Position numbers and translations under genes: made by a program. From Clostridiaceae bacterium (lineage in GTDB: Bacteria > Bacillota > Clostridia > Saccharofermentanales > DTU023), in the NCBI GenBank assembly GCA_012799825.1, contig JAAZKK010000091.1:1-40007 (forward strand): 40,007 nucleotides of DNA, given 5' to 3'. Of the stretch, positions 1 through 40,007 are shown piece after piece (positions within the stretch are counted from its first letter, which is position 1; each line of letters begins with the position of its first letter). A model generated the notes under the pieces. The model was not told the DNA's origin. It saw only the letters and a list, made by a program, of their open reading frames with translations, and searched no databases.

Positions 1-88
1 CGGGCTCGATCACGCCTCGGAGGTTGGGAACCTTCCAATAGTCGAGGGCTTTTTTGCCGCAGATATATTTTCGAAGATAAGTAGCCAT
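1..88 (-). CDS. Partial hypothetical protein (N-terminus only)
   Basis: An open frame on the minus strand starts at an ATG (88-86) and runs off the left edge, giving 29 residues that begin MATYLRKYICGKKALDYW. There is no clear Shine-Dalgarno in front of the ATG, so the start is uncertain. The SALxYW-like stretch near the N-terminus faintly recalls AbiEi-like or DUF559-type proteins, but this is too little to assign a family. The composition looks protein-like, and no competing frame is open to the window edge. Confidence 0.4.
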   Translation of the reverse strand, partial: MATYLRKYICGKKALDYWKVPNLRGVIEP

Positions 89-169
89 GTGACAAGTTTA
101 ATGGAGTATGTGATGTTATTTGTCGACGTCTTTCCGACAAGAGCTCCCTTTAGCTGTCAATAACTGTCA

Positions 170-340
170 AAAAGGCGTGGAAATGCCGGGAGGAGAGGCG
201 GGTGATAACGTGGCAAGGCAGAAGATGACGGAAGAAGGCGGAGGATAACGAGGCATGGCGGGAGGAGAGGCGACGGGGCAAGGCAGTGAATGACGGGCTA
301 ATGTGGCGGAATGACGGAGGAAGGTTGAGAAATGACGGAG
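170..340. repeat. Degenerate purine-rich repeats in a gene-free stretch
   Basis: The DNA between the partial gene and the membrane protein contains imperfect purine-rich repeats. The block GGGAGGAGAGGCG...GGCAAGGCAG...ATGACGG occurs twice (from about 188 and about 260), and ATGACGG recurs several more times up to about 340. The minus-strand open frame across it is low-complexity (Pro/Ser/Arg-rich) and lacks a ribosome site, so I do not call it a gene. I see nothing else in 89-446. Confidence 0.5.
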
Positions 341-446
341 TAAAGCGGCTGATTTCCAGTTATTTAAAAATAATCGAAAAATTGACCTTCGGGGGTAAAG
401 AGGGGAAATTGTAGAGGGGTGGAAAGGCGGATGGAATCCGAGTTGG

Positions 447-480
447 TTAGTCATCGTGGGTTAATTTGCAAGATGACTAA
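447..480. other. 9-bp perfect inverted repeat downstream of the membrane protein gene
   Basis: TTAGTCATC (447-455) and GATGACTAA (472-480) are perfect complements separated by 16 nt. They lie just past the stop codon of the minus-strand membrane protein gene. This could be a weak transcription terminator for that gene, but there is no T-tract after the stem on the minus strand. Confidence 0.35.
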
Positions 481-486
481 TTTACT

Positions 487-1659
487 TCACATCAAATATT
501 TGAGATTTCTTATCATCATCCAGCCCCAAAAGACGATATTTAACAGCTTGAGAATGACGCTGCTTTCACGCCGTACGTACCAGTACGCTATTCCTTTTAG
601 CCATGTTGATTCTCTTTTTTCATGATCTCTGGCGCGTTTTCGATGAATCATAGTCCGGATGATCTCATACGTGTAGATCACGAGCATTACGGCGCCTGCA
701 GCGATGATGATGCCGTGGATAATCACAGTAAGTGCTTGGTCATCTCGTGTGAGCGGTTCAGGTGAATCTAGTCTTATACAGAGCAATTGGCAGATGATCA
801 GAGCGAGCCAAGCTGTGACTTTGAGATAGAGAACAGCTTTGTTTGGGGGAAGAGCATGATGTCTTTCTTCTTCTATTTGCATCGTATCTAGCGGGAAGAA
901 CTCAACATAATCTTCAAATATGTCCTGATTTAACCGATTCTTACGATGATGCTCAAAGGAGTCCTCTAACATCAGCTTCTTTGCTCTATACAAAAAGAGC
1001 CAAGCATCACTAATTGTAGGAATGAGACGCTCATAAAAAATGTTTAGGAAAATGGTATAGACTTTATAAAATTTTTCCTCAACTGCGCGAGAATTAACCT
1101 TACTTATACTCGGCTTTTTACTGTAGTATTCCAAGGGTATTTGGTATTCTGAGATTCGCCCGTTTGTTAAATAAAAAGTGAAGGTGTAGTCATTATATTT
1201 CTCTCCTATATCATCTGAGCTGTTGTTCCTCAGAACCCAATTATAGGTGACGAAGCGAACCATTCCAACCGGCAAAAGGATGAACTGCTCATCTTTTGGA
1301 GGCTGTAAGGCAATCCACTTTCCAGCCGTGTAGATACCTGTATTTTCAAGGACTTCCTTAAAATCTAAAGCCGCGATCTCTCTATTGATTTCATCAGGAG
1401 AAAACGATAAGCCTAGTCCAGACATACCGTTTGGTGTGTTATGAGAAAAATGCGAAGTGTACAAATAATAGTTGTAAAAAAATGCTACGGTTCCAATGAC
1501 TAATATCGCAATGGAGCCGGCAACAAAGTCAGTTTCGGTTGCATCCGTAAGCATGTAACGGATCAGTATAAACGTTAAACCGGCAAAAAAAAGACCGAGT
1601 ATAACCCGCCAAATTGAGAGACGAGGGCGATAAATCTTCTGCTCTATATGATAGCGCAC
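487..1659 (-). CDS. Predicted multi-pass membrane protein of unknown function
   Basis: The 390-residue product starts at GTG, with GGAGAA about 6 nt upstream. Two hydrophobic helices lie near the N-terminus (about residues 18-36 and 46-66). A soluble, mostly charged region of about 200 residues follows, then three more hydrophobic segments (about 276-295, 307-332 and 365-385). The arrangement suggests a membrane protein with a large central domain, probably cytoplasmic. I do not recognise the family: there is no transporter signature, kinase motif or protease active site. It stands alone between repeat-rich spacers. Codon use and the good ribosome site support a real gene. Confidence 0.8.
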   Translation of the reverse strand: MRYHIEQKIYRPRLSIWRVILGLFFAGLTFILIRYMLTDATETDFVAGSIAILVIGTVAFFYNYYLYTSHFSHNTPNGMSGLGLSFSPDEINREIAALDFKEVLENTGIYTAGKWIALQPPKDEQFILLPVGMVRFVTYNWVLRNNSSDDIGEKYNDYTFTFYLTNGRISEYQIPLEYYSKKPSISKVNSRAVEEKFYKVYTIFLNIFYERLIPTISDAWLFLYRAKKLMLEDSFEHHRKNRLNQDIFEDYVEFFPLDTMQIEEERHHALPPNKAVLYLKVTAWLALIICQLLCIRLDSPEPLTRDDQALTVIIHGIIIAAGAVMLVIYTYEIIRTMIHRKRARDHEKRESTWLKGIAYWYVRRESSVILKLLNIVFWGWMMIRNLKYLM

Positions 1660-1728
1660 GTAGGTTCTCCGATCTAATCTATAATCTATATAGGTGTATG
1701 TCTTCTAAGTGTATGTCTTCGCAATATG

Positions 1729-1903
1729 TCATCACTGAAATTATAGTTTCGCATCTTCACTAACATTATAGTTTCACTTCTTCACCGAAATTACAGCTCC
1801 GCGTCCTTACCGCAATTATAGTTTCGCGTCTTCACCACAATTGCAGCTCCGCTCCCTCACCATAATTACAGCTCGCATCTTCATCATAATTATAGCTTCG
1901 CGA
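1729..1903. repeat. 25-bp tandem repeat, about 7 copies
   Basis: A 25-bp unit with a core like ATTATAGTTTCGCGTCTTCA recurs with its ATTAYAG element at 1740, 1765, 1790, 1815, 1840, 1865 and 1889. The period is exactly 25 bp except for one base missing in the last unit. The copies differ by scattered substitutions, so the array is old. The array has no spacers. It lies in the 865-nt gene-free stretch upstream of the membrane protein gene. Confidence 0.85.
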
Positions 1904-1960
1904 AAGTGCTTAAAGTAAATAGAAGATAAAATAAGTCACCGTTGCCGGCGGTTCTACAAT

Positions 1961-2290
1961 TGCCTGATCTAATCGAAAGCGTACTGATCTTCCGCAAATC
2001 GCTCGCGAATCGCTGCGATTCGCTGTTTCCGACAACTCAAAAGACTGCTTGATTTTATCGTATGTGTACGGTAGCCTATGCCACCGTTTCTGATGACTCG
2101 AAAAGCTTTTTGCCCCTTACTGATGGTATTCAGCGAAAAAAGCTACTGTTTCAGATAACGTGAAAGATTGCCTGACCTAATCGAGAGCGCACTGCGCATT
2201 TTGAGGGTGTACTACGTATAGCGTGAATCTCCGTTTGCGACAACCCGAAAAACTGCTTGATCTAACCGAGGGCGCACTGCGGCGTACTGC
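1961..2290. repeat. Degenerate 208-bp higher-order duplication
   Basis: The motif TGCYTGAYCTAAYCG recurs at 1961, 2046 (more diverged), 2169 and 2254, with spacings of 85, 123 and 85 bp. The whole 208-bp block (1961-2168) is therefore imperfectly repeated from 2169, and each block contains two related half-units. Shared text includes GCGYACTG after the first motif and RCAACYCRAAA before the second. No open reading frame is maintained. Nothing else recognisable lies in 1904-2343. Confidence 0.65.
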
Positions 2291-2343
2291 GTTTTGCTGC
2301 GCTTACGCGCATCGCCGTTTCCAGCAGCTTCGATTTTGCTGGC

Positions 2344-2389
2344 AGTCAGCTTACATACACCAATAGAGTCAGCTTACATCCACCAATAG
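2344..2389. repeat. 23-bp direct repeat, two copies
   Basis: Two adjacent 23-bp units beginning AGTCAGCTTACAT start at 2344 and 2367 and differ by one base. They are followed by short 7-bp iterations of GCGACGG (about 2391-2416) and of GCGTTAG (near 2484). This is slippage-prone DNA downstream of the minus-strand pyrophosphatase operon. I see no clear terminator here. Confidence 0.7.
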
Positions 2390-2524
2390 AGGCGGCGGGC
2401 GACGGGCGACGGGCGTCAGTCGGTGTTCGGTATCAAAATCAACATCGAGCGCATACGACAAAATCTCGGTGGGCGGTGGACGTTAGGCGTTAGGCGCCAA
2501 TTTTATATCTACTAAAAGTTTCTT

Positions 2525-3313
2525 TTACAAACCGCGATAGAAGCGGTAGTCATTCTTTTCAATCTCAGCCATGGTTGGCATAGGGAAGAATTTCTGCTTC
2601 TCTTGGTCGGCCACCATAAACCCATGGCGAATCTTGCGGTAAGACTCCTTGGTAAAGGAAGTATCAAGGGTGATGGCTTTGATATATTTGTCATCCCGAC
2701 TGCGCAGATCAAGGACGGCGTCGCGCAACTTCGAAGGATGAACGCCTTCCAAAGGTGATTGTATGAGGAGATTCGTCTCGAAGTTCACAAGGAACTCGTC
2801 GACGTTCAAGTTCACCTGTACATATAACAGCCGCGGCACACTGATGATGTTCTCCGGGTTGGTAAACCATAGACCAAAGTCCCGCATGTTGTATTTGGCA
2901 AGGGTCAGCATGCTAAGAGGAGTGAGCTCAGCGTAGACACGAGGGTTTTGTTCTTCAACTGGGACGTACTTCCCCGGCGGAAGAGGATAGCAGGCTCCGT
3001 CCGAATTGGCGATGTAAAGAGTCTTTATAGCATCGATATCAATATGCTCCAGCACCCGATAACTGGAGATATACTTAGTCGCCTTGGGTCGCCCATCCGG
3101 GTGAGGTTTAAGTTGTTCTAGAGCTTCGTCAATCCGGAAATACGGATGCCTATAATTGATATCAATTTCAGCAAAGATCAGCTTGCCTGAATAAAAGGAG
3201 GCTGAACCATAGCTGTAGCGGAAGCCAAAGTCATCGGGCGTGAGCTGGCTTAGCACGAGGGAAGAGTTCGGATAGCAAATCATATAAAGATGTGGCTCAT
3301 AATTGTTTGTCAT
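2525..3313 (-). CDS. Hypothetical soluble protein coupled to the pyrophosphatase
   Basis: The 262-residue product starts at an ATG only 5 nt after the hppA stop codon. The G-rich end of hppA (TGGGGGTAA) serves as its probable ribosome site, so translation is likely coupled. It has no signal peptide and no membrane helix. It is rich in aromatic residues and prolines and looks like a folded cytoplasmic protein. I do not recognise the family or any catalytic motif. Its position makes it a candidate accessory or regulatory partner of the pyrophosphatase, but that is inference from gene order only. Confidence 0.85.
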   Translation of the reverse strand: MTNNYEPHLYMICYPNSSLVLSQLTPDDFGFRYSYGSASFYSGKLIFAEIDINYRHPYFRIDEALEQLKPHPDGRPKATKYISSYRVLEHIDIDAIKTLYIANSDGACYPLPPGKYVPVEEQNPRVYAELTPLSMLTLAKYNMRDFGLWFTNPENIISVPRLLYVQVNLNVDEFLVNFETNLLIQSPLEGVHPSKLRDAVLDLRSRDDKYIKAITLDTSFTKESYRKIRHGFMVADQEKQKFFPMPTMAEIEKNDYRFYRGL

Positions 3314-3318
3314 TTAAT

Positions 3319-5382
3319 TTACCCCCAATAAGCTTGTAACATTGGCGCTATCACCAGCGCCACCATGGACATAAGTTTAATCAGGATATTAAGAGCGGGA
3401 CCGGCAGTATCCTTAAAAGGGTCTCCAACTGTGTCGCCCACTACGGCAGCTTTATAAGCCTCACTGCTCCGACCGCCCTCCTCCTCTGCTTCCGCCATTT
3501 TCTTGGCGTTGTCCCATGCGCCTCCGGAATTTGACATAAATATGGCTAGGCCGACCCCCGTGATTGTGACGCCGATCAATAGTCCTAGCAGCATCTGATT
3601 GCCGCCCAAGAAACCGACGAGAACGGGCGCGATCAGAGCCACTAGACCTGGCGGCAGCATCTCCTTCAGCGCCGACTGAGTGGAAATATCAATACAGCGG
3701 CGGTAGTCAGGCGCCTGGGTGCCCGCTAAGATACCAGGCATCTCCCTAAACTGACGGCGAACTTCCGCAATCATCTGATAGGCAGCCTTGCCCACTGCAC
3801 TCATAGTAAGAGCTGAGAACAGGAAAGGTATCACCGAACCTATCAACATACCAACGATTACATTGGTGTTCGTAATGTCTACTGTACCAATCCCCGCCTG
3901 ATCCTTGAATGAAGAGAAAAGAATAATGGCCGTCAACGCCGCTGATCCAATCGCAAAACCTTTACCGATAGCAGCAGTAGTGTTGCCCACGGCGTCCAAA
4001 GAATCTGTGATTTGCCGAACTGATCGGGGCAACTCCGCCATTTCGGCCAGACCTCCGGCGTTGTCAGCAATGGGTCCATAGGCGTCCACAGCAAGTTGGA
4101 TACCAAGTGTCACCAGCATCCCCACCGCCGCAATACCCACGCCATAAAGTCCGGCCAATAGATAACTGCAAAGGACTGCTGCGGCAACAATCAGGACCGT
4201 GGGAAAAGCGCTGCGCATGCCAACGCTAATGCCTGTAATGATGGTCGTGGCGGGTCCGGTTTCAGTGGCTTTAAGGATGGAGACCACAGGCTTTTTTTCC
4301 GTGCCCGTGTAATATTCGGTGACCTGCCCTATGACAACACCTGCGACAAGACCAATGATGGTCGCACCGAAAATGTGATAGATGCCGACGTTCCCATAGG
4401 TCTCATCGCCGATAAGCACTTTCATCAAGATAAACACAAATACCGTTGCCGCGCCAGCGGCACCAAAAGTGCCGGCGTTGAGTGCCTTTTGAGGATCACT
4501 GCCGGGCTTGGTACGCACCACAAAGGTGCCCGCAATGGAGGCGACTACACCCACCGCCGCCACCAAAAGGGGCAGCAGCATCAATTTGATTTTAAGTTCA
4601 GCGCGGGCATTTAAACTAAGTCCAAGAATCATGGAGCCCACGATGGAGCCCACAAAGGATTCAAAAAGGTCGGCGCCCATGCCGGCTACATCGCCAACGT
4701 TGTCTCCGACGTTATCGGCGATGGTAGCAGGGTTACGGTAGTCATCCTCAGGAATGCCGGCTTCTACCTTACCCACCAAGTCGGCGCCCACGTCGGCTGC
4801 CTTCGTGAAGATACCGCCGCCCACCCTAGAAAAGAGTGCGGTAGAGGACGCTCCTAGGGAAAAAGCTGTGCCAAGCGGTAGAATCACCGTATCTAAGGTC
4901 ACCTCATCGGCACCGTAGACACAGATGCCAAAAAATAGCACCAGAAAAAGTCCGATCAAAGCCAATCCCACTACACTCATTCCCATGACGGAACCGCCGG
5001 AAAAAGCCACCTGAAGAGCCGCATTAAGCCCATTATCATTGGCAGCTTGCGTCGTACGGGAGTTGGCCGCAGTTGCTACACGCATGCCTATAAACCCTGC
5101 CAAGGCAGACGCAACAGCGCCCAACAAGAATGCCACGCTTTGAAGACGCAGGGCACCCTGATTGCCAACAGCCAGCAAAATGGTGACCAACAGGATGAAA
5201 GGCGTTAACACCTTGTATTCCCGCGAGAGGAAAGCCATGGCACCCTCAGCGATGTGACCACCGATTTTTTTAAGCGTCGGGTTGGTAACTTCTTGGCGAT
5301 AGATCCACCTCGTTTTACCAACGACAAACATCAATGCGAGCAGACCGCCACCTAAGGCGATATACAAAGCAGTAGAGATCAC
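3319..5382 (-). CDS. hppA: Membrane-bound ion-translocating pyrophosphatase, K+-dependent type
   Basis: This integral membrane enzyme hydrolyses cytoplasmic pyrophosphate and exports H+ and/or Na+. The product is about 687 residues, normal for the family, with about 16 hydrophobic segments. The substrate and Mg2+ site is clear: [18 protein letters not shown], followed by [20 protein letters not shown] second acidic site near the C-terminus includes GGAWDNAKK and [14 protein letters not shown]. The segment [16 protein letters not shown] carries Ala where K+-independent enzymes have Lys, so I infer the K+-dependent subclass; sequence reading alone does not settle Na+ versus H+. The frame is open upstream to GTG 5406 and ATG 5400, but only AAAGGA (5397-5392) looks like a ribosome site. 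It is spaced best for GTG 5382, which I chose. Confidence 0.97.
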
Positions 5383-5529
5383 TGACACCATTCCTTTCAT
5401 AAACACAGACGCAGAAGAGCATAATTATCAGACAAGGTCACAAATGCACATATTTTTAGACAAGCACACTTTAATCCATCCTGAGCGCCTATGGCAAGGC
5501 TTAACCCGGAAAGTCTGAAAAAACAGCGA

Positions 5530-5865
5530 TTCTGACCATCTTTTCGTGTAAACTTCACTCTCGTTTCTTTATGATATTATCCACTATTCCGTACATCTTG
5601 ACAGCGTTTTTGTATATACTTTCGCTCTCATTTCTCTTTGGAAACTGTAACCGTGCCGTACATCTTGACATCACTCATGTGTTAACTTATATCCTCGTTT
5701 CACATGTAAAAACTGCAACCATGCCGTACGTCTTGACAGAATTCGCGTGTATGCTTTCGCCCTCGTTTTTATGTAAAAATTGCAACAATTCTGCGCTCTG
5801 ATAGCATTTTTGTGTAAACTTTCACTGTTATTTTTCTCGCTTTTTGACCGTAAAATGCTATTATT
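5530..5865. repeat. 67-bp degenerate tandem repeat, about 5 copies
   Basis: Between hppA and the liv operon a unit of about 67 bp repeats. The phrase GTACRTCTTGACA starts at 5591, 5658 and 5726, with more diverged copies before (GACCATC at 5533) and after (about 5800). Each unit also carries a CTCTCGTTTYTTTATG-like and a TGTAAAAACTGCAAC-like stretch. Three copies contain a perfect TTGACA on the plus strand; the middle one has TATATC 17 nt further on and could act as a promoter. The open frames across it have no ribosome site, and the period is not a multiple of three. Confidence 0.75.
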
Positions 5866-6014
5866 CGTCAAATCATCAATGAAATGAAGTAGATTAGCTC
5901 AATAGTTCAGTTAGTACGCAGATTGACTTTTCCTCGTATAATCTTCAAAATACGTGCATATTTAACTATATTTCATTTTTTAGTAAATCTATGGATCAAA
6001 GGAGAAAAGAAAAA

Positions 6015-7265
6015 ATGAAGAGAAAATCATATTTCACTTTTGCAGTCGCTCTGATGCTCTGTCTGACACTGCTTGTGGGGTGTGCGGGTCAAACCACGAA
6101 ACCGACGGAAACCGACGGGCCGGCAACACCATCCGGAACAGACACAGCGCCCTCAGAGAGCAAACAAGACGAAACGGATCCTGGAACGTCGACTGATACG
6201 GCACCTATTAAATTAGGCGGCATTGGTCCTCTAACCGGTAGCGCGGCTGTTTACGGCGTTGCTGTGGCCAACGGCGCAAAGATTGCCGTCGATGAAATCA
6301 ATGCATTAGGCGGCATGCAGTTTGAACTGAACTTTCAAGATGATGAGCACGACGCAGAAAAATCGGTCAATGCTTACAACATGTTGAAAGACTGGGGCAT
6401 GCAAATATTGGTCGGAACCGTCACCACTGATCCCTGCATCGCTGTAGCAGCAGAAAGTTTCAGCGACCGCATCTTCACACTGACGCCCTCTGCTTCGTCG
6501 CCTGCCGTTGTCGAAGGTAAAGACAATGTTTACCAGATGTGTTTCAGTGACTTAAACCAAGGTATCGCTTCGGCGCAGTACATTCAAGAAAAGGGGCTCG
6601 GTACAAAAGTTGCGATTATCTACAACAATGCTGATGCCTATTCGACAGGTATTTACAATAAATTTATTAGTGAAGCTGCAGACAAAAACCTTGAAGTTGT
6701 AAGCTCAACAACATTCACAGATGATACGGCAAACGATTTCTCCGTTCAGTTGATGGAAGCGCAAAAAGCCGGAGCTGATTTACTTTTCCTTCCGATTTAT
6801 TACGAACCGTCCTCGCTCATTTTGGCACAGGCTGATTCGATGGATTATGAACCGGCTTTCTTCGGAGTTGATGGTATGGATGGCATTTTGACAATGGAAA
6901 ACTTCAACACTGAGCTGGCTGAAGGCGTCATGCTATTAACTCCATTTGCCGCGGATGCGACAGACGACCTGACAGTGTCTTTTGTCGCAAAATATAAAGA
7001 ACTTTATAATGAAATCCCGAACCAGTTTGCCGCCGACGGTTATGACTCGGTCTATGCTATCTACGAAGCGCTGAAAGACAGCAATGTCACGGCTGAGACA
7101 CCTGCCAACGAATTATGTGATCTGCTTATTGGGATATTCAGTGGTGGAGATTTCGTATTTAACGGGCTAACTGGCGTAGATATGACTTGGTCAGAAACGG
7201 GTGAAGTTGCAAAAGCCCCGAAGGGGATGGTCATCGAAAACGGGGTTTACATCGGTATGGATTAA
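6015..7265 (+). CDS. livJ: Branched-chain amino-acid-type ABC transporter substrate-binding lipoprotein
   Basis: This is the extracytoplasmic binding protein of the liv importer. It starts at ATG 6015, with GGAG 10 nt upstream; the in-frame ATG at 5991 has no ribosome site. A lipoprotein signal peptide ends LTLLVGC (Cys23), followed by a Thr/Pro/Glu-rich linker to about residue 65. The type-1 periplasmic-binding fold follows, opening with IKLGGIGPLTGSAAVYG and the typical GAKIAVDEINALGG. The length of 416 residues is normal. A TATAAT hexamer at 5937-5942 could be the -10 of its promoter, though I see no well-spaced -35. A hairpin terminator follows the gene. The ligand is likely branched-chain or related amino acids, but family members also bind amides and urea. 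Confidence 0.95.
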   Translation: MKRKSYFTFAVALMLCLTLLVGCAGQTTKPTETDGPATPSGTDTAPSESKQDETDPGTSTDTAPIKLGGIGPLTGSAAVYGVAVANGAKIAVDEINALGGMQFELNFQDDEHDAEKSVNAYNMLKDWGMQILVGTVTTDPCIAVAAESFSDRIFTLTPSASSPAVVEGKDNVYQMCFSDLNQGIASAQYIQEKGLGTKVAIIYNNADAYSTGIYNKFISEAADKNLEVVSSTTFTDDTANDFSVQLMEAQKAGADLLFLPIYYEPSSLILAQADSMDYEPAFFGVDGMDGILTMENFNTELAEGVMLLTPFAADATDDLTVSFVAKYKELYNEIPNQFAADGYDSVYAIYEALKDSNVTAETPANELCDLLIGIFSGGDFVFNGLTGVDMTWSETGEVAKAPKGMVIENGVYIGMD

Positions 7266-7308
7266 TTAAACACATAGTGTGTTTAGCATGTATATGCGAT
7301 CAACTCTT

Positions 7309-7347
7309 GCGTCGGAAAGGTGGCGACACCTTTCTGACGCTGTTTTT
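7309..7347 (+). terminator. Intrinsic terminator/attenuator between livJ and livH
   Basis: GCGTCGGAAAGGTG (7309-7322) pairs with CACCTTTCTGACGC (7327-7340), with one G-T mismatch, around a GCGA loop. A TGTTTTTG tract follows. This is a strong Rho-independent terminator shape inside the operon. It probably keeps livJ mRNA more abundant than the permease and ATPase mRNA. Confidence 0.85.
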
Positions 7348-7365
7348 GCACGTTAGGATATGTTT

Positions 7366-8247
7366 ATGACTTTTTTATCCTATCTAATATCAGGTATTAG
7401 TCTCGGCAGCATCTACGCGATCATTGCCCTCGGTTATACGATGGTTTACGGTATCGCTAAGATGCTAAATTTTGCCCATGGCGATGTTATTATGGTCGGC
7501 GGTTACATGTCCTTTATGGCCACGACCAATTTCGGTTGGCCGCCGCTTCTCTCCGTCTTATTCGCAATGGGTGTTTGTACCGTACTTGGCATCTTGATTG
7601 AGCAACTTGCTTACAAGCCGTTGCGATCGGCACCGTCTTTGGCTGTCCTCATTACGGCAATAGGAGTCAGCTATTTTCTACAAAATGCGGCGCTTCTCAT
7701 CTGGTCCCCCAATCCGAAAAGTTTTACCTCAGTCGTACTCTTCGATTCTGTGCGTCTTTTTGACGGGAAGTTGATTATCTCGGGCACCACCATCGTCACG
7801 ATTGTCGCTTGCATCATCATCATTGTGGCTTTGAATACCATCGTCAACAAAACAAAGGTTGGCAAAGCCATGCGCGCAGTCTCTGAAGATAAAGACGTCG
7901 CTCAACTTATGGGAATTAGCGTGAATAAGACCATCTCCATAACCTTCGCCATTGGCAGCGCACTTGCTGCTGTGGCGGGTGTTCTGCTCTGCTCTGCGTA
8001 CCCGATTCTTATGCCTACAACGGGTGCTATGCCCGGTATCAAGGCTTTTACGGCTGCGGTCTTCGGAGGCATAGGATCGATACCTGGCGCATTCCTAGGC
8101 GGAATTTTACTCGGCGTCATTGAAATACTCGGCAAGGCTTACATCTCCACCCAGTTATCTGATGCGATCGTTTTCGCCGTATTGATCATTATCTTGCTCG
8201 TTAAACCTACCGGCCTGCTCGGGAAAAAAGTGTTGGTCAAGGTGTAA
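7366..8247 (+). CDS. livH: Branched-chain amino-acid ABC transporter permease LivH
   Basis: This is one of the two membrane subunits of the liv importer. It has 293 residues with about eight hydrophobic helices and begins MTFLSYLISGISLGSIYAI. The family hallmark GYTMVYGIAKMLNFAHGD is at about residues 24-41. The cytoplasmic ATPase-coupling loop includes GKAMRAVSEDKDVAQLMGI. AGGA at 7355-7358 suits ATG 7366 (7-nt spacing) rather than the in-frame ATG at 7360. It lies just past the livJ terminator and 2 nt before livM. Confidence 0.95.
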   Translation: MTFLSYLISGISLGSIYAIIALGYTMVYGIAKMLNFAHGDVIMVGGYMSFMATTNFGWPPLLSVLFAMGVCTVLGILIEQLAYKPLRSAPSLAVLITAIGVSYFLQNAALLIWSPNPKSFTSVVLFDSVRLFDGKLIISGTTIVTIVACIIIIVALNTIVNKTKVGKAMRAVSEDKDVAQLMGISVNKTISITFAIGSALAAVAGVLLCSAYPILMPTTGAMPGIKAFTAAVFGGIGSIPGAFLGGILLGVIEILGKAYISTQLSDAIVFAVLIIILLVKPTGLLGKKVLVKV

Positions 8248-8249
8248 CC

Positions 8250-9329
8250 ATGAAAAGTTTAAAATCACGATATAATATCGACAACTGGCTAACGTACGGC
8301 CTCGTCATCTTCGCTTACATTGTTATGCGCATCTTGATCGCCAACGGCAAAGTTTCCTTTGCTCTGCAAGGTCAACTCGTACCCATTACAGTTTACATAG
8401 TGATGGCTGTCTCATTAAACTTGACCGTCGGCGTGCTCGGCGAACTGAGCCTCGGACATGCCGGTTTTATGAGTGTAGGCGCCTTTAGCGGAGCTATTTC
8501 AGCTACATTATTGGAGTTATCAGTTAGAACTACACTGCCGGCGTGGATGCGCCTTGCGTTAGCTATGATTATTGGAGGCATCGTCGCCGGATTTTTTGGC
8601 TTTCTTATCGGTATCCCTGTCCTGCGTCTGGAGGGCGACTATCTTGCGATTGTCACCCTCGCGTTTGGTGAAATTATCAAGAACGTGATCAACGTCATCT
8701 ATATTGGTTACGACGCAAATGGCATCCGAATTAGCACTGAAAGCGCCAACGCGCTTAATCTCGGCGAAAATGGCAAAATAATTTTAAGTGGGCCCATGGG
8801 CGCAATCGGCATTACGAAGATATCTACATTCACCGCTGGTTTTATTCTCATATTAATCACTTTGTTCATTGTCCTAAACCTCATTAACAGCAGGGCGGGG
8901 CGCGCGATCAAGGCGGTTAGAGATAACAAAATCGCAGCCGAGTCCGTCGGCATCTCCACTTGGAAATATCGCATGATGGCTTTTGTCACATCTGCAGCGC
9001 TTGCAGGCGCTGCCGGCGCCCTGTACGCGCTCAACTATTCCACCGTTGTCGCCCGAAAATTTGACTTTAACACATCTATTCTCGTGCTTGTCTTTGTCGT
9101 CTTAGGCCGCATGGGTAACATTCGCGGATCCATCATTGCGGCGACGGTTCTGACCGTTTTACCTGAATTATTGCGCACCTTTAATGAAGTGCGTATGCTC
9201 GTTTATGCCGTCATCTTGATCCTCGTTATGTTAGTCAGAAATAACACGACGCTTCAACATCTCTATCAAAGAATAGTCACAAAGTTAAGATATGATCGCC
9301 CGCCTGCGGAAGAAGGAGACGAAGCATGA
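8250..9329 (+). CDS. livM: Branched-chain amino-acid ABC transporter permease LivM
   Basis: This is the second liv membrane subunit, with 359 residues and about nine to ten hydrophobic helices. Family hallmarks are LGELSLGHAGFMSVGAF (about 68-84), the LRLEGDYLAIVTLAFGEI segment, and the coupling loop SRAGRAIKAVRDNKIAAESV. The start is ATG 8250, 2 nt after the livH stop; AAGGTG at the end of livH can serve as the ribosome site. The 3' end overlaps livG by ATGA, so translation is coupled. Confidence 0.95.
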   Translation: MKSLKSRYNIDNWLTYGLVIFAYIVMRILIANGKVSFALQGQLVPITVYIVMAVSLNLTVGVLGELSLGHAGFMSVGAFSGAISATLLELSVRTTLPAWMRLALAMIIGGIVAGFFGFLIGIPVLRLEGDYLAIVTLAFGEIIKNVINVIYIGYDANGIRISTESANALNLGENGKIILSGPMGAIGITKISTFTAGFILILITLFIVLNLINSRAGRAIKAVRDNKIAAESVGISTWKYRMMAFVTSAALAGAAGALYALNYSTVVARKFDFNTSILVLVFVVLGRMGNIRGSIIAATVLTVLPELLRTFNEVRMLVYAVILILVMLVRNNTTLQHLYQRIVTKLRYDRPPAEEGDEA

Positions 9330-10183
9330 ACAGGACGACAACAAAGACAAAAATGGTGCCATTGCCGAGTCAATCCATAATCCCCGAACGCGACACGGCA
9401 AAGACACCGATTCTCGAAGTCCACCGACTTGGCATCAATTTCGGCGGTCTCGTGGCCGTTGATGATTTTAACATCGCCGTTGGGCGTACTGAAATTTGTG
9501 GTTTAATCGGTCCAAACGGAGCCGGCAAAACGACTATTTTCAACCTGCTTACAAAAGTCTATAAGCCGACAAGTGGCGCGATCTTGCTGGATGGCAAGGA
9601 CACTTCCAACATGAATACGGTACAGATCAATCAAGCCGGTATCGCAAGAACGTTCCAAAATATCCGACTCTTCCCCTCATTGTCTGTCGAAGACAATGTC
9701 AAAATAGGCTTGCACAATCAGGTCAAATACAGCATGATTAGCGGCGTTCTTCGCTTGCCTGTTTTCTTTTCGTCCGAGCGCCGTGCCAGAGAACGCGCCA
9801 TGGAGCTGCTCGACATATTCGACATGACACATCTTGCCTCTCACCGTGCAGGATCACTGCCGTACGGCGCGCAGCGCCGCCTCGAGTTTATACGTGCATT
9901 GGCCACTAATCCGAAACTTCTTCTGTTGGACGAACCTGCCGCCGGAATGAATCCTTCCGAGACTGAAGAATTGATGAGCAACATCGAGAAAATCCGTGAC
10001 CAATTTCAGATTGCCATTATGCTGATCGAGCATGACATGCGCCTTGTTATGGGCATCTGTGAAGGCATTGCGGTACTCAATTACGGCAAAATAATCGCCA
10101 AAGGCACACCGGAGGAGATCCAATCAAACCCGCTCGTGATTGAGGCGTACCTTGGCAAAAAGAATGGTAGGCTGTCATGTTAA
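9326..10183 (+). CDS. livG: Branched-chain amino-acid ABC transporter ATP-binding protein LivG
   Basis: This is the first of two ATPase subunits of the liv importer. It has 285 residues, with Walker A GPNGAGKTT at 62-70, a signature of the variant form LPYGAQRRLEF near 178, and Walker B LLLLDEPAAGMNP near 198. The C-terminal EEIQSNPLVIEAYLG is typical of LivG. The first 28 residues are a polar extension before the ATPase domain (ILEVHRLGINFGG). Its start overlaps the livM stop (ATGA), with AAGAAGGAGA upstream, which supports the long start. Confidence 0.96.
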   Translation: MNRTTTKTKMVPLPSQSIIPERDTAKTPILEVHRLGINFGGLVAVDDFNIAVGRTEICGLIGPNGAGKTTIFNLLTKVYKPTSGAILLDGKDTSNMNTVQINQAGIARTFQNIRLFPSLSVEDNVKIGLHNQVKYSMISGVLRLPVFFSSERRARERAMELLDIFDMTHLASHRAGSLPYGAQRRLEFIRALATNPKLLLLDEPAAGMNPSETEELMSNIEKIRDQFQIAIMLIEHDMRLVMGICEGIAVLNYGKIIAKGTPEEIQSNPLVIEAYLGKKNGRLSC

Positions 10184-10878
10184 AAGTTAACGGCATCCAC
10201 GTCTTTTACGGCAACATACACGCTATCAAGGACGTCAGTTTTTATGTCAATGAGGGTGAAATCGTCACTTTAATCGGGGCAAATGGCGCAGGAAAGTCGA
10301 CAATCTTAAAAACTGTATCCGGATTGGTACGACCTGCTACAGGCACCATTGAGTTTTTGGGCAATAATATCGTCAACTTAAGCCCACATATAATCGTGCG
10401 CAAAAGGCTGGCACACTGTCCTGAAGGACGCCGCCTCTTCTCGCAGATGAGTGTGGAGGAGAACCTTGAGATGGGCGCCTATACGCGCGAAGACGCCGAT
10501 ATCGAAGCTGATATGGAAGATGTCTTCCAACGCTTCCCCATCCTTAAAGAGCGCCGCAATCAACTGGCCGCCTCACTTTCAGGTGGTGAACAGCAAATGC
10601 TGGCCATGGGACGCGCGATGATGGCAAAACCGCTACTCCTCATGCTCGACGAACCATCGATGGGGCTTGCGCCTATTCTCGTTGAACAAATCTTCGAGAT
10701 GATCGCCGAACTAAACAATGCCGGCACAACCATTCTTCTCGTTGAGCAAAACGCTCAGATGGCCCTCTCTATCGCGAATCGCGGTTATGTTCTAGAGACA
10801 GGCTCGATAGTGACAACGGGAAATTGTGCCGATCTTCTAAATGACAAACGAGTTAAGAAAGCGTATCTTGGCGGTTAA
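10177..10878 (+). CDS. livF: Branched-chain amino-acid ABC transporter ATP-binding protein LivF
   Basis: This is the second liv ATPase, 233 residues, a typical length. Walker A GANGAGKST lies near 33-41, the signature LSGGEQQMLAMGRA near 133, and Walker B LLMLDEPSMGLAP near 153, followed by the switch segment TTILLVEQN. It starts inside the end of livG (7-nt overlap), with GGTAGG just upstream, and closes the operon. No clear terminator follows; the next 250 nt are repeats. Confidence 0.96.
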   Translation: MLKVNGIHVFYGNIHAIKDVSFYVNEGEIVTLIGANGAGKSTILKTVSGLVRPATGTIEFLGNNIVNLSPHIIVRKRLAHCPEGRRLFSQMSVEENLEMGAYTREDADIEADMEDVFQRFPILKERRNQLAASLSGGEQQMLAMGRAMMAKPLLLMLDEPSMGLAPILVEQIFEMIAELNNAGTTILLVEQNAQMALSIANRGYVLETGSIVTTGNCADLLNDKRVKKAYLGG

Positions 10879-10918
10879 ACAATGTGCAACATGCATCATC
10901 ATTTGCAGTAGAATAATA

Positions 10919-11088
10919 TTATCGAGCCTTAGAAGATAGATAGACAAAAGGTGCTGTTTCGGCATGTCTAGGACTTCTATTATCGAGCCTCAGTAGGTAG
11001 AGACAAAAAAGCTGTTTCGGCATGCCTAGGACTTCTATTATCGAGCCTCAGTAGGTAGAGACAAAAAAGCTGCCTAGGCTTGCCTAGA
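10919..11088. repeat. About 60-bp tandem repeat, three copies
   Basis: Units beginning TTATCGAGCCT start at 10919, 10980 and 11038 (periods 61 and 58). They share AGACAAAA, GCTGTTTCGGCATG and CCTAGGACTTCTA blocks. Copies two and three are almost identical for their first 34 bases. The third copy diverges to a CTAGGCTTGCCTAG ending. The array fills the gap between livF and the antiporter gene and may overlap the antiporter promoter; no reading frame crosses it. Confidence 0.85.
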
Positions 11089-11135
11089 TCTCCAACCATT
11101 GACTCTTAGTAAATTAGCAAACAAGGAGACATAGC

Positions 11136-12737
11136 ATGATGATTAACATCCTGATTGTTATAGCTGTTATAGTGACGATGAGTGTACTCTTAAGCGTCGC
11201 ATCGGATAAATCAGGAATACCGATGCTTTTGTTTTTTATCGTTTTTGGTATAGTGATCGGCAGCGCGCTGCCCTCTATGCCCTCTAACGCTTTTGAAATC
11301 GCTAATAAAGTCTGCTCTATCGCACTCATTTTCATCATGTTTTATGGCGGATTCGGAACAAACTGGCGCGCAGCAAAACCGGTTGCGGTAAAAGCACTCA
11401 TTCTGGCCTCGTTCGGTGTCTTCCTTACCGCAGGCATCACGGGGCTTTTTGTCCATCTTGTTATAGGCTTCCCGCTTATCGAGTCGCTCCTGCTCGGCAG
11501 CGTGATCGGCTCGACAGACGCCGCCTCTGTCTTCTCAATTCTCAGGCGGCGCAAGTTATCGCTTAAGGATAATACGGACTCCTTGTTGGAGATGGAATCC
11601 GGCTCCAACGACCCCTTCTCCTATATCTTGACCATTGTTTGTCTTTCGCTGATCATCGACAGAATCAGTCCGGGGCAAGCCTTCCTCACGCTTTTCTTGC
11701 AAGTAAGTGTAGGAACAGCCGTTGGGGCTGTCATATCAATTATCGTTGTTTTTTTCATCAGACGAAATATCTTTTTTAAAGGCGGCGGCAATGAAGTTTT
11801 TACGATTGCGATCGCTCTGCTGGGTTATGCCCTTGCTGAACTGCTGAGCGGAAATGGCTACCTTAGTGTCTATATTATCGGCATCGTTTTGGGTAATCAG
11901 GATTTCGAGCCGAAGCGAGATCTCGTCGCCTTTTTCGAGGGAATCAATATGCTCGCCCAAATTGCCATCTTCTTCATCCTCGGTCTACTTTCAGATGTGG
12001 GAAGTATCGTCCGTGTTTTTCCGGTTGCGCTCGCCATCATGGCATTTATGACACTGATATCAAGACCGGTCAGCGTTTTCGGGCTGATGGCGTTCATGCC
12101 GAATTCATCTTTGCAGCAAAAAATTGTTGTCTCTTGGGCTGGAATTCGCGGAGCGGCAAGTATCGTTTTTTCAATTGTGGCTGTCAGCAGTGTTGAACTG
12201 CAATATGATCTCTTTCATATAATCTTCACGATTGTTTTGTTGTCGCTAGCCATACAAGGCGGTTTGATGCCGACTGTCGCCATTAAGACGAATATGTATG
12301 ACCCGGAAGGCGACGTCATGAAAACATTTACCGACTATGAGGAAGAGAAAAATGTACAGTTTGTCCTGACAGAGGTTTATGAAGGACATCCGTGGATCGG
12401 CAAAGCCTTAAGGGATGTTTTCTTGCCTCAAGATATTCGCGTGACCATTGTCGAGCGTGGTGATGAACAGTTTATTCCGGACGGCAAAACCATCATCGAA
12501 CAGAACGATAGTCTCGTTCTCAGCGCCCTTCACTACAAAGAAAAACTTGGCAATTTCTCACTTAGGGAACGTGTCGTCAAAAAAGGCGATCGATTTGATG
12601 ACAAATTCATCCGCGACATTAAGTTGCACAAGAACGAACGCATTATTCTTCTGGAGCGTGCCGGAGAAATCATTATCCCCACCGGCGATGTCCAAATAAA
12701 ACAAGATGATATCATTGTCATCAACCAGTATCGTTAG
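11136..12737 (+). CDS. NhaP2/CvrA-like K+(Na+)/H+ antiporter with RCK-C regulatory domains
   Basis: This is a CPA1-family membrane antiporter of 533 residues. About 12-13 hydrophobic helices fill residues 1-385. The ESGSNDPFSY motif near 153-162 is typical of the NhaP2 branch and carries the Asn-Asp ion-binding pair. Two RCK-C/TrkA-C-like halves follow in the cytoplasm. The first runs from about 408 to 465 (VLTEVYEGHPWIGKALRD, then DSLVLSA); the second from about 475 to 533 (DDKFIRDIKLHKNERIILL, then DDIIVINQYR). These domains usually sense nucleotides or ions. AAGGAGA lies 9 nt before the ATG; the second codon is also ATG. E. coli NhaP2 exports K+ or Na+, and which ion applies here is unknown. 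Confidence 0.93.
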   Translation: MMINILIVIAVIVTMSVLLSVASDKSGIPMLLFFIVFGIVIGSALPSMPSNAFEIANKVCSIALIFIMFYGGFGTNWRAAKPVAVKALILASFGVFLTAGITGLFVHLVIGFPLIESLLLGSVIGSTDAASVFSILRRRKLSLKDNTDSLLEMESGSNDPFSYILTIVCLSLIIDRISPGQAFLTLFLQVSVGTAVGAVISIIVVFFIRRNIFFKGGGNEVFTIAIALLGYALAELLSGNGYLSVYIIGIVLGNQDFEPKRDLVAFFEGINMLAQIAIFFILGLLSDVGSIVRVFPVALAIMAFMTLISRPVSVFGLMAFMPNSSLQQKIVVSWAGIRGAASIVFSIVAVSSVELQYDLFHIIFTIVLLSLAIQGGLMPTVAIKTNMYDPEGDVMKTFTDYEEEKNVQFVLTEVYEGHPWIGKALRDVFLPQDIRVTIVERGDEQFIPDGKTIIEQNDSLVLSALHYKEKLGNFSLRERVVKKGDRFDDKFIRDIKLHKNERIILLERAGEIIIPTGDVQIKQDDIIVINQYR

Positions 12738-12824
12738 CTTTACGATATCCGAATAAAGCGATTCAACATCATCGTCAGTAATCAATACCGTTAGTTTTGA
12801 CATATATTCGGGTAAAGCGAGACA
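12711..12824. repeat. 57-bp tandem duplication covering the 3' end of the antiporter gene
   Basis: The last nine codons of the antiporter (12711-12737, encoding IIVINQYR-stop) reappear 57 bp downstream at 12768-12794. There they still read IIVSNQYR-stop after silent and one missense change. The homology continues past the stop to AAAGCGA in both copies. It is a direct tandem duplication that left a spare, untranslated copy of the gene's tail. Confidence 0.8.
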
Positions 12825-12853
12825 GACATGGCTGAATAGTCATATCGCCTTTG

Positions 12854-12872
12854 TCAAATAATTCGTATTTGA
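12854..12872. promoter_or_regulatory. Perfect 7-bp inverted repeat, candidate operator
   Basis: TCAAATA (12854-12860) and TATTTGA (12866-12872) flank the 5-nt centre ATTCG. The layout resembles a dimeric-regulator site in the 447-nt spacer before the LiaF-like gene. No regulator can be assigned. Confidence 0.3.
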
Positions 12873-13028
12873 TGTCAGAAATGCAATAGAACATCTTATA
12901 TATGTAAATGTTTTGTAAATTGTTGCGCTGTCAAGGATATTTCGCACAGTTTCTGCCACACTTCGCCGAATAAGTTCATTCAGAATGAATTCTTTTTTGC
13001 ATCCTCATTCGGATGTACAATTTTATTA

Positions 13029-13105
13029 AGACGTAGTTCCCTTTCCCCTCCTTGTGGTTTCGCCTTTAAATTTTATCCTACTAATCTTGAAGGGGAACTA
13101 GGTCT
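13029..13105 (+). promoter_or_regulatory. Long imperfect hairpin in the leader of the envelope gene pair
   Basis: AGACGTAGTTCCCTTTC (from 13029) can pair with the stretch GAAGGGGAACTAGGTCT ending at 13105. Over 17 positions there is one mismatch and one G-U pair, and the loop is about 43 nt. The loop contains CCTCCTT, complementary to a Shine-Dalgarno. It is too large and lacks a T-tract, so it is not a standard terminator. It may be a leader structure, or a remnant of an inverted element. The rest of 12825-13184 shows no gene. Confidence 0.35.
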
Positions 13106-13184
13106 CTTATGGGTATGCGGGACGTATCGCACATGATATCGAGGTGATCGATTTAGTTCATTTTTAAATGAGAAGGATTAAGTT

Positions 13185-13877
13185 ATGAAAAATGTGAATA
13201 TTAGCAGAATTTTGTGGGGCGTAGCACTGGTAGCGATCGGTGCAATTTTTGCGTTGAATGCGCTGGGCATTACCGATATTAACATCTTTTTTAGAGGATG
13301 GTGGACTTTATTTATCATCATTCCATCCGTCATCGGTTTGTTCAGCAGACAAGGAAAGTTTGTCAGTTTAATCGGGCTTGTGATCGGAGTTACTTTACTT
13401 CTCTCTGCTCAGGATATTATTGACTTCGCTCTCCTTTGGAAATTAGCAATTCCGATCATCATCATTTTGATTGGTTTGAAGATGATCTTCGCCTCCCCTT
13501 TTAATCGAAATACGACCAAAAGAATCAATGAATTAAAAAGAAATGGCACCGGACACGCAAGTGATAGCGCTGTTTTCTCTTCCCATAAGATTGATTTTAA
13601 CGGACAAGTTTTTGAAGGCGCGGTATTAGATGCCGTATTCGGGAGCATTACGTGCGACCTTCGACAAGCTCTCATTGATAAGGACTGCGTCATCACCGCC
13701 TCCGCTGTTTTTGCGGGCATCGACATTCAAGTTCCGGATCATCTTCAGGTCAAGGTAAATTCCAATGCGCTTTTCGGGGGCGTCTCCGATAAGAGAATAA
13801 AGACGGATCAGCCCGACGGTGCCGTAACACTGTATATAGAGGCAAATTGTGTCTTTGGAGGGATTGACGTCATATGA
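13185..13877 (+). CDS. LiaF-like membrane protein (DUF5668 plus LiaF C-terminal domain)
   Basis: The 230-residue product has four predicted helices (about 8-27, 37-52, 58-75 and 85-103). This is the LiaI/LiaF-type transmembrane module, with the typical opening ISRILWGVALVAIGAIFAL. It is followed by a cytoplasmic or surface beta-rich LiaF C-terminal domain (about 125-230) with repeated glycine/valine strands such as AVLDAVFGSITCDLRQA and NALFGGVSDK. Family members sense or modulate envelope stress; LiaF in Bacillus inhibits the LiaSR two-component system. No LiaS or LiaR gene is present here. AAGGA lies about 9 nt before the ATG. Its stop overlaps the next gene by 4 nt. Confidence 0.88.
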   Translation: MKNVNISRILWGVALVAIGAIFALNALGITDINIFFRGWWTLFIIIPSVIGLFSRQGKFVSLIGLVIGVTLLLSAQDIIDFALLWKLAIPIIIILIGLKMIFASPFNRNTTKRINELKRNGTGHASDSAVFSSHKIDFNGQVFEGAVLDAVFGSITCDLRQALIDKDCVITASAVFAGIDIQVPDHLQVKVNSNALFGGVSDKRIKTDQPDGAVTLYIEANCVFGGIDVI

Positions 13878-14683
13878 ATACTTGGCACAGCATTGTAAAA
13901 TACGCCGCCATCGCTTTGGCCATCTTGTTGATTATCGGAGCAATTGGAGGAATCATACATATTATCTCCTTTTTGGTTCCGGGTTTCTCCTCTAAAGCTG
14001 TCGGTGAATCTAAGACCTATGAAATTAAAAATGAAATAAGCATCTTAGATATCGACATTCGCGCCATCAATCTTGAGGTAAGAACATCGACCGATTCCAG
14101 CATCAGGGTAGAAAGCAATTATAAATATTTAACCGTGACAGAAAAGGACAATCGCCTTATCATCAAGGACAAAAAAGTGCCTTTCTACAACTATCAGGGC
14201 ATGGCGATAACGAGACTTTATATTCCTAATGAGAAGATTTTTGATAGAGTTGACTTTAACTCAGGCGCCGGCAGAGCCGATTTGGAAAATCTGCAAGCAA
14301 AGTCTATTTATATGAAGTTTGGTGCCGGACAAACCTCGATGAAAGATATCTTTGCAAGTGAGAATGCATTTATCGAAGCCGGCGCGGGACAACTGATTAT
14401 CAAAAACAGTTCATTTCACAATCTGGATCTAGATATGGGCGTAGGTCAATTTGATTTTTCCGGAACGCTCTTAGGCAGAAACATGTTGAAGATGGGCGTC
14501 GGATCAAGTCGTATCGATTTAACAGGCTCTTTGGATGATTATACGTTAAGAATCGAGAAAGGACTTGGCGATATTCGTGTAAACAACAATAGTGTAAAAG
14601 ACAATACAATACTGGGAAAAGGCGACCATGAGCTTTACTTTGAAGGAGGCGTCGGCTCCGCTAAAATCAACTTCTCAGAGTAA
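13874..14683 (+). CDS. DUF4097-type beta-helical membrane-anchored protein
   Basis: The 269-residue product has one N-terminal membrane anchor (about 10-40) followed by an extracytoplasmic region of repeating short beta-strands. Examples are FNSGAGRADLENL, KFGAGQTSMKDI, EAGAGQLIIKN and DMGVGQFDFSG. This GxG-punctuated pattern is the right-handed beta-helix typical of DUF4097 (putative adhesin) proteins, which often accompany LiaF/PspC-like envelope-stress proteins. The ATG overlaps the upstream stop (ATGA), so the two genes are translationally coupled. A strong terminator follows. The biochemical role of the family is not established. Confidence 0.87.
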   Translation: MNTWHSIVKYAAIALAILLIIGAIGGIIHIISFLVPGFSSKAVGESKTYEIKNEISILDIDIRAINLEVRTSTDSSIRVESNYKYLTVTEKDNRLIIKDKKVPFYNYQGMAITRLYIPNEKIFDRVDFNSGAGRADLENLQAKSIYMKFGAGQTSMKDIFASENAFIEAGAGQLIIKNSSFHNLDLDMGVGQFDFSGTLLGRNMLKMGVGSSRIDLTGSLDDYTLRIEKGLGDIRVNNNSVKDNTILGKGDHELYFEGGVGSAKINFSE

Positions 14684-14758
14684 AGAAATTGTCGACATCT
14701 AGATAGCGCACAGTGTACGAACAACACGTGACTTGACATAGTGATATTGATTTTTCTT

Positions 14759-14794
14759 TAAAGGTGGCGCCTGCTCTGCCGGGGCCACCTTTTC
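14759..14794. terminator. Bidirectional intrinsic terminator between convergent genes
   Basis: AAAGGTGGC (14760-14768) pairs with GCCACCTTT (from 14784) around a GC-rich loop. A-rich and T-rich flanks sit on both sides. It lies between the plus-strand DUF4097 gene and the minus-strand small membrane protein gene and fits both. Confidence 0.85.
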
Positions 14795-14797
14795 AGT

Positions 14798-15031
14798 CTA
14801 GCGCCTTCGATGCTGATCCTCGGAATAGTAGGCATCTCTAGCTTTTTTCACGTAAGCAAATATGCCCATCATTCCTACAAAAACACCACCTACTAGACAA
14901 AGAAAAGAAATAATACTTATTATGAAATTAGCAGGCAGAACCTTTGCCACTTGTAACGCAGACAAAATGACACTCACAACTAAGAGTACCCCGCCCGTTA
15001 TAATCATCTTTTTCTCAGAAAATCGACCCAA
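14798..15031 (-). CDS. Small two-helix membrane protein
   Basis: The 77-residue product has two hydrophobic helices (about residues 9-28 and 34-56) and a basic, His/Arg-rich tail. The open frame extends further upstream to a GTG at 15094. However, GGAAGG lies 6 nt before TTG 15031, and the upstream part is not preceded by a ribosome site, so I take the TTG start. The family is not recognised; size and topology resemble many small Firmicutes membrane proteins. It stands alone, with the shared terminator at its 3' end. Confidence 0.65.
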   Translation of the reverse strand: MGRFSEKKMIITGGVLLVVSVILSALQVAKVLPANFIISIISFLCLVGGVFVGMMGIFAYVKKARDAYYSEDQHRRR

Positions 15032-15064
15032 AGTAATCCTTCCTTTGCCTAGTATCTCTTTTAT

Positions 15065-15080
15065 TAGAACAAGGGTTCTA
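15065..15080. promoter_or_regulatory. Palindrome upstream of the small membrane protein gene
   Basis: TAGAAC-AAGG-GTTCTA is a perfect 6-bp inverted repeat with a 4-nt centre, about 35 nt upstream of the TTG start. It could be an operator, though a 6-bp palindrome can also occur by chance. Confidence 0.3.
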
Positions 15081-15223
15081 TGTGTTTCTCTCACGCATTC
15101 CCATTAATGAAGGAAAATTGTTTAGCCGGCGTCTCAACATTTTGCTTTGTGCTCACCTCGCCTCAAAACGAGGGAAATGACAGCAGAATAAGACAGATAC
15201 AGACGGGCGTGAATTCATTCTCC

Positions 15224-16303
15224 TCATGACTCCGGAGTCTCAAAATCATATACAACGGGACGGTCTTTAAAGAGCCAGCATGCCACAGTATGTTTGTTTC
15301 CTAAATCAAATTCAGATGGCCTTTTCACATCACAAAGTCCACTGATCATCTGATCGCAGCGCGGGTGAAAACGACAGCCTGCAGGCGGCGCGACTAAGCT
15401 GGGAGGTTCTCCGGCAGGCACCTCTTGAAACTCGTCGACATTCTTTGGGTCGGGGTCTGATGTCGCCGCCAACAGAGCGTGCGAATAAGGGTGCGCCGTT
15501 TCATTGATCAACTGTGATTCAGGAGCTTTCTCGATCACTTGACCGGCATACATAACGTAAATGAATTCTGAAAAATAACGAACGGTGGCAAGGTCATGAG
15601 TGATGTAAATAACCGCTAAGTTGTGCTCTTCCTGCAGGGTGCGCAAGAGCTTTAAAATTTCGACGCGGACAGAAGCATCAAGCATGGATACAGGTTCATC
15701 CGCCACTAAAAGAATAGGGTTCAAAATCATCGCCCTTGCAATAACAACGCGTTGTTGCTGGCCACCACTCAGCTGATGAGGGAACTTCTTCAGAAAATCT
15801 TCAACAGGCGTCAAACGCACTTCCTCAAGAGCTTGCCGTACTCGTTCATAGCGTTCGTTTCGATCCTTGACACCGTTAATTTTTAGCGGTTCCTCTATGA
15901 TCGTCTGAACATCCATGAAGGGCGCCAGCGCGCCATAGGGGTCCTGCTGAACAAATCCGATTTTGCGTCGAAGATTCTTGAGGTCATTCGACTTTAAATC
16001 ATTGATGATTTCGCCGTCGAAAGTAATGGTGCCTCCTGTAGGCGTGTTGATTCTTAGAATTGTCTTCATTAAGCTCGTCTTGCCGCAGCCCGACTCGCCT
16101 ACAATAGCAATCGTCTCGCCGCGCCTCAGCTTCAAATCAACACCGTCAACAGCTCGAACGAAACCGGCGTGTTGAATACCGCGTTTACGAAGTTCAAAGT
16201 AAACTTTAAGGTTTTCAATGATCAGGATGAAATTATCCTCTTCACCATCATCTACAGATAGATCAGGATTTTTTACAGCTACGTTCTTGATGTATTCTGT
16301 CAT
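15224..16303 (-). CDS. Peptide-type ABC transporter ATP-binding protein (OppF/DppF-like)
   Basis: This is the second ATPase of the peptide importer, 359 residues. It carries Walker A GESGCGKTS (69-77), signature LSGGQQQRVVIARA (178-191), Walker B LLVADEPVSMLD (198-209) and switch His in IYITHDLATVRYF. The C-terminal oligopeptide-transporter domain contains PPAGCRFHPRCDQMISGLC and a final ACW, giving four cysteines. In some DppD/OppD-type proteins this cysteine set binds an iron-sulfur cluster. Its ATG overlaps the end of the upstream ATPase gene (ATGA). It is the last gene of the operon. Confidence 0.95.
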   Translation of the reverse strand: MTEYIKNVAVKNPDLSVDDGEEDNFILIIENLKVYFELRKRGIQHAGFVRAVDGVDLKLRRGETIAIVGESGCGKTSLMKTILRINTPTGGTITFDGEIINDLKSNDLKNLRRKIGFVQQDPYGALAPFMDVQTIIEEPLKINGVKDRNERYERVRQALEEVRLTPVEDFLKKFPHQLSGGQQQRVVIARAMILNPILLVADEPVSMLDASVRVEILKLLRTLQEEHNLAVIYITHDLATVRYFSEFIYVMYAGQVIEKAPESQLINETAHPYSHALLAATSDPDPKNVDEFQEVPAGEPPSLVAPPAGCRFHPRCDQMISGLCDVKRPSEFDLGNKHTVACWLFKDRPVVYDFETPES

Positions 16304-17379
16304 GATTCTTCACTTTTCCCTTCATAAAGCCAGCATTTAACACAGTCTTCGCCAAAGTTGTAAACAGGCGGTTCTTCATCACACTTCCCGAAGCGGTGAT
16401 CGCAGCGATCCTTGAATCTACAGCCCGACGGCGGATTAATAAGGGAGGGCGGTGCGCCATCGATGAATTCCGGCTCCTCGCGTTCACGAAGTCGGGGAAC
16501 ACTTGCCATGAGTTTTCTCGAATAAGGATGGCGTGGCTTACTGAAGAATCGATGCGACTCACAAACCTCCACAATCTGACCGGCATACATAACAGCCACA
16601 ATATCCGCCAGTTCTGAAGAAGTCGAAATATCGTGCGTAATGAGAATAAAGCTGGTGTCTAGATTAGCCTTAATTCGCTTCAACAAGTTAAAAATATTTG
16701 CCTGTGTTAAGACATCCAACGCTGATGTAGGTTCATCCAAGATGACCAAGTCCGGACCTGTAATAAGAGACATGGCAATGGCCACACGTTGACGCATTCC
16801 ACCTGATAATTCAAATGGGTAACGCATGAGGAAGTCGACCGGCACACCGACATTATTAAACATCAAAGCCGCCTGTTGTATAGCTTCGTCTTTCTTCATA
16901 CCAAAGTGGACCATCATGGGTTCAGCCACTTGGTCACCGACTCTCAGAACAGGATTGAGGGAATTCATCGCCGCCTGAGGAACCATTGACATCTTGACCC
17001 AGCGAATTTGAGTGCGGTACTCCTCCTCGTTCAGCGCCATGGTGTCGACATCATGCAGTAACACCTCTCCCGAATAGTGAGCGACATTTCTCGGCAGCAA
17101 GCGGAGGATTGCCTTCGCCAAAGAGCTTTTGCCACAGCCTGACTCACCGACGACGACGACAGCTTTATTAGTTACCAAATCAAAGTTGACGCCATCGACT
17201 GCCTGAACCGGGCCTCTGATCGTTTCAAAATGAAGCTTTAAATCCCTAATGCTCAAGAGCAGTTCATGACTCACGTCACCTACTTTGTGCGTCGTATCAG
17301 TCATACGACTCATCAATAACGCTTTTTGCTTGGCGGCCTCGATCGCATCTACATTTGTGTATGTTTTTTCTTTTGCCAT
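16300..17379 (-). CDS. Peptide-type ABC transporter ATP-binding protein (OppD/DppD-like)
   Basis: This is the first ATPase of the peptide importer, 359 residues. A polar extension of about 40 residues precedes the ATPase domain. Walker A GESGCGKSS is at 78-86; the signature LSGGMRQRVAIA and Walker B LVILDEPTSALD follow. The C-terminal cysteine motif (GCRFKDRCDHRFGKC, then CVKCWL) matches the other subunit. The start is one nt after the stop of the permease gene, with GAGAGGA as ribosome site. It acts with the downstream ATPase as a heterodimer. Confidence 0.95.
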   Translation of the reverse strand: MAKEKTYTNVDAIEAAKQKALLMSRMTDTTHKVGDVSHELLLSIRDLKLHFETIRGPVQAVDGVNFDLVTNKAVVVVGESGCGKSSLAKAILRLLPRNVAHYSGEVLLHDVDTMALNEEEYRTQIRWVKMSMVPQAAMNSLNPVLRVGDQVAEPMMVHFGMKKDEAIQQAALMFNNVGVPVDFLMRYPFELSGGMRQRVAIAMSLITGPDLVILDEPTSALDVLTQANIFNLLKRIKANLDTSFILITHDISTSSELADIVAVMYAGQIVEVCESHRFFSKPRHPYSRKLMASVPRLREREEPEFIDGAPPSLINPPSGCRFKDRCDHRFGKCDEEPPVYNFGEDCVKCWLYEGKSEES

Positions 17380-17380
17380 C

Positions 17381-18748
17381 TTACATTCCTCTCAGTCTCG
17401 GATTAAAGATTCTATCAAGCGCAAAGCCCAAAAGCGCGAACCCGAAACCGGTAATCATCAAGAATACAGCCGGCTCCAGAATCCAGTAATACATGCCTTG
17501 GTATTGTGCACCAAACGTTCGGGCATCGTTGATGACTTTGCCCCACGTTGGGATCGAAGGATCACCGAGACCCAACAAGGCAAGCGATGCTTCCAAGAAG
17601 ACGTAAGAAGGAACAGCCGACACTAGACTGGGGATAATCATAGGTATGACGCGCGGGATCATATAACGTGTGACAATACGTAAATCACTTGCTCCATACG
17701 CGATCGCAGCCTCGATGTAAGTCGACTCTTTAACCTGTAAGAAAATAGCTCTTTGTGACTTGACCGACGCTGAAAACATGTTCAGAATGATCGTCACCAA
17801 CAACAATGTCCAAATACTTCGGGAATAGAACGTACCAACCATGATAAGGACGGCAAAGTACGGTATGACCATGTTGACTTCGGTAATTCTTTGAATCAGT
17901 TCGTCAAGCCAACCGCCGAACCACGTTCCTATGGCAGAGATAAACATCGTAATGATCGCAGATCCCAAAGCTGCAGTCAGCCCGAACGCAAGCGCGATCG
18001 GTGCACCCCACATCATCGCGACCTTTAAATCACGACGCAAATGGTCAGTACCGAAGAAACCGAAGACTTTTCCGTGCATGATCAACTCGACGTCGACATC
18101 GGATCCTTCTTCAAAAGTGGTCGCTTGAATCGTAAGTTTATACGTTCCCTTATCTATTTCAAAAGGATCTGATCCAAGCTTGCTAAGGAGGCCTTCCATT
18201 GCCGTAGAAGGTTCATTACCTTTATGCAAACGCTTCAGACGCGTTCGCAATTTCTCATCCTGTTCAAAGCGATAATTTTGATTTTTCGAGATACCCAAGT
18301 CAGCAATTTTTATATCTTCACCGGATGGTGTCTGTAAGGTCATCGAAACAAATGGATTCTTCGATTGGTAATCTGTAGTGAAGTACAAGAAAAAATCCTG
18401 CGGAAGCTCGTTGTAGTCATAATCAAATGAATAAACAAATTCGATGGAACTGCCGCCGGAAGCGCGCGGTTCTGACACCTTAGTAAAATCATCGTCCTCA
18501 CCGGCTACGACATCGACAGAAACAGGCAACTTGTCCTTGCGGAACCAGTTGACCCAAGTCGGTCTCGCATTTTTCGGGTTCTTATAGACAATGTCCTCAC
18601 TCGCCCGCCACATTTTAATTGCCTCATTATATGGAATCTTCCACATGGTGTAAAAAGAGAAAACAAAGAGAGCAATTACGATGATCATTCCGATGATGGC
18701 AGATGGGTATCTGGCAACATCTCTAAAAGAGTCCTTTAGTCGCTTCAT
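17381..18748 (-). CDS. Peptide-type ABC permease (DppC-like) with large extracytoplasmic insert
   Basis: The 455-residue product is about 150 longer than usual DppC proteins. One N-terminal helix (about 17-35) is followed by about 190 residues without membrane segments (about 36-225). That stretch includes YNEAIKMWRASEDIVYKNP and a beta-rich part, and is predicted to lie outside the cell. Then comes the canonical five-helix permease domain, with the coupling motif EAAIAYGASDLRIVTRY and a final LDRIFNPRLRGM. The insert could contact the binding protein. I recall similar insert-bearing permeases beside peptide-binding proteins in Thermococcales. The start is 4 nt after the DppB-like stop. Confidence 0.92.
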   Translation of the reverse strand: MKRLKDSFRDVARYPSAIIGMIIVIALFVFSFYTMWKIPYNEAIKMWRASEDIVYKNPKNARPTWVNWFRKDKLPVSVDVVAGEDDDFTKVSEPRASGGSSIEFVYSFDYDYNELPQDFFLYFTTDYQSKNPFVSMTLQTPSGEDIKIADLGISKNQNYRFEQDEKLRTRLKRLHKGNEPSTAMEGLLSKLGSDPFEIDKGTYKLTIQATTFEEGSDVDVELIMHGKVFGFFGTDHLRRDLKVAMMWGAPIALAFGLTAALGSAIITMFISAIGTWFGGWLDELIQRITEVNMVIPYFAVLIMVGTFYSRSIWTLLLVTIILNMFSASVKSQRAIFLQVKESTYIEAAIAYGASDLRIVTRYMIPRVIPMIIPSLVSAVPSYVFLEASLALLGLGDPSIPTWGKVINDARTFGAQYQGMYYWILEPAVFLMITGFGFALLGFALDRIFNPRLRGM

Positions 18749-18752
18749 ATGC

Positions 18753-19886
18753 TTACTTGCTCCCCCCTAATTTAACTCTGGGATCCACGATGGCATACAA
18801 GAAGTCTAATAGGAATACCGTAATACCAAGTAGGTAAGCCTGAATGATCGTAGTTCCAACGATAACAGCCGTGTCATATCGGCTGACTGCCTGATAAATG
18901 ATTGTCCCCAGCCCCGGCCAAAGGAATACCGTCTCCGTTAAAGTTGCTCCGGTCCAGATGCCGACTAACATGAGTGCAAAACTCGTGATAATGCTAGGCA
19001 TCGTGGGGCGTAGGATATAGCGCCTCTCAATGGCGCGTGAGCTCAATCCCTTAGCCTTAGCCATATCAACATAATCCTCGCTGGAGTATATGAGAAAAAA
19101 AGTTCTCCAAGAGTACGTATTGATCATGAAACTCGAAATGAAAAGCGAGAAAGCCGGTAAAATCATATGTTTTAAGACACTCAAGAAATATCCTATCTTC
19201 GTGGGAGGTGGCGGCGCGTCGACCATGCCGCCAAAAGGCAGGATCTTCAACCATGCAGCAAAGAAGAGTATCAAGAAAATTCCGTAAAACCACGGTGGAA
19301 TAGATGAAGTCGGCGACAGCGCAACGATGAGCTTGTCCCAAAAACTTCCATAATGGCGCGAAACAGCTAACGCCAAAAACAACGATACAACAAACAAAAG
19401 TAGCTGAGATGTTCCCATCAACAGCAGTGTCGCAGGTAATCGTTCCAAAATAATATTTCGCACGTAACGAGAGCCATGATCGCTGATCATGAATCTAGCA
19501 CGTCCAAAATTGAGTGTTAGAGCATTCTTTAAGTGTGTCAAAGATCTGCGGACAAAGGGTTGATCGAGACCAGCAAGCTTCTCGCGTTCTTGGATCCCCC
19601 TCTCAATGAGTTCCCTTCGAACGTCCTCTGTCATATAGGATTTGGCTGCTATTGCAGCAACCTCCATGGTCACTTCTTCTCGAATAGATGATTTCAAAAT
19701 GACATCGACGTATCCACCCATGTTTGCAACAATAATGGTGATATAGACGCCGACGACGATCGTGATCATCAGCAATATAAGCCGTCTAAAGAAGAATCGA
19801 ATTAGCCTCTTCGCCGTCGCACGCGACGCCTGTTTGCTATATTCGACCGTTGACTCTAAGGTTATATTTTTTTTTTCAGTTGCCAT
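18753..19886 (-). CDS. Peptide-type ABC permease (DppB-like)
   Basis: This is the partner membrane subunit, 377 residues. An N-terminal basic tail precedes helix 1 (about 26-52). A polar extracytoplasmic region to about 150 contains NALTLNFGRARFM. Five further helices follow. The ATPase-coupling motif DYVDMAKAKGLSSRAIERRY is at about 260-280, and the end is FLYAIVDPRVKLG, as in DppB. AGAGG suits ATG 19886 (8 nt) rather than the in-frame GTG at 19892. It is followed after 4 nt by the DppC-like gene. Confidence 0.94.
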   Translation of the reverse strand: MATEKKNITLESTVEYSKQASRATAKRLIRFFFRRLILLMITIVVGVYITIIVANMGGYVDVILKSSIREEVTMEVAAIAAKSYMTEDVRRELIERGIQEREKLAGLDQPFVRRSLTHLKNALTLNFGRARFMISDHGSRYVRNIILERLPATLLLMGTSQLLLFVVSLFLALAVSRHYGSFWDKLIVALSPTSSIPPWFYGIFLILFFAAWLKILPFGGMVDAPPPPTKIGYFLSVLKHMILPAFSLFISSFMINTYSWRTFFLIYSSEDYVDMAKAKGLSSRAIERRYILRPTMPSIITSFALMLVGIWTGATLTETVFLWPGLGTIIYQAVSRYDTAVIVGTTIIQAYLLGITVFLLDFLYAIVDPRVKLGGSK

Positions 19887-19913
19887 ACGCACAACCTCTT
19901 ACATATCCTAAGA

Positions 19914-19936
19914 GGGGCAAGCACTAGACTTGCCCC
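19914..19936 (-). terminator. Hairpin between binding-protein gene and permease genes
   Basis: GGGGCAAG (19914-19921) and CTTGCCCC (19929-19936) form a perfect 8-bp GC-rich stem with a 7-nt loop. It lies in the 85-nt gap after the binding-protein gene, and no T-tract follows on the minus strand. It more likely stabilises the upstream mRNA or attenuates read-through than fully terminates. Confidence 0.55.
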
Positions 19937-19971
19937 CCCGGGTGCCTATCTATTTAAGTCACGTAGAGTTT

Positions 19972-22557
19972 CTACTTGTTTGCAATGAACTCTACCGATT
20001 GGAAAGTAGGCTGTGCGACGACGTGTGGAACAACCGCGACTTCAATCTTGGCCGCACCGTCACCGAACTTGTTGGTGTCATCAGCTGTCAATTTGATCTC
20101 ATATTTACCATCTTCAACAGCTTCTGCTTCACTAATCATTACAACTTCGTTCTCGGCATTGTATGCGAGGAATTTAACTTTGTTGATGTCGTCAAGCTTG
20201 TAAGGTTCGCCATTGAATGTAACATATACTTCGAACACAGCTTCTTCGCCGACATTAATCTGACCGGGACCTTCGATATCAACATCGGCGATCAAGGGCT
20301 CAGAATAACGATCCCAGCGATCGGCAGGATCCGGATAGTCTGCGAAGTACGCCATGACAAGTGACTTACCGTTCAAATCAACCGACTTGAGGAAGTACGG
20401 ACCCGTACCTTGCCAGTAGTTGCCGTAAGCATCGAAGTAAGCTTTGAGTGCTTTGTAGCGCTCAACCGCCTCTTCCTTGGTGATGTACTCGCCAAGAGTC
20501 GCCTCGTAAGGAATGGTTCCGTCTTCAATCAGTTTGTCAAGGTGCTTGCCTAGAATCTCAAGGCTCGGACCACCAATCAAGCTCAACTGCTCAACATCTT
20601 TGTCTTGAGCTTTGGCCTCGCTGTAAGCAAGTTCTGTAGCAGCTTCGGCTGAATTCATCATTGCAAATTGCGAGAACGAACTCTGACCCTGGAATTGGTT
20701 AATCCAAAGTGAGCCGGCTCCAGCGGCCGTGAGCTCGGCATCTTGATAGACTTGATCTGAATAGCCCTCAATGGTCAAAGGATCTGTGGAGACGATTTTG
20801 AGACCACGGAAACTACTCATGAAACTTGTAAAGCCTGGGATGGCCTGTTCATCGTAGATTGCAGACTCTTCTTTGGCGCGATCAAAGCTCATAATGAAAG
20901 ACATGATGAGGTCAGCCATTGAGAGATCGCTGCCATCGTGCCATTTCACGACATCAAAGATATCATCTCTAAAAGTGACGACGGACTTAACTTTCGCTGT
21001 CACCTCTGCGCCTTCACTCTTTTCACCGGACGTAATGAATTTTTGCTCTTCAGCATCCCAGTCTGCCCAAGCATCCTCAGGAACGACAATTTTGTCTTCA
21101 AATTTGAGGTCTACCCAATCCAACGTTTTCTTGATAGTTGTACCTGTCAAGACGGTAAGTTCTGCTTTTTCCGCGAAGAAAGGATGAACCAAACCGGTGT
21201 ACGGATCATATATGAAGTCATAGGAGACGGTCATGCGAGCAGAGCCCTGGTCACTCGTCGTGTTCGAACCCTGAATGGGATTCCAAGGACCGCTGAATAG
21301 GAACGGTTGGGTTGCCCAGCGCATTGTTCCACCTTCTTGATCCGCATAACGGAGCGTAAAGGGCGTGATTTGAGCAGATTCAATTCCGGCAGCGAGGTCG
21401 GTTGTCGCAACGACGCCTTTTTTGTGCGGTATGAATTCCTTGCTGTCAATCAGAAATACTTGGAAAGAGTCTTGCAGACACAACTCGAGTGCACGAGCCA
21501 TCATGTCGTGACGCTCGTCCAGATCCTCATAGTCTTTGTTGTAGAGACGGTCACCAAGATCTTGGAACTCAGGATCAGACACGTTCGCTAGGAATACAGG
21601 AATTCCCTGTTGAGATGTGTTCAGGTACATTTCTTGGAAAATATTGGACTCGTCGCGGCTCAGGACTGAGGCGCCCCAACCGCCGGTGTACATATGCCAT
21701 TCTCCATCCTTGGGATCTCCATTGATCCAAATCGGGCCGAGGTCAGCACCTGCACCTACTTGACGGACAACCGTAAAGCCAATTTTTTCCATCTGGTCTG
21801 AGATGTAGTCACCCATTTGTTTACGCACATCATCACGAATCAGGAACGTAACCTCAAGGGGCTTGCCATCTTTTTCAAACTTGCCATCTACGAGTTCGTA
21901 TCCTTCTTTTGCCACTTCTTCACGAATGATCTCTGCAGCCTTATCGAAATCGTAAGCATACTCTGTCTCAAGCCGACGGCAAACGTCCGCCAAGTCAGCG
22001 TAATCACCAAAGTTAGTCATGATGGGGAACCACTTCGACAACACGCCACCTGCGAAGTACTCTTGATTGATGTAATTGCGGTCAACCAAGTAGTTAAAAG
22101 CTTCGCGGATCTTGCGATTGCGGAACGGGTTATACTCCCCTGATTTGAACTCGGCCGGGTTGAACTGAATAGAATAATACGTGCCGTTTGCAGTGGCGTA
22201 ATCGAGGCCGGAACTTTGTAATTCAGCCAATTTATCCGGATTGAAGCCATTTACGTAGATGTCAATCGCATCAGCATTCAACTGTGCAATGACTGCCGAT
22301 TGATCAATGACCGACACGACAATTTCGTCTAGCCAACCGCCCTTACGGGGATCCTTAACTTCAGGTTCAGTCGGTTTAGGATCCGTTGGTTTAGGATCCG
22401 TTGGTTTAGGATCCGTTGGTTTAGGATCAGCTTCTTTGCTCTCCGAGGGAGCTGGGTCAGTCGGTTTAGCAGGCTCAGTCGGTTTACACGCCGTAAACAG
22501 CAACGCCAGCACCATGACCAAGGAGAACAAAATCAATGTAAATCGTTTACGTTTCAT
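19972..22557 (-). CDS. Peptide-binding lipoprotein with circularly permuted family-5 fold and C-terminal Ig-like domain
   Basis: The 861-residue product has a lipoprotein signal peptide with lipobox LFTAC (Cys24), then a Pro-Thr-Asp-Pro-Lys repeat linker to about 70. Residues 75-400 hold elements normally found in the second half of family-5 binding proteins (GGWLDEIVVSVIDQSAVI, NRKIREAFNYLVDRNYI, MGDYISDQMEKIGFTV). Residues 409-755 hold the normal first half (GGTMRWATQPFLF, TFRDDIFDVVKWHDGS, GTGPYFLKS). About 757-861 is an Ig-like beta-sandwich (INVGEEAVFEVYVTFNGEPY). Usual members have 500-600 residues. The ribosome site AAGGAGGG is 6 nt from the ATG. It likely binds peptides for the four downstream subunits, but the ligand is unproven. 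Confidence 0.92.
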   Translation of the reverse strand: MKRKRFTLILFSLVMVLALLFTACKPTEPAKPTDPAPSESKEADPKPTDPKPTDPKPTDPKPTEPEVKDPRKGGWLDEIVVSVIDQSAVIAQLNADAIDIYVNGFNPDKLAELQSSGLDYATANGTYYSIQFNPAEFKSGEYNPFRNRKIREAFNYLVDRNYINQEYFAGGVLSKWFPIMTNFGDYADLADVCRRLETEYAYDFDKAAEIIREEVAKEGYELVDGKFEKDGKPLEVTFLIRDDVRKQMGDYISDQMEKIGFTVVRQVGAGADLGPIWINGDPKDGEWHMYTGGWGASVLSRDESNIFQEMYLNTSQQGIPVFLANVSDPEFQDLGDRLYNKDYEDLDERHDMMARALELCLQDSFQVFLIDSKEFIPHKKGVVATTDLAAGIESAQITPFTLRYADQEGGTMRWATQPFLFSGPWNPIQGSNTTSDQGSARMTVSYDFIYDPYTGLVHPFFAEKAELTVLTGTTIKKTLDWVDLKFEDKIVVPEDAWADWDAEEQKFITSGEKSEGAEVTAKVKSVVTFRDDIFDVVKWHDGSDLSMADLIMSFIMSFDRAKEESAIYDEQAIPGFTSFMSSFRGLKIVSTDPLTIEGYSDQVYQDAELTAAGAGSLWINQFQGQSSFSQFAMMNSAEAATELAYSEAKAQDKDVEQLSLIGGPSLEILGKHLDKLIEDGTIPYEATLGEYITKEEAVERYKALKAYFDAYGNYWQGTGPYFLKSVDLNGKSLVMAYFADYPDPADRWDRYSEPLIADVDIEGPGQINVGEEAVFEVYVTFNGEPYKLDDINKVKFLAYNAENEVVMISEAEAVEDGKYEIKLTADDTNKFGDGAAKIEVAVVPHVVAQPTFQSVEFIANK
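22364..22423. repeat. 15-bp in-frame tandem repeat in the lipoprotein linker
   Basis: Four 15-bp units start at 22364, 22379, 22394 and 22409. The last three are identical (GGATCCGTTGGTTTA on the plus strand). They encode the KPTDP linker repeat of the binding lipoprotein on the minus strand. The linker spaces the folded domain from the membrane lipid, and its copy number is likely variable between strains. Confidence 0.9.
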
Positions 22558-22715
22558 ACAAAACCCTCCTTATGGTTTTTTCTAATGCATTACTAGGTTT
22601 TTGGTTGGACTTTGACGTAAATTGTAGGCGCTTTAACACGCTCAACAGCAAACGCCGCTAGAACACCTCTTACCTAATGCTTTGCCCTATCAAAATAAGG
22701 TGCAATTTAATACCG

Positions 22716-22744
22716 ATTCTAGCATGGCTGAAATACAGTGTCAA
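22716..22744 (-). promoter_or_regulatory. Near-consensus sigma-A promoter of the peptide-transporter operon
   Basis: On the minus strand TTGACA (22744-22739) and TAGAAT (22721-22716) are separated by exactly 17 nt. This matches a vegetative promoter with a perfect -35 and a 5/6 -10. The predicted leader to the lipoprotein ATG is about 150 nt. I see no other strong promoter in this spacer. Confidence 0.75.
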
Positions 22745-23035
22745 GCTGACGACACTAGACATAGTGCATAAATTTGCGTGCGTAAATACTTACTCTCATG
22801 AACTGTATTTATGACGCTACTGCAGCCTCTGAGATCAATTAATATACTGCCTTCTACGCTTCTAAGTCATGAAATCCCAACCTACATGAATTTCCCAATC
22901 TGATTAGGTATATCACTTTGCTTTTGCCTTGGGAAGTTATCAGCAGAAACATAATTGCAAAATTATGCTATGTGTATACATGGAGCAGTGATGAAATCTT
23001 TCACTAGATGCTACTCCCCCTGTATTATGTCAGTG

Positions 23036-23072
23036 TGACAATCGTCGTGACAATCGTCGTACATGCATGTAC
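23036..23072. promoter_or_regulatory. Candidate operator: 12-bp direct repeat abutting a 14-bp palindrome
   Basis: TGACAATCGTCG is repeated exactly at 23036 and 23048. It runs straight into GTACATGCATGTAC (23059-23072), a perfect palindrome. The site is about 215 nt upstream of the XRE regulator and about 290 nt upstream of the divergent peptide-transporter promoter. It is a plausible regulator site for either, by inference only. Confidence 0.4.
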
Positions 23073-23286
23073 ATTTTGGATAACGATTAATGCGCTTCAT
23101 GCACTCAGAGAAATTATGCGAAACCTCGTTTGCGAAATCAAAGAAGACCAAACTATAGTAATGGTATGGTACTTAAAATTGGTTTTTGTCACGGAGAGTA
23201 ACAATGATGATACTTGCAGTGCATTGTCAAGAGAAATCCTCTATCTAAAACTAAAGTCAATATCTAACCTGCTGGAGGTAAAGAAC

Positions 23287-23877
23287 ATGACATTAGGAGA
23301 AAAAATTAAAGAAGCAAGAAAACAGTGCGGACTGACGCAGGAGCAACTTGCGGAGAAGATGACACTGTCGAGATCTGCCATTGCAAAATGGGAATCAGAC
23401 AAGGGACTTCCCGACGTAGACAATCTAAAAGCGTTAGCCCAACTCTTGAACGTGAGCGTCGATTACCTGCTCGATGACGGAGAGACCGTAGCGGAACATG
23501 TAATACGTGAAGCGTATAATTTGTCTGATTACGGAAAAGGATCAAAGAAAAAGAAAAAAGATCGTCTAGTCCTCGAAAAATTCCCGAACGCGACCATTCA
23601 TCCTCTGATTGGAAATCTCAAATTAACAAAAGCTGAAAAAGTAATGGACAACATGATCGGTTTTTTAACCGATGCTCCCTTTGGTATCCCGTCTGTAATC
23701 AACAGTTTAAAAAACACAGATAAAGAATTTTACTTAGTGGAAAAAGAAAATAGGCAGTTTTTTGTCATCGTCACAGATGAATTTATTGAAACACGTCAGC
23801 TTGCAAAGCATATCACAGATAAAAAATTTGAAATTGGAAACTGGAAATTTATAAAGTGTTCATACGAAGTAAAATGA
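23287..23877 (+). CDS. XRE-family transcriptional regulator
   Basis: The 196-residue product has an N-terminal helix-turn-helix of the Cro/CI type (about 4-60). It begins MTLGEKIKEARKQCGLTQEQ, with the recognition region LSRSAIAKWESDKGLPD. The C-terminal 120 residues are a soluble domain I do not recognise, starting with a Lys-rich stretch (KGSKKKKKDR). The frame is open back to 23008, but GGAGG 6 nt before ATG 23287 and the domain boundary show the real start. It is transcribed away from the peptide-transporter operon and might control it or itself; no target is proven. Confidence 0.88.
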   Translation: MTLGEKIKEARKQCGLTQEQLAEKMTLSRSAIAKWESDKGLPDVDNLKALAQLLNVSVDYLLDDGETVAEHVIREAYNLSDYGKGSKKKKKDRLVLEKFPNATIHPLIGNLKLTKAEKVMDNMIGFLTDAPFGIPSVINSLKNTDKEFYLVEKENRQFFVIVTDEFIETRQLAKHITDKKFEIGNWKFIKCSYEVK

Positions 23878-24048
23878 GTACTAATAACATTGACATCCTT
23901 GACCGGTCATCATTACATCATTACTATATAGCGTGATCGATGTATTTTGAGAATCGGAATAAGATAATTAAAAGCTGGAAAATCAGAATAATCTACGGCT
24001 AAAAACAGCTCGCATAACGCACTCATTGCATTTGTTATCAGATGATAT

Positions 24049-24090
24049 AGGGTTGCCTTGAAATACTGAAAAGTAAAGAGGCAACCCTTT
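24049..24090 (+). terminator. Hairpin, probable terminator downstream of the XRE gene
   Basis: AGGGTTGCCT (24049-24058) pairs with AGGCAACCCT (24079-24088) around a 20-nt AT-rich loop. It is followed by a short TT and preceded by A-rich DNA. It lies about 170 nt after the XRE stop. The remaining 24091-24474 is AT-rich and likely holds the promoter of the next gene. The plus-strand frame at 24222-24458 has no ribosome site, and I do not call it. Confidence 0.55.
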
Positions 24091-24474
24091 AGATTCAAAA
24101 GAATATTGAAAAGAGACTAAACATAAACTAAAAAAAGTTTATGATATTGAAAGAAAATTGGCCATTAACTTATAATTATGCATGTTAATTGCAGTTGTAA
24201 CACACGAGACACAGACAAGACTTGTATTACAAGATAAGAAACACGAGCTACGCGTTTCAGGACTTCAGGGCTTTCTATAATAACAAACTGTTCTCAAAGG
24301 TTGACAAATTTGCATTATTCAGTACAATTGAGTACGGTAACCGCAATGCACTTTGCACGATTCACAGCGCATCCTTCAAACTAGAGCAAGGCAATCCGAT
24401 CACTCGCAAGAAAGACAGGAAAATGTTGCTGTGTCGCGCGTTGTTGTCTATAGCATAATATGGAATGTCATCAA

Positions 24475-25545
24475 ATGAAAACTAAATCTTCTTTACTTTT
24501 ATTCGTTGCGCTCATTCTGGTCGTTTCCGTTCTCGGAGGCGCCCTCGCTGCGCCTACTTATGCACAAGGAGAAACCGACGTCACCGTGAAGTTTTTTGGC
24601 GCTGACGGATCCCTTATCCAAGAGGGCCCGGCTGTTTTAGGCGAGCCTATCGCTTCTCCTCCCGATGCGCCGAAGGTGCCGGAACAAACTTTTGCCTATT
24701 GGTATGTCGTCGATGATCAGCTTAACGGCAATCCCTCTGAGGCATATGATTTTTCGCTGCCCGTTCAAAACGCGATGAATCTTTTTGCCCTGTATCTGCC
24801 GTTACCGATGCCGGAGGAGACGGTTGCGGGGGAACAACCTCATGTCGATGAGTCAGGAATCGACATGCCGGACGACTCAAATTCCACGGAAGAAAAGGAA
24901 GCCCTTGATGCAGAAACCAATGTCAACACTTCCGGGAGCGACAAGGAAGAGGTAGCTGTACGGCTATCAGTTGACCTTGCCGTAGAAGGCGAAGAGGTAC
25001 AAGACGGCGCCTATCAAGCCCTACTCACCGGGGCTAACTTGCCGGAGGCAGGTATCACTGTGTCAAACGTGGGCGAGTCGTTTCCTTTTCCTGAACTTGT
25101 TTTTACCGCTGAAGACGTGGGTACCCATGTTTTTTACATAGAAGCTCTTGCTGAAGAACCGCTGCCGCTTCACACGTATGATCTTGAAAGATACGAAGTG
25201 TTGGTTGAAGTACTCGAGCAACAAGACGGCCAGATCACTGCTCTTGTGAGTTACCCACAGGAGGCGGACTGCCTATTGATCACACACAGTGTGGAATCAA
25301 AATCACCCACTGTCCGTGTGTATACAAACGTTCAACCGGGACGGACCATCAACTATGGTGATGAGGTGGTTTTCACGGCAGAAATAGAAAATTGCGGCGA
25401 ATCCCCCCACTTACAATGGCAGTATTCATCTGACAACGAAACGTGGACAGACATCGCCGGAGGCAACGGCAACACGTTTTCTGTCCTGATCACTCCATCT
25501 AACGCAACCGGTTACTGGCGTGTGACTGTCACAATTACTGAGTGA
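24475..25545 (+). CDS. Secreted protein with InlB-like, pilin-like and Ig-like domains
   Basis: The 356-residue product begins with a signal peptide (MKTKSSLLLF to about ALAAPTYAQG). An InlB/Listeria-type half repeat follows (about 33-95; FAYWYVV), then an acidic linker (about 97-150). About 155-260 resembles the Spy0128/FctA pilin linkage fold (VQDGAYQALLTGANLPEAG, then DVGTHVFYIEALAEE). An Ig-like domain (about 275-356) has VQPGRTINYGDEVVF and LQWQYSSDNETWTDIAGG. There is no LPxTG or C-terminal helix. The lysine and asparagine expected in a pilin linkage domain appear absent. I chose ATG 24475 because the signal peptide begins there; 24460 is also possible and both ribosome sites are weak. 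It is 56 nt before the giant gene and is probably its partner. Confidence 0.85.
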   Translation: MKTKSSLLLFVALILVVSVLGGALAAPTYAQGETDVTVKFFGADGSLIQEGPAVLGEPIASPPDAPKVPEQTFAYWYVVDDQLNGNPSEAYDFSLPVQNAMNLFALYLPLPMPEETVAGEQPHVDESGIDMPDDSNSTEEKEALDAETNVNTSGSDKEEVAVRLSVDLAVEGEEVQDGAYQALLTGANLPEAGITVSNVGESFPFPELVFTAEDVGTHVFYIEALAEEPLPLHTYDLERYEVLVEVLEQQDGQITALVSYPQEADCLLITHSVESKSPTVRVYTNVQPGRTINYGDEVVFTAEIENCGESPHLQWQYSSDNETWTDIAGGNGNTFSVLITPSNATGYWRVTVTITE

Positions 25546-25601
25546 TTTATTGACTGAACTTTGATAGGTTCGAAAATTTTTAGATCATAGGGAATATTTC
25601 G

Positions 25602-28600
25602 ATGAAAATAAGAACAAAGAAGTTTTTTGTCCTGTTGCTGACAATCTTGTTGATGTGGCAGGTTTTGCCTTTCCAAGTAATGGCGGAACCACCGGAGATC
25701 ATCGTTTCCGATCCCGTTAACCTTCAAGGTAATCTTGGTAACGGCGTTCGAGGCGGCGCGAAAGCAGTGTACCATACCGTTCATTTTAAGAAACATAATG
25801 GCGACGACTTAGAAACCGTCAATAACGTTCTTGACGGTACAAAACTAAGTGAAATCGCACCGGAGGCGCCTGTTCGTGAAGGCTACACTTTTGTGCAGTG
25901 GTCGCCGCCGGAAACGTACATCACCGGCGAAACAGCGTCAACTTTCGAATTCATCGCCCAGTACCGCTCCACCAACCTGTATGAACTGAACATCAAGTAC
26001 GAGTATGAAAACGGCTCTCCTGCCGCCCTCTCATACATGGCCACCTATGCGTACGGTGAAACATATAGTGTGGATTCACCGGAAATAGTAGGTTTTGAGG
26101 TTGATATTGCAAACATTTCCGGCACCGCCGGCACCACCCAGGGCGGCGCCACCGAGTTAAATTACACCGTTACCTATACGGCAAGCACCGGTACCCCTTA
26201 TAGAGTGGAACATTATAAACAGAACATCTATGACGATGAATATACCATAGTCGGAACTGATACCCAGACGTTAAATGCTACCACCGGTGCTACGGTGACG
26301 GTCAACAGCAAGGACTACACAGGATTTATCGCTCAAACACCTACACAAGAAGCAACCATCGCTCCGGACGGCAGCACAGTCGTCAAGATGTATTACGACC
26401 GCATTAGCTATATTCTCACCTTCGACACAGCGGGCGGAACCTTCATTGCGCCCTTCCAAGGACGCTATGACGCCGCCATTCCCCCTGTAGCAGATCCTAC
26501 CCGTACCGGCTACACCTTTGCTGGCTGGTCTACCACTATCCCCGACAAGCTTACCGAAAGTCAGACCATCACGGCGCAGTGGACGCCACTCACCAATGTA
26601 CACTATACCTTGGTCTACTGGATTGAAAACGCTGACCCGATCCCCGGCACCAATACATACGAGTACTCTTATCACAGCTCTGCGAACCGCACGGGTACGG
26701 CAGGTAACATATACACCATCGCAGCAACTGATAAAATTGGGATCAATCACTTCACTTACAGCCACTATGATACCGGCCAAACGATTGCCGGTGATGGCAG
26801 TACCGTCATCAATATCTATTACACCCGTAAATCTTATACAGTTGAGTTCAATTTAGATAGATCAAACGCAACGATGACCATCGGCGGAGTTACTTATTAT
26901 TACAATTCCGGACCCCGATATTCTTTTACAGCTAAATATGAATCCGACATTAGCAACTTGTGGCCGACGGCAGAGCATATTCCGCCAGTCCCAGCCTTGA
27001 TTGGTCGTGATTGGAAATTTTACGGCTGGCGCATAGGCTACGCAGGCACAACTTGGATATCGAAACAAACCGTACTAAACGATGAGCTCATTAATCCCAA
27101 TGGAACAAGAACATTTAACGCGAGATGGAGTCGAGGTGTATCTCCCTTTTATCTGCATTATATGTTTGAAAGCCTAGACGGCACCGGCTCACCCTACAAC
27201 GGCATCAACTACAAGGAGGATGCAGCATTAAGCGGGGTGGTAAACTCAGCTGCTACCAGCGGCGACTGGATTGCTAAGCCTATCCCTGGATTGACAAGTG
27301 CGGGCGTGGTAGAAGAGCCAAATCCCGATCCAAACGGCAACTACAACGTCTATTTTTACTACACCAGAAATCCTTACACATTGGACTTCTATAGCCATGG
27401 GCAGGTCGTTCCGGGAAGCGCCAAGACCGTTAAATATGGTGACACCATTGAGATGTACAATTTTACTCCGGAGATCCCTGCCGATTTACCGGATCATTCT
27501 TTCGGCGGATGGTACACCACAGCAGACTGTACGCCGGGTACGGAGTTCGTGTGGTCAGGCGCTACAATGCCCGCTCACAATCTGCGCTTGTTCGCCAAAT
27601 GGAGCCCGCCAATATATTACGTATACTTTAACTACACAAAGCCTGACGGCACTGTCGCGCAACTTGACGTGCAACAAGTCCCGCAAGGGCAGAAAGCCGA
27701 CCGTCCGGCAGACCCTGCAGCTATTCCCGGCTATGACTTTGACGGCTGGTATTACGCAGGCACTTCAACGAAGTACTCCTTTGACGCTCAGGTGTTTTCG
27801 ACGCTGAATCTCACCGGACGATATCTGCCGAAAAACGACCGCTCTTATACGGTTCACTATCTCCGTGCTGCAGACGATACTGAATTATTTGATTCAAAAA
27901 CGGTAACCGGACAAACGACCGGCTCAACCGTCACCGAGCAAGCTGTAGAAGTTTCAGGTTACTTGCCTGACGCACTAAGCAAGACGATTACGTTAGGTGC
28001 GGAAAATAACCTCATCACATTCTACTACGGCACGCTCAACGTGGACTATACGGTTCGCTACGTAGAACGCGATACCGGCACCGAACTCCTTCCTCCGGTC
28101 ACCAAAAACAGTGTAGGCCATGCCGTGGTGACCGAAACGGCTCCTGTCATCACCAACAAACCCTATCAAATGCCCGATAACAGCTGGGTTATTGTGGACT
28201 TCACACCGGATAGGCCTCAAAAATCCCTCACACTGACGTCTAATCCCGAGTTGAACGTTATCACTTTCTACTACGAGTACGTTATCAAGAACCATTATGA
28301 GGTGCGCTACCTGGAAATAGACACCGATCCCGCAGTTGTTTTGTCGGAACCGAAACATGTCATCACTGCTAAAAACGAAGTAGTTGAGCTGGCTAAATCG
28401 ATCACAAACTATCGTCCGCATAGTGTGGTAAGTACCTATCCGGATCTTGAAAGGAGCAGTAGCGCTAACTATATCTCTACAGGTCTGGAGGTCAGTGATC
28501 CTGTAAATCAGCCCCCGCAGGTGATCACTTTTTACTATATGCCTGAACGCATCGAGATCACCGGAACTAAGACTTGGGTAGATGCAGGTATTTCTGCTCC

Positions 28601-31600
28601 GGATGAGAGGCCGCAATCCTTGTCGCTCACTCTTTACGCTAACGACGTCGCCCTCTCGCCACAACCCGTGCCGAATTGGACGGATAATGGCAACAACACT
28701 TGGACTTACCGATACATCAACTTGCCCGCTGCAGTAGGTGGAATAACGCAAATCTACACCGTAAGGGAGACTGTTCCCGACAACTATATTGCCAACTATA
28801 CTGATGTCAATCTAAACGATCATGGCGGCACCAACATTATCAACACCCTAGATGGTGGCACCACCACTTTCTCCGGTACAAAAACGTGGGTCGCAGAGCC
28901 TGACTCATTCGGATTTGCCCCCCGACCGACCGATTTGGAATTGACTTTCTACCGTCAAGGTATAAACGACACCGGCTGGGTAAAAATGAACCCGCAGCCT
29001 GAGTATGATTGGAACAAAAACGCAAGTGAAGACACTTGGACGTACACTGCCAACGGTTTGAAGAAGTATGAAAACGGCCATCTTATAGAATACAAGGCAG
29101 AAGAAACGGTACCACTCGGCTACGAACAAATCTTAGATAACGGTCAAGATTTCACAAACGAAATCATCTACACAACAGCTACAGTAACGTGGGTCAACGG
29201 TCCTGAAACCCGCCCCACCATTTGGTTAAAGATATACCAACAGGTAGGAGAGAACGGCACCCCCGAACAGGTCACCTACACCGGATTGAAAGAACTTGAT
29301 AGCAGCACAACTGAAGTGACATGGCGCGGCTTGTACGATAAAGATGAATACGGCAATCCCTACATTTTCACGGTGCGCGAAGTAGATGCCGAAGGCAATG
29401 ACTGGACACCGGATAATTACACCAAAGTAGAAAACGGCCTAAACGTAACCAACACCTACGTCATCCCTACCAATGGCAAAGCCACCGCCACCAAGACATG
29501 GGTCAACGGCGCCGCCACACATCCTGATCTGTGGCTACAGCTGTGGCGTAAAACTACTACCGGTACTCCCTTGATAGATCAACCCGTACCCAATCGTGAC
29601 CCCGTCAAAGTCGCCTCGACCGGCGATTTCTCCCACGAGTGGACCGGTCTTGAAACGACCGACATCAATGGTAATGCTTACACATTCTACGTCAAAGAGG
29701 GCCAGTTGAACGGCTCCACCTTCACCGAAGGTGTTCCGGAATACTATCAGCTAACTGAAGGAGAAGGCACTCTCAATCTGACGAATACTTACGAGATACC
29801 CACTAATGGCAGTTTCGAAGCCACTAAAGTTTGGGTGAACGGCACCGAGGTAACGAAGCCTGCCGTATGGTTCCAGTTGCAACGCCGGGTTAGCGGCACC
29901 GAGACTTGGGAACCTGTGCCGAATGTTGCGCCGTTACAGGTGCCGGCTGGTGCCCCTTACACCGTCAATTGGACCGACTTAGAAGAAACAGACTCCGCCG
30001 CACAGCCCTACGAATTTGGTGTGGTGGAAGGCACCTATGCAGCCGGCATCTTCACACCTGGAAGCCCTGATCCCTTTGTGCTTACCGGCGGCGAATACAC
30101 AAATGAGATCACCAATACCTATGTCTCCCCTAAGCGGGAAGACATTACCGTAACCAAGGTCTTTGCTACCACTTGCCCCGGAGCTACGGCGCCTGTAACC
30201 GCCGTCACCTTAGAACTGTTGCGTGAGTCCGCCGCTGTGGCGCCCCACAAAGTTGGTGAAGTCACCCTGGACGGCAACATTGATTCTGTTGAGTTCTACC
30301 CTTGGAAGGCGAAGTTCACTGACTTGGACGCCAAAGACATATACGGCAACGATTACATCTACAAAGTTAATGAACTCAATGTCCCTGCCAATTATGAAGA
30401 CACCTACGATCAAAATACCTTTACCGTCACCAACACTTGGCAGACCATATCCTTCACCGCTAAAAAGGCATGGTCGGGCGGCTACTCCACTATGGATAGG
30501 CCACCTGTAACATTCCAGCTGCAGCGAAAAGTTGGTACGGCAGATCCCGAAAACGTTGGCGCTCCGGTCGTGCTTGACGGCGTCATTGACGATAGTTCCA
30601 GCGACGGCTCAGGCGAGCTTGCACTTTGGACTTATACATGGACATTCCTGCCTAAAAATGACAGCAACAATCAGCCTTACGTCTATTCCGTGGTTGAAAC
30701 TCCCCTGATCGGCTATAGACCCTCCGGTCCGAATGCAGGGGATGCTGTTCCCACCATTACCAACACGTACGAACATGTACACATCGACGCTCAGAAGGTC
30801 ATTAAATATCCCGATGGTATTCCGACTGATCTAGATGGACTCTATTTTGAGTTTGTACTGCAGCGAAAAACGGAGAATATGACATCTTGGGAAACTGTAG
30901 GAGAACCTGCAAAACTGGACGGCTCTGCCGATGGAGTTGACGAAGAGAATGAATCCGGTGAGCGCTCACCTGAGCTCAATCCTCCCTCAAACCAGCTCAT
31001 TTGGAACTATAACTGGAAATACCTTCCAAAGATAGATGCTGATGGACTCGAATATACCTATACAGTGATTGAACCCACTCTGCCCAAAGGCTACGTGCGG
31101 GATAGCATTGAAGGCGATATGAATAATCGCTTTGTCGTTACCAATACTTTCCGCAGCGATATTTTCCGCGCCTTCAAATATTGGGACACGAAGACGGGCA
31201 CGGAGCCGGTAATATTCCGCTTAGAACAGGCAACAGTGGACAGCGATAATTGGATTGACATGGGGGAAGATTATCGCATCGAGCTAAACGGTATAGACGA
31301 CGATGCGGAGAACTATCCTAATGGTCATGCCTACTACGAGGATTCTCCATGGCGCGCTGTATGGATCGGACTTCCTACGCAGAACAATGAAAACGTGTCT
31401 TTCAAATATCGCGTACAGGAAACTCCCCCTGCCAATTACGAAATAGATGCTACATCCAGCGCTTCCACAGCCATCACCAACGTTTCGCTTAAGACCGACA
31501 TTACGGCAACTAAATTGTGGGTAAACGGCGAAACTGTCAGGCCGGACGAAGTTACATTAAGCCTTAGCCGTTATTTTGAGGGTGGAGTAATAAAAGATAA

Positions 31601-34600
31601 TGGCTATGTGCCTCCGCAAGATCGCATCCTCACGGCGCCTTCAGGTGGCGGTGACGATTGGGGAACACATACTTGGAGTGGTGAAGATCGTTTTTATGAC
31701 GATCAGGGCGTGAGAAAAGAGTATGTCTATAAAGTCGAGGCGTCGTATACGCCGCTTAATCCAGACACTCACGGCAGCTTCACATCCGAATGTGAAGTGA
31801 TAGATGGTGTCGACGGTACCCACCACACTATCACCAGTACGTATACGCAGCCTTTCATTGATCTGAAGGCTGCTAAAGTATGGGATGGCGGCGATGTAGA
31901 TAATCGTCCTGCAATTACCATCCGCCTTTGGCGCAGGTATAAAGTCGAGCCAGGTCAACCTGAGCACGAATGGGCACACGCTAATCCTGCTGCCCCCGGA
32001 CATACTCTGGACGGACAAAAGGATCCGGGAATAAACCCGGTGACTAGGGCACAAGAATATGCACCTTGGAAGATGAAGGGGTTAGCTCCCTTAAGAGACA
32101 AACAAGGTAATCTTTTCGAATACAAAATTACAGAAACAGCGACAGTGCCGGGTTTTGAGAATCCAACCTATTTACCCGATCAATTCGTATTCGATGAAGA
32201 AAATGGTGATGAACTTATCCACTTTGTCGTGACCAACAAATACAAAATCCCGACCACCGGCGAGGCGACGGCCACAAAAGTATTTGATGGCGGTAAAAAT
32301 GCGGCTAAACCTGAAATATGGTTCCAGCTATGGAGGAAAACTTCGGACGGTACTGTAGATCAAGCTGTTCCCGGTGTAGACCCGATCAAGATCACCGAAG
32401 CGAGTAATATCACCGCAGAAGGTAACTACGCTTATACATTCCGCAACCTTGAAACCACGAACTTCGACGCCAAACCCTACACTTTCTATGTGAAGGAAGG
32501 CAACTATGACGAAGTTGCTACGACTTTTACGGAAGCCACGATCTTCGATAATTTCACCTTCCTTTCAGGTGCGGGAACCCTGACTCTGATCAACAAATAT
32601 GCTTCACCCACAACAGCAACGGCCAGCGCAACCAAGACTTGGGTGAACGGCCCATCCGCCAACCAAACGGACGTTGTTCTTACGTTGTACCGTAAGACCT
32701 CTACAGGCATAGATGAAGAAGTGCTGGGACCTGATCAGGGAACTTTGGTGAAGGGTGGCGAAGCTCCTGAGTTTACCTATACTTGGGAAGGATTGAAAAA
32801 CACCGATCCAGACGGCAATCCTTACACCTACTATGTGAGAGAACCGAATGTTACCGATGGCAGAATAACCGTCGACGGGTCTAGTTACATCGTCAATCAC
32901 GTAGATAACGCCGGTAATAACTCCACCGCCATTACAAACGCCTACGACCCGCCTGCAGACGCTGCATTCACCGCTACCAAAACGTGGGAAGGCGGACCAG
33001 GCACAAACAAAACAGCCGTAGCACTTGATCTGTACCGCCATAGCATCAATGTGACGACGGAACTGGTTACAGGGGTCACCCCTCAAATCACCGGTGAATC
33101 GCCCACATACACTTACACATGGGAAAATCTGATCTCACGGGACAACAAAGGTGTGCTATACACCTTTACCGTGAAGGAACGGGATGAGGATGCAGACAAT
33201 AATGTAACCATTAATGGCAGTGTCTACAAAGTGACCTATGACACCGATAAAAAGAACGTCACCAACACGTACCAGATACCTAAGGATAAGAATGTTACCG
33301 CCACTAAAACATGGAAGAACGGTTCGAACGTCAGACCGGGTATCTGGTTCAAGCTGCAGCGCCGCACACCCGGAGGCATTTGGCAGGATGTTCCCGGAAC
33401 CAATGCCGAACATGTTCCCGCAGAACTTTCCGTCACTTGGACAGGTCAAGAACGCACTAATTTTAACGGGATTGAGTGGGAATACTCCGTCATTGAGGGA
33501 AAGCTGGTAGAAAATGCATTCAACGAATGGACACCTGATAATTTCACGCTTTCAGGACAGGGTACCCTTAACCTAACAAACACCTACACCATCCCAACCG
33601 ATACTGTCGTCGCCAAAAAGGAATGGGAAAATGGCCCTTCCACAAAACCAACCGTGTGGTTCAAACTGCAACGCGCTATTCCCGGCGGTGAACCGGCGGA
33701 TATCCCTTCCGGAGAAGCAGGCAGCGCTATTTTGAGACTGTTGCCCGGCGTATTGAGCGTCCAATGGGAAAATGTCAAACAGACGGATATTAACGGCAAA
33801 GCCTATACGTTCAGCATTGTAGAAGGTATAGTGAACGAAGCTACTCAGGAATTTACCGCCGGTCTCCCGGCAAGCTACGAATATACTCCAACCCCGATGA
33901 CCGGTTCGCTTGGTGTCGTAAACACGTACACCTGTCCCACCGGCAGCAAAACCACAAAGAAGATCTGGGCTGGCGACGGGCCTCAGCCCTATCCGGAGGT
34001 ATGGCTGCGTCTGGAACGCACGATCAGCCCCACTGCGCAGTTTGAGGTAGTCCCCAATACATTAACTAAGGTGAACATGCCAGAGGACAGCACCGAGAGC
34101 GATCCGATCACTTGGAATAACGTCGCACTGAAGGATCATAACGGCGTGCCCTACGTGTTCCGTGTGATGGAATGCGTATACGATGAAGAAAACAATACCT
34201 TTAATGCCGGTGCTCCCGCCAACTATGTGAGCGACGCCGGACAATATGATTTTGGCGAGGGTCTTCAACAAATCACTAACACTTGGCAGACTTTTGATTT
34301 GTCAGCCGAGATCATCTGGGACGGCGCGCCGGCGGAGGCTTACGGCCTGCCCGCCAAGACTTCGACGTTGTCCCTTTATCGGTGGGATGAAGGCGGCTCC
34401 CGACCCGATGAGCCGTTGGGTTCCGTTCCCCTGACGGGCAACGACGTGAATGTACCGGCACCGGAATTCGGCGGACGTGTTATAACCAATGGCTGGAGAG
34501 TCACAGTGGCTGACCTGCCCAAGAACAACCCTGTTAACGGCAAACCCTACGTCTATTCGGTGGAGCAAACCGGCTATTCGGCCATTTATACGGCAACATC

Positions 34601-37457
34601 CTCGGTGCAAGATGGCAAAGACTGGGTGTTCACCAACACCTTTGATAAGACCACCGTCGAAGTATTCAAAAAGTACGAGCAAACAACAGTGCGACCTCCA
34701 GTTACCATCGTATTGTTCCAAAACGGCGTGGAGTTTTACAGATTTAAACTGGACGGCCATCCCGACGGCTCGCCCGATAGTGGCGAACCGTACGAGAAGG
34801 AAGCCGGCCGTCTGATCTTGCCCAATCTGCCTACAAGAACTCTTCCAGAGCCTGGGAAACCTTCTGTGCCGGCCGTATATACTGTGACAGAGCTCATCCC
34901 GGACGACATTCCGTTCCCCTATCAGCGTGTCATCACCGAAAACGCCACAAATGACTTCCTGATCACCAACACCTACAACAACGGTCGTTTCACGGCCATC
35001 AAGCGCTGGAACATCGGTCAAGCGCCCCTGCCGGAGAGTGGTGTCACCTTTGAGCTATGGCGCTGGGTGACAGGCAGCGGCCAACATTACGATGAAAAAA
35101 TGGTTGGCTATAACGGCACTATGGACGGCAACGTAGACACCGATGAGACTGTCCATGACCAGGATCAAGATGTCCGCGGTATGGAGAACAGGGAATGGGA
35201 ATACACTTGGTTCAACCTGCCACTTAACGGCGATCATGAAGGCGATCCGACAAAACCGGTAGAATACACCTATTTTGTCAAGGAAGTGCCGCTGGGCGGT
35301 GATTATATCATTGATACAGTTTCATCTTCCAGCGTAATGATCAAGAACGTCGCGCTGAAGACTGATTTTACCGCACGGAAGGTATGGGGCGGCGAACCCA
35401 AACCTGAAGTTTACTTACAGCTGATGTGCTCAAGCGGTTCAGGCCCTGCTTATACTATAGGCGAACCTGTGAAGCTTGATGGCGTAGCAGGTGATATAGC
35501 GGCCGGTCAACCCGGTGAACGGAGTGCATGGAACTACACATGGACCAATCTGCCCCGCTTCCCTATGATTGAAGAAGAAGGCGTAGAAAAACCGGATATT
35601 AATAATCCTTACACCTACACTGCCAAAGAGGTAAACTCTGATGGAGAAGACTTCACTCCGGATGGCTATGCCCGCTACGGCAATAACTCTAGCCGCATCA
35701 TTAACATCCAGATATCGGACGTAAAAGCATCCAAAATCTGGGTGGGCGGCGACGCGCAGCGTGCCAATAACATCGGTCCTGAGACGTATCTGACCCTCTA
35801 CCGCAGAACCGTTTTCCAAGAAGAGGAAGAGACAGCCGTCGTTCCTGATGCTGATCTGGGAGGTCAGCCGGCAACCAAACCGGTTTCCCTGGTCGGCGTA
35901 AAGAACGGCCCCGAAACGGTTACCGTGGTCTGGAAGAATATGCCTTGGGGCACCAGTGAAGGTGTTCAGTACATCTATTCAGTAGTTGAGACTGACGTCG
36001 ACGGCAATGCGAAAACCGTCTGGCAGGATGCAGACGACCCGCTACTATACATCTACAACACCACCTACGATGAAAATGATCCTCTAAAGGTAATCGACAC
36101 CTACAAGAGCCCCACTTACGAGGTTTCTGTCACCAAGGTCTGGCTGGATGAGGACGAAAGTCCCATCACAGACAACAGCAAACTGCCCGAAACCCTTGCG
36201 ATTAAGCTCACAGGCAGTGATGACAGCGAGCGTGTCCACAATCTCGTACCGAATGCTTTCGGCAATTGGGAGCACACTTTTACTGATTTAGATAGATACA
36301 ACAGCACCGGTAAAGAGATCACCTACACCCCGATCGAGATCATGCCACCAGGTTACACGCTGCAGGAAACAGAAGGAGATCAGACAGAGGGCTTCACCTT
36401 GACGAACATCTATACACCCGGCAAAGTTGCCGTTCATGTAGCAATGGACTGGGATGATGAAGATAACCAAGACGGCTTCCGTCCGGACAACGTAGTGATT
36501 CGACTGTTTGCAGACGGCGTTGACACGACGCGAACGATCGACTTGACCAAAGCGAATCATTGGACAAGTGCCTTTACCGGGCTGGATCAGTTTAAAACCT
36601 CCGGCGAGGAAATCGTTTATACCATTGAAGACGTCACAATCGCGGAATATGTGACAACAGTCTCCCAAGAGAGTGATGCTCCGCCGGTATTCACGGTCAA
36701 GAGCCATCACGAGCCGGAAACAGTCGATGTCAACGTTAACGAGATCATCTGGATGGACGAAAACGATCACGACGGTATAAGACCAGAAAGCGTCACAATC
36801 CACCTGTTTAAGAATGATGAGGAGTATGCCTCTAAGAGCATTACAGTGGCGGACGGCTGGACTTGGACCTTTGCGGATGCACCAAAACGTGAAGCAGGCG
36901 AACTCATCACTTACACCATTAAACAAGATCCTGTTTTCGAGTACACTACGACGATTGAAGGTGACGCTGTAAATGGTTTCAAAGTGACAAATGCATACAC
37001 TCCGATCTTGCTGGAAGGCGATGTCACGATCACTTGGGACGACGCCGACGATCAAGCCGGATTGAGGCCGTCATCGGTCACCATCAAGCTCTATGCCAAT
37101 GGAAAAGATACCGACAAAACACTGACCTTGACAAAATCGGATCATTGGATCGGTGCCTTCACCGATTTACCGAAGTACAAAGACGGCAAAGAAGTCATCT
37201 ACACGATTAAAGACGTGCCGGTAAACAAATACGACTCCTCGATTTCAGGAGGTATGGTGAAAGGATTCGTTATCATCAAACACCACAAACCACAGAGCAT
37301 CTTACCGATAACAGGCGAATACCAAAACCACAACCACAGTGCGCAGCACGGTATCTACCTGATGCTTCTGTCACTGGGTGCAATCTTGATTGTCACTAGA
37401 AAGAGAAAACGCGATCTTGCTGATTGCTCGAAGGAGAAAAAAGAGTCAGACTATTAA
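25602..37457 (+). CDS. Giant LPxTG-anchored multi-domain surface protein (InlB/MucBP and 26 CnaB modules)
   Basis: The 3951-residue product (about 430 kDa by length) has a signal peptide (1-28). Residues about 50-980 hold about 12 InlB-type (TGYTFAGWS, FGGWYTT, FDGWYYA) and MucBP-like (YRVEHYKQ, DYTVRYVERD, ITFYYG) modules. About 983-3895 hold 26 CnaB-type modules of 100-130 residues, each opening like ATKTWVNG and closing like LTNTYE. Sortase motif LPITG is at 3901-3905, then a helix and the basic tail RKRKR. CnaB modules normally lock themselves with Lys-Asn isopeptide bonds. Such proteins form long, protease-resistant stalks for adhesion. No sortase gene is in the window. AGGGAA about 10 nt upstream is a weak ribosome site. 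The frame is uninterrupted over 11.8 kb, so no assembly break is evident. Confidence 0.95.
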   Translation: MKIRTKKFFVLLLTILLMWQVLPFQVMAEPPEIIVSDPVNLQGNLGNGVRGGAKAVYHTVHFKKHNGDDLETVNNVLDGTKLSEIAPEAPVREGYTFVQWSPPETYITGETASTFEFIAQYRSTNLYELNIKYEYENGSPAALSYMATYAYGETYSVDSPEIVGFEVDIANISGTAGTTQGGATELNYTVTYTASTGTPYRVEHYKQNIYDDEYTIVGTDTQTLNATTGATVTVNSKDYTGFIAQTPTQEATIAPDGSTVVKMYYDRISYILTFDTAGGTFIAPFQGRYDAAIPPVADPTRTGYTFAGWSTTIPDKLTESQTITAQWTPLTNVHYTLVYWIENADPIPGTNTYEYSYHSSANRTGTAGNIYTIAATDKIGINHFTYSHYDTGQTIAGDGSTVINIYYTRKSYTVEFNLDRSNATMTIGGVTYYYNSGPRYSFTAKYESDISNLWPTAEHIPPVPALIGRDWKFYGWRIGYAGTTWISKQTVLNDELINPNGTRTFNARWSRGVSPFYLHYMFESLDGTGSPYNGINYKEDAALSGVVNSAATSGDWIAKPIPGLTSAGVVEEPNPDPNGNYNVYFYYTRNPYTLDFYSHGQVVPGSAKTVKYGDTIEMYNFTPEIPADLPDHSFGGWYTTADCTPGTEFVWSGATMPAHNLRLFAKWSPPIYYVYFNYTKPDGTVAQLDVQQVPQGQKADRPADPAAIPGYDFDGWYYAGTSTKYSFDAQVFSTLNLTGRYLPKNDRSYTVHYLRAADDTELFDSKTVTGQTTGSTVTEQAVEVSGYLPDALSKTITLGAENNLITFYYGTLNVDYTVRYVERDTGTELLPPVTKNSVGHAVVTETAPVITNKPYQMPDNSWVIVDFTPDRPQKSLTLTSNPELNVITFYYEYVIKNHYEVRYLEIDTDPAVVLSEPKHVITAKNEVVELAKSITNYRPHSVVSTYPDLERSSSANYISTGLEVSDPVNQPPQVITFYYMPERIEITGTKTWVDAGISAPDERPQSLSLTLYANDVALSPQPVPNWTDNGNNTWTYRYINLPAAVGGITQIYTVRETVPDNYIANYTDVNLNDHGGTNIINTLDGGTTTFSGTKTWVAEPDSFGFAPRPTDLELTFYRQGINDTGWVKMNPQPEYDWNKNASEDTWTYTANGLKKYENGHLIEYKAEETVPLGYEQILDNGQDFTNEIIYTTATVTWVNGPETRPTIWLKIYQQVGENGTPEQVTYTGLKELDSSTTEVTWRGLYDKDEYGNPYIFTVREVDAEGNDWTPDNYTKVENGLNVTNTYVIPTNGKATATKTWVNGAATHPDLWLQLWRKTTTGTPLIDQPVPNRDPVKVASTGDFSHEWTGLETTDINGNAYTFYVKEGQLNGSTFTEGVPEYYQLTEGEGTLNLTNTYEIPTNGSFEATKVWVNGTEVTKPAVWFQLQRRVSGTETWEPVPNVAPLQVPAGAPYTVNWTDLEETDSAAQPYEFGVVEGTYAAGIFTPGSPDPFVLTGGEYTNEITNTYVSPKREDITVTKVFATTCPGATAPVTAVTLELLRESAAVAPHKVGEVTLDGNIDSVEFYPWKAKFTDLDAKDIYGNDYIYKVNELNVPANYEDTYDQNTFTVTNTWQTISFTAKKAWSGGYSTMDRPPVTFQLQRKVGTADPENVGAPVVLDGVIDDSSSDGSGELALWTYTWTFLPKNDSNNQPYVYSVVETPLIGYRPSGPNAGDAVPTITNTYEHVHIDAQKVIKYPDGIPTDLDGLYFEFVLQRKTENMTSWETVGEPAKLDGSADGVDEENESGERSPELNPPSNQLIWNYNWKYLPKIDADGLEYTYTVIEPTLPKGYVRDSIEGDMNNRFVVTNTFRSDIFRAFKYWDTKTGTEPVIFRLEQATVDSDNWIDMGEDYRIELNGIDDDAENYPNGHAYYEDSPWRAVWIGLPTQNNENVSFKYRVQETPPANYEIDATSSASTAITNVSLKTDITATKLWVNGETVRPDEVTLSLSRYFEGGVIKDNGYVPPQDRILTAPSGGGDDWGTHTWSGEDRFYDDQGVRKEYVYKVEASYTPLNPDTHGSFTSECEVIDGVDGTHHTITSTYTQPFIDLKAAKVWDGGDVDNRPAITIRLWRRYKVEPGQPEHEWAHANPAAPGHTLDGQKDPGINPVTRAQEYAPWKMKGLAPLRDKQGNLFEYKITETATVPGFENPTYLPDQFVFDEENGDELIHFVVTNKYKIPTTGEATATKVFDGGKNAAKPEIWFQLWRKTSDGTVDQAVPGVDPIKITEASNITAEGNYAYTFRNLETTNFDAKPYTFYVKEGNYDEVATTFTEATIFDNFTFLSGAGTLTLINKYASPTTATASATKTWVNGPSANQTDVVLTLYRKTSTGIDEEVLGPDQGTLVKGGEAPEFTYTWEGLKNTDPDGNPYTYYVREPNVTDGRITVDGSSYIVNHVDNAGNNSTAITNAYDPPADAAFTATKTWEGGPGTNKTAVALDLYRHSINVTTELVTGVTPQITGESPTYTYTWENLISRDNKGVLYTFTVKERDEDADNNVTINGSVYKVTYDTDKKNVTNTYQIPKDKNVTATKTWKNGSNVRPGIWFKLQRRTPGGIWQDVPGTNAEHVPAELSVTWTGQERTNFNGIEWEYSVIEGKLVENAFNEWTPDNFTLSGQGTLNLTNTYTIPTDTVVAKKEWENGPSTKPTVWFKLQRAIPGGEPADIPSGEAGSAILRLLPGVLSVQWENVKQTDINGKAYTFSIVEGIVNEATQEFTAGLPASYEYTPTPMTGSLGVVNTYTCPTGSKTTKKIWAGDGPQPYPEVWLRLERTISPTAQFEVVPNTLTKVNMPEDSTESDPITWNNVALKDHNGVPYVFRVMECVYDEENNTFNAGAPANYVSDAGQYDFGEGLQQITNTWQTFDLSAEIIWDGAPAEAYGLPAKTSTLSLYRWDEGGSRPDEPLGSVPLTGNDVNVPAPEFGGRVITNGWRVTVADLPKNNPVNGKPYVYSVEQTGYSAIYTATSSVQDGKDWVFTNTFDKTTVEVFKKYEQTTVRPPVTIVLFQNGVEFYRFKLDGHPDGSPDSGEPYEKEAGRLILPNLPTRTLPEPGKPSVPAVYTVTELIPDDIPFPYQRVITENATNDFLITNTYNNGRFTAIKRWNIGQAPLPESGVTFELWRWVTGSGQHYDEKMVGYNGTMDGNVDTDETVHDQDQDVRGMENREWEYTWFNLPLNGDHEGDPTKPVEYTYFVKEVPLGGDYIIDTVSSSSVMIKNVALKTDFTARKVWGGEPKPEVYLQLMCSSGSGPAYTIGEPVKLDGVAGDIAAGQPGERSAWNYTWTNLPRFPMIEEEGVEKPDINNPYTYTAKEVNSDGEDFTPDGYARYGNNSSRIINIQISDVKASKIWVGGDAQRANNIGPETYLTLYRRTVFQEEEETAVVPDADLGGQPATKPVSLVGVKNGPETVTVVWKNMPWGTSEGVQYIYSVVETDVDGNAKTVWQDADDPLLYIYNTTYDENDPLKVIDTYKSPTYEVSVTKVWLDEDESPITDNSKLPETLAIKLTGSDDSERVHNLVPNAFGNWEHTFTDLDRYNSTGKEITYTPIEIMPPGYTLQETEGDQTEGFTLTNIYTPGKVAVHVAMDWDDEDNQDGFRPDNVVIRLFADGVDTTRTIDLTKANHWTSAFTGLDQFKTSGEEIVYTIEDVTIAEYVTTVSQESDAPPVFTVKSHHEPETVDVNVNEIIWMDENDHDGIRPESVTIHLFKNDEEYASKSITVADGWTWTFADAPKREAGELITYTIKQDPVFEYTTTIEGDAVNGFKVTNAYTPILLEGDVTITWDDADDQAGLRPSSVTIKLYANGKDTDKTLTLTKSDHWIGAFTDLPKYKDGKEVIYTIKDVPVNKYDSSISGGMVKGFVIIKHHKPQSILPITGEYQNHNHSAQHGIYLMLLSLGAILIVTRKRKRDLADCSKEKKESDY
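25752..28547 (+). repeat. InlB/MucBP-type module region of the giant protein
   Basis: Reading the translation, I count about five InlB-type modules with an aromatic-Gly-Trp core (VQWSPP, FAGWST, YGWRIG, FGGWYT, FDGWYY). About seven MucBP-like modules each close with a YY motif (MYYDR, IYYTR, FYYTR, FYYGT, FYYEY, FYYMP). They alternate and lead into the CnaB array. Such modules bind host glycoproteins or mucins, or act as spacers in other bacteria. Boundaries are approximate. Confidence 0.75.
28548..37290 (+). repeat. Array of 26 CnaB-type isopeptide modules
   Basis: Module starts, judged from the first beta-strand, fall at roughly 28548, 28869, 29179, 29476, 29806, 30142, 30451, 30781, 31156, 31495, 31858, 32257, 32617, 32962, 33289, 33598, 33946, 34291, 34648, 34984, 35359, 35716, 36118, 36424, 36721 and 37012. 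In 21 modules a Lys stands two residues before the strand's conserved Trp/Tyr/Phe/Ile. Modules 3, 18, 24, 25 and 26 have Val, Ile or Met there. The closing Asn is replaced in modules 10 (Ser), 22 (Asp), 24 (Ser) and 26 (Lys). Confidence 0.8.
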
Positions 37458-37471
37458 AGTTGTTACGCGGC

Positions 37472-37640
37472 TAACAGGTTACATACCTATCAGGTTTATA
37501 TGCCTAACAGGTTATATGCCTAACAGGTTATATGCCTAACAGGTTATATGCCTAACAGGTTATATGCCTAACAGGTTATAGGCCTAACAGCTTATGTGTC
37601 TAACAGGTTATGTATCTTACAGGTTATGTATTTTACAGCT
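37472..37640. repeat. 16-bp tandem repeat, 11 copies
   Basis: The unit CCTAACAGGTTATATG recurs with TAACAGG-like cores at 37472, 37488, 37505, 37521, 37537, 37553, 37569, 37585, 37601, 37617 and 37633. The period is 16 bp with one 17-bp step. Central copies are identical and the edge copies are degenerate. It starts 15 bp after the stop codon of the giant gene. There are no spacers between units, so it is not a CRISPR array. It is a good candidate variable-number repeat. Confidence 0.95.
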
Positions 37641-37689
37641 AGGACGGAAATAATATCTGACCACCAAAACAGTAGTTAAAAACTCATTA

Positions 37690-37722
37690 AGAGGGAGCTG
37701 GCAAGGTTCAGCTCCCTCTTTC
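37690..37722. terminator. Bidirectional intrinsic terminator
   Basis: GAGGGAGCTG (37691-37700) and CAGCTCCCTC (37709-37718) form a perfect 10-bp stem with an 8-nt loop. Adenines precede it and TTTC follows; on the minus strand a T-rich stretch also follows. It lies between the convergent giant-protein gene and the zinc-ribbon gene. Confidence 0.85.
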
Positions 37723-37747
37723 AATGCAACAAATACTCCTCATGTCT

Positions 37748-38077
37748 TTACGTAACATCACTTCCGTTTGTTTCGGAAAACATCTCATCGACAATCTCCC
37801 TGGCTTTTTGCAAGCAGGAAAAGGGTACATAGACTTTACAGCGTTCCATCATAGGGCCTACTTTTAACGCCATACCCATACCCATTCTTTTCTTTAGAAC
37901 GACAGGAATGCCATTGTTTTTTAAGGCCTCCGCCAACATTTCTGCCCACATCATCTGCTTTTCACAGAGAAAACAGGCATCATTGGAAAGAGGTTCCCTA
38001 ACCTTTTTGTTGCCACAAGCGGGACATTGCTCGTCCTCAAAGGCATAGTGGCAATGTTCACAGTATAGAAACTTCAC
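37748..38077 (-). CDS. Zinc-ribbon and DUF2007-like protein
   Basis: The 109-residue product begins with a small zinc-ribbon-like segment: YCEHC near residue 5, CPACG near 17 and a further CFLC near 35. The C-terminal half resembles DUF2007 (putative signal-transducing) domains: AEALKNNGIPVVLKKRMG, then CKVYVPFSCLQKAREIVDEM. It is a soluble protein of unknown role. I take GTG 38077 as the start because AAAGG lies 8 nt upstream; the frame runs three codons further to a GTG that would overlap that site. It is convergent with the giant surface gene and downstream of the regulator gene on the same strand. Confidence 0.8.
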   Translation of the reverse strand: MKFLYCEHCHYAFEDEQCPACGNKKVREPLSNDACFLCEKQMMWAEMLAEALKNNGIPVVLKKRMGMGMALKVGPMMERCKVYVPFSCLQKAREIVDEMFSETNGSDVT

Positions 38078-38141
38078 GCTAAACACCTTTCATTAGCAAG
38101 AATTAAACCGCATAAGTTGTGACGCTAATTGCTTGAGCGAA

Positions 38142-39680
38142 TTATCCATACTCAATGTTGTTTTCATACATATTCAATATTTTATACGACAAAAATAATT
38201 TATAACAGGACTCGCCATTATGAAGATCCATTCCTGTAATCTCTTGTATTTTTTCTATACGGTATGCAATTGTATTTCTATGGATACTAAGTTTCTTTGC
38301 GGTCGCTGCCATATTATGGCCGGTATTAAGATATTCATACAATGTTTCATAATACTGTGTGCCTAATGCTTTATCATACTCTATTATTTTTAACAATTCA
38401 GGATAACAGAAATCTTTTAAATTTATATTTTTATCAACACAAGATAAAAGGCAATAGAAATAATAGTCATGATACATATACAAACGCAAATCTGTATCCA
38501 TTGCACTTCCAATTGCCAAAGTTTTTTTAGCCTGAAGGTAGTGTTTTCTTATATCTATAATATCTTCGAATTTAGAACTTAAACTAGCTTTAAGATTATT
38601 ATCATTCAAAAGATCAATAAGAATACTTTCTTTCGCCTCCAGCTCTTTCGAATTTGCAAAATTGAGAAGCAATATAAGATTCTGATCGTGTTCAAGTATT
38701 AAACACGTTGGAAATAAAGTTTTAAAGTATTGTTTTAAAAATTCAATAATGCGAAAGTTAACATCATTGAGTGTGACAATCAAAATATATAGATCGTTAT
38801 AGAGTCTCAGGTTTAATAATTTTATTCTCTCTTCAATAATTTCAGTTTGCGTAACATTACCTATAATTAAATCTAATAATATTTTTTTGTTCATTCCTCC
38901 TATAACGTTAGAGAACTTCTTATTTCTTTGCATCTCTATAGAAATAACATCACATAATATAGCAGCTATTTCAATGTCTTCATTCCTAAATTTCCGATTA
39001 CTTTCCATGACACCCAGAATGCCAACCATTTTATTATTTATGGATATTTTCCCATGTATTCTTCTTAAGTTCTGAGCAAAACCGGAATCTGTGATAATTG
39101 GCATGACACTGTTTGCTATTTTACTCATTAATTTTTCTTTTATCGTCATCAAAACAATTTCATTAGGCGTGTAATTGTACTTGATGATATTCTCCCATGA
39201 GGGGTCATCTACCTCAACGGATGAATAATATCCTATAAGCTTACGGGAAGCATCTGCAAGAATTACCGGGTTTTCCAATAACTCTGAACCTATTCGAATA
39301 ATATTGTTTAATCCTTTTTCCTCTGTTAATGAACGAAGCAGATAAGAAGAGCTTTCCGAAACCCTCCTGCTTGCTGTAAATATTTCTTTCACGTCATTTA
39401 ACAAGTCAAGAGCGTTTGTTTCAGCATGAACTTCTGCAGCATCTGCAATAAGTGATGAAAAATTAAAGCGAGAGTCATTGATTAAAAGAAGTCCAATATT
39501 GTTAATTTTTTCGATATTGTCTGGAAGTAAAGACGTTTTACATACATAAACTATATTATTCATAAATTCTGATTGACCCTCATACATAAGGGCAGCATCA
39601 AAATAATTTAAATGCGTTTTTATAAAAATATTTATCTTGTAGTCAGGCAATCTTGCCACTAAATCAGTTAAGGTAAGCAA
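38142..39680 (-). CDS. PucR/CdaR-family transcriptional regulator
   Basis: The 512-residue product has an N-terminal PucR-like sensory region (about 1-120), a GAF-like middle (about 125-255, with ILADASRKLIGYYSS and ISINNKMVGILGVMES) and a GGDEF-like degenerate domain (about 265-430). The C-terminal PucR helix-turn-helix is at about 440-500, with LNTGHNMAATAKKLSIHRNT and IAYRIEKIQEITG. The start is TTG 39680, with GGGGGTG about 10 nt upstream. It is divergent from the aldehyde:ferredoxin oxidoreductase gene, with a 214-nt shared spacer, so I infer it controls that gene in response to a metabolite. It is AT-richer than its left-hand neighbours. Confidence 0.9.
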   Translation of the reverse strand: MLTLTDLVARLPDYKINIFIKTHLNYFDAALMYEGQSEFMNNIVYVCKTSLLPDNIEKINNIGLLLINDSRFNFSSLIADAAEVHAETNALDLLNDVKEIFTASRRVSESSSYLLRSLTEEKGLNNIIRIGSELLENPVILADASRKLIGYYSSVEVDDPSWENIIKYNYTPNEIVLMTIKEKLMSKIANSVMPIITDSGFAQNLRRIHGKISINNKMVGILGVMESNRKFRNEDIEIAAILCDVISIEMQRNKKFSNVIGGMNKKILLDLIIGNVTQTEIIEERIKLLNLRLYNDLYILIVTLNDVNFRIIEFLKQYFKTLFPTCLILEHDQNLILLLNFANSKELEAKESILIDLLNDNNLKASLSSKFEDIIDIRKHYLQAKKTLAIGSAMDTDLRLYMYHDYYFYCLLSCVDKNINLKDFCYPELLKIIEYDKALGTQYYETLYEYLNTGHNMAATAKKLSIHRNTIAYRIEKIQEITGMDLHNGESCYKLFLSYKILNMYENNIEYG

Positions 39681-39702
39681 CGCGAAATTTCACCCCCAAG
39701 TA

Positions 39703-39753
39703 TATGTTAACTTCTAATTCATATGCTGGCTTCTATTATGTTGGCACCTAATT
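39703..39753. promoter_or_regulatory. Three short direct repeats in the divergent regulator spacer
   Basis: TATGTTAACTTCTAATT (39703), TATGCTGGCTTCTATT (39722) and TATGTTGGCACCTAATT (39737) are imperfect direct repeats 19 and 15 nt apart. They lie just upstream of the PucR-type regulator's ribosome site and downstream of its predicted promoter. They may be binding sites for that regulator. Confidence 0.4.
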
Positions 39754-39759
39754 TTTTCT

Positions 39760-39788
39760 ATCATAGTGCAAAAAGCATAATAAAACAA
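39760..39788 (-). promoter_or_regulatory. Candidate promoter of the PucR-type regulator
   Basis: On the minus strand TTGTTT (39788-39783) is 17 nt before TATGAT (39765-39760). This is a moderate -35 and a good -10 for sigma-A, leaving a leader of about 75 nt to the TTG start. Confidence 0.45.
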
Positions 39789-39802
39789 TAGGATAATTAT
39801 GC
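39775..39802. promoter_or_regulatory. Inverted repeat overlapping the regulator's -35
   Basis: GCATAAT (39775-39781) and ATTATGC (39796-39802) are perfect complements, 14 nt apart. They sit across the predicted -35 of the regulator promoter. The position would allow autoregulation, but the arms are AT-rich and short. Confidence 0.35.
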
Positions 39803-39894
39803 GTTTAACATAATGATTAAAAGCTGGCATTTTATTAGAATGGTTTCACAAATAATTGATAAGTAATTGATATTTATAGCAAAGGAGGTTATTT

Positions 39895-40007
39895 ATGAGT
39901 ACTAAAATTGCTCCAAGGGGAGGCTATATGGGTCAGATTCTTAGGGTTGACCTTTCCACCGGAGTTTTCAAAGAAGAGAAACTTGATCCGGAAAAAGTTG
40001 CTTTATA
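39895..40007 (+). CDS. Aldehyde:ferredoxin oxidoreductase family protein, N-terminal fragment
   Basis: ATG 39895 has a perfect AAAGGAGG 6 nt upstream. The 37 visible residues include GGYMGQILRVDLSTGVF followed by KEEKL, the characteristic N-terminal strand of tungsten-containing aldehyde:ferredoxin oxidoreductases. The gene is cut by the window edge; a complete one would be about 600-700 residues. Family members bind a tungsten-bispyranopterin cofactor and a 4Fe-4S cluster and oxidise aldehydes to acids with ferredoxin as acceptor. The cofactor motifs lie outside the window, so subfamily and substrate are unknown. The divergent PucR-type gene is its likely regulator. Confidence 0.85.
   Translation, partial: MSTKIAPRGGYMGQILRVDLSTGVFKEEKLDPEKVAL

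Follow-up and report, generated by a model that had tools for sequence, protein, structure and literature searches.

A putative peptide-importer lipoprotein of a Clostridiaceae bacterium appears to be a circularly permuted member of the OppA-type binding proteins

SBP_bac_5 proteins are among the commonest nutrient receptors of bacteria and are usually annotated with collinear models. The open reading frame at positions 19972-22557 (minus strand, 861 aa) of the window, i.e., the 40,007-nucleotide stretch of Clostridiaceae DNA analysed here, raises the question of what is encoded by a gene in which the motifs of such a protein come in the wrong order. A sequence-only reading of this locus had proposed a circularly permuted SBP_bac_5 lipoprotein with an appended Ig-like domain. 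The motifs of both halves indeed lie where that reading had placed them, with those of the ancestral C-terminal half (LDEIVVSVI at residues 76-84 and NRKIREAFNYLVDRNYI at 147-163) ahead of those of the ancestral N-terminal half (GGTMRWA at 409-415, VKWHDGS at 537-543, and GTGPYFL at 717-723).

From its start, the protein carries a signal peptide with a lipobox (LFTA-C24; residues 1-24, positions 22486-22557) that was assigned from the sequence and forms a helix at residues 3-22 in the predicted structure. The lipobox cysteine ends the motif LFTAC at residues 20-24, recognised by eye and by pattern, and marks a putative lipoprotein with predicted lipidation and anchoring. A Pro/Thr/Lys-rich linker with PKPTD repeats follows (residues 25-70, 22348-22485; pLDDT <50 at 24-45 and 47-50) and leads into the ancestral C-terminal half, now first (residues 71-407, 21337-22347; delimited by Pfam and by superposition on the crystal structure 7fi3), and the ancestral N-terminal half, now second (residues 408-752, 20302-21336; delimited by 7fi3 superposition and phmmer). 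The remainder (residues 753-861, 19975-20301) bears out the proposed Ig-like domain, which in structure comparisons of the model resembles macroglobulin, PKD, and filamin folds at Z scores of about 10 to 11.5. All these features lie on the minus strand.

Sequence comparisons recover both halves of a cluster C (OppA-type) binding protein in swapped order. The Pfam profile SBP_bac_5 (PF00496) scores 100.6 bits over the whole protein, above its gathering cut-off of 32.4, with residues 75-303 matching profile positions 147-355. When all PDB chains are searched with phmmer, the best match of the 861-aa protein is OppA of T. kodakarensis (7fi3), with query residues 535-742 on chain positions 103-307 (i-E 6e-5) and query residues 141-298 on chain positions 401-570 (i-E 6.8e-15). 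The swap recurs, at E 1.1e-69, when 7fi3 is compared with L020, a permuted homologue encoded in a different Bacillota genome: residues 504-841 of L020 fall on chain positions 6-319 and residues 153-430 on 331-606. An AlphaFold model of the whole protein forms one confident fold (pLDDT 92.5, pTM 0.86), and the fragment 408-861, predicted separately, reaches a pLDDT of 94.6. Residues 69-407 superpose on 7fi3 334-755 (Z 25.9, 333 aa, 2.6 Å) and residues 410-752 on 7fi3 34-346 (Z 30.8, 298 aa, 2.3 Å; both VIA-align), so that the structural case consists of two complementary one-way superpositions by sequential aligners, of which the N-half one uses the separately predicted fragment. Because each half of a single canonical chain is found once in the two segments, and the later half comes first, the 861-aa protein represents a circular permutation. 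A collinear full-length SBP_bac_5 match in ordinary order was looked for and not seen in this ORF, in which the C-half precedes the N-half motifs, and neither were two complete tandem binding proteins. At the level of sequence and predicted structure, we regard it as confirmed that the ORF encodes a single, circularly permuted SBP_bac_5 protein of cluster C. The new termini were created by a cut after the segment following GTGPYFL and before the strand LDEIVV, and a short linker near residue 407 now bridges the old N- and C-termini.

T. kodakarensis OppA falls inside the same clade on trees and both of its halves superpose, but it differs in its canonical N-to-C order and its aligned chain (34-755) lacks the C-terminal Ig-like domain. 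The sequence-only reading had likened the swapped order to that of Thermococcales peptide-transporter binding proteins, and this protein, as the sole Thermococcales sequence compared, lends that parallel no support. AppA, OppA, DppA, and NikA (SBP_bac_5/cluster C) likewise share the fold, the Pfam family of both halves, and the operon type, whereas the 861-aa protein has swapped halves, the Ig-like domain, and about 330 to 350 residues more than a typical member of ~500 aa.

The binding-protein gene is the first of a five-gene Opp-type importer operon on the minus strand. It is followed by permease B (OppB/DppB type with BPD_transp_1, 379 aa, 18753-19892), permease C (OppC type, 455 aa, 17381-18748), ATPase D (OppD type, 16300-17379), and ATPase F (OppF type, 15224-16303), all assigned by Pfam and synteny and the last two each with ABC_tran and oligo_HPY domains. 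The two permeases and two oligo_HPY ATPases typical of an Opp/Dpp importer are co-located, and among the 80 loci fetched, most of those whose sequence is long enough to tell keep this gene order. OppABCDF importers share this set of one binding protein, a pair of permeases, and a pair of oligo_HPY-tailed ATPases, but differ from the operon of the window, where permease C has an insert of ~180 aa and matches to Opp4B and Opp4C are far below cut-off. NCBIfam gave solely such far-below-cut-off matches, with permease B being Opp4B-like and Opp4C also among the matches of the operon.

We consider it highly probable that the protein is a permuted OppA/DppA-type lipoprotein receptor of a peptide importer whose gene was transferred from Chloroflexota. 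With its lipoprotein signal and disordered tether ahead of the old C-half and the Ig-like domain after the old N-half, it would work as an ordinary Venus-flytrap receptor that clasps an extracellular oligopeptide with its lobes and hands it to the pair of permeases B and C, powered by the two Opp-type ATPases. Peptide is our guess for the substrate because 7fi3, the closest solved relative, was according to its title crystallised with an endogenous pentapeptide and because the permeases and ATPases are Opp-type; substrate and transport are thus both predicted by analogy. It is possible yet doubtful that the permuted receptor binds an oligosaccharide, a metal chelate, or an opine instead of a peptide. 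Nickel chelates, cellobiose, and mannan or chitin oligosaccharides are also ligands of cluster C proteins that share the fold, and NikZ, TM1223, and cellobiose- or chitin-binding folds align nearly as well to the C-half, but the closest solved relative by both sequence and structure (7fi3) binds a peptide and the ATPases carry oligo_HPY domains, which are also present in sugar-type Opp relatives. No hint at the substrate was found among the genes flanking the operon.

The insert of permease C (residues ~46-226, 18071-18613, minus strand; recognised from the late TM core) is predicted to be extracytoplasmic and separates the first TM segment from the TM core. Across the operons compared, permease C is usually ~440-490 aa long. 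Where the binding protein belongs to family A1, A2, or A3, all cut at site A (the cut sites are compared below), the TM core of permease C begins within residues 216-283, as against 59-118 in L267, L269, L271, L052, L085, and L096, whose binding proteins are canonical; most sampled canonical systems lack the ~180-aa insert. Late starts are found elsewhere too, at 166 in the canonical system L275, at 201 in the site-B system L274, and at 368 in L040, a non-family permease of 596 aa from a system whose binding protein is unresolved; these three cases rule out that the insert is exclusive to permuted systems. It may serve as a docking element for the site-A permuted protein, and here, as for the Ig-like domain, we infer a role rather than observe one. 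If the link between site A and the permease insert is true, it would offer a testable case of co-evolution between receptor topology and transporter. One could alternatively picture a domain-swapped or obligately multimeric assembly in place of a monomeric flytrap, given that the new termini are placed where packing could change and that the insert of permease C might point to an unusual docking partner. This seems improbable to us in view of the confident monomer model with both halves packed and of the precedent of Treponema pallidum TpMglB-2 (Tp0684), a naturally circularly permuted cluster B sugar-binding protein that keeps its bilobed fold (PMC4990184).

The permuted receptor belongs to a sizeable family. 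An initial search across 299 Bacillota genomes yielded ~12 permuted relatives at 36-44% identity, and a scan of GTDB contigs returned as the 80 closest loci nearly exclusively Chloroflexota (Anaerolineae), with a few Bacillota and one Candidatus Acetothermia as the remainder. Strong matches are found in ~20 of 251 sampled Chloroflexota genomes, while 61 of 100 Bipolaricaulota genomes match the divergent-branch query L020 and the full-length ORFs fetched from them are permuted. Judged from these sequences, the family is mainly found in Chloroflexota (Anaerolineae) and also in Bacillota and Bipolaricaulota. The swapped order is kept across >100 non-redundant diverged relatives, and the Ig-like domain is present in 103 of 106 non-redundant full members (missing in L015, L016, and L017). 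A lipobox-like motif was detected by pattern in 81 of these 106, some of the others being cut by contig ends. The family is far larger than the sequence-only reading had implied, and permutation is recurrent in SBP_bac_5.

Two further explanations concern the swapped order itself. The halves might stem from two different binding proteins and need not form one receptor: a deletion between tandem binding-protein genes would give exactly this C-then-N product, and such tandem genes exist (L054, as well as canonical genes beside permuted ones in several loci). We consider this decidedly unlikely for the present protein and possible as an origin mechanism, since trees of the N-half and of the C-half put the family with the same relatives, the model is one confident fold (pTM 0.86), and the order is kept in >100 diverged members. 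That misassembly or faulty gene calling put contigs or genes together in the wrong order is hardly conceivable even though the source genome is fragmented (129 contigs) and most relatives are MAGs, because the same order recurs in independent assemblies of three phyla including the isolate Anaerolinea thermolimosa (L042), a breadth that refutes an assembly artefact.

How may the permuted receptor have arisen? Circular permutations are classically produced by tandem duplication, fusion, and trimming of both ends, and the founding event of this family may have followed the same route. The plausibility of this route is supported by L054 (L054:3203-12851), which carries tandem permuted copies, i.e., two full ORFs that are 69% identical and a third that is truncated where the contig stops; in a stop-to-stop reading, the last two copies share a frame and are set apart by one stop codon. 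Several Chloroflexota loci (including L041, L042, L045, L052, L061, L096, L104, L109, and L114) contain a canonical SBP_bac_5 gene (~600-710 aa) just upstream of the permuted one, and the sequence of its product is not close to that of the permuted neighbour.

The family would have spread mainly in Chloroflexota before reaching the Clostridiaceae lineage. In a tree of 92 members, the protein of the window and four proteins from Clostridiaceae MAGs form one clade (support 100) that is nested successively in Anaerolineaceae with an SH-aLRT of 100 at each of several nodes. Because the Clostridiaceae copies nest inside Anaerolineaceae, transfer from Chloroflexota is likely, as judged from a tree that relies on MAGs with possible binning errors but in which several independent MAGs agree. 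Transfer into a Clostridiaceae-like anaerobe had also been suspected from the sequence, and the nearest tree neighbours of these copies are Anaerolineaceae (Chloroflexota) and not archaea. A search of plasmids gave solely weak matches, to the C-half and in rhizobia, and a search of phages for the permuted protein gave no matches.

Permutation within SBP_bac_5 extends beyond this family. We surveyed the order of the halves with an HMM built from 24 SBP_bac_5 proteins of canonical order; as a control, canonical proteins in the same run gave collinear matches. Group A3 proteins (L205-L207), which occur in three out of five genomes from a single Bacillota class, match profile positions ~218-516 and then ~41-225. 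They have the site-A cut, are short (~570-600 aa), and lack the Ig domain (e.g., L205:263-2008), and the permease C adjoining L207 also has a long insert. Group B comprises two proteins from two Anaerolineae genomes that are 70% identical (L227, also labelled L144, of Anaerolinea thermolimosa, G299:C1:3367422-3369158; L228, G777:C44:21033-22730) and match profile positions 293-526 and then 39-291, with canonical cousins at 40-47% identity. Group C comprises 14 Anaerolineae loci among L243-L258 (L243-L246, L248-L254, and L256-L258) that match ~146-520 and then ~41-143, i.e., are cut at profile position ~144, and have canonical Bacillota homologues at ~55-65% identity. Group B' (L247:1134-2927 and L255:1273-3303) is cut at ~293 and nested within group C on the tree. 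In L243 (L243:3-2492), an SBP_bac_3 domain (residues 65-298, E 8.8e-38) is fused ahead of the permuted SBP_bac_5 part.

All 16 of the fetched Anaerolineae loci with a junction-spanning match are permuted, and at least roughly 40 of 150 Anaerolineae genomes have such a match. When 299 Bacillota genomes were searched with the site-C junction query, none of the matches listed crosses the junction; they are separate pieces in canonical order, as in G150 with query 209-312 at 3212768-3213079 and then query 1-205 at 3213629-3214240 (58-64% identity). On a tree of 78 rows of de-permuted sequences (one quick-method tree with long branches, built from a chosen sample), B and C branch off separately from among canonical proteins, B' emerges within C, and site A stands apart. 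This tree needs five changes between permuted and canonical order and seven between all states, which implies that the order of SBP_bac_5 proteins would have changed at least four times.

Canonical TkOppA (7fi3) is placed inside the permuted group A2 in the full, N-half, and C-half trees, where A1 and A2 are groups defined once the first tree had been seen and branches are long. A clade of A1 and A2 without TkOppA is rejected on the full (AU p 0.008) and C-half (p 0.02) alignments, but not on the N-half data (p 0.146), and a single origin of A1, A2, and A3 with TkOppA inside is likewise not rejected (p 0.233). The position of TkOppA could reflect a return to canonical order or parallel permutations. 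We tentatively propose that permutation is recurrent in OppA-type proteins, with at least three cut sites (profile ~144, 220-230, and 292), at least four order changes, renewed permutation of an already permuted protein (L247 and L255), a possible reversion in TkOppA, and a coupling of site A to the permease C insert that may involve docking.

The permuted SBP_bac_5 family is apparently undescribed. A literature search, with most subscription journals outside its reach, found no published account of SBP_bac_5 proteins in permuted order. TpMglB-2 comes nearest as a precedent, being likewise a natural circular permutation of a bilobed ABC-importer binding protein but of another class (cluster B/type I), with another cut, a sugar ligand, and no Ig-like domain (PMC4990184). 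A large permuted family is probably mis-modelled or half-annotated. These natural permutants, some with canonical cousins at ~55-65% identity, form a set for studying the origin of permutations, folding, and lobe closure, and for asking whether permutation moves the membrane tether or the docking to the permease.

Two other genes of the window deserve mention. An XRE-family regulator (HTH_3 by Pfam; 23008-23877, plus strand) is divergent from the operon. The corresponding neighbourhood of two Clostridiaceae MAGs contains homologues at 90-92% identity, and that of a third Clostridiaceae relative contains a weak one at 38% (the three loci are L036, L037, and L074); none was seen near the operon in Chloroflexota loci. 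Further along the same strand, an ORF of 3951 aa (25602-37457) with 10 or more Cna_B domains as well as Listeria-Bacteroides repeats probably encodes a giant surface adhesin.
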